From assembly GCF_026210795.1 (NCBI RefSeq), contig NC_089430.1:1054001-1118000 (forward strand): a stretch of 64,000 nucleotides of DNA. Direction: 5' to 3'. The notes beneath the pieces were generated by a model. The model was not told the DNA's origin, did no database searches, and worked only from the letters and a program-made list of their open reading frames with translations. Position numbers and translations under genes: made by a program. The stretch's first letter is position 1. Each line of letters starts with the position of its first letter. Shown here one piece after another: positions 1-64,000 of the stretch. This stretch comes from Rhizophagus irregularis (taxonomy: Eukaryota > Glomeromycota > Glomeromycetes > Glomerales > Glomeraceae).

Positions 1-409
1 CGTCATGTGACGAAGCTTCTTGGAGTTGCTCCTGGAGCGACGATAATTGTTGTTGCAGTTGTTGAACTTGTTGTTGAAGTTCTTGTCGCACCTGAGATTC
101 TTGAGAAGATTTTATAATCGAAAAATCTTCTCGGACTTGTACTTCCTCCTGAAGTTCTTGAACTTCTTGACGTAGTTGAATTATTTCTTCACGAAGTTCC
201 CTGTTTTGAAGAAAAAATTCAGAGGCCACTCGAACTGCCCTTTGTGATAATTTTTGCGTTTCCTTTCCTTCTTCTTTTTCTTTCTTAGATTTGCGAACAA
301 AAAACTGCTTATTATGGTTTTTTTGAGAACTACATTTATTTTTCTTTTTAGTTAGTCTGATACGTTCTCTTGGCGTAGATTTCTGGTTATTGTATTTTTT
401 GTATACCAT
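1..409 (-). CDS. Partial coiled-coil protein, runs off left edge
   Basis: An open frame begins with ATG at 409 on the minus strand and stays open to base 1 (136 codons), so it continues outside the window. The first ~45 residues are Lys/Arg/Asn-rich. After them comes a long Glu/Gln-rich heptad-like stretch (repeated QELQ, QQQVQQLQQQ type motifs), which predicts a coiled coil. No catalytic motif is visible. It lies about 400 bp inside a possible LTR (813-1305) and in the direction expected for a first gene of that retroelement, so it may be a Gag-like or accessory frame; a host gene is equally possible. Function unknown. Confidence 0.5.
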   Translation of the reverse strand, partial: MVYKKYNNQKSTPRERIRLTKKKNKCSSQKNHNKQFFVRKSKKEKEEGKETQKLSQRAVRVASEFFLQNRELREEIIQLRQEVQELQEEVQVREDFSIIKSSQESQVRQELQQQVQQLQQQLSSLQEQLQEASSHD

Positions 410-812
410 GATGACGAGAAAAGAAAGGAGACGAGAAAAATCTTAATTAGGTTACCAGATTTTCAACATTTATGGAAAAAAAAAAAAAAAACTTACAACA
501 ATTTTCTGATGATTTACCAGCCCATCCCGATCCCATAATTCATGATTTTCTTTTAAATTGATAATGAATTTCTTCCCAGAATCGATGTCACCCGTGTCCT
601 GATCATTTGATAGCCACATTTGAGAAGGCTAATACCTTAGCTTTACATGGACTTTGGTTTGTGTCCCTTTCGAGGGCCTACTGTTTTGGTATTACATGGA
701 TGACCAGTTTTTTTCATTTACTAGCGGGTTGGGAGTGAAGTGAAAAGAAAAGATAAAATTTATTTGGCTTTAATTATTTTTCGTGGGAACTCAAAATTTA
801 GTGAGGGAGATT
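410..812. other. Non-coding AT-rich stretch
   Basis: Contains a poly-A run at ~477-491 and no convincing reading frame. It would be the 5' leader between the candidate LTR at 813-1305 and the coiled-coil frame, if those two belong to one element. I looked for a primer-binding site starting TGG next to the LTR and did not find one. Confidence 0.3.
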
Positions 813-1305
813 TGATAACGAAGATTATGGCGCAGTAAAAATCACGAGATTCAAAAATCAGATGATCAATTAGTAGATCAATCATTATGTAATCAAATAA
901 TTTTGTAGATCTGATTAACGTTACAATTGTTATTTTTGTTATTTATATTATTTATGTTATTTTTATTATTTTTATTATTTCTTTTATTTATTACATTTAT
1001 TTTATTTACTTTATTTATTTTAGTTATATTATTTTCTTTATATTTTATTTTTATATAAATATCTTTTGATTTTTTTTAAGTTAAAGTGTGTGTCAGTGTG
1101 TCAGATAGATAGAAAATAGATAGTATAAGTTAGGGATTAACTTGTATTAACTATTTAATAAACTCTTATATTAAAAACGAACTGTGATTGTGTTATATTT
1201 TGCATATTGTGTTTTTGCGTGTCTTGCTGATATAAACTACGTTATAGCTATTGACTCCCTAACGTTTAGTTATAGTTGACAGAGTCTGAGACGGACCTGT
1301 TAACA
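813..1305 (-). repeat. Candidate LTR at Polinton A left boundary
   Basis: The segment starts TGATAAC and ends GTTAACA, so its ends are near-perfect 7-bp inverted repeats with TG...CA termini. It holds AT-rich simple sequence (~920-1060), a TATATAAAT box-like stretch and AATAAA signals. Homology to Polinton B begins immediately to its right (compare 1306 onward with 39960 leftward), so this is an insertion boundary. The partner LTR would lie outside the window, so neither the TSD nor the class can be confirmed. Confidence 0.4.
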
Positions 1306-1396
1306 CCGGGTAGGAATGCACATATTTGGAAAAAATATATTCAACAATTGAAGATTAGGTAACTATAAATTAGTACTCGATTTGATAGAACAAAAA

Positions 1397-3955
1397 ATGA
1401 CTGCCCAAACTAGCACTCAAGCTCAAGTTATCCCCAAGTTCGGTGAACAGAAGAAGGCTTTTAGTATTGATGAGCTTAAACGGCTCATTAACGCTGCTAA
1501 AAGTATGAGTGACCTTGATCAAGCTAAAGGTTATCTTTGCAGTTACTTTATCCCCTGCTCCAACCTGCATGGAGTCTTCATGTGGCGGTCAGAAATCAAA
1601 AACCTCGAGCACATCCCCGATAAAAATATTAGTAAACTTATCCGTCCAATTACCAAAGTCTTTTACACACAATCCGAACAAGGTCCCTCATAAAAGGTTG
1701 AATTTAATATTAACAAATGGTTTATGATCGAATATAGTACTGTATGTGTAGCTACCTATGACCCTCAAAAATCTCGTATCTTTAAACTAGGTGGCCAACT
1801 TTATCTCAATATCTTCCCAGGATTTCTCTATGTCCTGCGTCCGATATCCACTTTTGAGTCTACAACCCATCAGGCAGTTAAATTTATCTTCTTTCACATT
1901 CAAAATATCTGGTGTTCAGGCAATTGGAATCTTACTGAGTATATCATAAAGTGGTTGGCCAGTGTGGCAGCTGGAAGGAAAATGTATTCGATTCTCTACC
2001 TGAAATCTGGACAGGGTTGGGGTAAGAGTATTATAACAGATTTCATTCAACGTAGTGTTTTAGGTACTCAACTTGTTTATAAGACCAGCGATCCTCAAAC
2101 GATTCTTGGAAGTTTCAATGGGCAATTACAAGGTAAGGTTCTTCTTCTCCTCGAGGAAATGTCTACAGAAAAAAGCCAGTGGAATAATCTGTATCGATCG
2201 TTGAAGGATAAGATAACAGGTGACATAATGGAAATCCATGAAAAATACAAGACGCCAACACATTACAAAAACTTTATATCCACCATTGTACTCACTAATG
2301 AAAATGCTCTCAGAGTGGAGAATGACGATAGGCGCACAGTGTTCTTGGATGTGTCACCATCCCACAAGGGAGACCTCAACTACTTTAAGAAACTTAGTGA
2401 CGCTATGAAATACCCAGGCGCCAGTGAGGCATTCTATGCTTACTTGAGAGCCATTGCAGATGCTTACCCAGACTTCAATGGGAATCCACTACTTATGACA
2501 ACATCTAAGCAGGATCACATCATATCGACTCTTCCACCCCTATTTCAATTCATAAAGGACACTTACCTCATAGTAAAAAATCATATAACCGACCTACCTG
2601 TTCAAGAATTTTATAGGGTATATACTTCATACTGTGAAACTCATTGCATTACATCCCTATCAAAGATAAACGCTTCTAGAATCCTATCAAATGAGTTGGG
2701 TATAAATAGCAGAAAAATACGTGTAGGTAAGGCAACACCACGAGTTTACAGCATATCCAGGGAGGACCTTTACAAGAAGTTTCTCACCAAAAAATAGATC
2801 CACGAAACAGATGAAATCAATATAGAAAAAATAGATGTAGAAACTCCTGAAAAGCCCGCATCTGATCCAAATGCCTTGGTGAAGTTCTTGGCAAATATAT
2901 ATAATCCAGCTAGTAAATCGCAAGTAGATCAAGAGGAAGTGGAGCTAGTTGTTGAGAAACCTGTTGAAGAAAAACCTACTGAAGAGCAACCAGTTGCCAA
3001 AAAGGCTCCTCCACAAGTACCACCTAAACCTGATTGCTTGAAGGTAAAACCTGCACCTGTCATCAAAGAGGATCCTATTCCTGAGGAATCTCCAGCTCCC
3101 ATAGAGTCAGATACTGATGAAATTATAGACAGTTTCTCAGACTGTTATCTATCTGATGAGGAACCTGATCAAGAAAATGAGCCGCCTGCTGAGGAACCTG
3201 CATTTGAAGCTAATGATGACTACGACGTTTTAGATGACTTGCTATCTGACTCAGATCCTACAACTGCAGACCAAGTTCCTGAGCAACAACCCGAGTCTCC
3301 TGCAGAATCTTCTGCAAAATCTGAATCTCTCACAGATTCCAAATCTTCTACAGAACCTGTAGTAGAACTGACTCTCAAAGTGCAACCTATCCCAGAACCC
3401 GACACAGAACTAGAAGTTGACCGGGACCCTGAACCAAAGGAAGGTACTCGAGCACACTGGGCTTGGCATGAAAGGCACCGATGGAATCGTAAGCCATGGG
3501 TCAAGAATTCAAAGGACCAGGTCTTCAATGATCTCTACAATACAGGTAAGGATTTATGGGCTAAGTACCAAAACGCGTCAGACGAGTATGACTGGGAAAT
3601 ACTCGCGTTTGAAGTAGAGGAATGTCCCACAACACGTATTGAGGACAAGTACCAGTTCTACTTTAGGGAGGTAGTAGACCACTTCAAGGACTGGATCAAA
3701 TATAATGGGAACTCACCTAAAACACCTAGCCGTAAAGAACTCACAAATCTAATAAGAGTATACAAGGAGGATCGTGATGCCGAGATTATCCCTACTACCT
3801 CTGGTTATGAAACTATGAAGATGAATAAAGGTAAGATACGAGAAATCCCAGAGGAGCGTCCAAAGACCAATATGGAACGCCAGTGGGAGGCTGCTAATGG
3901 ATTTGTAGACGAGTTGGATATTGATGAGGCCTGTGATATGATTGACTCCTTTTAA
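1397..3955 (+). pseudogene. Polinton A superfamily 3 helicase with acidic C-terminal tail (two nonsense codons)
   Basis: A single reading frame of about 853 codons, broken by in-frame TAA at 1691-1693 and TAG at 2795-2797; Polinton B has CAA and TGG there. The middle holds a superfamily 3 helicase/D5-like ATPase: Walker A-like SGQGWGKS (nt ~2010-2033), a Walker B-like stretch ending LLLLEEM (nt ~2140-2163), and a downstream IVLTNENALRVENDDRR stretch typical of sensor/arginine-finger regions. The last ~350 residues are Pro/Glu/Asp-rich and probably disordered, with a folded-looking Trp-rich end. The likely role is unwinding or priming during element replication. ATG at 1397 was chosen because it is conserved in both copies. 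It is followed 83 bp later by PolB on the same strand. Confidence 0.8.
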
Positions 3956-5717
3956 TAAGATAAGCGCCTCTTAGTTATCTTATATTTTTTATATAAAAAA
4001 CCTATATTACAATTGAATACAATTCATAGTTATATCAAATGGCCTATTCAAAAATTGCACGTGCTTTACCTACAAGACTAGATATCAAAGAACTACAGTA
4101 TTCAGGCGCAAGATTTTCTAGAGGAGCTATTGCCAGACTTGGACAGCAACTCCAATCCCGGTATCCAACTCATAAATTTCAGATTCTGCTCCCCTATGAA
4201 AACTAAAAACCCGGTGGATGGACATCAGGAAACCAACCAGCCAGCCTCTTCTCACTCTTGGACCATTATGATGAAGCACAACTACCAGATAATGCTGATC
4301 CTGATTACTTTGAACGATTCATAATTTATGTGAGAGATGCTCTACCGGTTGCAGGGGGATGTAATGGGGAGCTAAATGATTGCCTGTATGAATGCCTGAA
4401 GCATATCTATGGTATATTCTCTAAAATAACTGAGACTATAAAAAAGCCTGAATATATCAAAAAGGCATTAGGTCTCAATCGTGATGCTCCAGTTCCAGTC
4501 TCATATATGGATAAAGTTGAATAACTTGCAGGAAGCCTTGCACTTAATATTGTAGGGATTCCACTCGAATTTCCAAGAGCAAGTCTGACAGACGTGCAAC
4601 CCTCATCCTGTTTGAAGGCCACTACTCTCTTGCACTGAATCCCGGAAGACTCCACCCTAGTAAATTAGATAGAAAACAAAAGTCTCCCTTTGTTTATCGT
4701 GATGATATGGTTAATAATGTAGTAACAATATACAATGGTAAGACAGTTAAGTCTCTTACAGTTGGACAGTTTCAGAAAGGTAAGAACTCTGATAGTTACT
4801 CCTTCATCTCTATTGAGAAGAATCGTAAAACTGGAATATATGAAACACTTGAGGAAACATACTAGAGGATCCATGAAGAGCGGGATTCCTTCCTACAGGC
4901 TACAAAGAAGTTTGGTCTAGGAATCGACTTATCTTACCACAACTGGTCGTACAAGAGAACTGCTCTCTGGCTTTTTGAACGGTTTAGTGTAGGGGTTCCA
5001 GCCAATGATCCTCTTGACCCTATAGAAGCAGAGTGGATAAGTGATGCTATGATGGGAGGTCATATCTGGGCAGATAATGAATGGAAGGGCTATGGAAGAC
5101 AATACGACGTGACAAGTTTGTATCCAAGTATTCAGCAATCGAATGCAAACTTTCCAATTCGACAAGATAAGTTTCAAATACTCAAAGACTTTGTAGACCA
5201 CAGAGGTTATGCCTTGTATGGATTATTTCGTGCTAAGGTAAGTGGTAATGACATTCTCTTCCGACAGAATAAGAGGGAGTCTATACATTCATTGACTTAC
5301 AACGAGCAAAGAAACTTGGTCTCGATATACAGTTAATCCAGAATGAAAAGCCAAATGCCTTAATATATGACAGAGAAGCAAGAATTCCTGGAATTGTAAT
5401 ATTTGGTGAGTATGTCCACTTTCTCTTCAATATAAAGAACCAGGGTGGCGTGGCCGGTTATGTTGCAAAGAGAGTTCTCAATACACTATGGGGAGCACTC
5501 TGCCAGAGGAAACGCAATTACAAGACACTCACCACAGATCAAACAGATCCATTCAAGTTTCCGGAAGGCCACACACTTGACTCCATCATACCAGTAGGAT
5601 CTGACCAGTGGCAATTCCAATTCACAAACCCAGGTAGTCCCTTCAAGGGTGAGTATCCTAGGATCGCTCCATTCTTATTAGCACATGGACGGAAGATGAC
5701 TTCAGAGTTATTAGAAC

Positions 5718-5725
5718 CATATAAG
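5718..5725. repeat. hAT#1 target-site duplication, left copy
   Basis: The 8-bp word CATATAAG is repeated at 12338-12345, and the uninterrupted Polinton B PolB (minus strand near 35553) carries it once. An 8-bp duplication is the hallmark of hAT insertion. Confidence 0.95.
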
Positions 5726-6052
5726 TAAGGTTGCTTGCCGAAACTAGAGGGTTTCGGCAGAATGGCGTACGCGAAACTGCTGAAACTAGTTTCGCGAAAT
5801 CATCAAGAAATGCCGAAACTGCGAAACCTATCAAAATTGTGAAACTGCCATAACTTGCCGAAACTGTTTCGGCGTTTCGGCAATACTTTCTATATGATTT
5901 AATTAGAGTTTCGGCATTTAAACAATTTATAAGAATAAAGATTAAAGACAATATGAATTTTTGTATGTAAATATTTATTTTATAATATTTAATATTAAAC
6001 TAATAAAATACACGATTAAAAATATAATAAAAATTAAAATTTAATAATATCT

Positions 6053-6979
6053 TTATCTTCTATGTGGGGACCTGCTTCTACCTCTTCTTCTATCTCTACT
6101 TCTGTCCCGTCTTTTATCTCTACTTCTATCTCGTCTTCTATCTCTACTTCTATCTCGTCTTCTATCTCTACTTCTTGATCTACTTCTTGATCAAGACCTA
6201 GATCGCGACCTTCTTCTTTCTCTTCGCAATCTATATTCATATCGACGTCGATCATGCGCAGCATGCTGCCGTCGATACTCTCGTCTAAACAGATCTAAAA
6301 TCCAATAAAAATATTAATGAATTGAATGAATTGCCTAAATAAAATTAATTTAAAATAATAATTAATAATAATTACCGGTTTGTAACCAGAATTCATCATT
6401 CATATCAGCAAAACACGCTCTATCGAAACTATTTGGGCTTATAATAGGAATGTCGTCATCATTATTATTTATTATCCTACTAAAATTTTCATAACCTCGT
6501 TTGAGGGCATTCCATTTTATTTGGCATTGCCTGGGTTAAGGTTGCTTGCCGAAACCTAGGGGTTTAGGCAAGATGGCGTTTCGCCGAAAAGCGAAATTCT
6601 GCCGAAACTATATTAAAGTTATATTAAAAAACTGGCGAAACTTTGGAGAAAGGTGAAACTGCCGAAACTTATTATAAATGCCGAAACTGCCGAAACTCTG
6701 CCTAAACTATAATAAATCTATAGTAAAATTTTGACGAAACTAATCGTAGGATTTTGAAGAGGTTTAGACAAGCAACCTTAGCCTGGGTGTCGCTGCAAAT
6801 CCCGTTGCAACGAACACCCTATTTGCTATTATTGTCCATGCATTTACATGATGACGGTTTGCAATTCTTTCAAATTGCTGATGTAAGTTTCTCCGCTCCG
6901 CGATTAATTGCCTAGCTGCGTTAATCGTCCATTGGAATACTGGTGGTGGCGGTGGGACAAAAGGTACTAATGCTGCCAT
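6053..6979 (-). pseudogene. hAT#1 Myb/SANT-RS accessory gene, broken by MITE
   Basis: Two-exon gene. Exon 1 (6979-6376) encodes a Pro-rich start and a Myb/SANT-like helical domain with tryptophans and the pattern TGFAATPRQCQ...KWNALKRGYEN. The intron (6375-6295) starts GTAATT and ends TTTTAG. Exon 2 (6294-6053) gives an Arg-rich segment and a tract of RS/RD dipeptides ending RSRSPHRR and a stop. The RS frame is the real one; an acidic frame on the same strand is a by-product of the 24-bp repeats. A 244-bp MITE with an 8-bp TSD interrupts exon 1 at 6537-6780. hAT#2 carries the same gene, so it belongs to the element. The probable role is DNA binding at element ends or expression control; this is inference. 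Confidence 0.7.
6537..6780. mobile_element. 244-bp hAT-family MITE in hAT#1
   Basis: Starts TAAGGTTGCTTGCCGAAACC and ends with the inverted CAAGCAACCTTA, the same termini as the parent hAT. It is flanked by the 8-bp TSD GCCTGGGT (6529-6536, 6781-6788). The interior is made of GCCGAAAC-type words and has no coding capacity. A near-identical 244-bp copy sits in hAT#2 at a different site (44279-44522). Confidence 0.93.
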
Positions 6980-7617
6980 TTTTTATTTTTATGATTTTTT
7001 CGTAACTTGAAATTTGAAAATTAAATACAATTTGAAAATTAAATACAATTTGAAAATTAAAATACAATTTGGTTTTGAATTGCGAAAAAAAAATTCAAAT
7101 TTCATAACATTTATAATAATTTTAAAATTCATTATAATGTTTAAAACATGAACTGATGAACATAATAACATTCTACATAATTAAAGTATTTGTAACAAAA
7201 TAAACACAGTTTTGATTCTAATGTAATAAATTTAATTAACGCAGTTCTAAATTTTTTTTTGTAACGCAGTTCTTAAAATTTATTGATCTAATGTAATAAA
7301 TTTAATTAACGAAGTCCTTAAAACTTATTGATTCTAATATAATATGCTTATCCTTATTTCTTAATTAAATTGCACTATTTTTAAAATATAATATGCTTAT
7401 CCTTATTCCTTAATTAAATTGCAATGTTTTAAAATATAATATAAAATTACAATTGCCTGCATTGCCTGCATAATTATATGTTAACTGGACTTTGATCGCG
7501 AATATTTTGCCCTGCATAATTACATCATTTATTTCCTAAATAGTATCATTATTTAAATCACATGATATTAGAATTAATTCTCATTGGATTAACTATTGTA
7601 ATTATTTCTCATTATTA
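6980..7617. other. hAT#1 spacer between its two genes
   Basis: Very AT-rich and non-coding. It holds short local duplications (two to three copies of an AACGCAGTTCT.. / TTAATTAACG.. unit near 7215-7320, and two AATATGCTTATCCTTATT units near 7340-7410). Conserved in hAT#2 (44121-45042), where it also contains the MITE. Confidence 0.6.
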
Positions 7618-8101
7618 TTATTCCTCATTATCATCATAATTATCATCATTATTATCACCGTCATCCATACCTAATACATCATCTATATTATAATCATAGT
7701 CACCTTCTCCGGGTCTCTTGTTATTACCACTATCATCAACTTCATCATCTTCCGCATTATTTTCATCTGAATCATCCAATATATTTCTTGGAATATCGCC
7801 GATTTCACTAGTAATTGAATCATGCGATAAATTAACAAATTGATCAATCCATAGACTTTCGATTACTACACGGCAATTGTCTTCGGGTATTATTTCACTG
7901 CTTGTAGTTAATCTCTGAGTAGAAGCTTGCTCCTCATTATATTCCTCATCGTCATCTTCTGCAAAAGCTTCTGCAATACGTATATTGATCTCATCATCAC
8001 TAAGACGAGTATTCTTTTTTTGATCAATTATATAAAATCCAAGTTCAGTTTTTGAATTGGATTTCCAATACAAAATTAATTTGCACATGGATTCTAGTTT
8101 A

Positions 8102-10013
8102 TTTTTTTTTTTTTTTTTTAAACAAAGGACAATATTTATTATAAAAGAAAAATATACAAAATTGAACTAATCTAGTTTAAATACAAGATCGAATAAAAAC
8201 TAATAAAAAAAATGGTGACTTAAGAATATATGTTCAAAAGAACTATCTACCGTCATGCCTGCCCAAATACTTTCACATGCATAAGCACCCTACCGGTATT
8301 CGTACATCCTTTGGTGACTAGATCAAAAATATTTTTCTAAAAAAAAAAAACACACTATAAAACAAAAAAAAATTATTCTAAAACCTAAAAAAATTTAGTA
8401 TATCCTAAATTAATTTACGTAAAACATCTAAAATTTCCGCTAAGACCTTTGATCGTGATGTTTTACGGGACTTATCTTTCTTCTGCTTATTATGCTTCTC
8501 AGATTTTGCCTCTTGTGGTTTCTTTTTAGAATTCTTAGAATTCTGTTTACTTTTATCAGTCTGTCGACTTCCTGAAGTTCGTTGCCGGTCCTTGTTGGTA
8601 TTATTACCAAATGACCTTGTTCGTTGCGATGGAGAATCATGTCGATTCCAAGACAGGTGCAATTGCTCCCAATCAAATTGATTATCTAATGCTGTACGCA
8701 TATCAACCCACTTTTCAAAATAACCAATAAGTTTACGATCCCCCCTTGCAGTCTGTATAATTTTAAAGCTTTTCAAACCCTTAATCGCAGAAAGGAATGA
8801 ATGTGGGCAATGGTCTTTCCATAAGGCTGCTATCGTCATCGATTCTGGAATTTTTCGAATTGTAGCTTGGAACTTCTCACGTTGTTTTCTTTCTTTGAGT
8901 GTCCACCTTGCTGGAAACCATCGAACCGGTATCCCCCCTAAATCCGTAGTCCAAACAGGATCATCATTACCTTCGAACTGGGTAAGACGCAAAGAATTTA
9001 ATTCTATCTTCAAACGAACTGTTTGGTATTTCTTTTGTTGTTTCATTTGTAATGAGATAGTATTCCCCCAAAATGTTAACTTTTGCAGAATTTCTTCTGG
9101 CGTCCAGGATACTGGGATATCATAAACCAAAATGTCTCTGACTTGTGATGTACCATCATCACCTGGTTTATGACCTGTAATAACTTGCTGAATTATATTT
9201 TTATTTGACTTCTTTTTTTTATTCGAAGATTTTGTCAAATTAGATAAATTATTATCTGGTTGTTGTAATAGCTGCGGCTGAGGCATTGTAACATCCAGAT
9301 TAGATACTGGTTCTACTGGTGTGACGTCCATATCAAAAGGTTGATCAACATGTGATTGAGATCCAGAGGCATCCGCAATCGACCGATTTATATTAACATC
9401 TTGATCATCACCTATTTGATCATCATCATCAACAGTATTTCGCATATAATCATCTGATTCATCATTTGTTAATGGATCAGAATCAGAATCAACAGTTTGG
9501 TGTTTTTTCTTTTTATTCTTTTTAGCCTTTCTTTTTTTAGACTTATCCTCATGTTTTCTCACAACATTCATTATTTGCTTTCTTTCAGCATATCTCTGTT
9601 GTATCCCATCATATACTGCGTTAAAACCATGAGAAGCAGAGTACATAGCAACATGTAAAAAAAATGAGAAACTTTGAGGAGTCATTTGGTAACGAGAGGC
9701 TCTATTCTCCCAACTGAGTATGTCTTCATTTGTTAATCCAAAATTTGCTTTTAAAATATTATTTTGAACTTCTGTTGAACGTCCCTTAAAAAATGAAGCA
9801 CTAAGACTTTCACAATATTGTATATATTGGAAATATGTAGTTTTTAAAAACCTATTTTCATCACCCATAATAAGCATAGGAAACTTATTTTCGGCTATTT
9901 GTATTTTTCTTGTATCTTCCATTTTAATAAAAAACTGAGTAAAATAAAATTAAAATTTTACTGCGGAATTGTTATGTTTTTTAATTTTTGAAGGAAGAGT
10001 TTTTTTTTTTCTT
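8102..10013 (-). mobile_element. Single-ORF retroposon (HAL1-like) in hAT#1
   Basis: Flanked by a 17-bp TSD (8085-8101 and 10014-10030); the empty site is present once in hAT#2 at ~43645-43661. On the minus strand it has a ~90-bp leader, one complete 505-codon frame, a ~290-bp 3' UTR and a 19-nt A tail (T run at 8102-8120). These are the marks of LINE-type target-primed insertion. It lacks any reverse transcriptase, so it was mobilised in trans. There is no 5' truncation. Confidence 0.9.
8405..9922 (-). CDS. 505-aa RRM-like ORF1 protein of retroposon
   Basis: Uninterrupted frame. The N-terminal ~120 residues are a mixed helical domain; then a Lys block (SKKRKAKKNKKKKH), an Asp/Ser-rich linker and a central RRM-like fold (DILVYDIPVSWTPEEIL, with an RNP-like later strand TVRLKIEL). 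A second conserved part contains Trp-rich segments and YFEKWVDMRTAL. The C-terminus is basic, Ser/Arg/Lys-rich. The layout resembles an RNA-binding ORF1 of an APE-type LINE; the local LINE ORF1 (13866-15998) has a comparable RRM but is not an obvious copy. Being full-length and open inside an otherwise decayed hAT, it looks young. The function (RNA binding/RNP formation) is inferred from composition and fold pattern only. Confidence 0.7.
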   Translation of the reverse strand: MEDTRKIQIAENKFPMLIMGDENRFLKTTYFQYIQYCESLSASFFKGRSTEVQNNILKANFGLTNEDILSWENRASRYQMTPQSFSFFLHVAMYSASHGFNAVYDGIQQRYAERKQIMNVVRKHEDKSKKRKAKKNKKKKHQTVDSDSDPLTNDESDDYMRNTVDDDDQIGDDQDVNINRSIADASGSQSHVDQPFDMDVTPVEPVSNLDVTMPQPQLLQQPDNNLSNLTKSSNKKKKSNKNIIQQVITGHKPGDDGTSQVRDILVYDIPVSWTPEEILQKLTFWGNTISLQMKQQKKYQTVRLKIELNSLRLTQFEGNDDPVWTTDLGGIPVRWFPARWTLKERKQREKFQATIRKIPESMTIAALWKDHCPHSFLSAIKGLKSFKIIQTARGDRKLIGYFEKWVDMRTALDNQFDWEQLHLSWNRHDSPSQRTRSFGNNTNKDRQRTSGSRQTDKSKQNSKNSKKKPQEAKSEKHNKQKKDKSRKTSRSKVLAEILDVLRKLI

Positions 10014-11837
10014 ACATGGATTCTAGTTTATCCACATTAAGATTTAAGCGACGTTTATGAAATAGCCATCCTAAAGTCAAAAATCCACGTTCACAAGTTG
10101 CTGAGTTAGGACATATTGCAAATAGATAACTTGCAATTCTTGGCAGGACATCTGGTTCTGGTTCGGTATTAATATATTTCCACCAATTCATGGGATTATC
10201 TTTAGCAAAACCGATATCTAGGTCAAATGGCTCTTGCTCATTAATATATTTCTGTATTTGATCACATAAAGTTTCAGCTTCGTAACGGTCAAAACCTAAA
10301 TTTTTCCCGATTGAAGCTGCACATTTGATAATTCTCATGAGGGCGCATTTTTTAAGTGGCGCGTTTCTAAATCTGGGATCTATAAAAAAACAAGTAATAT
10401 ACTTATCATCATCGAACTCATCAAATCTTTCATTTATTACTTTGATACAATGACTTCAGAATGCAGGATTTAATGACTTTTTTAATGTAGCTGCAAGTCT
10501 TGCCAAACTCAGGAAACAATCTGCAAGTGTAGCTCTTCTCGATTCTAATGAAAGTACCGCTTTTCTTAGAGGATCCAGAACAAATCCAAGAACTCGTAAA
10601 TTTGAAAAAAATTTCTCGATTGAATAATCGGTTTTATTTTATCATTTGTTAGCACTTTATCATGATCGCTGGCCATTTCTTCTAGTGCTGATTTCAAATT
10701 TATTACTGAATTTACGGATTCACTAGCAGTAGTTCAGCGTGTCTTGCAATATAATTTTAATCCTCCTCCACTAATTCCTTTTTCTTTAATTATTTGAGCA
10801 AGTTTTGCATTAGCCTGATGAGAACTTCTAAAAAAGGTTGTCAAAATATTAACACGTTTTAATAAACGTTCCCCAAACTTCTTCTTGACGATGTCGCATG
10901 CAATTAAATTGATAGAATGTGCAACGCATCGCACATTCTCAATCTTTGGATGATTCTCATGTATAATTTTTCATGCATTACGAACATTGGCCGCATTATC
11001 GGAAACTACAGCACATATTCGATCTTCTCCAATACCTTCTATAACCTTTTCAATTACCGTAACTAGATATTCTGCAGTGTGCGAATTTTCAGACAAATCA
11101 GAAAGTTGATAAAGATATTCTTTACGCGACGAAGTCATTACAATGAAGTTCCAAATTGAATGATGTGTACCAGACGTCCAACCATCAAAGGCTAAATTAT
11201 AAATTAATATTATATAGTAAGTAAGATTAAATAAAAATGACGTATGATAGTCTATTTAATTTAACAAACCTAACGTTAAATTCGTTTCCTTTTCAAGCTC
11301 AGAATTAACTTTGAAGTTCACTTGAGCTAATTCACGTTCAAGTAGTTGATTTACTAATACTTCCCTTATTGGTGTATTGTACCCGGCATTAAGCTCTTTT
11401 ATAAAATTGATGAAAAAGGGATGTTCTATTACTCTAAACACAATTCCGCACGCAATAAAAAATTTAACTAATGCACGATTAATTCGTGTACATCTTTGTT
11501 TGTTAAGCTCTGTTGAATTATGGTAATCATCCATGTTACTTTGACCTTCAGAGTATTTTCTTTTTTTGGATGACTTGGACTTATCTTGCTGTTCCATTAC
11601 TTTAGTCATATACCTTCTAACAACTGCTGCTGGCGCATCTGGACAATGGTTTGAAAGATGCTTTTCGAGCTTTGAAACTTTACCGCATGACCATGTATTC
11701 TTACAGTACTTGCAGGAGGCGGCAAATTTGCCAGAACCAACAGCTTCTCCTTTATTAATATCTTCCCAAATGCTATTAGGTGGCCGACCTCCTCTATTTT
11801 TCATTTTAATGGGTGAATCTTCTATGTGATCAGTCAT

Positions 11838-12337
11838 TTGAAACAGTTTATTATTAATATTATTATTAAGAAAACGGAAGAAAGTAAAAGAAACTTTAGT
11901 TCAGTGTTAAAGGAGATGACGGAATTGGGTTTATTAAATGCATGTTACGCATTTTCCTTTAATGAATATAAGCCCCTTAAAGAAAAACTGTAAAAACGTG
12001 TAATATCATAATATTAATATAGGAGTTAGAAATGAAAATTCTAACACTAGATAAAGCTTAAAAGAACTAAGACGACGGTAAAATATTGAAGTTTAATCTT
12101 TTATCTGTAGATTATTTGATCATTTAAATTATATTATTAATTGGTGTAACTTGGCGTAACTATATGCAAATCTTATGATCAACTATGCCAAAATTATGGA
12201 GAAACCTATTATAGAGGTTTCGGCATGTTTCGGCAGTTTCTCAATTTTGACAGGTTTCGGCGTTTCGGCGTTTCGGCACTATATAAGAGGTTTCACCTTT
12301 CAGCATTAGGCCAAACAGGTTTCGGCAAGCAACCTTA
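11838..12337. repeat. hAT#1 right subterminal region
   Basis: Non-coding. Its outer 150 bp hold multiple GTTTCGGC / TTTCGGCA words in both orientations ending in the terminal inverted repeat; the inner part is AT-rich promoter-side sequence of the transposase gene. Matches hAT#2 41313-41820 in reverse. Confidence 0.8.
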
Positions 12338-12345
12338 CATATAAG
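12338..12345. repeat. hAT#1 target-site duplication, right copy
   Basis: CATATAAG, identical to 5718-5725. The PolB reading frame resumes here. Confidence 0.95.
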
Positions 12346-12626
12346 GATAAAGTATGACGCATCCATACAGATGGATTTATTCTAGAGGAACAGCCAAGTA
12401 GTCCTACACTTATCACTTGTTCAGAAAATGCATCCAAAGCATTGAAAGCTTTCAAGTTTGAAAACGCAGAATACTGCCATGTGAAAAATGCAAACAAGGT
12501 TATCTGGACATGATTGCCAAGAATGCGGTTGGGTTTACAATAGGTATATATATTTTTTCTTGCTTGAATGTAAAGTCAATTTGAATATTCCTATTTATTA
12601 CAAAGTACAAAAAAGTATAAGGAATC

Positions 12627-13097
12627 ATGTCAACATATACCGAATTAGCAAGCATTATTAACAGCACTGACAGCATTAGTGATGAAGTTATTTATGATGC
12701 ATCATGCAATCAGTTCACCATTATCTCTGATGAAACTGTCCTCAAGATTATCCGTGCATTAAAAGACACTATAGTAGTTGCATTAGTATCTGGGTTTAGC
12801 AAAACCAGCTACCTTGTCCAGGATCATGTGAAGTATATCAAGAGAATCCAGACAGCAAAGTCTCCTGTATCATATGTGAAGTTTGTGGCCAGAAAACTCT
12901 TCCCAGATAATGCAGCATATACTGCTAAGATAGCAAAGATTCGTGAATTATACAAGAATAAACAAGCTCTTCTAGACAAACTTGAGGCCCTCTTTGAGTT
13001 GTATTATAATATAATTAAGGACTCATCAACAGGCCCCCCAAAGCGAGCTGTCACTATGAATGAGGCTGAGAAAATCTTAGCAGAACTTCTTGCATAA
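12627..13097 (+). CDS. Polinton A 156-aa conserved orphan
   Basis: Complete 156-codon frame with ATG after a TA-rich upstream stretch, 113 bp after the PolB stop. The same frame is intact in Polinton B (35262-34792) with only a few replacements, which makes selection for coding likely. Predicted mostly helical, Lys-rich in the middle (VKYIKRIQTAKS, VKFVARKLF), ending in an acidic helix. I see no signal peptide, membrane segment, Cys/His cluster or enzyme motif. Position right after PolB would suit a replication accessory or terminal-protein role, but nothing in the sequence proves it. Confidence 0.8.
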   Translation: MSTYTELASIINSTDSISDEVIYDASCNQFTIISDETVLKIIRALKDTIVVALVSGFSKTSYLVQDHVKYIKRIQTAKSPVSYVKFVARKLFPDNAAYTAKIAKIRELYKNKQALLDKLEALFELYYNIIKDSSTGPPKRAVTMNEAEKILAELLA

Positions 13098-13190
13098 GCG
13101 GCTCCTGTACAAATTTAGTTTATATTTTTTATCCATTTGTAATGGGCATACAGTAATTGAAGATGGCTATAGTATAAGTAACATAACATC

Positions 13191-13606
13191 ATGTTGGACC
13201 GATTACCAGTAGAAATAGTCGAACGCATTGTTGCAAAGATCCCAGATACTGACCTTATTGCAGCAAGTAAAGTAGATAGTGTGTGGTGGCAGGAGGTTCG
13301 TTAAGAAGCATATAAGAGATGGAAAAATTACACTACTACAATTGGACATGTCCAAGCTCTTGAAAAGCCGTTTGAAAAAGGGAATATTGACTGAATATCA
13401 TTTGAAGATGTAAACGACTTCTATAAAAGATGGATAGACCACCTCACCGAGGATCAGCTTTATATTATGGAGAAAATGCTTAGGAATGGGATGGTCGTGA
13501 ACCCCAAGAGAGGGAAACCATAGAGCATGCATTAAGTGAACAAAGATGGGGAGGCGACCCTTGGGGACTGAACTGGGAGTGGAACGAATGGACTCAACAG
13601 GAGTAG
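13191..13606 (+). pseudogene. Polinton A F-box-like gene (broken)
   Basis: ATG at 13191 opens MLDRLPVEIVERIVAKI..TDLIAASKVDSVWW, a good F-box pattern (LPxEIxxxI, central hydrophobic core, W near the end). A TAA at 13302-13304 stops it; the same frame then reads on as a helical Trp-containing segment with further stops. After a shift near 13510 an acidic Trp-rich tail (GGDPWGLNWEWNEW) ends at TAG 13604-13606. Intact versions would recruit SCF ubiquitin ligase through Skp1 (family knowledge). Polinton B lacks it at this place but has another F-box-like frame beside its right inverted repeat (40459-40175). Confidence 0.55.
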
Positions 13607-13612
13607 CTTATT

Positions 13613-13755
13613 TATCGGGTATCCTCATATTTCTCGACAAGAACTGATGACCATGTAACCTTATCATCAGGTATCCTTGCATTTTTTCGACAAGGATTGA
13701 TGACCATGTAACCTTATTATCAGGTATCCTTGAATTTTTTCAACAAGGATTGAAA
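13613..13755 (+). repeat. Polinton A internal ~52-bp direct repeats, left part
   Basis: About three degenerate copies of a unit containing GGTATCCTTGCATTTTTT, CGACAAGGATTGATGACC and ATGTAACCTTATCATCA. The array continues after the LINE at ~21935-22062 and is present at the equivalent place in Polinton B (33645-33700 and 33980-34075). Confidence 0.85.
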
Positions 13756-13865
13756 GGATTGATAGATCTCTTACCGCCGATCTATTGACCAAAAATTTTT
13801 GGAAAGAAAATTTTATATCTTCGTACTAACAACTCTTATATTTTACCCAACCCATACCTTCTAAC

Positions 13866-15998
13866 ATGTCTAGAAACCTTGCTAGAAGAGGTGGCGGCAG
13901 CTATAATCCTAATAGTAACAAGGCTGCTCGTCAAGAAAAGAAAAATAATAAAAAACAACTCTCTGATAACTCTGGTTCTGATAGTGATAATAATTCCCAA
14001 AAACGTTCCCGTACACTTACAAAAGACTCCATGGATGAAGACTATGAAGATTTCGTTGCCGACGCGCCGGCTGATGGTGGTTTAGTTGGTTCAACTTTGA
14101 CCGCTATTCCTCAACAAAATAATTCCCGCAGCACCGCCCAAGAAAATACTCAAGCTTCTACCCCGAATAATTCTGCTGCGCCCACTGCGTCTGGCCAAGA
14201 CGCGTCCTCTGGAGCTAACGCGTCAATTCATGCACCTCGAAACAAAGAAAATAACTCATCCCCTAACGCGTCCCCTAATATGGATGCAAATGATGGTACA
14301 TCGCCCGATCATGCTGTCGATCCCTCCCCAACTATTACCATTAATCGTCAAGATTTCCTGGCTGCGGCTGCGCCCAACTCCGCTCCCCAAACTCTAGAGA
14401 AACTTAAAACTAATAAGGAAATCATTGATGCCGTTAACAACTTATTTTTAGAAACATACGAATCATATACCGGTCGTGCTCGTATGACTGGTTCAGGGGA
14501 CGCCAAACGTCTCATCATTCACTTCCATACTGCGGAGGCTCGTGACTTGTGTGTTGGTAGCACACACTCGGAATTTTCAGACCTACAATTCCACCTGTAC
14601 GATCCCAAACAGCTCCGGTCCGATGAAGACCTCCGTGCTATTCAAGTCACGGATATACCATTCTTCATTACCAAACCCCAATTATAATCCTATTTCAAGA
14701 AATTTGGCAATTTGCTGTCCCTTCATCTCTATTCAAGAAAAGGTGCCAAAATGCAACAAGCCCGCATCGTTTATGATCATGCCGATGCCATCGCCCGTTT
14801 TACCACCCAATGGGCAGTTTATTGTTTTTCCACCTGTTTGCGCGTTACTCCCTGTCACTATTCAGTGGATCAAAAAGCTGCTCGTCGTGAATTTGTTGCT
14901 GTCCTTTCTGGACTCCCTGCTAACACTAAAGACATCCATCTTGCTCCATTAGTTAAAGAACACGGAGCCAAAGCCATTAATATTCCTCTTTCCTTAAACT
15001 CATATAAACCTAAACCATGGGCTTATGTTACTTTCAATTCACAAGCGACAATGGATGCCGCTATGGAACAAACGATAGGATTCCAAGGTCGTACTCTTCG
15101 GTGGGGTACTTCCAACGATTCGAAAGCCCTTTGCCACAGATGTGGAAAACTTGGATGTGCTCCTACCTCCTGCCCACTCAACCAACGCCGCGGACGCTCA
15201 CGTACACGTGACCCTGTTGCCGCCCTTAAAGAACGTTTCAACATTGGCCAAAGACCTGCTCAACAAAGATCTTCGCGTAATAGTTCTCGGTCTCGATCTC
15301 GTTCTAAATCCCGGGATCGTTCTGCCTCTGCTCAACGTTCTAATTCAAACCCCAATCGCCCTAATAATAATAATAACAGCAATAACAATACTATACCCCC
15401 TTCTTCCGGTTTAGCTAATCCTTCTACTTCTGCTCATGGACGAACACCTTCCAATAATCGGAAAGGCAAAGATAGATCTGTTTCCTTTTCGTCCAATGCT
15501 CGCACTCCACTTTCCGATTCAAACACTTCTAATGCCCTTGAGGCTGCCCTCAAGATACTTAACGTTTTACAAACTCTTCAACAAGATGTTGCACGAGTGG
15601 AATCCCGCATTTCAACCCTTGAACTTAACAACCAACGGCTGTCTGCTATTGAAGCCCATTTAGGCATCAACCCTCCCTCCGCACCTGTTGTCAATTCTGA
15701 ACCTGATCGGATGGAAGAAGACCCTCCTGAAACTACTGGTACTCTAATTCCACATCCTAATGCTCCCTTATCTTCTGGTGCAAAGAATTCCTCTTCTCCC
15801 AAATCTACACCCAATAATGTTCCGCACTCAGTTCCTACGTCCATCTCTAACCCTTCCCTGCAAGATGAATTGAATTCGGTTATCCAAGATCAAAAAGCGA
15901 TTAAAGATACTTTGCAATCGCTCACTGGTTCCATTCAAGGTTTTATTGCTTCTCTTGGTGGTTCTCCCTCCAATCGAGCTTCTGCTCCTTCGCAATAA
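13866..15998 (+). pseudogene. LINE ORF1, one premature stop
   Basis: One frame of 711 codons with a single in-frame TAA at 14685-14687; both halves are in the same register. The N-terminus is Asn/Ser/Asp-rich and disordered. An RRM-like fold spans the stop (VTDIPFFITKP...YFKKFGNLLSLHLY...). A zinc-knuckle-like CHRCGKLGCAPTSC lies at nt ~15133-15174, followed by an RS-rich tract (~15240-15340) and a predicted coiled coil (~15540-15660). The role is binding the LINE RNA. The stop falls inside the RRM and should inactivate the protein unless read through. Confidence 0.8.
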
Positions 15999-16044
15999 TT
16001 GTTTTCTGTTCCCCTTCCCCGTTCCTGATTATCATTGTGCTCTA

Positions 16045-19000
16045 ATGTCAGACAATTTTAATTATGATACATTTGTTCGTAACCCACCCAACCCCGTAGA
16101 TACTTATATTTTTTCAGAACATGAATCTTTATTTACTACCTCGAATTCTTCTCCTATCCCTAATTCTTTTAATATTTCATCCTTTAATGTTAATGGCCTT
16201 CGCCATAATAGTCAAGTTAAAATTGAGCAAATTTCTAATTTCTTCAATCTCAAACATATTTCCTTTGGTGGTATCGTAGATACCCATTTATCCCCTAAAC
16301 AAATTCATTTCTTATCTAAACGCCTCCCTAACTATACTGTCTTTTCATCTGATATAGATAAAACCAAACAAGTTAATTCCACTGGTGGCGTTTCCCTTTT
16401 CATTGAAAAATCCCTTGCTTCTCATGTACAAGATTTTGTTTCACATTCTTCACGTATTTTATCTGTTGATCTCTATTTCAAAGGCAACATTAAATTGCGT
16501 ATTTTTGTTATATATATTCCCCCTATCTCTGATTCTAAACTACGGTCAGAAACTATTGATCTCCTATTACAACTCCTGGTGCAAGCCAAACAACAAAATT
16601 TTTATCACGCCATTTGTGGTGATTTTAATATGCACCTAGATACATATTACCCTATTTATTTTAATCGCCCTGCTACTGCTTCGCAACGAGCTTATCGTTT
16701 GCTTCATCATCTTTTATCTCATGGTTACGAAGAAACTTTCCCTGTTAACGCTTCTAATTCCTTAGGCACCTTTCACCGTGATGACCAAGTTACTCGTATA
16801 GACTATGTTTGGTCTTGCCCAATGCTAAAAAGCTACGCTCTCACTTCTTATATTTTTGACGCCCAAGACACCTGCTCTTCGGACCACAATCCTATCATCA
16901 CGTATTTTGATGATTCACTCTTGGTTGCGTCTATCAAGGTTGCTCGTGCTAAACAACTTCAACGTCAGACTCGACGCGTTTTTAAACTCGATTCCGTCAC
17001 TACTCAACAATGGGAATCCTTTTCTACACATACTGATTCCTTATGCGACGTTTCTCCTTCAATCTTCTCAACATGGCACATCAATCAACAATGTGAATAT
17101 TTACATTCCCGAATTGTGAAAGCTGCTAATACTTCCCTTCCGTCCGTTACAGTTGGAAATCAACATGTACCCACGATGCCCAAGGATTTAGAAGCTTTGA
17201 CTCAACATTATCGTTTCCTCAGCCGTTTGTTGCATTCGATACGCTTATTGCGAAAATATCCTTCCACATATTATAATAGATATGAACGTACTTGGTCCAT
17301 TCATTTCATTCGACTTCAAAAGATTCTTTATCTTTACAAGAAGGTTATTCCTTCTCCCCCTATTTTACCTACTTCTTTGTCCACATGTAGGCAAGACGAA
17401 TTTAAATTTTTACTGGAATCTTTAAAGACTATTTCTTGCGCCCTCCATGGTTTCCTTCTTCTCAAAGAAAAAGATTTTCAAGATTCTTCCATTCGTGCCA
17501 AATTGGACGATAGGGATACCCATTTTGAAACTGATATTTCCTCATTTATTAATTCTGCTCTCTCAAGGACTCGACGCCGTATCACTTTGGATCGTGTTTT
17601 TATTGACCACCCTACACAACCTAAACTTTTAACGGACCCACACGACATTGATGACGCTGTTATCAACCATTTCCAGAATTCCGTACCCATCAAATCGACT
17701 CCTCCTGATAATATTTCAGCTCTTCCTGAAAGATGGTCTTCTGCTTATCGTCCTATGGACGATGTGGATTCTTCTATTTATAATTCCTTATTGGATCCTC
17801 CTACTCTTGAAGAATGGTTATCTACGGTCTCTTCTATGCCTAATGACAAAGCTCCTGGTCCTTCTATGATCACTTATGAAATGCTTAAGCACCTGGGTTC
17901 CAATACTTCAGCTTTGGTTTTAATCCTGGTCCAATCCTGCCTTTACACTGCAGATATTCCTGATTTATGGCGTCAAGCTATGGTTTTCCCTATCCCTAAA
18001 CCTCACGAATGGAAATGTCAACTTATGAATACTAGACCTATAACTTTACTTGAAGTAATTAGGAAATCTTTGGTCAAACTTTTTTATAATCGTCTTGCTT
18101 CCATTTTGGCTTCAAAGGAAGTTTTGAAAGGAGGTAACTTCGCCGGTCTCCCTGGAGGTTCTTGTCGCGACCCTATTGTCGTCCTGGAATCTATTATCCA
18201 TGATGCTCATGTCAACAAGTCGCCGCTTTGGATTCTCTCACAAGATATTTCGAAGGCTTTCGACTCAGTTGATCTCAAGATGTTGCGTTTTGCTTTAGAA
18301 CGCATTAAACTTCCTGCTTCTGCTACCAAGTTTATTTTATCCCTTTTTATGAAACGCTCTAATCGCGTTTTTACTGCTCATGGAACTACACCTTCCTACC
18401 GCGTTTGTATTGGTATAGATCAAGGCGAAGTTATCTCTCCCTTACTTTGGGTTATATATATAGACCCTTTATTGACTATTCTTAAGAATGAAATGATGGA
18501 TCCCTACATACTTCATGCTCCTTCTTTATCTAATCCCTTGGCTGAGATTAGTTCAGACGAACTACGCATCAACAACTTGGTCTTTATGGATGATTCTACT
18601 TTAATTTCTTCATCCAAACTTGGAATGGAATTGATGCTCTCTATCACGGAAGAATTTTATCAAATCAATAATACTTCCGCTAATCATAACAAATATGTTT
18701 TAATTACTAATTCGTTGCCTCCCACTTCAGTTTCTTCACCTTCTCCAGTCGTGTTTGACTTGCAATTATCTGAACTGAATAAAGTTCCCTCCATTTCTAT
18801 TGTGCCCATCGCCATGAATAGCTCTTTCCGCTTCCTGGGTGTCTGGTTCAATGTCGCTGGTTCTCGCGATTTTGTCAAAAAGCAAGTTGCTCGAGAATGC
18901 AACTCTTTCGCTGCTACCGTTCGCCCTGCCAAATTATCTGCTAAACAAGTAGTTTATTTACACAATACCGTCCTTATTCCCAAATTGGAATATCGCATGC

Positions 19001-21666
19001 AAGTCACTCACCTCTCCGAATCTGAATGTGCCTCGGCAACCAGCAGTATCCGTTCCTTGGTTAAACATAAGGCCAATTTTTCACGTGTACTCCCTGATTC
19101 TATTTTGTTTTTATCTCAAGGCTTGGGATTGATTAATTTATTTTTTCATCAATCACAAACACATTTAACTAATTTATTTTTATTAGCTAATTCTTCTTCT
19201 TCTTTTATGAAAAATTTATTATTATATAGATTACGTTTAATTCAATTTTCTTTTTTGATTCCTATTTCCCCATTGTTAGTTAAAGATTGGACTATATGGT
19301 CTAAACTTTTTGCTTTCAAACAGGATTATATCGCTTGCGCTATTGCTCTCCTGACCACCACTCCTTTCAAGTTGTCACGTTCTCAACTTTCAACTTTGCC
19401 TGCCCTTACTATACCTGATGGTCATACACCTTTATTTGAAGTTATGACTCCAAATATTTTTATATCTTATTTCCGACGCCTTAGAAGTCTGCAACTTTAT
19501 TACCTATCTCAGTTCATCACGCCTCAAGGAACCCATATGATCACTTGGAATGTTTACTTATCCAATTTATCAAGTAGGAAAGGTCATCGAGTCCTCCCGC
19601 ATAAGTGGTTCAATGACATCCGTCAAAACGTCACTATTCCAAATTCCAATTCTTTCCTTTTGGATCAATTCTCCTCTGATGCTACTCCTTCAAATGTTGA
19701 CTTGATCCCAGCCTTTGGTTCCTCTAGAAAATCCATGAAATGGATCGTGACTTTGGACGAAGATGGTTCTCCTCTTTTTGGAAAACAACTCAGCAAACAA
19801 CAATATTCTTGCAAGATTGTCTATTGGACCTCTGATTGTGTGACTCGACCTAATGATGTTATCACGCTCGCTCCTTGTCCTGGTTGTTCTAAACATGTAC
19901 CGGTTTCTCATACTAAAAACCAACCATCCGATGTTACTCCCTTATGTATCATTCCAAAACTCTCTCCACTTAGATCTTTAATTCTTCCTACAACGCAGGA
20001 GCGTATTAGATATGACACCGTCAATATTACTTCTCCCTTCACTTGGGCGGACCTTGATGAAACTGTTCGATCCTATTATGGTCGTTTGGACACTCAACCT
20101 AATTTTTCACAAGTAGATGTGGTTACTCTTCCTACTCCTTCTTTTCCTCCCTCTTTGGACTCGGCTGCCTCTTTTGCTTTTGCTGCCTCGCCGTTAGCGA
20201 CTCCTCCTGATAACCATTATTGTTTTTATACCGATGGTTCTTTAATTAACCTTGGCACTCCTGTTGTTTCTATGGGTTGGTCTTGGGTTCAAGTCCTCGA
20301 TGGCGCTGGTTTTTTCCAATCTATCGCTGCTCATGCTCATGGAATTATTCACAATTGGCCTTCCTCCACAAGAGCTGAAATCGCTGCTATACATGCTGCC
20401 CTTACAGTCACTCCACCCTCTTCAACAGTCACTATTCATACTGACTCTCAATCTGCCATAGATGGTCTTCGTCTATGTGCTACCTTTTCTTATTCCAATA
20501 GTAGGCTTTATTACAAGACCACCAATTTCGAACTCTGGGCTATTATTGAACGTCTCATTTCTTCCAAATCTTTATCCGTCATGGCTGTTAAAGTGAAAAG
20601 TCACTCTGGTAATTTCTACAATGACTACGCGGACTCTTTGGCCAACTCTGCGCATTCTTCTTCTTCAGCAATTCTTCTCTCTGATCTGGACCAAATATCT
20701 CCTCACGATTTCTTATTAACATATGATGATATTTTATGTGAATCCAACCCACGACGCCTATTTAAGCAATATTCGCAAATGCTGTGGATGTATAGATTAA
20801 CGCGTCTATCGCGTTTTAACTTTACCATTGCTTTATCTTCTACCCCAGATTTCGTGATTGATTGGGATCTTACCTGGTTCTCGTTAAATTCAGAACCTCA
20901 GCATGATGCCTTTTTTACTCGTGCTCATGCTTCCTCTCATCACACCTTCAAATTCAAACTCTTTTTGGAAGATTTACCTATCTTGGAACATCTTAAAAGA
21001 ATTCGCCCGGACTTGTATATCGACATCTTATTGTGTCGTTCATGCCTCGACTCCAAGGAAGATTTCATGCACTTGTTTATGTGCAAATGTAGACGAATCG
21101 CTATGGAACAGATTCTCCTCTCCTACCAACGTCATTTTATCAACAAACTTCAAGAAGCTGGTGATCTCGTTAAAAAAGATCCCTCTTTAATTATTAACAA
21201 ATTTAAATCTCTTCCTTGTTGGTCCTTTTCTTCTTCAAATTGGACTTCATATAGTCTTGTCTGTGGCTGCCTTCCGAAATCCTTTGTTGAATTTTTTGAA
21301 GAACTTTCTGTTCCACGTAACTCTGCAATGAAGGTTATCTCTGCCATCCATAATCACTTTATCCAAAAGATCAGAAAACGAATTTGGCTACCGCGCTCCT
21401 ATGATAAATCTAAATGGGAAGACGCGATGAATATTACTCATAAACTCAAACTCTCTCGGCCTTCAAATTTGCCGAAGCCTACGTACTTACCTTTCTCAAC
21501 TTTACCTCCTCCGACCCTTTCCAATGACGCACGTGACTCCGACGTTGATTATTTAAAGAACTCGATGAAATATGGTTTGCCTTGGTTTAATCACTATTCG
21601 GGTTTTATAAGTCGTCTAACGGTGCAACTTACTAACAGCTTTAGCAGGGTGGTGTGTCGATTTTAA
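16045..21666 (+). CDS. LINE ORF2: APE, reverse transcriptase, RNase H
   Basis: Complete 1,873-aa polyprotein; ATG at 16045 was chosen because the upstream part of the open frame overlaps ORF1, and it leaves a 46-bp gap. In order: APE-type endonuclease (SSFNVNGLRHN near residue 46, CGDFNMHLD, and SSDHNPIITYF near 275); reverse transcriptase from ~600 (KAPGPSMITYEML, SQDISKAFDSV, GIDQGEVISPLLW, catalytic FMDD near 848); RNase H (YTDGS near 1394, RAEIAAIHAAL, HTDSQSAIDGL, SHSGNFYNDYADSLA); and a C-terminal Cys/His cluster (CRSCL...HLFMCKC). All catalytic residues I can see are present, so this may be an active polymerase gene, although its partner ORF1 has a stop. FMDD replaces the usual F/YxDD. 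Confidence 0.93.
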   Translation: MSDNFNYDTFVRNPPNPVDTYIFSEHESLFTTSNSSPIPNSFNISSFNVNGLRHNSQVKIEQISNFFNLKHISFGGIVDTHLSPKQIHFLSKRLPNYTVFSSDIDKTKQVNSTGGVSLFIEKSLASHVQDFVSHSSRILSVDLYFKGNIKLRIFVIYIPPISDSKLRSETIDLLLQLLVQAKQQNFYHAICGDFNMHLDTYYPIYFNRPATASQRAYRLLHHLLSHGYEETFPVNASNSLGTFHRDDQVTRIDYVWSCPMLKSYALTSYIFDAQDTCSSDHNPIITYFDDSLLVASIKVARAKQLQRQTRRVFKLDSVTTQQWESFSTHTDSLCDVSPSIFSTWHINQQCEYLHSRIVKAANTSLPSVTVGNQHVPTMPKDLEALTQHYRFLSRLLHSIRLLRKYPSTYYNRYERTWSIHFIRLQKILYLYKKVIPSPPILPTSLSTCRQDEFKFLLESLKTISCALHGFLLLKEKDFQDSSIRAKLDDRDTHFETDISSFINSALSRTRRRITLDRVFIDHPTQPKLLTDPHDIDDAVINHFQNSVPIKSTPPDNISALPERWSSAYRPMDDVDSSIYNSLLDPPTLEEWLSTVSSMPNDKAPGPSMITYEMLKHLGSNTSALVLILVQSCLYTADIPDLWRQAMVFPIPKPHEWKCQLMNTRPITLLEVIRKSLVKLFYNRLASILASKEVLKGGNFAGLPGGSCRDPIVVLESIIHDAHVNKSPLWILSQDISKAFDSVDLKMLRFALERIKLPASATKFILSLFMKRSNRVFTAHGTTPSYRVCIGIDQGEVISPLLWVIYIDPLLTILKNEMMDPYILHAPSLSNPLAEISSDELRINNLVFMDDSTLISSSKLGMELMLSITEEFYQINNTSANHNKYVLITNSLPPTSVSSPSPVVFDLQLSELNKVPSISIVPIAMNSSFRFLGVWFNVAGSRDFVKKQVARECNSFAATVRPAKLSAKQVVYLHNTVLIPKLEYRMQVTHLSESECASATSSIRSLVKHKANFSRVLPDSILFLSQGLGLINLFFHQSQTHLTNLFLLANSSSSFMKNLLLYRLRLIQFSFLIPISPLLVKDWTIWSKLFAFKQDYIACAIALLTTTPFKLSRSQLSTLPALTIPDGHTPLFEVMTPNIFISYFRRLRSLQLYYLSQFITPQGTHMITWNVYLSNLSSRKGHRVLPHKWFNDIRQNVTIPNSNSFLLDQFSSDATPSNVDLIPAFGSSRKSMKWIVTLDEDGSPLFGKQLSKQQYSCKIVYWTSDCVTRPNDVITLAPCPGCSKHVPVSHTKNQPSDVTPLCIIPKLSPLRSLILPTTQERIRYDTVNITSPFTWADLDETVRSYYGRLDTQPNFSQVDVVTLPTPSFPPSLDSAASFAFAASPLATPPDNHYCFYTDGSLINLGTPVVSMGWSWVQVLDGAGFFQSIAAHAHGIIHNWPSSTRAEIAAIHAALTVTPPSSTVTIHTDSQSAIDGLRLCATFSYSNSRLYYKTTNFELWAIIERLISSKSLSVMAVKVKSHSGNFYNDYADSLANSAHSSSSAILLSDLDQISPHDFLLTYDDILCESNPRRLFKQYSQMLWMYRLTRLSRFNFTIALSSTPDFVIDWDLTWFSLNSEPQHDAFFTRAHASSHHTFKFKLFLEDLPILEHLKRIRPDLYIDILLCRSCLDSKEDFMHLFMCKCRRIAMEQILLSYQRHFINKLQEAGDLVKKDPSLIINKFKSLPCWSFSSSNWTSYSLVCGCLPKSFVEFFEELSVPRNSAMKVISAIHNHFIQKIRKRIWLPRSYDKSKWEDAMNITHKLKLSRPSNLPKPTYLPFSTLPPPTLSNDARDSDVDYLKNSMKYGLPWFNHYSGFISRLTVQLTNSFSRVVCRF

Positions 21667-21935
21667 TAATGGGCGCATTGTTCGTTGGTTTGTTTGCATA
21701 GTTGCTTCTTCTTAGGTTGGAATATATCTAGGCGGGGGATCAGGATAGTTTTAGTGTTATGCGATTTTTTCCTTTTTGAATTAATTTTATAGCTTTATTA
21801 CTGTTTTGGAGACTATATAGTTTTGTTTTTAGTTAATTTTATTTTTCTTTTTTGTACTTTGAAAATTTTATTTTATTTTTGTAAGTTCGTTAAATAAATT
21901 TAATAAAGATAAAGGCTACTATGCCATATTTGCCT
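21667..21935 (+). other. LINE 3' untranslated region
   Basis: Non-coding, increasingly T-rich, with AATAAA-like words near 21890-21905. Ends where Polinton A repeat units resume. Confidence 0.6.
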
Positions 21936-22062
21936 CGACAAGGATTGATGACCATATAACCTTATCATCAGGTATCCTTGCATTTTTTAATAAGGACTGA
22001 TGACCATGTAATCTTATCATCAGGTATTCTTGTATTTTTTGATAAGGACTGATGACCATGTC
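21935..22062 (+). repeat. Polinton A internal direct repeats, right part
   Basis: Two to three more copies of the ~52-bp unit (GACAAGGATTGATGACC, CCTTATCATCAGGTAT), continuing the array broken by the LINE. Confidence 0.85.
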
Positions 22063-22121
22063 ACTTGGTTATTGTAAATTGAAGAAAACTATTAGGTATG
22101 TAGACACATACAGAAAAAGAC

Positions 22122-22699
22122 ATGTCTTACCCTTATATAGCTAACCCTATAACTGGACGTCCAATTATTATTGGTGGAGATACCTTTAATCGAATAGTTA
22201 TGGAATCCCATGATTATATTGATGGAAGGCTTGTCCGTAGACAAACTGCACTTCCACCTGAGGAGCAACCTGTATATTTAAATACAGATCAGGACATTAT
22301 GTTCGACGTGGTACTAGAATATATCATAGACTGATTGAGAGTGACTATGAGGTAGTTGAGGACTACTACCTTATCCATTATGAAGAAGAAGAGCTTATAG
22401 AGGAAATCATCAATGAAACACGCTATAATGAGGAAAATCTTGATGGCAAGCGGTTAACTTTCAATGATATACAACAAATCAGAACTGCTATTCAGGCTGA
22501 CCAAGATGAATATGATGATTTTATCTCACAGCAGGATATGACTGATATGACAACTATCGGTCCTTCCGGTCGTCCACAAACTTTGGAGGACCATGCCCCG
22601 AGACTTGCAGAGCTTAATATTGAGTTGTGTAGGGAATGTCTCATGCCTGTAAGCCCAAGTGACTTAACGGACAAGTTGTGCAAGGACTGCTCCGAATAG
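22122..22699 (+). pseudogene. Polinton A NPxTGR-motif/zinc-ribbon protein
   Basis: Starts MSYPYIANPITGRPIIIGG, which resembles the NPxTGRxIxxxG signature of the two-cysteine adaptor domain known from large DNA viruses, but without its flanking cysteines. An acidic middle follows, then a C-terminal zinc-ribbon pattern CREC...LCKDC (CX2C, 13 residues, CX2C) and stop at 22697-22699. A 1-base deletion near 22290 (compare 33411 in Polinton B) shifts the frame. The Polinton B copy (33577-32997) has different lesions, so the family protein is about 190 aa. It sits 45 bp upstream of the 186-aa gene on the same strand. Function unknown. Confidence 0.65.
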
Positions 22700-22744
22700 T
22701 TACTTAATTTTGAATAATTCTTTTTTACATAAAGAAAGATAGCC

Positions 22745-23304
22745 ATGTCAACATCAATCGTAATAAACCAGTGTCAAAACTGTGGAGTAATCACTCCAAA
22801 AACAGCACATAGAGGATTATCCAGTGTATTATACAGACAGATTATAAAGAAGATTAGTGATGAAAATGACCCTCTACAAGCCTTGGGACTTGCTAGGGAT
22901 AAGTTAGTTCAGATCATTCGTCGGGAAGTAATGTGGACTTTACACAATTGTTTACACAAAGACTGGATATAAAAATTATGGATGGAGAGCCATATGAAGA
23001 TATTAGGAAGTGGCTTCTCGAACAGCTTATAGCCATAGGTTGTGACAGTGGAGAAATTGCTTTATATCAATTTCTAAGGGATACATATTTAGATAGTATT
23101 GACGAGCCTTTCACTACATTCTATGAGAACTATGTAAATCATATAAGTAATCCAATGACTAAGAACTTTGCTTCTCGTGCTTTAGGAGCAATAGGGTTGA
23201 AGGCTAAGATGTTAAGGATTAACTTTGAAGGCCGTAAAAAAAGTGCTATGATTCTTAGAACTTCTGCAGACGAATTACTTGATATTCTCACAAGATACTA
23301 TTAA
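22745..23304 (+). pseudogene. Polinton A 186-aa orphan, frameshifted
   Basis: Same protein as the intact Polinton B gene at 32951-32391, but a G is missing near 22925 (CGTCGGGAAG against CGTCGGGGAAG), which splits the frame. N-terminal CQNCG suggests a half zinc site; the rest is predicted helical and Leu-rich (KWLLEQLIAIG, FASRALGAIGLKAK). Its 3' end overlaps the end of the convergent ATPase gene by 17 bp, as in Polinton B. Function unknown. Confidence 0.7.
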
Positions 23305-24078
23305 TCCCTACTTGTAATGCTCGACGGTCCATGTGGCTCTTAGAAAAGATCTGTAGAAGGACTTCAATACCTTCTATTATTTTTTTATTATCCAGAGGGC
23401 GACTAGACTTCAGGGCTTCATATTGGAAGAATAACTCCTTCACATTCTCAGTTTTCAGAGTTTCAGTCTTTGCAGTCCTACCCTGTACTTTAGCTAAGAA
23501 GTCCTGAAAGTCAGCTCCTAGGGTCTTACTAGAGAGTCCATAAGCTTCCCGAAAGACATATTTAATCCAGATATCTGTATTCTTGGCTAAGACACCAGGT
23601 ACAAGTAAATGTTTACGTTCTTTAGGGGATGGAAATACCCGAGCAAATTCAATCAAGTGTCCACCTTTTTTTGCTTCAGATACAGCTTTCTGACCATAGG
23701 GACTAAACTTGGATCGAACTGTGATTGAACTGGGTTCAGACTGAGATCGAACTGGGTTCAAACTTGGATCAAACTGAGATTGAACTGAGATCGAACTAGG
23801 ATTGAACTGAGATTGCTCTGAGATCGAACTGAGACTAGTATCCCATCTTACTCGAATGGACAGTGGATCACTTTTGGACCGTCTAAGATCAAACACTACA
23901 AATTCACGTTGCAGAGTAAGATTATCAATTACTGGTGCTAATGACTCTGATTCTTCTGTATATAGGCGGATGATTCTCTTGGTATCTGTAAGGCTCCCAT
24001 GACCTCCATGCAGTGAGATGTAGTTAACATTTTCTCGAATAGCCTTAAGAATGGCAAAGAATCTTTGGGCTACATAAA

Positions 24079-24080
24079 TA
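24079..24080. repeat. pogo TA target-site duplication, left
   Basis: TA here and at 41287-41288 flank the matching CCGTATAGCGCTGCATA termini. The uninterrupted Polinton B ATPase has a single TA at this point. Confidence 0.85.
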
Positions 24081-24467
24081 CCGTATAGCGCTGCATATAG
24101 TACCTGGGGTACTATTCAAAAACGCCAGCCTAAATTAAATAGTACCCGGGGGGGTATTATGTGAGGAGGAGGGTACTATAAAAAGGGGGTACATTGTAAA
24201 GGGGGTACTAATCATGTGATAATATTATTAACAGTTAAGTAATCAAAAGAACTCTAACAATTTTCAACCGCAAAATTTAAAATAAAATAAAAAACTTCAG
24301 ATGTAAAATGTAAAAATTTTGTAAATTCGGAAATTATTGTAATGATGATCGTAATTCAGATCAGAATAAATCATGAAATTCAATCGTGTTTTTCGCGTTT
24401 TTATTCTGCAACTTTTATTTCATATAAAATGGGTCCCCGCGCAAACAAAAGAATTAACCGCTAAACA
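24081..24467. repeat. pogo left terminal and subterminal repeats
   Basis: Terminal inverted repeat, then several GTACTAT / GGGGGTAC words to ~24210 and an AT-rich leader before the transposase ATG. Nothing coding. Confidence 0.75.
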
Positions 24468-26066
24468 ATGACAGAAAAAAAGCGAAGACAATGGAACGCG
24501 CGTGAAAAAATTGCAATTATTATGTATCATGAGAACGGCCATAGTAAAAGAAAGACAGCAGACAAGTTCAACATTCAAGCAAAGCAACTTTGTGACTGGA
24601 TATCTAAAAAACTACAGTTATTAAAGGTACAGCCGGGTGTAAAACGTTTAAATATAGGAGTAAAACCAAAATATCCAGCTTTAGAAACTGCTCTAGTTAC
24701 CTGGGTTAAAGAAAAAAGAAAAAATCAAAATGCTGTCACACGAAGTATGATTCAAATAAAAGCCCAGACCCTTGCACAACAACGTCAATGGCAAGTTATG
24801 TGTTCTGGTATCAGGTCTTTTAGGTTTAGTAATAAGTGGTTAAATGGTTTCATGAGCTGAAATAAATTGAGTAATCGTCATCGCACTACAATTGCACAAC
24901 GTTTACCTGAAGATTTAATCGAAAAACAGCAATCATTTTTGGCATTCGTCACGTACCGCCGCATACAACATGATTATCCCTTAGCATATATAGGAAACAT
25001 GGATGAAACGCCAGTATCATTTGATCTGCCCACCAATACAACTGTTGATGAACTGGGTGCACGATCAGTTAGCATCCGCACTACAGGTCATGAAAGAACA
25101 AATTTTACAGTTGTATTAACCTGTATGGCAGATGGAACAAAACTTCCCCCACTCATAATTTTCAAACTCAAAAATATTCCACGAGGAAATTTTCCCCCAG
25201 GAGTTATTATTCGAACAAACCAAAAAGGATGGATGAATGAGAATGAGATGCTCTTTTGGATTGAAAATGTATGGGTTAAACGCGAAAGGCTTTCCAATCC
25301 ACAATCATTATTAGTTTTAGATTCATTTTCTGCTCACATCGTGGATTCTGTTAAAAGGCGTTTCATCGAAAAAAAAACTGATATTGCAGTTATTCCTGGA
25401 GGGTTGACATCTCGCCTACAACCTTTGGATGTTTCAGTGAATAAATCATTTAAATCAAAGGTAATAATTATTAATTTTCTCTCCATTTTCTAGGGCGACT
25501 CTATTTTTTTTAAAAAACATTTTATTTTTATTTTCACCTTATAGATGCGAAGAAGATACAATGAGTGGATGGCAGAAACTATAAAAGATTTAACACCAAC
25601 TGGCATCATCAAAAGACCCACTTATGAAACTGTAGCACATTGGGTCAAAGATTCGTGGGAAGCTGTTGATGTTAATTTGATTCGGCGATCCTTTAAATGC
25701 TGTGGCATTTCTAACAATCGTGATGGAACTGAAGATGGCTGGATTTTTAATTATGATCGTCTTGAACAACAAGCAAGCAAACCTAATGATGAAGTAGCAC
25801 CACAATCAGATAAAGAGGACGAAAATACAAGTGATGAGGGATACGAAACTGATACAAGTGAAGAGGAACATGGAACCGACGGAAGTGATGAAGAATTTGG
25901 AAATAATGAAAGTGATGAGGAATCTGAAAATGATGAAAGTGATGAGGAACATGGAAATGAAGAGGATAAATCTGATGAGAGTGAATATGAGGAGGTGGAG
26001 GATGATGGCTATTCGGGTTATTATGATGAACAAGGAACAAATTACGTTAATGTATGGGATGAGTAA
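24468..26066 (+). pseudogene. pogo-like DDE transposase with one intron
   Basis: ATG at 24468. N-terminal helix-turn-helix (NAREKIAIIMYHENGHSKRK), then a CENP-B-type domain. An in-frame TGA at 24858-24860 breaks it, probably from CGA because the family motif there has Arg (RTTIAQRLPED follows). The DDE core has NMDETPV, LLVLDSF and LTSRLQPLDVSVNKSF, giving a DD35D-type triad. A spliceosomal intron at 25461-25544 (GTAATA..TTATAG) joins NKSFKSK to MRRRYNEWM in frame. The C-terminus (25780-26060) is a long Asp/Glu/Ser tract. Total about 505 codons. It would cut and paste the pogo element; the single stop is the only lesion I see. Confidence 0.85.
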
Positions 26067-26222
26067 AATGGGTGGCTTTGATTGTGTAACCATTGCTAAT
26101 TGATGGTTTGTTAATAAAATTTCATTTTACGGCAATTGTTTTTTTATTACAATTAATTATATGAAAGTGTACATATACTGTATACATTGAACTATACAGT
26201 ATATTTATAAATCAAGGTTAAA

Positions 26223-26686
26223 GTCGTCGGGCTGGATGTGGGAGGTGCAAGCACCACCCACCTCCGGGTCTACGACCCGTCGCAGTACCTATATCGCCCC
26301 TACGGGGCTCAGAAATCCCCATATATCCGCCACAATCTGGGACAACATATGGAACAAATATATATACCAAATAACTAGAAAACAATAGAAAAGGAAGGAA
26401 TAATGGATATAATGAGAGGGTTGTCCCGGATGTGGCAGATGTGGCAGATGTTTCAGAAAAAATATGAGAGGACATTCCCCCAGAAAAAGTTTTATTTTTA
26501 CCCCCTCAGATCCGCCACATCCGGAACATCTGGAACAAGTCAGGATTCTGTCTAATAATCTGTTGGAAGCAGTGAGACAGCAAACCAGGTAAATTAGTAG
26601 GTAAGCCCCTAGAAGGTCTATAAAGCCAGTAAGACCAACCCCGTCCCGCTCCCATCAGAAAAAATAAGTAATTGAACAATGGGTAT
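26223..26686 (+). repeat. Polinton B left terminal inverted repeat
   Basis: Starts GTCGTCGGGCTGGATGTGGG; inverse of 40489-40951 and also found at 62620-63490. Long for its element and GC-richer than its surroundings. Frames of 85-140 codons inside it are not supported as genes. Confidence 0.93.
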
Positions 26687-26728
26687 TGAGAATAGAGCAT
26701 ATCCAGATAAGTTTAGAAGACAGTACTA

Positions 26729-27045
26729 ATCCGTCTTCCTCTTTTTTGCCTCCTTAAGGCATTTATCAATACACTGTTTACACGCGTCATCAGAATCTAA
26801 GATTTTCTGTCCAAGTTTTTTGCATTGCCGATTGTAAGCCGTCTGCTGTCTCTTAGCAGCGGTTTCTTTTTTTTCTCCTTAGTCTTCTTCTTGATCACCC
26901 AGTCTATTCCAGTAAAAGTATTCTTATGCATACCACAAATTGTGCAGTCACCATGCAGCCGGTAACGCCCATTTGTAGTCATATCTTGTATTTCACTAGC
27001 CGTCTCAGTTTCCTTCTTGCACTTTAGGCAGTAAAAACGTGTCAT
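26729..27045 (-). pseudogene. Polinton B small zinc-ribbon protein, frameshifted
   Basis: Begins MTRFYCLKCKKETET and contains CTICG, a CX2C...CX2C ribbon like the short Cys-rich domain often found in Polintons and large DNA viruses (DUF5679-like). A 1-base change in the A-rich run near 26877 shifts the frame after ~62 residues; the Polinton A copy (62260-62580) is intact and shows a further CKQCIDKC pair in the tail. Divergent from the integrase, with 44 bp between the two start codons. Confidence 0.7.
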
Positions 27046-27089
27046 TTTAAGATTTGAAGTCTAAAACCATTCCTTTAATTTGTCGTAAT

Positions 27090-28181
27090 ATGTCGCATTT
27101 AGAGAATTATTACAAATACTACAATCTCTCCGGAGTACCAGCACGAATTCTAAAAGGTGAGGAGCACTACAACCTATACAAAAAGCCCCTAAAGGAGAAG
27201 TCAACAGAACGCCCAAAGGTAATTGTATGGAAACCAAATGCAACACATCAGGCAGATCTTGCAGAGATGCCAGTTGACCCCAAAGGATTCCACTATTTTC
27301 TCGTAGTGGTAGAAGTTGCAGGAAAGAGAGTTGATGCAGAACCCCTAAAGGATAAGACTGCAAATAGAGTTCTAAACGGGTTTGTCAAAATCTACAGAAG
27401 AAATCGTATCAAGCCTCCAACACACCGACTAAAGACAGACTCCGGATCAGAATTCACTAACGACCAGGTACGTGATTTTTTCCTGAACAGCCTAGGGGTA
27501 ATGATGAGGTTCGGAGAGCCAGGAAGGCATAAACAGCAATCTTATGCTGAAAGAGCTATCCAAGCCATCCAAGAAACCCTTCTTAAACGAATGGTAGCAC
27601 AGGAGTTGAAAACTGGGGTGACATCCGTAGAATGGTCAGAAGATTTCCATAATATAGTGAATAAAGTAAATGAACTCTGGCAGAGAAATCCCCCAGACAT
27701 TCCGACAGAGTCACCCAAAGTGTCAAAAAAGACGGATCTCCTCTCTGAAGGAGCACGTGTCAGAGTCAAGTTAGATGAACCTATTTCTGTACTTGATAAC
27801 AAACTTCACGGAAAATTCCATACAGGAGACATAAGATGGAACCCAAACATTCGTGTAATCAAAAAAATGATACTCTCACCTGAACAGCCTCCTACATATC
27901 TTCTTAACGGACCACATGGTCGATTAGGTGTATCCAGATGTGCATATACCCGAAAGGAATTGCAAGTAGTTCCTATTAATGAAAAGCCTCCACCTGACTC
28001 TGTGATAAGAGGACAACCTGAAAGATTTGTTCTTGAGCAGATACTTCGGCATCGCATTAGAAAAGGTCAAGACCAGTATTTGGTTAAGTGGGAGCGCTAT
28101 CCAGACACTGAGGCTACTTGGGAACCTGCTGACCAGTTGAAGGAGGATGTCCCTGACTTAATTCGCAAATTTTGGGAATAA
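27090..28181 (+). CDS. Polinton B rve integrase with C-terminal chromodomain
   Basis: Complete, 363 aa from ATG at 27090. The retroviral-type integrase core has catalytic Asp in HQADLAEMP (~56), Asp in KTDSGSEF (~117) and Glu in SYAERAIQ (~154). The chromodomain at ~312-350 (LEQILRHR, YLVKWERYP, TWEPADQL) keeps its aromatic cage-like tryptophans and would bind methylated histone tails, steering integration to heterochromatin (family knowledge; use here is inference). It catalyses insertion of the linear element into the genome. This is the only intact integrase in the window; the Polinton A copy has three stops. I do not see an HHCC zinc finger at the N-terminus. Confidence 0.92.
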   Translation: MSHLENYYKYYNLSGVPARILKGEEHYNLYKKPLKEKSTERPKVIVWKPNATHQADLAEMPVDPKGFHYFLVVVEVAGKRVDAEPLKDKTANRVLNGFVKIYRRNRIKPPTHRLKTDSGSEFTNDQVRDFFLNSLGVMMRFGEPGRHKQQSYAERAIQAIQETLLKRMVAQELKTGVTSVEWSEDFHNIVNKVNELWQRNPPDIPTESPKVSKKTDLLSEGARVRVKLDEPISVLDNKLHGKFHTGDIRWNPNIRVIKKMILSPEQPPTYLLNGPHGRLGVSRCAYTRKELQVVPINEKPPPDSVIRGQPERFVLEQILRHRIRKGQDQYLVKWERYPDTEATWEPADQLKEDVPDLIRKFWE

Positions 28182-28205
28182 AAAAAATAGAAAAATTAAA
28201 GGGTC

Positions 28206-28955
28206 TTATTTTTTATCCCCTCGATTAGCATCAGGAACTATCAGGATAAAAACATTCTTCCCATCACAGGTAAAGGCTATATGTTCACGTGATTCATGGA
28301 CATCATAATTGTAACGTTTCAGACACGTTCGGCTTAACCCAATTTCCCTATGCTTGTAACCACTTAAGACTGCAAGGTCCTCAGTGATAGCATAATCAGG
28401 GGTAAGTTTGATTGTCACTCCCTTTACCATGCCAAATGTCCTACCTGTTCCTGAAGTACCAGATATGTTGTATGTAATACTCTTGTCGATATCCAACCCT
28501 AATTCCTCAGCAGCTTCTCTCTGAATAAAAGACGCATTAGCACAAGTGTCTGCTAAACACTGAATTGCTATCCCATTAACCTCCCCATCCAGTGCTAAAA
28601 GATCTTTAGTATTCTCTAAACGAGCTATGTCAATATCCATAGGATCGTCTACCCTGATATCTTCTTCTTGTTCCTCCTCAACTAGGTCCTCCGGAATCTC
28701 TGTGACTTTTCTAGCAGACAATAACTCCTCCTGAAGAATCTCACGGAGTAATTTCCTAAAGTCTGCAGACCTTAACAGGCTTAATAAGTCATTCTTAGTA
28801 ACAGCTTTTGCAGGTGTAGACTTACTACCAGTAACTTTCACAGGAATCTTAACAGGGGTTGCTTTGCCTTTCAATGGCACACTAGAAGAGCTAACTGCTG
28901 TCTTATTTGGGGACGACTTAAGAAGTTTTGAGATACTTGAACCTACTTTTTTTTT
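28206..28955 (-). CDS. Polinton B retropepsin-like protease, -1 frame after Gag
   Basis: This frame has no good ATG of its own before the catalytic region and continues upstream to the nine-A run at 28955-28947 that ends Gag, so it is probably made by -1 frameshifting as Gag-Pro. A basic Ser/Lys/Pro linker comes first, then a helical part (DLLSLLRSADFRKLLREIL) and an acidic spacer. The aspartic protease fold follows: CLADTCANASF with the catalytic Asp, a central hydrophobic flap-like region, and IGLSRTCLKRYNYDVH matching the retroelement pattern ILGxxWLxxxNPxID. DTCA replaces the usual DT/SGA. It should process the Gag-like protein. Confidence 0.75.
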   Translation of the reverse strand, partial: KKKVGSSISKLLKSSPNKTAVSSSSVPLKGKATPVKIPVKVTGSKSTPAKAVTKNDLLSLLRSADFRKLLREILQEELLSARKVTEIPEDLVEEEQEEDIRVDDPMDIDIARLENTKDLLALDGEVNGIAIQCLADTCANASFIQREAAEELGLDIDKSITYNISGTSGTGRTFGMVKGVTIKLTPDYAITEDLAVLSGYKHREIGLSRTCLKRYNYDVHESREHIAFTCDGKNVFILIVPDANRGDKK

Positions 28956-30373
28956 GACCCAACACGAACCATATAGACATCACCATCTTTTTCTTTCAAT
29001 TCTACCTTTTCACCAAAACTCGCAGTATCAATGTCCATAGCATCATCATTAAGATCGAGGTTTCTCATTGCTCGGGCCAAATCCAGATCATCACGTCTAT
29101 CTTTAGCCTTCTGAAGTTGTTTTGTAAGTATTTTAGACGTCCCACGTTTATATCCCATAATAAGATCAATAGCATTTTGATGATCATCCAAAGTCCACTC
29201 AGGAGCATCAGGGTCATCACCAACATCATGATCTACATAACCATCATCCCAATCAGGATCCTGAGGATCCTGAACAACACGTCTCTGTGGTTTTGGTCGA
29301 ACAGGTTTAATCTGCTGTCTATAGACTGGTGGATTACGAACTGGCCGAGCCTGTAATTGTTTAAATTGCACCTGAAAATTCTTGGTAAGTTCCTCAGCTT
29401 GAGCCTTAAGTAACTCTTGTAATTGTTCTTGAGTAACCCCAGATGACTTTGATGTCAGTACGACAGGTTCCTGTTTTCCTAACAGAGGTTGAGTTACATC
29501 ACTGTAATCTGCTTGAAGTCGTCGATTTCTATCTTGTAACCCCAAGCGCATTTCAGCCCTTCTCCGTTCTAAATTTCTCAGATGTTTAACCAAGTCATCA
29601 GGATTAAGATTACTAAACCTTTCTGCTTCAAAAATATTATCAGCCGAAAGACCTCTAAAGAACTGGTCGATAATAAGATCATCAGTTAGTTTTAGTAATT
29701 TTCCAGCTCTCTTTACAGTTCTATAAAATGCATCGACTGGCTCATTTTCCTGATAAAGACTGTTAAAACGGATACGTTTCTTTTCATCTAAAATAGTTGG
29801 AAATTGTGTTCTAAGCCAATAAAGCGCCTGGTTAGGTTTAATACCTGAAAAAACTATAAGATGATTATTAGCAGCAGCAACACCAGCATCTGCAGTAGCT
29901 GGAGCAACTCTATCTGTCGGACGAGCACCAGCTCTTTCCCAAGCTTTATTTCCACCTATTAAATCATGAGTAGGAATAAATGTTGCTCTAATAGTTGCTA
30001 ATGCATTATTTATATCTCTTGAATAGATTTGTGCTTCAGACCCATTTACATAGGTACCTGCATTTGGTCCTCCTGCACCTTCTGGTATTACTAATGCTAC
30101 AAAAGCAGCTAAATTAGCTCCACCTCTTGAAGTGATACCAGAAAGTTCCCAATTTTTTCCTGTAATTTCTCGATCAAACCATTCAGTTGCTTCACCAGTC
30201 ATGCAGCTTCTAAGTATACCCATAGCTCTTTTCCAAGACTCTGGTGGCCCTCCAGCAGCATATGGGTTAAGATTAATAGTATCAAGATAACCCATATAAA
30301 GCCTAACAAATGTATCAATATCATCAATAGCTTTACCCTCAAAAATCGGCAATTCTATCGCAGTGGTAGCCAT
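28943..30373 (-). CDS. Polinton B Gag-like capsid candidate (476 aa)
   Basis: Complete 476-aa frame. The N-terminal half starts with LPIFEG and has a helical region with RSCMTGEATEWFD. The second half (NQALYWLRTQF, FNSLYQENEPVDAFYR, DDLIIDQFFRGLS, DLVKHLRNLE) follows the pattern of the Ty3/gypsy-type retrotransposon Gag family. The tail is Gln/Pro/Arg-rich and then acidic. No CCHC knuckle is seen. Its ATG overlaps the last codons of the coiled-coil gene by 19 nt. The local Ty3-like retrotransposon Gag (53856-53596) starts in the same style (IPIFYG, LQWFE). Presence at the same place in both Polintons argues that it is an element gene and the probable shell protein. Confidence 0.72.
   Translation of the reverse strand: MATTAIELPIFEGKAIDDIDTFVRLYMGYLDTINLNPYAAGGPPESWKRAMGILRSCMTGEATEWFDREITGKNWELSGITSRGGANLAAFVALVIPEGAGGPNAGTYVNGSEAQIYSRDINNALATIRATFIPTHDLIGGNKAWERAGARPTDRVAPATADAGVAAANNHLIVFSGIKPNQALYWLRTQFPTILDEKKRIRFNSLYQENEPVDAFYRTVKRAGKLLKLTDDLIIDQFFRGLSADNIFEAERFSNLNPDDLVKHLRNLERRRAEMRLGLQDRNRRLQADYSDVTQPLLGKQEPVVLTSKSSGVTQEQLQELLKAQAEELTKNFQVQFKQLQARPVRNPPVYRQQIKPVRPKPQRRVVQDPQDPDWDDGYVDHDVGDDPDAPEWTLDDHQNAIDLIMGYKRGTSKILTKQLQKAKDRRDDLDLARAMRNLDLNDDAMDIDTASFGEKVELKEKDGDVYMVRVGSKKK
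28947..28955 (-). promoter_or_regulatory. Candidate -1 frameshift site, Gag-Pro (Polinton B)
   Basis: Nine consecutive A (minus strand) directly before the Gag stop TAG (28945-28943). Slipping back one base turns the stop into Lys-Val-Gly and opens the protease frame. The same A9-G-TAG arrangement is kept in Polinton A (60349-60361). Confidence 0.65.
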
Positions 30374-31152
30374 ATCGTCTCTAGTGGATTGTTTAAAAGA
30401 GGTGGAGGAGGGTTCAATTGTCTAATTCGAAACCATTGTACCTGAATTCTAAGAGCAGCTATCTGTTGGAAAAGTCTATTTCTAAGTCTCCCTAATGTCT
30501 GAATCCCAAAACGCACCCTATTATTAGCATGTGCTAGCTGTACATTAACCTGTCCAAGTTGCACATTAACCAATACAAGTTGTCCTCCAGTTCGAGTAGC
30601 CCTCAGCCGCCAATGATTTAAAAGGATATTACCACGATTCACAGCATTTTGAGCCTCATTACGATCCCTTACTGCTTGAGTATAATCTGCTTGTAATACA
30701 TTACGTTCATGTCATGCCTGATTACGTTCACCTATAGCCTGTCGACGAAGCTCTACCATAGTATCATAATCTCTTTGCAGGTTATGGTTTTCTTCTATGA
30801 AATTATCATTGGCAGCACGTATAATAACTAATTGACATTCTAAATTAGTAAACGTTTCATCAAATGCATTTATCTTACCTTGTGCAAAAACTAACAAATC
30901 TTTTGTAATACCAAGTTCTTCATGTTTTGCTTTACAGCGATACATTAATATATTAATAATATGTTTGATTTGATTATTTGCCTCCTGTATCTCTGAATCA
31001 ACAGTTAAACGACCCCTGGTAGTCAATAAATTTGCATGAGCCTTTAGTATTCTAACTAATTCATCATCGTCTTTTTCATTGACCAAGTGTGCAGGAGGCG
31101 GTCCAGTAGGTTCTGAAGGAGTATAAACTGGAATTGGTGTTGATGTCGACAT
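30355..31152 (-). pseudogene. Polinton B coiled-coil protein, one nonsense
   Basis: 266-codon frame with a single in-frame TGA near 30714 where Polinton A has CGA. The N-terminus is Pro-rich (PSEPTGPPPAH); after it come long helices with heptads (DNFIEENHNLQRDYDTMVEL) and an Arg-rich end. Start codons of this gene and the ATPase are 31 bp apart and divergent. It could be a scaffold or an N-terminal partner of the Gag-like protein, with which it overlaps. Confidence 0.75.
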
Positions 31153-31183
31153 AGTATTTAAACTAAGTTAGAATAAAATTCAA

Positions 31184-32407
31184 ATGGATCTTTATATATA
31201 CAATTTGGACGAGTATACGACCGACTCAAGACAAGGCAATGAGTTTGCTCCATCATGGCCCTTTCGATTAGCTGTAGCAGGTAGCTCAGACTCAGGTAAG
31301 ACAACTATGATCATTAATTTGTTAATGGGTGACAAGAAAGCAAAAGAGGATGGTAATCGGTATGTACTATGTGATGCAGTACTTTTAGTTGGCAGATATC
31401 TTGACGAGCTGAAGTGGGCAGTTGTACATGATTTTTTCGAAGAGGAAAAGATCCCATTCACTGCAGTAACCCATAGTGAGATTTCAGAGATTGACTCCTT
31501 CGACCCTACTCAAGCTACTGTGGTAATCTTCGAGGATCTGATGGATGCACCTAAAAAAATCCAGGATCTCATCACTGGTTACTTTACACATGGACGACAC
31601 AAAAATATTTCATGTATTTATGTAGCCCAAAGATTCTTTGCCATTCCTAAGGCTATTCGATAAAATGTTAACTACATCTCACTGCATGGAGGTCATGGGA
31701 GCCTTACAAATACCAAGAGAATCATCCGCCTATATACAGAAGAATCAGAGTCATTAGCACCAGTAATTGATGATCTTACTCTGCAACGTGAATTTGTAGT
31801 GTTTGATCTTAGACGGTCCAAAAGTAATCCACTGTCCATTCGAGTAAGATGGGATACTAGTCTCAGTTCTATCACAGAGCAATCTCAGTTCAATCCTAGT
31901 TCGATCTCAGTTCAATCTCAGTTTGATCCAAGCTTGAACCCAGTTCGATCTCAGTCTGAACCCAGTTCAATCACAGTTCGATCCAAGTTTAGTCCCTATA
32001 GTCAGAAAGCTGTATTTGAAGCAAAAAAAGGTGGACACTTGATTGAATTTGCTCGGGTATTTCCATCCCCTAAAGAACGTCAACATTTACTTGTACCTGG
32101 TGTCTTAGCCAAGAATGCAGATACCTGGATTAAATATGTCTTTCGGGAAGCTTATGGACTCTCTGGTAAGACCCTAGGAGCTGACTTTCAGGATTTCTTA
32201 GCAAAAGTACAGGGTAGGACTGCAAAGACTGAAACTCTGAAAACTGAGAATGTGAAGGAGTTATTCTCCCGATATGAAGCCCTGAAGTCTAGTCGCCCTC
32301 TGGATAATAAACAAATAATAGAAGGTATTGAAGTCCTTCTACAGATCTTTTCTAAGAGCCACATGGACCGTCGAGCATTACAAGTAGGGATTAATAGTAT
32401 CTTGTGA
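31184..32407 (+). pseudogene. Polinton B packaging-type ATPase, one nonsense
   Basis: 408-codon frame with one in-frame TAA at 31661-31663 (GAA in Polinton A). Walker A GSSDSGKTT at residues ~34-42, Walker B-like ATVVIFEDL near 109, then YFTHGRHKNISCIYVAQ before the stop, all typical of the A32/FtsK-HerA packaging ATPases. The second half has a Ser/Gln/Pro repeat tract and a helical end. This copy shows the gene without insertions and so defines the target sites of the pogo element and hAT#2 in Polinton A. Its 3' end overlaps the convergent 186-aa gene by 17 bp. Confidence 0.85.
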
Positions 32408-32951
32408 GAATATCAAGTAATTCGTCTGCAGAAGCTTTAAGAATCATAGCACTTTTTTTACGGCCTTCAAAGTCAATCCTTAACATCTTAGCCTTCAACC
32501 CTATTGCTCCTAAAGCACGAGAAGCAAAGTTCTTAGTCATTGGATTACTTATATGATTTACATAGTTCTCATAGAATGTAGTGAAAGGCTCGTCAATACC
32601 ATCTGGATATGTATCCCTTAGAAATTGATATAAAGCAATTTCTCCACTGTCATAACCTATGGCTATAAGCTGTTCGAGAAGCCACTTCCTAATATCTTCA
32701 TATGGCTCTCCATCCATAATATTCATATCCAGTTTTTGTGTAAACAATTGTGTAAAGTCCACATTACTTCCCCGACGAATGATCTGAACTAACTTATCCC
32801 TAGCAAGTCCCAAGGCTTGTAAAGGTTCACTCTCGTCGCCAATCTTCTTTATAATCTGTCTATACAACACGCTGGATAATCCTCTATATGCTGTTTTTGG
32901 AGTGATTACTCCACAGTTTTGGCATTGGTTTATTACGATTGATGTTGACAT
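32391..32951 (-). CDS. Polinton B 186-aa orphan (intact)
   Basis: Complete 186-codon frame, the intact counterpart of 22745-23304. CQNCG near the start, otherwise helical with conserved blocks EPYEDIRKWLLEQL and FTTFYENYVNHI. No known domain recognised. It is transcribed in line with the upstream NPxTGR gene (45-bp gap) and convergent with the ATPase. Confidence 0.8.
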   Translation of the reverse strand: MSTSIVINQCQNCGVITPKTAYRGLSSVLYRQIIKKIGDESEPLQALGLARDKLVQIIRRGSNVDFTQLFTQKLDMNIMDGEPYEDIRKWLLEQLIAIGYDSGEIALYQFLRDTYPDGIDEPFTTFYENYVNHISNPMTKNFASRALGAIGLKAKMLRIDFEGRKKSAMILKASADELLDILTRYY

Positions 32952-32996
32952 GGCTATCTTTCTTTATGTAAAAAAGAATTATTCAAAATTAAGTAA

Positions 32997-33577
32997 CTAT
33001 TCAGAGCAGTCCTTGCACAACTTGTCCGTTAAGTCACTTGGGCTTACAGGCATGAGACATTCCCTACACAACTCAATATTTAGCTCTGCAAGTCTCGGGT
33101 ATGGTCCTCCAAAGTTCGTGGACGACCGGAAGGACCGGAGGAAGGTGTCCCGTTAGTCATATCTTGCTGTAAGATAAAATCATCATATTCATCTTGGTCA
33201 GCCTGAATAGCGGCCCTGATTTGTTGTATATCATTGAAAGTTAACCGCTGCCCATCAAGATTTTCCTCATTATAGCGTGTTTCATTGATGATTTCCTCTA
33301 TAAGCGCCTCTTCTTCATAATGGACAAGGTAGTAATCCTCAACTACCTCATAGTCACTCTCAATCAGTCTATGATATGTTCTAGTACCACGTCGAACATA
33401 ACGTCCTGTATCTGTATTTAAATATACAGGTTGCTCTTCAGGTGGAGGTGCAGTTTGTCTACGGACAAGCCTTCCATCAATATAATCATGGGATTCCATA
33501 ACTATTCAATTAAAGGTATCTCCACCGATAATAATTGGACGTCCAGTTATAGGGTTAGCTATATAAGGGTAAGACAT
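32997..33577 (-). pseudogene. Polinton B NPxTGR-motif/zinc-ribbon protein
   Basis: Same gene as 22122-22699. It has TGA near 33510 where Polinton A has CGA, and a frameshift near 33110 before the C-terminal ribbon (LCRECL...LCKDCSE). The central part (33499-33080) is open and Tyr/Glu-rich. Comparison of the two copies gives the real length and shows the C-terminal CX2C pairs. Confidence 0.65.
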
Positions 33578-33644
33578 GTCTTTTTTCTGTACGTGTCTAC
33601 ATACCTAATAGTTTTCTTCAATTTACAATAACCAAGTGACACGG

Positions 33645-34075
33645 TCATCAGTCCTTATTAAAAAATGCAAGGATACCTGATGATAAGGTTACATGGTCAT
33701 CACTGGTAAAAAAATGATTTATCCTACACATATCTTACACATATTGGGTACTCAAAATGTAGAAAATCATACACAAATAATACACATATCATACACATAT
33801 CGGGTACTAATATATATATCATACATATATCAGGTACCTGATAGGTATACTATATATATAAGTACCCGATATGTGTATGATATGTGTATTATTTGTGTAT
33901 GATTTTCTACATTTTGAGTACCCGATATATATAAGATATGTGTAGGATATGTGTAGAATAGACCATTTTTTTACCAGTGCATCAATCCTTGTCGAAAAAA
34001 TGCAAGGATACCTGATGATAAGGTTACATGGTCATCAGTCCTTGTCAAGAAATATGAGGATACCCGATAAATAAG
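33645..34075 (-). repeat. Polinton B internal ~52-bp direct repeats
   Basis: Three degenerate units (33645-33700 and 33980-34075) with TGCAAGGATACCTGATGATA and GGTTACATGGTCATCA, split by a CACTA-type MITE. Same position as the Polinton A array. Confidence 0.85.
33701..33979. mobile_element. Palindromic CACTA-type MITE, 279 bp
   Basis: Ends CACTGGTAAAAAAATG and inverse; 3-bp TSD CAT (33698-33700, 33980-33982). CACTG termini with 3-bp duplication fit the CACTA/EnSpm superfamily. Almost the whole length is one inverted repeat rich in CACATATC and GGGTAC words, so it can fold into one hairpin. Confidence 0.85.
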
Positions 34076-34791
34076 TTACTGGGTTATTGGCCTAGAATGC
34101 ATTCATGGAAAAACTATGGATTATATTACAGAAAATGTGAACGGAGTTCATGTCACGTGATACCCTGAACAAATGTGTAGAGTGTCACGTGATTTCATGC
34201 GGTACGTAGATCATTTCATTTTTGGGCGATACCCGTTCCACAAAAAATCGATTTGGTAAGAATGCGTTTGGAACCCTGTGTAACATAAATTTCCTTTTTC
34301 GGGGGTCGTCTAAAGCGGAGTCAAATCACGTGATTTGATATAATATGAGTGAACTAATTTTTTTATGAATCAAGTTTAACATAAACTTGAAAATCATAAA
34401 ATAAGTGTATTTTAGCCTGCTCTACGAGTTTACTTAAGGTTGAAAGGTAGATTTTGAATACTGGTTTTCACTTTATATATTAGCAAAAGCTTTTTTGCCG
34501 ATCATATCCAAAAATGGATAGACAAAAATGAAAAGTCAAATAAATCGAAAACGGCATTCAAAACTCATTTTGTCATTCTAAGTAAACTTGCAGAGCAGGC
34601 CAAAATACACTTAGTATATATGTTTAAAAGGTCATATATATATTGCGAAAAATTTTATTTAGAAAATAAATTTTTTTCAAAGTCACGTGATTTGACTCCG
34701 CTTTAGACGTCCCCCTTTTTCGGTAATTCGGGATTACGCGGTAATGCTGGCCGGATCTAAAAAATATAAACTAATTTCGTACAGGAGCCGC
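34076..34791. other. Polinton B stretch replacing the F-box gene; holds a MITE
   Basis: In Polinton A this interval encodes the F-box-like protein. Here ~690 unrelated bases lie between the repeat array and the 156-aa gene, including the 415-bp foldback at 34301-34715 and several TCACGTGA words. No reading frame is supported. Confidence 0.6.
34301..34715. mobile_element. Foldback MITE, 415 bp
   Basis: Outer inverted repeats GGGGGTCGTCTAAAGCGGAG and inverse, flanked by TTTTTC (34295-34300, 34716-34721). A second inner inverted repeat (~34404-34440 and ~34575-34615; GTGTATTTTAGCCTGCTCT) lies inside. Non-coding. Superfamily uncertain. Confidence 0.8.
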
Positions 34792-35262
34792 TTATGCAAG
34801 AAGTTCTGCTAAGGTTTTCTCAGCCTCATTCATAGTGACAGCTCGCTTTGGGGGACCTGTTAATGAGTCCTTAGTTACATTATAATACAACTCGAAGAGG
34901 GCCTCAAGTTTGTCTAAAAGAGCTTGTTTATTCTTGTATGATTCATGAATCTTTGCTATCTTAGCAGTATATGCTGCATTATCTGGGAAGAGTTTTCTGG
35001 CCACGAACTTCACATATGATACAGGAGACTTTGCTGTCTGGATTCTCTTGATATACTTCACATGATCCTGGACAAGGTAGCTGGTTTTGCTAAACCCAGA
35101 TACTAATGCGACTACTATAGTGTCTTTCAATGCACGGATAATCTTGAGGACAGTTTCATCAGAAACAATGGTGAACTGATTGTGTGATGCATTATAAATA
35201 ACTTTATCACTAATGCTGTCAGTGCTGTTAATAATGCTTGCTAATTCGGTATATGTTGACAT
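34792..35262 (-). CDS. Polinton B 156-aa conserved orphan
   Basis: Complete 156-codon frame matching 12627-13097, with only scattered replacements. Both copies of this gene being open, while nearly every other gene is broken in one copy, points to a short target or to constraint. No domain recognised. Confidence 0.8.
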   Translation of the reverse strand: MSTYTELASIINSTDSISDKVIYNASHNQFTIVSDETVLKIIRALKDTIVVALVSGFSKTSYLVQDHVKYIKRIQTAKSPVSYVKFVARKLFPDNAAYTAKIAKIHESYKNKQALLDKLEALFELYYNVTKDSLTGPPKRAVTMNEAEKTLAELLA

Positions 35263-35375
35263 GATTCCTTATACTTTTTTGTACTTTGTAATAAATAGGA
35301 ATCTTCAAATTGACTTTACATTCAAGCAAGAAAAAATATATATACCTACTGTAAATTCAACCGCATTCTTGGCAA

Positions 35376-37256
35376 TCATGTCCAGATAACCTTGTTTGCA
35401 TTTTTCACATGGCAGTATCCTGCGGTTTCAAACTTGAGAGCTTTCAATGCTTTGGATGCATTTTCTGGACAAGTGATAAGTGTAGGACTACTCGGCTGTT
35501 CCTCTAGAATAAATCCATCTGTATGGATGCGTCGTACTTTATCCTTATATGGTTCTAATAACTCTGAAGTCGTCTTCCGTCCATGTGCTAATAAGAATGG
35601 AGTGATCCTAGGATACTCACCCTTGAAGGGACTACCTGGGTTTGTAAACTGGAATCGCCACTGGTCAGATCCTACTGGTACGATGGAGTCAAGTGTGTGG
35701 CCTTCTGGAAACTTGAATGGATCTGTTTGATCTGTGGTGAGTGTCTTGTAATTGCGTTTCCTCTGGCAGAGTGCTCCCCATAGTGTATTGAGAACTCTTT
35801 TTGCAACACGACCGGCCACGCCACCCTGGTTCTTTATATTGAAGAGAAAGTGGACATACTCACCAAATATTACAGTCCCAGGAATTCTTGCTTCTCTGTC
35901 ATATATCAAGGCATTTGGCTTTACATCCTGGATTAACTGTATATCGAGTTCAAGTTTCTTTGCTCGTTGTAAGTCAATGAATGTATAGACTCCCCTCTTA
36001 TTCTGTCGGAAGAGAATGTCATTACCACTTACCTTGCCCTTGGGCGCTCCCTGGGAGCTAGCACGAAATAATCCATACAAGGCATAACCTCTATGGTCTA
36101 CAAAGTCTTTGAGTATTTGAAACTTACCTTGTCAGATTGGAAAGTTTGCATTTGATTGCTGAATACTTGGATACAAACTTGTCACGTCGTATTGCCTTCC
36201 ATAGCCCTTCCATTCATTGTCTGCCCAGATAAGACCTCCCATCATTGCATCACTTATCCACTCTGCTTCAACTGGGTCAAGAGGATCATTGGCTGGAACC
36301 CCTACACTAAACCGTTCAAAAAGCCAGAGTGCAGTTCTCTTGTACGACCAGTTGTGGTAAGATAAGTCGATTCCTAGACCGAACTTCTTTGTAGCCTGTA
36401 GGAAGGAATCCCGCTCTTCATGGATCCTCTGGTATGTTTCCTCAAGTGTTTCATATATTCCAGTTTTACAATTCTTCTCGATAGGGATGAAGGAGTAACT
36501 ATCAGAGTTCTTACCTTTCTGAAACTGTCCAACTGTAAGAGACTTAACTGTCTTACCATTGTATATTGTTACTACATTATTAACCCCATCTTCACGATAA
36601 ACAAAGGGAGACTTTCGTTTTCTATCTAATTTGCTAGGGTGGAGTCTTCCGGGATTCAGTGCAAGAGAGTAGTGGCCTTCAGACAGGATAAGTATTGCAC
36701 GTCTGTCAGATTTGCTCTTGGAAATTTGAGTGGAATCCCCTACAATATTAAGTGCAAGGCTTCCTGCAAGTTGTTCAACCTTATCCATATATGAGACTGG
36801 AACTGGAGCATCACGATTGAGACCTAATGCCTTTTTGATATACTCGGGCTTTTCGATTGACTTTGGCATTTTAGAGAATGTGCCGTAGATATATTTCAGG
36901 CATTCATACAGGCAATCATTTAGCTCCCCGTTGCAACCCCCTGCAACCGGTGGGGCATCTCTCACATAAATTATGAATCGTTCAAAATAATCAGGGTCTG
37001 CGTCATCCGGTAGTTGTGCTTCGTCGTAGTGGTCCAAGAGTGAGAAAAGGCTGGCTGGTTGGTTTCCTGATGTCCATCCACCAGGTTTCCAGTTTTCATA
37101 GGGGAGCAGAATCTGAAATTTATGTGTCGGATACCAGGATTGGAGTCGCTGTCCAAGTCTTGCTATTGCTCCTCTGGAAAATCTTGCGCCTGAATACTGT
37201 AATTCTTTGATATCCGGTCTTGTAGGTAAAGCACGGACAATCTCTGAATAAACCAT
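35376..37256 (-). pseudogene. Polinton B PolB, one nonsense
   Basis: 627-codon frame, interrupted only by TGA at 36134-36132, just after motif A (CGA in Polinton A). Visible are motif A DVTSLYPSI, motif B-like KRVLNTLWGALCQRK and motif C-like IHTDGF, where only one Asp of the usual DTD is present. It is shorter than typical Polinton PolB proteins and I see no clear 3'-5' exonuclease motifs. The N-terminal third carries NDCLYECL and GHYSLAL, a possible OTU-like Cys/His pair. It has 27 bases near 36045-36075 absent from Polinton A. Confidence 0.82.
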
Positions 37257-37339
37257 TTGATGTATTTATAAATTGTGTTCAGTTGTAATATAGGTTTTTT
37301 ATACAAAAAATATAAGATAACTAAGAAGTGCTTATCTTA

Positions 37340-39882
37340 TTAAAAGGAGTCAATCTTGCTGCATACACGATCAAGATCCTCTTCATCCCAGTCGTCGACA
37401 ATTCCATTGGCGGCTTCCCATTCACGTTCCATATCAGTTTTTGGACGTTCCTCTAGGATTTCTCGTGCTTTACCCTTATTCATCTTCATAGTTTCATAAC
37501 CAGAGGTGGTAGGAATAATCTCGGCATCACGATCCTCCTTGTATACTCTTATTAGATCTGCGAGTTCTTTACGGCTATGTGTTTTAGGTAAGTTCCCATT
37601 ATATTCGATCTAGTCCTTGAAGCGGTCTACTACCTCCCTAAGGTAATACTGGTACTCGTCCTCAATACGTGTTGTGGGACATTCCTCTACTTCAAACGCG
37701 AGTATTTCCCAGTCATAGTCGTCTGACACGTCTTGGTACTTAGCCCATAAATCCTTACCTGTATTGTAGAGATCATTGAAGACCTGGTCCTTTGAATTCT
37801 TGACCCATGGCTTACGATCCCATCGGTGCCTTTCATGCCAAGTCCAGTGTGCTCGAGTACCTTCCTTTGGTTCAGGGTCCCAGTCAACTTCTAGTTCTGT
37901 GTCGGGTTTTGGGATAGGTTGCTCTTCAGGAGCCGGTTCTGGGTCAGGCTTAGTGACAGATGCAGAAAATTCTGCAGGAGACTCAGGTTGTTGTTCAGGA
38001 GCTGGGTTCACAGTTGTAAAATCTGAGTCAGATAGCAAGTCATTTAAAACGTCGTAGTCATCATCAGCTTTATATGCAGGTTCCTCAGCAGGCGGCTCAT
38101 TTTCTTGATCAGGTTCCTCATCAGATAGATAACAGTCCGAAAAGCTATCTATAGGTTCATCAGTATCAGATTCTATAGGAGCTGGAGATTCCTCAGGAAT
38201 AGGATCCTCATTGATGACAGGTGCGGGTTTTACCTTCAAGCAATCGGGCTTAAGTGGTACTGGTGGTGGAGTCTTTTTGGAAACTGGTTTCTTTTCAATA
38301 GGCTTCTTCTTGACAGGAGCGGGTTTTTCCTCAGCAGGTTTCTCTTGTACGTCTTGTGGATTATTAGCAGGAATGCTATATATATTTGCCAAGAACTTTT
38401 CTAAGGCTTTGGGATCAGATGCGGGCTTCTCGGGAGTTTCTACATCTATTCCTTCTATATTGATTTCATCTGTTTCGTGGATCCATTTTTTGGTGAGAAA
38501 CTTTTTGTAAAGGTCCTCCCTAGATATGCTGTAAACTCGTGGTGTTGCCTTACCTACACGTATTTTTCTGCTATTTATACCCAACTCATTTGATAGGATT
38601 CTAGAAGCGTTTATCTTTGATAGGGGTGTAATGCAATGAGTTTCACAGTATGAAGTATATACCCTATAAAATTCTTGAACAGGTAGGTCGGTTATATGAT
38701 TTTTTACTATGAGGTAAATGTCCTTTATGAATTGAAATAGGGGTGGGAGAGTTGATATGATGTGATCCTGCTTAGATGTTGTTATAGGTGGTGGATTCCC
38801 ATTGAAGTCTGGGTAAACGTCTGCAATGGCTCTCAAGTAAGCATAGAATGCCTCACTGGCACCTGGGTATTTCATAGCGTCACTGAGTTTCTTAAAGTAG
38901 TTGAGGTCTCCCTTGCGGGATGGTGACACATCCAAGAACACTGTGCGCCTATCGTCATTCTCCACTCTGAGAGCATTTTCATTAGTGAGTACAATGGTGG
39001 ATATAAAGTTTTTGTAATGTGTTGGCGTCTTGTATTTTTCATGGATTTCCATTATGTCACCTGTTACCTTATCCTTCAATGATCGATACAGATTATTCCA
39101 CTGGCTTTTTTCTGTAGGCATTTCCTTGAGGAGGAGAAGAACCTTACCTTGTAATTGCCCATTGAAACTTCCAAGAATCGTTTGAGGATCACTGGTCTTA
39201 TAAACAAGTTGAGTACCTAAGACACTACGTTGAATGAAATCTGTTATAATACTTTTACCCCAACCCTGTCCAGATTTCAGGTAGAGAATCGAATACATTT
39301 TCCTTCCAGCTGCCACACTGGCCAACCACTTTATGATATACTCAGTAAGATTCCAATCGCCTGAACACCAGATATCCTGAATGTGAGAGAAATAAATTTA
39401 ACTGCGAGGTGGGTTGTAGATTCAAAAGTGGATATCGGACGCAGGATATGGAGAAATCCTGGGAAGATATTGAGATAAAGTTGGCCACCTAGTTTAAAGA
39501 TACGGGATTTTTGAGGGTCACAGGTAGCTACACATACAGTACTATATTCGATCATAAACCATTTGTTGATATTAAATTCAACCTTTTGTGAAGGACCCTG
39601 TTCAGATTGTGTGTAAAAGACTTTGGTAATTGGACGGATAAGTTTATTAATATTTTTATCAGGGATGTGCTCGAGGTTTTTGATTTCTGATCGCCACATG
39701 AAGACTCCATGTGGGTTGGAGCAGGGGATAAAGTAACTGCAAAGATAACCTTTAGCTTGATTGAGATCCCTCATATTCTTTGCAGCGTTAATGAGCCGTT
39801 TAAGCTCATCAATACTAAAAGCCTTCTTCTGTTCACCGAACTTGGGGATAACTTGAGCTTGAGTGCTAGTTTGGGCAGTCAT
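37340..39882 (-). pseudogene. Polinton B superfamily 3 helicase
   Basis: Counterpart of 1397-3955. A 1-base deletion near 39380 and a TAG at 37612-37610 (TGG in Polinton A) break it; 39325-37610 is a single open stretch that joins the helicase core (SGQGWGKS, LLLLKEM) to the acidic Pro-rich tail, proving that the two belong to one protein. The tail ends in a conserved folded-looking block rich in Trp and Tyr. Confidence 0.82.
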
Positions 39883-39897
39883 TTTTTGTTCTATCAA

Positions 39898-40174
39898 ATC
39901 GAGTACTAATTTATAGTTACCTAATCTTCAATTGCCGAATATTTTTCCAAAGATCTGCACTCCTACCAATTTACCCTCCTGTAGTCCTATGGTCCTGCGA
40001 TTCTGCGGTCCTCCGGTTATATCTGGTTATCTTCTAGGGGTAAAAAAAAACTATAAACCACGAACCTTTACGACTGCTCTAAATCTTCCCTTCCCCTTTT
40101 TCAAACTACATATATCTGAAATCCAAACCGCTCAAGAGCTCCTTTTACTATAGTTAGCTTTTTTCTAGTGTCCG
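39898..40174. other. Polinton B helicase upstream region
   Basis: Non-coding; it includes the short leader shared with Polinton A (1306-1396) and a stretch with repeated GTCCT/GGTCCT words (~39980-40010). Confidence 0.5.
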
Positions 40175-40459
40175 TTAACTCTTTACAAGCCTTTTGATAC
40201 GCCTTCCATTCAAGTTCACAGAGGATACCCTCCTCCTCCAATGATTGGCCAAGAGCATCATTTGCTTTTTCCTTCTTTTCACTGCCCTGTCGTATGCCTC
40301 CTCGGCTTTTTTATGCCGCTTCCAGAGTACTCGTTCAGCTTCAGCTCTCCAGATTGGGCTGACTTCTAAAAGATGTGGCCCAAAATTGCTACTTGGAATG
40401 TGTTCCAGGATATGGCTTACAAGTTCGGGGATTACTAATACTGCGTGCGGGGTATACAT
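40175..40459 (-). CDS. Polinton B F-box-like 94-aa protein
   Basis: Complete frame. Residues ~8-45 (VIPELVSHILEHIPSSNF..HLLEVSPIWRAEAERVLW) follow the F-box pattern: a Pro near the start, hydrophobic helix spacing, an SPIWR core and a terminal Trp. The C-terminal half is strongly basic (KRRKKQ, RRIKRLVK). It sits between the helicase gene and the right inverted repeat. The corresponding part of Polinton A is outside the window. A role in SCF-type ubiquitylation is an inference from the F-box only. Confidence 0.5.
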   Translation of the reverse strand: MYTPHAVLVIPELVSHILEHIPSSNFGPHLLEVSPIWRAEAERVLWKRHKKAEEAYDRAVKRRKKQMMLLANHWRRRVSSVNLNGRRIKRLVKS

Positions 40460-40488
40460 GTTATCTGTCCTTATAGGTTACTTATGGT

Positions 40489-40951
40489 ATACCCATTGTT
40501 CAATTACTTATTTTTTCTGACGGGGGCGGGACGGGGTTGGTCTTACTGGCTTTATAGACCTTCTAGGGGCTTACCTACTAATTTACCTGGTTTGCTGTCT
40601 CACTACTTCCAACAGATTATTAGACGGAATCCTGACTTGTTCCAGATGTTCCGGATGTGGCGGATCTGGGGGGTAAAAATAAAACTTTTTCTGGGGAGAT
40701 GTCCTCTCATATTTTTTCTGAAACATCTGCCACATCTGCCACATCCGGGACAACCCTCTCATTATATCCGTTATTCCTTCCTTTTCTATTGTTTTCTAGT
40801 TATTTGGTATATATATTTGTTCCATATGTTGTCCCAGATTGTGGCGGATATATGGGGATTCCTGAGCCCCGTAGGGGCGATATAGGTATTGCGACGGGTC
40901 GTAGACCTGGAGGTGGGTGGTGCTTGCACCTCCCACATCCAGCCCGACGAC
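40489..40951 (-). repeat. Polinton B right terminal inverted repeat
   Basis: Inverse of 26223-26686 with about ten differences; ends ...CCCGACGAC followed by TTAAA. Confidence 0.93.
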
Positions 40952-41286
40952 TTAAAACACATGGAATAAAAATTTGCTTGTAAACATTTTTTATTAGTCC
41001 GAAGTGTAACAAAGGACTATATACTATTCGTATCGGTTTCACAAATGTTTGTTGTACATCCGGCACGTGATGATGTGCGATCGGTTTCCTTTTCCTAGTT
41101 AGTATGAAGAATTTTTATTAGTAATTATATACCGGTATTTGATTAGTACCGGGTACTATTCAAAATCGGATTTTGATTAGTACCGGGGTACTATTCAGAA
41201 ATACCCGAATGTAAACTTGAATAATACACAGGTACTATTTATGGGGGGTACTATTTGAGGGGGGTACTGTATGCAGCGCTATACGG
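40952..41286. repeat. pogo right terminal and subterminal repeats
   Basis: Non-coding remainder of the pogo element. From ~41145 it holds six or so GGTACTATT / GGGGTACTA words, ending CTGTATGCAGCGCTATACGG. Confidence 0.8.
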
Positions 41287-41304
41287 TACATGAAATATTT
41301 TTGT

Positions 41305-41312
41305 GTCGTCCA
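41305..41312. repeat. hAT#2 target-site duplication, left copy
   Basis: GTCGTCCA, repeated at 57706-57713. It is part of the ATPase gene, where Polinton B has GTCGTCCA once (minus strand near 31596). Confidence 0.93.
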
Positions 41313-41820
41313 TAAGGTTGCTTGCTGAAACCTGTTTGGCCTAATGCTGAAAGGTGAAACCTCTTATATAGTGCCGAAATGCTGAAACGCTGAAACTGCG
41401 AAACCTGTCAAAATTGCGAAACTGTCAAAACATGCCGAAACCTCTATAATAGGTTTCTCCGTAGTTTCGGCATAGTTGATCATAAGATTTGCATATAGTT
41501 ACGCCAAGTTACACCAATTAATAATATAATTTAGATGATCAAATAATCTACAGATAAAAGATTAAACTTCAATATTTTACCGTTGTCTTAGTTCTTTTAA
41601 GCTTTATCTAGTGTTAGAATTTTCATTTCTAACTCCCATATTAATATTATGATATTACACGTTTTTACAGTTTTTTTTTAAGGGGCTTATATTCATTAAA
41701 GGAAAATGCGTAACATGCATTTAATAAACCCAATTCTGTCATTTCCTTTAACACTGAACTAAAGTTTCTTTTACTTTCTTCCATTTTCTTAATAATAATA
41801 TTAATAATAAACTGTTTCAA

Positions 41821-44120
41821 ATGACTGATCACATAGAAGATTCACCCATTAAAAATGAAAAATAGAGGAGGTCGGCCACCTAATAGCATTTAGGAAGATA
41901 TTAATAAAGGAGAAGCTGTTAGTTCTGGCAAATTTGCCGCCTCCTGCAAGTACTGTAAGAATACATGGTCACGCGGTGAAGTTTCAAAGCTCGAAGAGCA
42001 TCTTTCAAACCATTGTCCAGATGCACCAGCAGCAGTTGTTAGAAGGTATATGACTAAAGTAATGGAACGGCAAGATAAGTCCAAGTCATCCAAAAAAAGA
42101 AAATACTCTGAAGGTCAAAGTAACATGGATGATTACCATGATTCAACAGAGCTTAACAAACAAAGATGTACACGAATTAATCGTGCATTAGTTAAATTTT
42201 TTATTGCGTGTGGAATTGCATTTAGAGTAGTGGAACATCCCTTTTTCATCAATTTTATAAAAGAGCTTAATGCCGGGTACAATACACCAACAAGGGAAGT
42301 ATTAGTAAATCAACTACTTGAACGTGAATTAGCTCAAGTGAACTTCAAAGTTAATTCTGAGCTTGAAAAGGAAACGAATTTAACGTTAGGTTTGTTAAAT
42401 TAAATAGGCTATCATACGTCATTTTTATTTAATCTTACTTACTATATAATATTAATTTATAATTTAGCCTTTGATGGTTGGACGTCTGGTACACATCGTT
42501 CAATTTGGAACTTCATTGTAATGACTCTGTCGCGTAAAGAATATCTTTATCAACTTTCTGATTTGTCTGAAAATTCGCACACTGCAGAATATCTAGTTAC
42601 GGTAATTGAAAAGGTTATAAAAGGTATTGGAGAAGATCGAATATGTGCTGTAGTTTCCGATAATGCGGCCAATGTTCGTAATGCATGAAAAATTATACAT
42701 GAGAATCATCCAAAGATTGAGAATGTGCGATGCGTTGCACATTCTATCAATTTAATTGCATGCGACATCGTCAAGAAGAAGTTTGGGGAACGTTTATTAA
42801 AACGTGTTAATATTTTGACAACCTTTTTTAGAAGTTCTCATCAGGCTAATGCAAAACTTGCTCAAATAATTAAAGAAAAAGGAATTAGTGGAGGAGGATT
42901 AAAATTATATTGCAAGACACGCTAGACTACTGCTAGTGAATCCGTAAATTCAGTAATAAATTTGGAATCAGCACTAGAAGAAATGGCCAGCGATCATGAT
43001 AAAGTGCTAACAAATGATAAAATAAAACTGATTATTCAATCGAGAAATTTTTTTCAAATTTATGAGTTCTTGGATTTGTTCTGGATCCTCTAAGAAAAGC
43101 GGTACTTTCATTAGAATCGAGAAGAGCTACACTTGCAGATTGTTTCCTGAGCTTGGCAAGACTTGCAGCTACATTAAAAAAGTTACCCAAATCATTAAAT
43201 CCTGCATTCTGAAGTCATTGTATCAAAGTAATAAATGAAAGATTTGATGAGTTCGATGATGATAAGTATATTACTTGTTTTTTTATGGATCCCAGATTTA
43301 GAAATGCGCCACTTAAAAAATGCGCCCTCATGAGAATTATCAAATGTGCAGCTTCAATCGGGAAAAATTTAGGTTTTGACCGTTACGAAGCTGAAACTTT
43401 ATGTGATCAAATACAGAAATATATTAATGAACAAGAGCCATTTGACCTAGATATCGGTTTTGCTAAAGATAATCCCGTGAATTGGTGGAAATATATTAAT
43501 ACCAAACCAGAACCAGATGTCCTGCCAAGAATTGCAAGTTATCTATTTGCAATATGTCCTAACTCAGCAACTTGCGAACGTGGATTTTCGACTTTAGGAT
43601 GGCTATTTCATAAACGTCGCTTAAATCTTAATGTGGATAAACTAGAATCCATGTGCAAATTAATTTTGTATTGGAAATCCAATTCAAAAACTGAACTTGG
43701 ATTTTATGGAATTGATCAAAAAAAGAATACTCGTCTTAGTGATAATGAGATTAATATACGTATTGCAGAAGCTTTTGCAGAAGATGACGATGAGGAATAT
43801 ATTGAGGAGCAAGCTTCTACTCAGAGATTAACTACAAGCGGCAAAACAATACCCGAAGACAATTGCCGTGTAGTAATCGAAAGTCTATGGATTGATCAAT
43901 TTGTTAATTTATCGCATGATTCAATTACTAGTGAAATCGGAGATATTCCAAGAGATATATTGGATGATTCAGATTAAAATAATGCGGAAGATGATGAAGT
44001 TGATGATAGTGGTAATAACAAGAGACCCGGAGAAGGTGACTATGATTATGATATAGATGATGTATTAGGTATGGATGACGGTGATAATAATGACGATAAT
44101 TATAATGATAATGAGGAATA
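41821..44120 (+). pseudogene. hAT#2 BED-finger transposase
   Basis: Same gene as 11837-7618. Lesions: an extra A near 41850, TAG in place of the Trp codon at ~41891, stops at 42686-42688 and 42922-42924, and GAA to TAA at 43975. The 78-bp intron is 42390-42467, and splicing restores LTLAFDGWTS. The longest open part, 43285-43977, holds the dimerisation region (SATCERGFSTLGWLFHKRR) uninterrupted, showing the empty site of the retroposon in hAT#1. Clearly inactive. Confidence 0.88.
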
Positions 44121-45042
44121 ATAATAATGAGAAATAATTACAATAGTTAATCCAATGAGAATTAATTCTAATATCATATGATTTAAATAATGATACTATT
44201 TAGGAAATAAATGATGTAATTATGCAGGGCAAAATATTCGCGATCAAAGTCCAGTTAACATATAATTATGCAGGCAATTAAGGTTGCTTGCCGAAACCTA
44301 GGGGTTTAGGCAAGATGGCGTTTCGCCGAAAAGCGAAATTCTGCCGAAACTATATTAAAGTTATATTAAAAAACTGGCGAAACTTTGGAGAAAGGTGAAA
44401 CTGCCGAAACTTATTATAAATGCCGAAACTGCCGAAACTCTGCCGAAACTATAATAAATCTATAGTAAAATTTTGACAAAACTAATCGTAGGATTTTGAA
44501 GAGGTTTAGACAAGCAACCTTATAGGCAATGCAGGCAATTGTAATTTTATATTATATTTTAAAACATTGCAATTTAATTAAGGAATAAGGATAAGCATAT
44601 TATATTTTAAAAATAGTGCAATTTAATTAAGGAATAAGGATAAGCATATTATATTTTAAAAATAGTGCAATTTAATTAAGGAATAAGAATAAGCATATTA
44701 TATTAGAATCAATAAGTTTTAAGGACTTCGTTAATTAAATTTATTACATTAGATCAATAAATTTTAAGAACTGCGTTACAAAAAAAAATTTAGAACTGCG
44801 TTAATTAAATTTATTACATTAGAATCAAAACTGTGTTTATTTTGTTACAAATACTTTAATTATGTAGAATGTTATTATGTTCATCAGTTCATGTTTTAAA
44901 CATTATAATGAATTTTAAAATTATTATAAATATTATGAAATTTGAATTTTTTTTTCGCAATTCAAAACCAAATTGTATTTTAATTTTCAAATTGTATTTA
45001 ATTTTCAAATTTCAAGTTACGAAAAAATCATAAAAATAAAAA
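44121..45042. other. hAT#2 spacer with a MITE
   Basis: AT-rich spacer between the two hAT genes, matching 6980-7617 in reverse. It holds the MITE at 44279-44522 and three AGGAATAAGGATAAGCATAT repeats (~44580-44700), against two in hAT#1. Confidence 0.65.
44279..44522. mobile_element. 244-bp hAT-family MITE in hAT#2
   Basis: Near-identical to 6537-6780 and the same length, but at a different site. TSD CAGGCAAT (44271-44278) against TAGGCAAT (44523-44530), one mismatch. Confidence 0.92.
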
Positions 45043-45355
45043 ATGGCAGCATTAGTACCTTTTGTCCCACCGCCACTACCAGTATTCCAATGGACGATTA
45101 ATGCAGCTAGGCAATTAATCGCGGAGCGGAGAAACTTACATCAGCAATTCGAAAGAATTGCAAACCGTCATCATGTAAATGCATGGACAATAATAGCAAA
45201 TAGGGTGTTCGTTGTAACGGGATTTGCAGCGACACCCAGGCAATGCCAAACAAAATGGAATGCCCTCAAACGAGGTTATGAAAACCTCAGTAGGATAATA
45301 AATAATAATGATGACGACATTCCTATTATAAGCCCAAATAGTTTCAATAGAACGT

Positions 45356-46028
45356 TGTCACCCACGTCTGCCACCTGTGGATAAACACATCTTTCTCATT
45401 TAACTTTATTTCTCGTTACTTTGCTTGGTTTAGATTTTATTTTTCTTTTAACTTCTCACTTTCTTTCTCATTTATCCGTAGTATTTATTCTCAATACTAC
45501 CACTCATTCATAATATTCCCAAAATATTATTCTTTATGTAATATTTATTCTTTCAAATATTACCACTTTATTTCCTATAAACTGCGAGAGTTCTCCTAAC
45601 TTCTTATTATATTTCATACAACAAAACGAGAATAACTCCTTCACTTTACTTTTCTGGACTTAATAGTATAATATTAATTAATTCTCAAGCGTACAATGAG
45701 CATATTCAAGATAACTTTTAATAATTAATATTTATTTTATTAAATTTGAGTCAAAAACTGACTGCAGAATTCCTAACGAATCCCACCTATATTTATACAT
45801 TTTTAAGAAAATTATTTCTACTATTTCTAACTTTTCTACTAATAAAAATTTAAGAACAATAAGAAAATAAAGATGTATTATCATATGACTATCTCGTGAC
45901 TAAACTAAACTAAACTATAAATATTATTTTATCAGTTAATTATTTATCCATCAGTTAATTATTTATCCTTGTTCTATTTGGTCTTTTATCCATCTGCTCA
46001 CGTGATTATCCTGATTTCTCGGGTTACA
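45356..46028 (-). repeat. LTR, 3' copy (minus-strand element)
   Basis: TGTCACCCACG...GGGTTACA. Nearly identical to 56339-57012. Confidence 0.95.
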
Positions 46029-46042
46029 GCTATCCCCCCAAG
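46029..46042 (-). promoter_or_regulatory. Polypurine tract of the LTR element
   Basis: On the minus strand CTTGGGGGGATAGC directly precedes the 3' LTR, the expected place for plus-strand priming. Confidence 0.55.
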
Positions 46043-46058
46043 AAAAATTTGAGTCCCA

Positions 46059-46535
46059 TCAAATTCTAATTATAACTTCGAAACTTGACCTGTCAATATA
46101 TTCCTTCAATAATTCTTCATTTATTGGTGTTTTCTGTATTCTTCCCTCCATAGTTTTAATTTTATAAGATCCTTTAGAAATTATTTCATGTATATAACAC
46201 GGTCCTTTCCATTATTCTTCCAGTTTTCCAGACCATTGTTTTTCTTTTGCTGCATCATAATATAGTACTTTATCCCCTATTTGAAAATTCTTTTTCGTCT
46301 TATATTTCTTGTCATGATATTTCTTCTGTTTTTCTCGAGATTTCTCTATATTTTCTCTAGCTTGGCTTCTAATGTTCAGTGGATCTTCCATTAAACTATT
46401 AACTCTTTGTGTTATCGTAACATTTTCATCTTCTAAATTTAATAATGTCTTCATTTCTCTTCCATATATTAAATATCCCGGTTTTAACTTTGTTGAATTA
46501 TTCTTCTTTGTTCTACACGCGAATAAGACCCCTCT
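46059..46535 (-). pseudogene. LTR element integrase C-terminus
   Basis: Shows the end of a Ty3-type integrase: NNSTKLKPGYLIYGRE, KYHDKKYKTKKNFQIGDKVL, WSGKLEE, then after a TAA (46214-46212) WKGPCYIHEI and PINEELLKEYID. This is the usual GPY/F-like tail with DKVLYYD and WKGP. The upstream catalytic part of integrase is not seen; the frame fades at ~46540. Confidence 0.75.
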
Positions 46536-46552
46536 TCCTCCATTTAAAATAT

Positions 46553-46662
46553 TGTAAAGGTTAAGGTGTTGTAAGGATTAAAATGTTGTAAAGGTTAAGG
46601 TGTTGTAAGGATTAAAATGTTGTAAAGGTTAAGATGTTGTAAAGATTAAAGTGTTGCATCCA
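46553..46662. repeat. ~34-bp tandem repeat
   Basis: About three copies of a unit with GTAAAGGTTAAGGTGTTG and TAAGGATTAAAATGTT, directly after the integrase remnant. Confidence 0.8.
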
Positions 46663-49050
46663 TTCTAAAACATTCTGATAATTTGTAATTATATATTATA
46701 TATATTAATTTTCCATTTCCTATCATTAATTTAATCTTTATATTCTCATATTCGTTTAGCCTTCTTCTTCTAATGTTTCATAAAAATATCCTATATTTTT
46801 TCTCAATTTATTTGTTTGCCTTTCTACCATCATTCTCTCATCGTTTAGGCTTGTCAATATTTTATTTATTTTAAATTTAGCGACTAATTTTGTCGATTAT
46901 TTCATTAACATTTCTAAAAATAGATCTCTAATTTTAGTAGATCGCTATATTTAGATTCCATTAACTTAATTTGTTATTTTAGCCCCTCAATCTATCATGT
47001 TTTACTATTTAAAATATTTTTCCCTTGTTTTAAAAATAATTCTTCTTACTCCAGAAATTTTCCACATGTCACCATACGTCTTATATTATTATTTCTAATT
47101 AATTTTTATTATTATCCAATTATATTTTCTTAATATTGCGCAATTTTTCTTCATAATTTTTCTATCATAATACTCATGTCTGATCTCCTGATTTTATCAT
47201 TTATCTCGATAAATTCTTCGTCCTCAAAATAATTTATTTTTACGCGTTTTACGTATTTTACGCGTATTATCTTCCATTTAAATATCCATAAAATTCTACT
47301 TATTCACACTCCTTTTTCTTCCCACATTATTTCATGTTTATCATTATTATCATTTTATTTTATTTTATTCTATTATTATTATTATTTTTTTTTTTTTTTT
47401 TAACTCCATTTTTCCTATACTATTTTATTTCAACTCCTTACGCTGTGATTTTAATTTTCCTTAGGTAAGCAGCGCTAAAGACGGCTGGTTCTATGATGGA
47501 CTTGGAGAGTCCAAACCTCTGCACATTATACGTGTATACTTTTATAGTCCCTAAAGTATAATAAGATATGTTTGGCTCAGTGCCTGAGAACGTCCCGCTA
47601 CAGTTTTAATGATACTGCTTATAAGATTGTCAGAAGTCCGAGGGTTTCAAGGAATATCTCGGTTATGCCGAAATGGAATGCGAAACAGATGTCTCCTTCT
47701 GACTTGAACGTACTCTCTATTTATTTTAGGTTTTTCGTCCCATATCTCTCTGTCCAACAAAATCACTCTTTTAATTAATCAGCTGACTTGTCGATCATCT
47801 AATCTGTTGATCATCTCATCCATTTGATTACACCATTATTTTACTAATTGTAGATCAATTCAATTTTGTAAGTGTTCCTCGTGGTTGTTTTCTAATTCTT
47901 TCCTATTACTTCGCAATTCTTATTAATATTTTCTCATAAAATTTTCTACTTTTCTTTTTACTTTTTTTTTTAATTTTACGCTTTATTATTCTTTCAACAA
48001 TTTCATAATGTCTCTCGTAACTTTCTGTTTCACTATATTTCTCGACTTATTGGTGAGTAATTTATTATTTCAAAAGAAAATGATTATTATTCTATTTAAT
48101 ATTCTGTAATCTAACTTTACACTTTTCAATAATTTTCTTAGTCTCTTCGTTATAATTCTCACGGTATATACTTTTTAGCTTGTTACTCCTCTCTTCTATT
48201 CCTATATAGTAAGTATTATTAAACTCCTTTCTCTTTTCTTTTCTTTTCTTTCAAATACTCTTCTTTTCTTTATAATAATCCAACTCAACCAAAAATCATT
48301 TTCTATTCTATAGGTATATTTTCTTTATTTTTCACTCTCTTGTCACGTGACTTTTCTTTCAATTAAACTGAATATGCTTTTAGATTCTACAGGTAAGCAG
48401 CGCTAAAGTTTTAGATCAGTTTTAATGATACTGCTTACAGTCAATATTCGTATCGAGTAGTTAGTTATAGGCGATTAGATGCCTCGTAAGGGGTTAAGGG
48501 CGTAAAATTTTCAATCATTAACAAACTATAACTAACTCTTGCCAACCCTTTAAAACTCTCTTCTTTCTCGCATTTCCCTTTCCCTTTATTATTATTTTCT
48601 TCATCGTTGTGCGCTCCTCGTTCTGTACGATGTCCCCATTACTTTATTAGGTATGCGATATTCCATTTCAAAGACTTTTACGAACTCGACCTTCTTCAAC
48701 ACGTGATAATGACATTAAGAATTATTGCATTCCCTCCAATCTTTATATTCATTTTATTTCAGAATAGTCTTCTTTATTTATACTAGTATTCACCTGTTAA
48801 CTACGTTAACAGTTAGGGATAAATCTGCTTACAGTCTGTATAACAATTCTGTATATTTATAGTAATACGCACTTTTCAATTTTATTACTTAACAATTCTT
48901 AAAAAAAAAATTATTTTTTATTTATTCTTTGGGTTTTGCTAACGATCACACCAGTGGTGATTTTCACTATACATAAATTTTATTGGTTAATTTTTTGCAT
49001 TGACACAATTTTTATTTTTTAGTGATAGCTCTTTTATTTTTTGCCTAATA
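46663..49050. other. Non-coding AT-rich interior of LTR element
   Basis: Degenerate, T-rich on the plus strand. A short minus-strand frame near 46770-46890 (LNDERMMVERQ type) may be a coding remnant. Two related words, GTAAGCAGCGCTAAAG paired with ATACTGCTTA(C), occur at 47465-47622 and 48393-48438. I find no reverse transcriptase motif. Confidence 0.5.
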
Positions 49051-49320
49051 ACATAAAGATCAATAAAAACGCGAAAATCAAGGATAAGATCAAAGGGTAA
49101 TCACATCCCAAAGATAAAGAACACAAAGATCAATAAAAAACGCGAAAATCAAGGATAAGATCAAAGGGTAACCACATCCCAAAGATAAAGAACACAAAGA
49201 TCAATAAAAAATGCGAAAATTGAGGATAAGATCAAGGTAATCACATCCCAAAGATAAAGAACATAAAGATCAATAAAAATGCAAAAATCAAAGATCAGAT
49301 CAGAAATGTTAGTAGTGTTC
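49051..49320 (+). repeat. ~70-bp tandem repeat, four copies
   Basis: Units begin ACA(C/T)AAAGATCAATAAAAA and contain AAGGATAAGATCAAAGGGTA; spacings 70, 71 and 69 bp. Confidence 0.9.
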
Positions 49321-49770
49321 TTAAATCAAAAAAAAACCAAAAAAGAAACAAAAAAACAAATGCAAATACTCACTTCAAAGCCAAAATCTGGAGTCCAAGT
49401 CCGTCCCTAAAGAAAAAGAAAGAAAAGGAACATTAGTAGTGTTCCAAATCAAAAAAGAAAAAGAAACAACAAACAACACAAAACTCACTCCAAAACCGAA
49501 ATCTTGAGTCCAGTAATATCCGAGTTCATTCTTAAAGAAAAAGAAAGGAAAAGGAACGTTAGTAGCGTTCCTAAATCAAAAAAAAAACAAAAACAAACAA
49601 AAAAACAATTGCAAATACTTGCCCCAAAGCCAAAATCTAGTGTCCAGTAATATCCAAGTTTATTCCTAAAGAAAAATAAAGGAAAAGGAACGTTAGTAGC
49701 GTTTCCAAATCAAAAAAAAATAAAAATAAAAAATAACGTGAATACTTACTTTAAAGCCGAAAGCTGAAGT
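49305..49770 (+). repeat. ~125-bp tandem repeat, four copies
   Basis: Each unit carries a small palindrome-like GGAACGTTAGTAGCGTTCC and a GAGTCCAGTAATATCC word; spacing 120-135 bp. Confidence 0.85.
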
Positions 49771-50430
49771 CCAGGTTCGAAGTCAAGACAGCTTGCTTTT
49801 GTAAAAGCTAGACTCGGAAAGTTAAGTTGCAAGAAAGACAAAAGAATGCGTGGAAGGGATAAAATCCTGAAAAGCGGGCAAACCTAGCAGTGCTCAGTCT
49901 CTAAAGAAAAAAAAAACAAAAGTTGCACCATGCAAAATCACGGCGCGGCGCAAGCTTTTTCTGAGATTCTTTCTTTTTTTGTAGGTCGGTATTCAGCATT
50001 CTTCTATAGAGTTCTTTTCTTTTTTGTAGGTCAGTTCGGTATTCTCTTTCTTGTAGGATGACGCTCTGGGATTCTCTTTCTTGTAGGACGACGCCTTCAG
50101 GATTCTTTTACTTTTTTTGTAGGTCAGTATTTGGTATTCTTTATCGGGTTCTTTTCTTTTTTGTAGATCAGTTTGGTATTCTCTTTTTTGTAGGTTGGTA
50201 TTATTTGGTATTCTTCTATCGGGTTCATATTTTCTCTTTCTTTCAATTTCCCTTTCGTTAGAAGTTAGAAGTTTCTAACCTCTTTCATTTTTTTTTCTTT
50301 AGGTCGGTCCTTTTTTCAGCATCGGACTCCAAGTAGGTAGAGCCCTCTTTCTTTTATTTTCCTTTAGTTAGAGGTTGCTAACCTTTTTCGTCTTTTTTTC
50401 TTTAGGTCAGTCCTCTTTTTAACATGAAAT
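49771..50430. other. Non-coding stretch between tandem arrays
   Basis: Mixed low-complexity sequence with many TTTTTTGTAGGTC words (~49978-50190) and CTTTAGGTC words further right. Phe-rich frames here follow from composition. Confidence 0.5.
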
Positions 50431-51165
50431 TCCAGGTAAGTCTTTCTTTGTTTTCGCTTGTTCTGCTTTGTTTTGTTTCATTTTTCGTTCGTTCTAACCT
50501 TTACCCTCTCCATTTAGGTCCCGGTTCTTTCAGCTCTTCAACCCTATGGTACATTTTTTGTTTAGTTTTATTTGTGTTGTTTGTTTTGTTTCGCTTTTTG
50601 CTCGTTCTTACCTTTACTCTCTCCATTTAGGTCCTGGCTCTTTGGCTTTAAGGTGCGACTTGTTTTCATTTTTTGTTTGCTTTGTTTCATTTTTTGTTTG
50701 TTTTAACCTTTACCCTTTCCATTTAGGTCCCGGTTCTTTCAGCTCTTCGACCTTAAGGTACATTTTTTGTTTAGTTTTGTTTGTGTTGTTTGTTTTGTTT
50801 CGCTTTTCGCTCATTCTTACCTTTACTCTCTCCATTTAGGTCCTGGCTTTTCAGCTCTAAGGTGCAACTTATTTTCATTTTTTGTTTGCTTTATTTTGTT
50901 TTTCGTTCATTCTAACCTTTACCCTCTCCATTTAGGTCCCGGTTCTTTCGGCTCTTCGACCCTAAGGTGCATTTTTTGTTTAGTTTTGTTTGTGTTGCTT
51001 GTTTTGTTTCGCTTTTCGCTCATTCTTACCTTTACTCTCTCCATTTAGGTCCCGGCTCTTCAGCTCTAAGGTGCGACTTATTTTTGTTTTGTTGTTTGTT
51101 TTGTTTGTTTTATTTTGTTTTTCATTCGTTCTAACCTCTACTCTCTTTCCATTTAGGTATGCGCG
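50430..51165 (+). repeat. ~105-bp tandem array with splice-site-like units
   Basis: Seven copies of CTCTCCATTTAGGTCC (about 50509, 50622, 50718, 50831, 50927, 51040, 51147). Each follows a pyrimidine-rich stretch, and most are followed by a ~20-30 nt segment ending AAGGTRC. Confidence 0.85.
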
Positions 51166-51259
51166 GTGGGTTCTTTTTTTTGCTTTTCTTTTTTCGTTGT
51201 TGAAGAAAGGGAAAGGTAATAAAGTTAATTTAAAAACGCGTAACTGCCTTTATTAAGAT

Positions 51260-52160
51260 CGCGTCATGTGTGTCATGCACTGCGGTTACACAATTTGTAA
51301 ATAGTTATTTATGTGGGTAGTCTAAACATAACGCCCACGTGATTGCAGTGTTTTTAAATATATAGATATTTTATCTTCTTTCTCATTTACAAAATCGTTA
51401 TTCTATATCATAATAAATTTTCATATCGCTTCTTCTAAATTTGAATTATTCCGCGTTATTCCAGAATTTTCCAGATTTCTTAATTTTCCCGTTGTAATAA
51501 TTTCAAATATGATCATCATATTTTACTTTTCTATTAACATCTCTTCTTTCTAGTTTTCTTTATCTTCTTGTATTCTTCACAACTTTATTATGTATTACTC
51601 ATATTTCTGTATTATATATATCAATTAATAAAGTATTAATTTTATCATTAATTTGTTAAATATGAAATCTATGTGTGGTTCTGTTTATCATCATAACTCT
51701 AATACTTTTATAAAAATAAAGTTTTCTTTTAGCGATTTTAATTATTTTCTCAATAATTTTCGCATTCAATTATTACCCTCTCATTCTTGATAGTACATTC
51801 ATATTTTAATAATTTTACCTCTTAGGAATCGTCTACTTATTTTTTTCTTATCTCGTAAACATCTCTTCATTATTATTCACGCTTTGTAAATTACTCTTCT
51901 TATTGTATCATTATTTGTACTGTCCAGATATTTTATTTTGTTCTCATTTCATCTGTTTGCAAAATGATCATACTTTGCATTTTCCATTTGTCCATATATA
52001 AATTCTCATTACTGGTATAAATCTTACTCTTTTTATATTTTAAATATTCTGTTCCTTTCATCAATTAATCTTTCGTTCATTACACATTTCTACTTCAATT
52101 TTTAAATGCTTTTTTAATCAAATCATTTCTTTTGTTATTTCTATTATCATTAATCTGATC
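51260..52160. other. Non-coding AT-rich stretch
   Basis: No frame, repeat or motif that I can support; low-complexity T-rich sequence. Confidence 0.4.
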
Positions 52161-52363
52161 TTCAGTCGATTAATTTTGATTTTCTTACATTGTCTTGTTG
52201 ATCGTTCATCTCCATTGTTATGTCAATCATTTTTTTTTTTTTTTTTTTTATCTTATCAAATTCTCCATTTCTTTTCTTTTTACTAGATGGATAACTTTCT
52301 TCTCCATCTTTTCTTATCAGTATTATATATTCCATTAATTTTGCATACGTATTTCTGTTATAA

Positions 52364-52575
52364 GGGGATGGCCAGAAATGACGTAATTTAAATTTTAGGA
52401 TTTTTGACCCCCCCCTCCCCATGTCATCATTCATTTTAGGAAATGTAAAATTAAAACACAATTCTGGCTAGAATTATATTAACTACAAGTGTCTAAAAAT
52501 GGAAGATGTGTAACATCATTATGGTCTTAGCCCCCCTCCCCCCCTTAGGAAATGACATCATTTCTGGCAGTCCCC
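52364..52575. mobile_element. Tourist-like MITE, 212 bp
   Basis: Ends GGGGATGGCCAGAAATGACGT and an inverse copy CATTTCTGGCAGTCCCC; 3-bp TSD TAA (52361-52363, 52576-52578), as in PIF/Harbinger elements. Inside are two C-rich runs (CCCCCCCTCCCC). Confidence 0.75.
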
Positions 52576-52769
52576 TAACTCATTGCTTTCAGTATTACTT
52601 TTTGAAAAATCTTCCAAAGTTCTTTAAACCAATTTCCTATCTCTATTTCGTCAGTATTATAACATTTTAGACATAAAGGGTTTACTTGATATTCTTCTCT
52701 TGATTCATTATATTTCTCTATTTCATGTCTATTCTTAATCTCTTCTAATTCATCATATATATCAGACAT
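52575..52769 (-). CDS. Small frame in Gag region of LTR element
   Basis: 64 codons, acidic helical start (DIYDELEEIKNRHEIEKY) and one CX2C (CLKC). Its 3' end is defined by the MITE boundary, so it is probably truncated. Unknown function. Confidence 0.35.
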   Translation of the reverse strand: MSDIYDELEEIKNRHEIEKYNESREEYQVNPLCLKCYNTDEIEIGNWFKELWKIFQKVILKAMS

Positions 52770-53181
52770 TTTAACTTATTTTATTTACTTATTTATTTGC
52801 AAAATGATTTCATTTCGTATTTTTATTTTTATTCATGTAGTAATTATTCATTTATTATTTCAATCTTTATTTCCTTATATTTTTACGTATATAACTTCTT
52901 ATTACATTTCTTTATTACACTTTCTATTACATAACGTTCTATTACTCGTACTTAATATTCTTTGACTTCATTAATCCTCAATTGATTTAATGTCTTTTCA
53001 GACAACTGCTTGTCCTTTAATTCTTATTATCCAAATATTTCTCAATTAGCTTATATTCCAATCTTAACCACTTAATTTCATTACATTTATTACCCTTCTT
53101 ATAATATCTTTTTATTTCAATTATTATCTTTTTTAACATTTTCAGACACTTATTTTGTCCTTTAGCACTCTTTCTACTTTT

Positions 53182-53526
53182 TCAAATTTTATATTCTGTC
53201 TGTTCATATACTTTCTGATTATTCCTATATGCAGCTATTTTGCATTCTCCCATTTGCAATATATTCATATTTTTGTGTTCACATCTTTCTTCATATTCAC
53301 TAAGATATTCCATTCCTTTTCGAAAGTACTCTTTACATAACGTTTCTATTTTATTTCTTAAACTTTCTTCACTTTCTTCCCTGACTTCAAAATAATTAAT
53401 TTCTCGTAACGTTACATTCTCTATTTTCTCGCAATATTTACATTTCACTTCACCGTCTATTCTAATAAACCCTTTTCCATTTATATTTTCAAATATCATC
53501 ATTTCCATTTCTAGTATTTTATTCAA
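53182..53526 (-). CDS. 114-aa Cys-containing protein of LTR element
   Basis: Acidic, with CKYCEKI and later CEHKN and GECK, so a zinc-binding possibility. No family recognised. It lies between the Gag core and the repeat-filled interior, on the same strand. Confidence 0.45.
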   Translation of the reverse strand: MNKILEMEMMIFENINGKGFIRIDGEVKCKYCEKIENVTLREINYFEVREESEESLRNKIETLCKEYFRKGMEYLSEYEERCEHKNMNILQMGECKIAAYRNNQKVYEQTEYKI

Positions 53527-53595
53527 AATTTCTTATTTATTATTATTTTATTTTGTCATTATTCATTTTCTTTTACTTTTATAATAATCGATTAC

Positions 53596-53856
53596 TCAAC
53601 TTCTATTATCACTTGAGTATCTATCAATTATTCTAAATTTTAAATTCAACCATTTAATCTCATTTTTATCCCAATCTGCAATACACATTCCTTCATTTTC
53701 AAACCATTGTAGCACATTTCCTAACAAATGTGTCTTCACAATTTTAAATATTCTTTTATCATCTTTAATTCCTATCTTTGACAGATATTTTTCTACTTGA
53801 TCCGTCCATTCTTTCGGATTTTCTCTTATTACACCATAAAATATTGGTATTTCCAT
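53596..53856 (-). CDS. LTR element Gag core (partial)
   Basis: 86 codons matching the start of the Ty3-type retrotransposon Gag domain: EIPIFYGVIRENPKEW, then KIVKTHLLGNVLQWFEN and WLNLKFRIIDRYS. Much shorter than a full Gag, with no CCHC visible. Its style is the same as the Polinton Gag-like protein (LPIFEG...TEWFD). Confidence 0.6.
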   Translation of the reverse strand: MEIPIFYGVIRENPKEWTDQVEKYLSKIGIKDDKRIFKIVKTHLLGNVLQWFENEGMCIADWDKNEIKWLNLKFRIIDRYSSDNRS

Positions 53857-54055
53857 TTTAACGCTCTATTTTATCTCCCAAATATAATTACACTTTTATT
53901 CTCTTTCACAATATAAATTTGCACTTTTTATAATTTACTTTAAATATTTTATTTCTTTATTTATCAATTCTTTCATTTATTACATATATTTCTCATACTT
54001 CTTCTAATTTCATTTCATTTAACTCTTAAACTTCATCTCTATATATTTCAACTTT

Positions 54056-54931
54056 TTATTCTTCCATTATACTATTTCTTTCTTCTTCTATTTCATTTAT
54101 TTTTCTTATTAATTCATCAACTTCACCTTTCTTTTCTTTAAGGTTTATTATTGTATTCATACTGGTATTTTTCATTCTATTTATTTTACTTCTTCCTCCT
54201 ATTCCCTTAAATAATTTGTAAACTCTTTCAGCTCTTTCAATCTTACTTTGTATCGCTTTTCTGCTAAATCCTTTTAATCTTTTTGTTAATTCATTATACA
54301 TCTTAGTTCTTATTGACTTTTCTTTTATTCTTAATTTGTTTCTTTCTTTTTCAACCTTGTTTCTAACAGCTTTTCCTACATCATACCAACATTTTATTGC
54401 TTCCTGTCCCACTTTTATTGCCTTGGTAAACAATCTTTCTAATGTCACCTCTTGATCATTTTCTTCACTTTCTAGTGATTCTTTTACTGTTGATACACTA
54501 AGGTCTTTTAATAATTCATAAAATGCTTTTGATCTTTCCATTACTACTTCTTTTTCAATTTCTTCCTTATCCGTCCCTGATCTATATTCTTCACTACTGG
54601 TATCATCTTCATTATTTGTTACATTTTCTTTGTGATTACTGTCATCATTTTCTCCAATATCTTCGTCAGTATCCATTTCTCCTTTGTTATTATAAATATT
54701 ATCATTACTTTCTTCAACTTCATCATTTATTTCTTTTATTTCTTCAACTTTTCTTATTTTGCATTCTTTCCTACTATTAACTTCTTTTATTACTATTTCA
54801 TATGTAACATGCCATTTTTCAATTATTACATCCTCTTCATTATAAATATCTATTTCAATATTATCTTCTGTACTCAACTTATTTTTAATTCTCTCTAATT
54901 TTTCTTTCGGTATTTCAAATTTCAATGGCAT
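54056..54931 (-). CDS. LTR element first ORF, acidic/basic helical protein
   Basis: Complete 291-aa frame starting ~1.4 kb inside the 5' LTR. An N-terminal small domain, a long Asp/Glu/Asn/Ser tract (~85-130), then a Lys/Arg-rich helical domain (KAIKVGQEAIKCWYDVGKAV, LTKRLKGFSRKAIQSKIERA) and a C-terminal coil. Probably a Gag-associated or nucleic-acid-binding protein; no family recognised. Confidence 0.6.
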   Translation of the reverse strand: MPLKFEIPKEKLERIKNKLSTEDNIEIDIYNEEDVIIEKWHVTYEIVIKEVNSRKECKIRKVEEIKEINDEVEESNDNIYNNKGEMDTDEDIGENDDSNHKENVTNNEDDTSSEEYRSGTDKEEIEKEVVMERSKAFYELLKDLSVSTVKESLESEENDQEVTLERLFTKAIKVGQEAIKCWYDVGKAVRNKVEKERNKLRIKEKSIRTKMYNELTKRLKGFSRKAIQSKIERAERVYKLFKGIGGRSKINRMKNTSMNTIINLKEKKGEVDELIRKINEIEEERNSIMEE

Positions 54932-56317
54932 ATTTTATGGCTTTTACTTGTATTTTATTTTTGTTAATTATATATCAGAATTTATTTTATTATTATTTTT
55001 TTTTTTAATTTCGATCTCCTCAGCTCTGAGGACGTCCTATATATATTATTTCTATGCTTACATAATCAATCATGTGACTTGTACTTTCTCTTATTTCTTT
55101 TATCTTCTTTCTTTATTTTCTCAACACGTGATCTGTATCACTCCAAAAATTATAAATACACCCCCTTTTCCTTTTAAATTTCAATTTTTCGCATTTTATT
55201 TTTATTCCACTGCATCAAGGTATGTATTATTTATTCTTTTTGTCACTTTACTGTGCTTTATGTAACCTACTTTTTCATATGATTTGTACTACTCACGTGA
55301 CTTCTTACATAATATTCTTATGTAATCTCCTCAGCTCTGGGGAGGTCTATATTCTCATATAACTTTTATTTTTCTGAAAATAATCTAAGTCCACAATCTT
55401 CTCAGACCGGGGAGGTCTATATATGTATTTTACTGCGCATTCACACAATTTACCTTACAACATTTATTTATTAAATTCTTTTAACAACATCATTTTCTTT
55501 ATTTCATTTTATAATTTCTTACATTGCTATTATCATTCTCTTACTTGACCAGCAAGTTCCTTCAAAAATAAATTAATATGAGGGTTTAACACCGCTTTAC
55601 CCACAACGTACAATAATAATAATGGGGTTTCTTACAGTTTAACCCGCAACTTACAATCTAGAGGGTTTATTACAGCTTAACCCACAACTTACAATCTTAT
55701 AGTGTTTTAAAGGTTCCCACATAACCACTAGTGTTTTTCTTGTTAGGTTCCCACGCAACCTCTTGGGTTTATAGTTCACCCGCAACTTTTTGCATTATTT
55801 CTTTTATTAGATTTACTTTCTTACCGTGAAATCTCAATACGGTCTTATTTTCTTCTATAGTCAATTATTATGACTAACTTAACTCCAATAATTCTTATAG
55901 AATTATCTCCTTTTATTTTCAATAACCTATACTAGGCTTACCTCTACCTTCACATCGAAGTATGTTAGTTTCTAGGTTTGTCATTAACAACTTTTATTTC
56001 TTATTTATCAGGTTTATACATCGTTTAATGTATTTTTCTTTCATTTCATGTTAGTCCTTTTTCATACTAACATATACTTCTTTCAACTTCTTATAATAAG
56101 CTTCATAATTTCCTGATAAATCTCCTAATCACAAGCAACACATGCTTTGATTATCCTTCATTACTTGTATTTCTTTTATTTCTCATTGTACACTTAATAA
56201 CTTTTTCTTTTTATACTCAAGTCCAGATCCTCTAGGAATACCACGCAGGTACCTAACTATATGAAGATAGTCAGAATGATCATATTTCATTCCTTTTATT
56301 CATTGATCATTTCCTTT
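54932..56317. other. 5' leader of the LTR element
   Basis: Long non-coding leader. It holds ~40-bp repeats of a GGGTTTnTTACAG.TTAACCC / ACTTACAATC unit (55575-55700) and three CTCAG.TCTG(A/G)GGA(C/G)GTC.TATAT words (55018, 55330, 55402). Confidence 0.55.
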
Positions 56318-56335
56318 CTCGAGAGCATTGCACCA
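56318..56335 (-). promoter_or_regulatory. Primer-binding site of the LTR element
   Basis: On the minus strand TGGTGCAATGCTCTCGAG begins 3 nt after the 5' LTR; the plus strand reads as a tRNA 3' end finishing CCA. The tRNA identity is not determined. Confidence 0.55.
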
Positions 56336-56338
56336 AAT

Positions 56339-57012
56339 TGTCACCCACGTCTGCCACCCGTGGATAAACACATCTTTCTCATTTAACTTTATTTCTCGTT
56401 ACTTTGCTTGGTTTAGATTTTATTTTTCTTTTAACTTCTCACTTTCTTTCTCATTTATCCGTAGTATTTATTCTCAATACTACCACTCATTCATAATATT
56501 CCCAAAATATTATTCTTTATGTAATATTTATTCTTTCAAATATTACTACTTTATTTCCTATAAACTGCGAGAGTTCTCCTAACTTCTTATTATATTTCAT
56601 ACAACAAAACGAGAATAACTCCTTTCACTTTACTTTTCTGGACTTAATAGTATAATATTAATTAATTCTCAAGCGTACAATGAGCATATTCAAGATAACT
56701 TTTAATAATTAATATTTATTTTATTAAATTTGAGTCAAAAACTGACTGCAGAATTCCTAACGAATCCCACCTATATTTATACATTTTTAAGAAAATTATT
56801 TCTACTATTTCTAACTTTTCTACTAATAAAAATTTAAGAACAATAAGAAAATAAAGATGTATTATCATATGACTATCTCGTGACTAAACTAAACTAAACT
56901 ATAAATATTATTTTATCAGTTAATTATTTATCCATCAGTTAATTATTTATCCTTGTTCTATTTGGTCTTTTATCCATCTGCTCACGTGATTATCCTGATT
57001 TCTCGGGTTACA
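56339..57012 (-). repeat. LTR, 5' copy (minus-strand element)
   Basis: 674 bp, about three differences from 45356-46028. Confidence 0.95.
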
Positions 57013-57378
57013 GCGTGTTTTGCTGATATGAACGATGAATTCTGGTTACAAACCGGTAATTATTAATAATTATTATTTTAAATTAATTTTATTTAGGCAA
57101 TTCATTCAATTCATTAATATTTTTATTGGATTTTAGATCTGTTTAGACGAGAGTATCGACGGCAGCATGCTGCGCATGATCGACGTCGATATGAATATAG
57201 ATTGCGAAGGGAAAGAAGAAGGTCGCGATCTAGGTCTCGATCAAGAAGTAGATCAAGAAGTAGAGATAGAAGACGAGATAGAAGTAGAGATAGAAGACAA
57301 GATAGAAGTAGAGATAGAAGACGGGACAGAAGTAGAGATAGAAGAAGAGGTAGAAGCAGGTCCCCACATAGAAGATAA

Positions 57379-57705
57379 AGATATTATTAAATTTTAATTT
57401 TTATTATATTTTTAATCGTGTATTTTATTAGTTTAATATTAAATATTATAAAATAAATATTTACATACAAAAATTCATATTGTCTTTAATCTTTATTCTT
57501 ATAAATTGTTTAAATGCCGAAACTCTAATTAAATCATATAGAAAGTATTGCCGAAACGCTGAAATAGTTTCGGCAAGTTACGGCAGTTTCGCGATTTTGA
57601 TAGGTTTCGCAGTTTTGGCATTTCTTGATGATTTCGCGAAACTAGTTTTGGCAGTTTCACGTACGCCATTCTGCCGAAACCCTCTAGTTTCGGCAAGCAA
57701 CCTTA
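57379..57705. repeat. hAT#2 right subterminal region
   Basis: AT-rich then GTTTCGGC-word-rich terminal region, ending TTTCGGCAAGCAACCTTA; matches 5726-6050 in reverse. Confidence 0.85.
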
Positions 57706-57713
57706 GTCGTCCA
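57706..57713. repeat. hAT#2 target-site duplication, right copy
   Basis: GTCGTCCA, identical to 41305-41312; the ATPase frame resumes here. Confidence 0.93.
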
Positions 57714-58120
57714 TGTGTAAAGTAACCAGTGATGAGATCCTGGATTTTTTTAGGTGCATCTATCAGATCCTCAAAGATTACTACAGTAGCTTGAGTAGAG
57801 TCAAAGGAGTCAATCTTTGGAATCTCACTATGGGTTACTGCAGTGAATGGGATCTTCTCCTCTTCGAAAAAATCATGTACAACTGCCCACTTCGGCTCGT
57901 CAAGATATCTGCCAACTAAAAGTACTGCATCACATAGTACATACCGATTACCATCCTCCTTTGCCTTCTTGTCACCCATTAACAAGTTAATGATCATAGT
58001 TGTTTTACCTGAGTCTGAGCTACCTGCTACGGCTAATCGAAAGGGCCATGATGGAGCAAACTCATTGCCTTGTCTTGAGTCAGTCGTGTACTCATCCAAA
58101 TTGTATACATAAAGATCCAT

Positions 58121-58151
58121 TTGAATTTTATTCTAACTTAGTTTAAATACT
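58121..58151. promoter_or_regulatory. 31-bp divergent intergenic region
   Basis: The only sequence between the start codons of the ATPase (minus) and coiled-coil gene (plus). The same 31-bp spacing occurs in Polinton B (31153-31183). Promoters must overlap the genes. Confidence 0.5.
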
Positions 58152-58949
58152 ATGTCAACATCAACACCAATTCCAGTTTATACTCCTTCAGAACCTACTG
58201 GACCGCCTCCTGCACACTTGACCAATGAAGAAAATGATGATGAATTAGTTAGAATACTTAAGGCTCATGCAAATTTATTGACTACCAGGGGTCATTTAAC
58301 TGTTGATTCAGAGATACAGGAGGCAAATAATCAAATCAAACATATTATTAATATATTAATGTATCGCTGTAAAGCAAAACATAAAGAACTTGGTATTACA
58401 AAAGATTTGTTAGTTTTTGCACAAGGTAAGATAAATGCATTTGATGATATGTTTACTAATTTAGAACGTCAATTAGTTATTATACGTGCTGCCAATGATA
58501 ATTTCATAGAAGAAAACCATAACCTGCAAAGAGATTATGATACTATGGTAGAGCTTCATCGACGGGCTATAGGTGAACGTAATCAGGCACGACATGAACG
58601 TAATGTATTACAAGCAGATTATACTCAAGCAGTAAGGGATCGTAATGAGGCTCAAAATGCTGTGAATTGTGGTAATATCCTTCTAAATCATTGGCGGCTG
58701 AGGGCTACTCGGACTGGAGGACAACTTGTATTGACTAATGTGCAACTTGGACAGGTTAATGCACAGCTAGCATATGCTAATAATAGGGTGCGTTTTGGGA
58801 TTCAGACATTAGGGAGACTTAGGAATAGACTTTTCCAACAGATAGCTGCTCTTAGAATTCAGGTACAATGGTTTCGAATTAGACAATTGAACCCTCCTCC
58901 ACCTCTTTTAAACAATCCACTAGAGACGATATGGCTACCACTGCGATAG
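58152..58949 (+). CDS. Polinton A coiled-coil protein (intact)
   Basis: Complete 265-aa frame. Pro-rich N-terminus, then long amphipathic helices (residues ~35-190) with repeated HERN/RDRNEAQNA-type segments, an Asn/Gln-rich part and a basic end (TLGRLRNRLFQQ, VQWFRIRQ). Its stop overlaps the Gag-like start codon by 19 nt, suggesting coupled translation. Candidate scaffold or structural partner of the Gag-like protein. Confidence 0.78.
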   Translation: MSTSTPIPVYTPSEPTGPPPAHLTNEENDDELVRILKAHANLLTTRGHLTVDSEIQEANNQIKHIINILMYRCKAKHKELGITKDLLVFAQGKINAFDDMFTNLERQLVIIRAANDNFIEENHNLQRDYDTMVELHRRAIGERNQARHERNVLQADYTQAVRDRNEAQNAVNCGNILLNHWRLRATRTGGQLVLTNVQLGQVNAQLAYANNRVRFGIQTLGRLRNRLFQQIAALRIQVQWFRIRQLNPPPPLLNNPLETIWLPLR

Positions 58950-60361
58950 GATTGCCAATTTTTGAGGGTAAAGCTACTGATGATATTGATACATTTATTA
59001 GGCTTTATATGGGTTATCTTGATACTATCAATCTTAACCCATACGCTGCTGCAGGGCCACCAGAGTCTTGGAAAAGAGCTATGGGTATACTTAGAAGCTG
59101 CATGGCTGGTGAAGCGGCTGAATGGTTTGATCGAGAAATTACAGGAAAAAATTGGGAACTTTCTGGTATCACTTCAGCTGGTGGAGCTAATTTAGCTGCT
59201 TTTGTAGCATTAGTAATACCAGAAGCTGCAGGAGGACCGAATGCAGGTACCTATGTAAATGGGTCTGAAGCACAAATCTATTCAAGAGATCCAATTAATG
59301 CATTAGTAACTATTAGAGCAGCATTTATTCCTACTCATGATTTAATGGGTGGAGATGAAGCTTGGAAAAGAGCTGGTGCTCGTCCGACAGATAGAGTTAC
59401 TCCAGCTACTGCAGATGCTGGTGTTGCTGCTAATAATAATCATCCTATAGTTTTTCCAGGTATTAAACCTAACCAGGCGCTTTATTGGCTTAGAACACAA
59501 TTTCCAACTGTTTTAGATGAAAAGAAACGTATCCGTTTTAACAGTCTTTACCAGGAAAATGAGCCAGTTGATGCATTTTATAGAACTGTAAAGAGGGCTG
59601 GAAAATTACTAAGACTAACTGATGATCTTATTATCGACCAGTTCTTTAGAGGTCTTTCAGCTGATAATATTTTTGAAGCAGAAAGGTTTCACAATCTTAA
59701 TCCTGATGACTTGGTTAAACATCTGAGAAATTTAGAATGAAGAAGGGCTGAAATGCGCTTGGGGTTACAAGATAGAAATCGGCAACTTCGAGCAGATTAC
59801 AGTGATGTAACTCAACCTCCATTAGGAAAACAGGAACCTGTCGTACTGACATCAAAGTCAACTGGGGTTACTCAAGAACAATTACAAGAGTTGCTTAAGG
59901 CTCAGGCTGAAGAACTTACCAAGAATTTCCAGGTGCAATTTAAACAATTACAGGCTCAGCCAGTTCGTAATCCACCAGTCTATAGACAGCAGATTAAACC
60001 TGTTCGACCAAAACCACAGAGACGTGTTGTTCAGGATCATCAGAATCCTGATTGGGATGATGGTTATGTAGAACCTGATGTTGGTGATGACCCTGATGCT
60101 CCTGAGTGGACTTTGGATGATCATCAAAATGCTATTGATCTTATTATGGGATATAAACGTGGGACGTCTAAAATACTTACAAATCAACTTCAGAAGGCTA
60201 AAGATAGACGTGATGATCTGGATTTGGCTTGAGCAATGAAAAACCTTGATCTTAATGATGATGCTATGGACATTGATACTGTGAGTTTTGGTGAAAAGGT
60301 GGAATTGAGAAAAAAAGATGGTGATGTCTATATGGTTCCTGTTGGGTCAAAAAAAAAGTAG
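58931..60361 (+). pseudogene. Polinton A Gag-like capsid candidate, two nonsense
   Basis: 477 codons, exactly the length of the Polinton B gene, with TGA at 59738-59740 (CGG in B) and 60230-60232 (CGA in B). Same motifs: LPIFEG, CMAGEAAEWFD, NQALYWLRTQF, DDLIIDQFFRGLS. The A9-G-TAG end and the following -1 protease frame are kept. Because two independent copies hold the gene in one place, it is not a chance insertion in one of them. Confidence 0.75.
60349..60357 (+). promoter_or_regulatory. Candidate -1 frameshift site, Gag-Pro (Polinton A)
   Basis: Nine A residues followed by G and the Gag stop (60359-60361). The -1 frame opens into the protease region. Same arrangement as 28947-28955. Confidence 0.65.
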
Positions 60362-61098
60362 GTTTGAGTATCTCAAAACTTCTTAAGTCGTCCCCAAATA
60401 AGACAGCAGTTAGCTCTTCTAGTGTGCCCTTAAAAGGCAAAGCAACCCCTGTTAAGATTCCTGTGAAAGTTACTGGTAGTAAGTCTACACCTGCAAAAGC
60501 TGTTACTAAGAATGACTTATTAAGCCTATTAAGGTCTGCAGACTTTAGGAAATTACTCCGTGAGATTCTTTAGGAGGAGATGATGTCTGCTAGAAAAGTC
60601 ACAGAGATTTCAGATGACTTAACTGAGGAGGAACAAGAAGAGGATATCAGGAAATACGATCCTATGGATATTGATATAGCTCGTTTGGAAAATATTAAAG
60701 ATTTATTAGCACTTAATGGGGAGGTTAATGGGATAGCAATTCAGTGTTTAGCAGACACTTGTGCTAATGCGTCTTTTATTCAGAGAGAAGCTGCTGAGGA
60801 ATTAGGGTTGGATATCAACAAGAGTATTACATACAACATATCTGGTGCTTCAGTAACAGATAGGACATTCGGCATGGTAAAGGGAGTGTTAATCAAACTT
60901 ATTCTTGATTATGCTATCACTGAGGATCTTGCAGTTTTAGATGGATACAAGCATAGGGAAATTGGATTGAGCCGGACGTGTCTGAAACGTTACAATTATG
61001 ATGTCCATGAATCACGTGAACATGTCGCCCTTACCTGTGATGGGAAGAATGTTTTTATCCCAATAGTTCTTGATGTTAATCGAGGAGACAAAAAATAA
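60358..61098 (+). pseudogene. Polinton A retropepsin-like protease, one nonsense
   Basis: -1 frame relative to Gag. TAG at 60571-60573 replaces CAG of Polinton B; otherwise open to 61098. CLADTCANASF is unchanged, so the atypical DTCA is a family feature and not a mutation of one copy. The later GLSRTCLKRYNYDVH block is also kept. Confidence 0.72.
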
Positions 61099-61133
61099 GA
61101 CCCTTTAATTCTTCTATTTTTTTTTATTCCCAA

Positions 61134-62215
61134 AATTTGCGAATTAAGTCAGGGACATCCTCCTTCAACTGGTTAGCAGGTTCCCAAGTAGCCTCAGTAT
61201 CTGGGTATCACTCCCACTTAACCAAATACTGGTCTTGACCTTTTCTAATGCGATGCCGAAGTATCTGCTCAGGAACAAATCTTTCAGGTTGTCCTCTTAT
61301 CACAGAATCAGGTGGAGGCTTTTCATTAATAGGAACTACTTGCAATTCCTTTCAGGTATATGCACATCTGGATACACCTAATCGACCATGTGGTCCGTTA
61401 AGAAGATATGTAGGAGGTTGTTCGGGTGAAAGTATCATTTTTTTGATTACACGAATGTTTGGGTTCCATCTTATGTCTTCTGTATGGAATTTTCCATGAA
61501 GTTTGTTACCAAGTACAGAAATAGGTTCATCTAACTTGACTATGACACGTGTTCCTTCAGAGAGGAGATCCGTCTTTTTTGATACTTTAGGTGACCCTGT
61601 CGGAATGTCTGGGGGATTTCTCTGCCAGAGTTCATTTACTTTACTCACTATATTATGGAAATCTTCTGACCATTCCACGGATGTCACCCCAGTTTTCAAC
61701 TCTTGTGCAACCATTCGTTTTAAGAGAGGTTCTTGGATTGCTTGGATGGCTCGTTCGGCATATGACTGCTATTTATGTCTACCTGGTTCGCCGAACCTCA
61801 TCATTACCCCTAGGCTGTTCAGGAAAAAATCACATACCTGGTCGTTAATGAATTCTGATCCGGAGTCCGTCTCCAGTCGGTGTGTTGGAGGCTTGATACG
61901 ATTTCTTCTGTAGATTTTGACAAACCCGTTTAGAACTCTATTTGCAGTCTTATCCTTTAGGGGTTCTGCATCGACTCTCTTTCCTGCAACTTCCACCACT
62001 ACAAGGAAATAGTGGAATCCTTTGGGGTCAACTGGCATCTCTGCAAGATCTGCCTGGTGTGTTGCATTTGGTTTCCATACAATTACCTTTGGGCATTCTG
62101 TTGACTTTTCCTTTAAGGGCTTTTTGTATAGGTTGTAGTGCTCTTCACCTTTTAGAATTCGTGCTGATACTTTGGATAGACTGTAGTACTTGTAGTAATT
62201 TTCTAATTGTGACAT
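61134..62215 (-). pseudogene. Polinton A integrase with chromodomain, three nonsense
   Basis: Counterpart of 27090-28181. Stops at 61771-61769 (CAG in B), 61354-61352 (CGA in B) and 61210-61208. The catalytic Asp residues (HQADLAEMP, ETDSGSEF) and Glu (SYAERAIQ) are visible, as is the chromodomain remnant. Divergent from the zinc-ribbon gene, with a 44-bp gap. Confidence 0.85.
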
Positions 62216-62259
62216 ATTATGACAAATTAAAGGAAAGATTTCAGACTTCAAATCTCAAG

Positions 62260-62580
62260 ATGACACGATTTTACTGTCTAAAGTGCAAGAAGGAAACTGA
62301 GACTGCTAGTGAAATACAAGATATGACTACAAATGGGCGTTACCTGCTGCATGGTGACTGCACAATTTGTGGTATGCATAAGAATACTTTTACTGGAATA
62401 GACTGGGTAATCAAAAAGAAAACTAAGGAGAAAAAGAAAGAAACCGCTGCTAAGAGACATCAGACGGTTTACAATTGGCAATGCAAAAAACTTGGACAGA
62501 AAATCTTAGATTCTGATGACGCGTGTAAACAGTGTATTGATAAATGCCTTAAGGAGGCAAAAAAGAGGAAGACGAATTAG
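62260..62580 (+). CDS. Polinton A small zinc-ribbon protein (intact)
   Basis: Complete 106-aa frame. FYCLKCKKETET and CTICGMHK form a CX2C...CX2C ribbon like DUF5679-type domains of Polintons and large DNA viruses; the tail has CKKLG and CKQCIDKC and is Lys-rich. Adjacent to the right inverted repeat. Probably DNA- or protein-binding; the exact role is unknown. Confidence 0.72.
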   Translation: MTRFYCLKCKKETETASEIQDMTTNGRYLLHGDCTICGMHKNTFTGIDWVIKKKTKEKKKETAAKRHQTVYNWQCKKLGQKILDSDDACKQCIDKCLKEAKKRKTN

Positions 62581-62690
62581 TACTGTCTTCTAAACTTCTC
62601 TGAATATGCTCTATTCCCAATACCCATTGTTCAATTACTTATTTTTTCTGACGGGGGCGGGACGAGGTTGGTCTTACTGGCTCTATAGAC

Positions 62691-62867
62691 TATACATGCC
62701 ACCCAAATTATTTTGGACTGCCGTAATCATAAGTAAAATCCCAAATTCAATTATGGCATCCCAAATAATTTTGGCACTTTACATAGTAAATTATATATAA
62801 ACCGAATAAATTATGGCATCCCAAATTATAATTATGACATCCCAAAATAATTTGGGCAGCATGTATA
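62691..62867. mobile_element. hAT-type MITE, 177 bp
   Basis: Termini TATACATGC and inverse, TSD CTATAGAC (62683-62690, 62868-62875). The interior repeats ATTATGGCATCCCAAAT-type words. Different family from the 244-bp MITE. Confidence 0.85.
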
Positions 62868-62919
62868 CTATAGACCTTCTAGGGGCTTACCTGCTAACTT
62901 ACCTGGTTTGCTATCTCAC

Positions 62920-63133
62920 TAGAGTTTCGATCTGTAGCGGTTTTATCCGGGTTTTATCCGGATACTGGCTCGGTTAATTTAGGCTGGGACCACCAAAATT
63001 AATAAAAATTTATGGAATAATATTATTTTAATTCTGGCCGAAATTATAGTCCACTCAAAGCCGAAATTTGTAACCTTTTTTAATCATAATCCCACGTTAA
63101 AATATTTGAGGTTTTATCCGGATCGAAACACTA
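62920..63133. mobile_element. hAT-type MITE, 214 bp
   Basis: Termini TAG(A/T)GTTTCGATC and inverse, TSD TATCTCAC (62912-62919, 63134-63141), with GGTTTTATCCGG repeats near both ends. Confidence 0.85.
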
Positions 63134-63490
63134 TATCTCACTGCTTCCAACAGATTATTAGATGGAATCCTGACTTGTTCCAGATGTTCCGGATGTGGCG
63201 GATCTGGGGGGGTAAAAATAAAACTTTTTCTGGGGGGATGTCCTCTCATAATTTTTCTGAAACATCTGCCACATCTGCCACATCCGGAACAACCCTCTCA
63301 TTATATCCGTTATTGCTTCCTTTTCTATTGTTTTCTAGTTATTTGGTATATATATTTGTTCCAGATGTTGTCCCAGATTGTGGCGGATATATGGGGATTC
63401 CTGAGCTCTGTAGGGGCCATATAGGTACTGCGACGGGTCGTAGACCCGGAGGTGGGTGGTGCTTGCACCTCCCACATCCAGCCCGACGAC

Positions 63491-64000
63491 TGTGTTTTTT
63501 TTTATATTTTTTGAAATAGCTTTTAAATTATCAATGTAGTTCTCCTGATGATCCATAAAATAAATAAATAAATAAATATCCTGGTCATTTATTCAATGTA
63601 TAATTCAATTTTGTGTGCTGTGGTGAAGTCTTTCCGCCGATCATTATATCCAAAATTTTTAGGACAAACAAAAGTTGGAAGAGTTCAAAAAGTAAATATT
63701 AAAACATTCCTTTCAGTGCATTTCAACATCACCAACTATTGATTCATTCTCTTACGAATTTGTAGATAATTTATTTTGGACTTCAGATAGTAGCTTTCAA
63801 ATTTTTTGACGGAAAAATTTTACACTTCTTTAACTAACATAGGTCACCCAACAGAATGATATGTTATGGCGAGGAGTTATCTTTATCAAAAGTCAATGGA
63901 AAGTGATACAAGTTCAGGAATAATAAAGAAGGTTTACCATTCGTTAGGAGAGGTCCTCTTTGGATTTTTTAGTTTCGGGAAATTTTTCGTCTTTTTTTTT
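63491..64000. other. Right flank of Polinton A, non-coding
   Basis: AT-rich flanking DNA with an AAAT microsatellite (~63558-63577). No gene, RNA or element end that I can support. Confidence 0.5.

Follow-up and report, generated by a model that had tools for sequence, protein, structure and literature searches.

Capsid folds help to define virus realms, with jelly rolls marking the DNA lineage of the Polintons and Gag marking the reverse-transcribing viruses. How, then, is a Polinton that carries a Gag to be understood? The question is raised by a stretch of 64,000 nucleotides from the fungus Rhizophagus irregularis (the window; contig NC_089430.1, positions 1,054,001 to 1,118,000). According to a preliminary description, both Polintons of the window hold a coiled-coil gene, a Gag-like gene and a retropepsin-like protease gene between ATPase and integrase, and the coordinates and order given there proved right.

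A Polinton with a fixed Gag/Pro block

The first element spans 26223-40951 (14.7 kb) and has inverted-repeat ends and a 5-bp target-site duplication, TTAAA. It encodes an integrase, an A32-type ATPase, a family B DNA polymerase (PolB) and a helicase, together with the coiled-coil/Gag/retropepsin-like block, which sits between the integrase (27054-28181, plus strand) and the ATPase (from 31184, plus strand).

26218..26222, no strand: left target-site duplication TTAAA
26223..26686, plus: left terminal inverted repeat (GTCGTCGG...), 97.4% alike to the right end
27054..28181, plus: retrovirus-type integrase with C-terminal chromodomain (Pfam rve 2.9e-9, Chromo 8.9e-17)
28206..28880, minus: retropepsin-like protease (Pro), motif DTC, in frame -1 with respect to Gag (Asp_protease_2 6.3e-8)
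28943..30373, minus: Gag, predicted retroviral-type capsid protein, without CCHC zinc knuckle
28947..28955, minus: Gag/Pro junction, nine A followed by G TAG, likely frameshift or slippage site
30712..31152, minus: coiled-coil gene upstream of Gag, broken in this copy (146 of 265 aa)
31184..31663, plus: A32-type packaging ATPase, N-terminal part (Pox_A32 6.3e-9)
31799..32407, plus: same ATPase gene, C-terminal part, an extension not seen in the three other families aligned
32391..32951, minus: p186, conserved; Gag_p24_C matches it weakly at 0.0037, short of the cut-off
33080..33499, minus: p139, conserved protein (p202 in copy A1)
34792..35262, minus: p156, conserved protein
35376..37256, minus: PolB, in two pieces (35376-36080, 36132-37256)
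37610..39897, minus: primase-helicase (37610-39325, 39331-39897; DUF5906 7.5e-17)
40489..40951, minus: right terminal inverted repeat
40952..40956, no strand: right target-site duplication TTAAA

A single TAA interrupts the window ATPase, which forms a 411-aa frame in other copies; an intact 407-aa protein matches Pox_A32 at 3.1e-9. Copy A1 retains a polymerase frame of 629 aa (DNA_pol_B_2 1.7e-7) and a primase-helicase frame of 865 aa (DUF5906 1.4e-17). Terminal inverted repeats of 460-571 bp, 94.7-100% alike, delimit eight of the nine elements compared (none was found in B1), and the target duplication is 5 bp in seven of eight, B5 having none. The second Polinton of the window (57578-62580) has the gene order of the first, with its Gag and integrase frames broken.

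57578..58120, minus: ATPase, N-terminal part
58152..58949, plus: coiled-coil gene, 265 aa
58931..60232, plus: Gag, interrupted (58931-59740, 59753-60232)
60580..61098, plus: protease, partial frame
61352..62251, minus: integrase, interrupted (61352-61714, 61769-62251)
62251..62580, plus: zinc-ribbon gene (DUF5679 9.5e-18)

Might the block simply be a Ty3/gypsy element nested in a Polinton, or a chance neighbour? Gypsy-like elements do occur within polintoviruses, as stated in PMC4061559, and this lends the idea its plausibility. Against it, a survey of further copies returned the same block order and place in all ten that were fetched (20 kb each), and the linkage recurs in another family. Moreover, Gag lies on the strand opposite to the integrase, and the block evolves under purifying selection (see below); neither a reverse transcriptase nor an RNase H family was found in the frames scanned, and no direct repeats of at least 60 nt flank the block. 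As far as it was tested, nested insertion is refuted by the sequence, and we regard its probability as next to negligible.

Gag and Pro are maintained by selection

Genome-wide, there are at least 91 Gag matches among the best-scored candidates listed. Gag and Pro are under purifying selection between subfamilies; within subfamily A the dN/dS values are less clear (Gag 0.12-0.50, Pro 0.09-0.80). For the coiled coil, dN/dS is 0.56-0.68 between subfamilies, and the ATPase of the window family is strongly constrained. These comparisons left out copy B2 and frames broken below 60% length (the coiled coil of the window copy and the A3 integrase). Gag identity per block between subfamilies is 28-68% over residues 1-320 versus 78-90% over residues 321-440, such that the coiled coil and the capsid part of Gag are the fastest-changing parts.

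The A-run at the Gag/Pro junction is kept as A7-A9, after which come G and a stop codon, although its length in any single copy may reflect a homopolymer assembly error; judged from its sequence, the junction is likely a site of frameshifting or slippage. Where canonical retropepsins have DTG or DSG, the protease has DTC, both at 12 of 12 places in the 11 sequences scanned and in all 76 matched window-family proteases, and its activity is doubtful for this reason.

Fast evolution of the coiled coil and of the capsid part of Gag is typical of conflicts, and one could imagine that Gag-Pro is a weapon that spoils the Gag of competing retroelements or viruses by co-assembly, and thus cargo rather than capsid. 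There is a precedent in yeast, where a restriction factor is reported to derive from Ty1' (PMC10951436). The protease and the Gag/Pro junction are nevertheless kept across families, and a weapon would not stand in for a capsid, of which no other was recognised. We therefore consider such a role improbable.

A retroviral-type capsid fold predicted for Gag

Structure prediction for the 476-aa Gag, proposed earlier as a check, gave matches to capsids, and a jelly-roll fold did not appear. Gag models from two diverged families, the window family and family C, whose Gags are homologous, matched almost exclusively retroviral or Gag-derived capsids in Foldseek, with PEG10, PNMA2 and Arc among the closest solved structures. 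All E-values were 0.001 or higher, the window-family model was weak (pLDDT 57.5), and three of the 50 matches listed for it were unrelated proteins. A retroviral-type capsid fold is thus a prediction of the models. Searched by sequence against solved structures, the window Gag returned one chance-level match only, and none of the capsid chains was hit by a profile built from 35 Gags; in a Pfam scan, Retrotrans_gag (0.039, below cut-off) was the sole match. Two further comparisons were discarded: a profile of 31 Gags matched Ddi1 proteases and Ty3 Gag-Pol, but solely via the protease part, and two Gag alignments compared as profiles were set aside, since they share members. No Gag or ATPase relatives were confirmed in IMG/VR viral contigs.

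No jelly-roll capsid is recognisable

The preliminary description saw neither a double-jelly-roll major capsid nor an adenain-type protease, and Pfam agrees: no jelly-roll family and no adenain-type cysteine protease matched in the frames scanned. Scans of the 146.7-Mb genome with PF04451 and PF21738, and with PF00770, also gave 0 matches; control genomes were equally silent, so that absence is not shown by these scans.

A diverged jelly-roll capsid might hide in p202, p186 or p156. These proteins, relevant to a single jelly-roll penton as well, have no Pfam match above the curated cut-off (for p202, the 139-aa part was scanned), and p186 did not match a Gag profile. However, they comprise 156-202 codons, double jelly roll proteins are longer, and every frame above 202 aa in copy A1 (14.3 kb) is assigned; we give this possibility a very slight chance. 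Alternatively, another virus or Polinton might supply a jelly-roll capsid in trans, with the ATPase serving that capsid in a satellite-like manner. A second PolB family in the genome would have room for a capsid gene, because about 4.87 kb separates its PolB and integrase matches in six of nine pairs; yet an A32 ATPase lies nearby in only 2 of 37 of the best-scored candidates listed, and the genome scans, though with silent controls, returned no capsid match. Provision in trans accordingly appears quite improbable to us.

Related Gags in other families and fungi

Three further Polinton families of R. irregularis carry homologous Gags. Linkage was counted from all 91 window-Gag rows, all 88 rows of a further list, 75 of 142 rows of a wider Gag search (omitting copies already listed and second pieces), 61 of 150 ATPase-search rows (omitting presumed window-family ATPases and some fragments) and 74 of 109 rows of the PolB-family list (omitting second pieces), with nine PolB-integrase pairs; as these lists hold the best-scored candidates only, absences in them are weak. 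Linkage of Gag as in the window family is also seen in another family. For a Gag class at 49-58% identity (38 copies), an A32 ATPase was detected within 10 kb in 0 of 38 and within 20 kb in 2 of 38, indicating that some families have Gag and ATPase uncoupled. Conversely, locus L039 has ATPase and integrase and lacks Gag in the 9 kb read, the nearest listed Gag lying 12.6 kb away. Of the 37 best-scored candidates of the second PolB-integrase family, 2 have a Gag within 15 kb; the list from an Asp_protease_2 genome scan was filled by other elements and is uninformative on this family. Beyond R. irregularis, Gag relatives are present in Paraglomus, Entrophospora, Diversispora and Cetraspora, as judged by Gag matches. 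Because these arbuscular mycorrhizal fungi are distant, a capsid swap would be old.

Discussion

Given a block that is fixed and selected, a capsid fold predicted for the Gags of two diverged families, and scanned frames in which no jelly-roll family was recognised, the capsid swap proposed at the outset is supported. Our favoured reading, to which we lean somewhat, is a Polinton that has a Gag/Pro block and no recognisable jelly-roll capsid, with Gag likely forming the shell for linear DNA packaged by the ATPase. A broader proposal, held a little short of even confidence, is that such elements form a new, virus-like class of DNA element, old in origin and spread widely among arbuscular mycorrhizal fungi: self-synthesising Polintons with protein-primed linear DNA, an A32 ATPase, a Gag shell and slippage-made Gag-Pro, never reverse transcribed.

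How might such an element propagate? We envision that PolB would copy the element DNA from a protein primer, that Gag would assemble along with a smaller share of Gag-Pro, arising where translation shifts into the -1 frame, or the transcript slips, at the A-run, that the ATPase would drive linear DNA into the Gag shell and that the integrase would place the DNA at a new site. DNA of 14.3 kb would take up 0.46 of a sphere with a 20 nm inner radius, the radii being assumed; size thus does not forbid packaging, and the estimate says nothing more. An A32-type ATPase is found in 83% of Polinton members (PMC4028283). Its retention is no proof of packaging, because 4 of 13 capsid-less Polintons in the survey kept ATPase or protease (PMC4028283). 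That DNA is packaged in a Gag shell is something we infer.

The particles might instead hold RNA or element proteins, and not the DNA genome, in the manner of Arc and PEG10; the element would then be a transposon whose ATPase has another role. In retroviral Gags, CCHC knuckles serve to bind RNA; of the 56 family C proteins, 32 have such knuckles, and the Gag class without a detected ATPase nearby points the same way. The window family itself has a knuckle in 0 of 120 Gag matches listed, however, and its ATPase is strongly constrained. We rate this alternative as unlikely but far from negligible.

The element with a putative Gag shell resembles Polintons/Mavericks in its PolB, chromodomain integrase, A32-type ATPase, long terminal inverted repeats, size of 14-15 kb and DUF5679 zinc ribbon, which we take to be a shared Polinton feature. 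It departs from them in its Gag-Pro block, in the lack of a recognised jelly-roll major capsid, penton and adenain-type protease, and in its 5-bp target duplication, which is usually 6 bp in Polintons and 5 bp in Ty3. With Ty3/gypsy elements and retroviruses it shares the order capsid-(zinc knuckle)-protease, a frame change at an A-run and a retrovirus-type integrase, and with Ty3/gypsy also the target duplication, and the block may be 'Ty3-like' in the narrow sense. Reverse transcriptase, RNase H and LTRs, in contrast, were not seen in it; its ends are inverted repeats, its integrase lies on the other strand, and it has a DNA polymerase and a packaging-type ATPase. PEG10, PNMA2 and Arc, close in predicted structure, are host genes, whereas this Gag is encoded by a mobile DNA element. 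Bidnaviruses provide a precedent for joining a Polinton PolB to a foreign capsid module, as described in PMC4061559; their module is a parvovirus jelly roll, whereas that of the Gag-carrying Polinton is a retroelement Gag.

Our literature searches found no description of a Gag-carrying Polinton, and a Gag shell enclosing DNA with no reverse transcription in its history would, to our knowledge, be a first case. The direct question is whether Gag particles hold element DNA, and the host fungus can be grown with plant roots. If they do, the capsid would be exchangeable across virus realms, while the replication and packaging genes stay in place.

Gene content of the element and its copies

The Polinton in the window spans 26223-40951 (copy 1), with TTAAA at either side and inverted repeats that are 97% alike. 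The preliminary description had placed a coiled-coil gene, a Gag-like gene (Gag, a predicted retroviral-type capsid protein) and a gene for a retropepsin-like protease (Pro) between ATPase and integrase, both here and in a second copy (57578-62580, copy 2). The frames it named are present where it put them, and copy 2 repeats the gene order of copy 1, several genes being broken in both.

Genes identified by family, and open frames (stop to stop) of copy A1
Window Polinton: integrase with chromodomain
Window Polinton: A32-type (packaging-type) ATPase
Window Polinton: DNA polymerase of family B (PolB)
Window Polinton: DUF5906 primase-helicase
Copy 2 and copy A1: DUF5679 zinc ribbon
Copy A1: helicase, 865 aa; PolB, 629 aa; small conserved proteins p156, p202 and p186
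Copy A1: ATPase, 411 aa; coiled coil, 270 aa; Gag, 492 aa; Pro, 257 aa; integrase, 376 aa

From the genome searched (146.7 Mb, 32 contigs), in which the window is C2:1054001-1118000, we obtained ten further copies, 20 kb each, five belonging to the window's own subfamily, A (Gag 96-97% identical), and five to subfamily B (about 51%). All ten share one order and orientation of ATPase, coiled coil, Gag, Pro and integrase, and PolB lies at the expected position in seven. Copy A1 is 14.3 kb long with terminal inverted repeats 99.8% alike, and no frame in it large enough to encode a typical major capsid protein is unassigned. Target duplications of 5 bp accompany seven of the eight elements with located ends; B5, its ends located, has none.

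Some further features deserve mention. The protein p186 (window 32391-32951) weakly matches Gag_p24_C, a retroviral capsid C-terminal family (E 0.0037, below the cut-off), and profile comparison with the Gag family gave no match. By eye, a 1906-aa frame at 15946-21666 resembles a LINE-type protein, with flanking pieces that match the Polinton, and frames at 24468-26066, immediately left of the Polinton, resemble a pogo-type transposase. In copies A3 and A4, identity to the window Polinton is 95-98% for PolB and only 53-54% for the adjoining helicase, which suggests that the helicase module has been exchanged between elements.

Selection on Gag and Pro

Gag-Pro is almost certainly an integral component of these Polintons and under selection in them. 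Comparing A1 with four B copies gives dN/dS ratios (Nei-Gojobori) of 0.06-0.07 (integrase), 0.07-0.10 (ATPase), 0.15-0.17 (Pro), 0.38-0.40 (Gag) and 0.56-0.68 (coiled coil). For PolB and the helicase, compared with three B copies, the ratios are 0.07-0.08 and 0.18-0.21, respectively. Within subfamily A, where changes are few, the ranges are 0.12-0.50 (Gag) and 0.09-0.80 (Pro). In blocks of 40 residues, Gag identity between A1 and B4 is 28-68% over residues 1-320, 78-90% over 321-440 and 47% over 441-476.

Gag and Pro appear to form a single unit of translation. The Gag frame closes with a run of A, a G and a stop codon; subfamily A uses TAG, subfamily B TAA, and two loci of family C, another Gag-bearing Polinton family of this genome, TGA. 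The length of the run is 9 A in ten of 15 distinct A/B copies, 8 in four and 7 in one; with 9 A, the open frame of Pro is the -1 frame, and in the 7-A copy Gag and Pro share a single frame of 737 aa. Since runs of at least 8 A occur at 0.21 per kb and strand in the regions analysed, their location at the junction is not due to chance. Plain drift in length could explain the run, as could frameshifting or slippage during transcription, and its conservation favours either of the latter two over drift. A second A run, 8-9 nt long and followed by GTGA, closes the Pro frame in both family C loci (L040, L041) and leads toward another short frame. In locus L038 (58-2532) a single frame covers coiled coil and Gag; in A/B they lie in two frames that overlap, with Gag in -1 (in copy 2, coiled coil at window 58152-58949 and Gag from 58931); in public protein models they are apparently joined by introns.

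The motif of the protease reads DTC throughout A/B, in each of the 76 proteins matched and at all 12 places found in the sequences scanned. In family C it is DTGS (16), DPGA (5), DSAA (5), DSGA (1), DTSS (1) or DSCS (1), and NSGA in L041. Judging from these tallies, the ordinary retropepsin motif is retained in one class and changed in others.

Other Gag and PolB families

A search of the genome with the L038 capsid domain listed 142 matches. In L038 and L037, a different integrase and a shorter ATPase are arranged head to head with coiled coil-Gag, and Pro lies downstream. By eye, L037:2539-4185 (C-terminal part), L038:3552-4217 and L039:2511-3092 have in common a zinc-finger and endonuclease-looking sequence, fused with or adjoining the integrase; none was seen in the window family.

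A further Gag class, of 49-58% identity (38 copies), has no A32 ATPase within 10 kb in any copy, among the matches listed. In locus L042 one copy has as neighbours an integrase and a polymerase that matches DNA_pol_B_2 (4.9e-12), and 36 of 37 such polymerases have Gag at most 12 kb away, 13 of them at a spacing of 2683-2685 bp. Among the Gag matches listed, Gag lies within 6 kb of 56 of the 88 Pox_A32 matches listed and, among the matches listed, within 15 kb of 26 of 61 further listed ATPase rows, mostly of other families. At least one Gag-less ATPase is a false miss (C25:3088424, locus L033, does contain Gag); L039 has ATPase and integrase, and the 9 kb covered there contain no Gag.

A second PolB family (37 matches listed) has, among the matches listed, Gag within 15 kb in two and ATPase in two, and its integrase lies 4.86-4.88 kb from PolB in six of nine pairs. 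It may represent a Polinton that has a different capsid or lacks one.

Examples, among others, of the second PolB family in the same genome (G000)
C16:53651-60783
C9:1348539-1355675
C7:1233189-1240324

Relatives and previous descriptions

The relatives search catches proteins of similar length that have sequence words in common with the query. Among the best 120 of 191 matches to the window Gag, proteins named Rhizophagus irregularis reach 97% over a part of its length and 95% over 96% of it, and the genome is accordingly taken to be that of this fungus. Relatives occur in R. irregularis, R. clarus, R. diaphanus, Entrophospora, Paraglomus brasilianum, Diversispora epigaea and Cetraspora pellucida and among unnamed proteins from metagenomes; the match of a Glomus cerebriforme protein covers only a quarter of the query. 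Those from other fungi are protein matches only.

Mavericks are reported to be among the recently expanded elements of R. irregularis, with low-methylation copies (PMC8647823), and are in a curated library (PMC11075540); the passages of both papers contain no mention of Gag in them. By term counts, 'Gag' is absent from the main text of a natural history of jelly-roll DNA viruses (PMC11071308). The titles and abstracts surveyed, largely of open-access papers, yielded no description of a Gag-bearing Polinton.

A Gag shell for Polinton DNA?

How might these elements use Gag? In the survey of 72 Polintons by Krupovic et al., the capsid gene was intact in 46 and split in 13, and nine of the other 13 also lacked ATPase and protease (PMC4028283). 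In the window family the packaging-type ATPase is retained and strongly constrained. The simplest reading is that these elements still fill a capsid, and that it is made of Gag. Bidnaviruses, in which a Polinton-type polymerase is joined to a different capsid module, offer a precedent (PMC4061559). The preliminary description had proposed, as one possibility, that the DNA of these Polintons is packaged in a Gag shell, and we consider the chances of this to be about evenly balanced.
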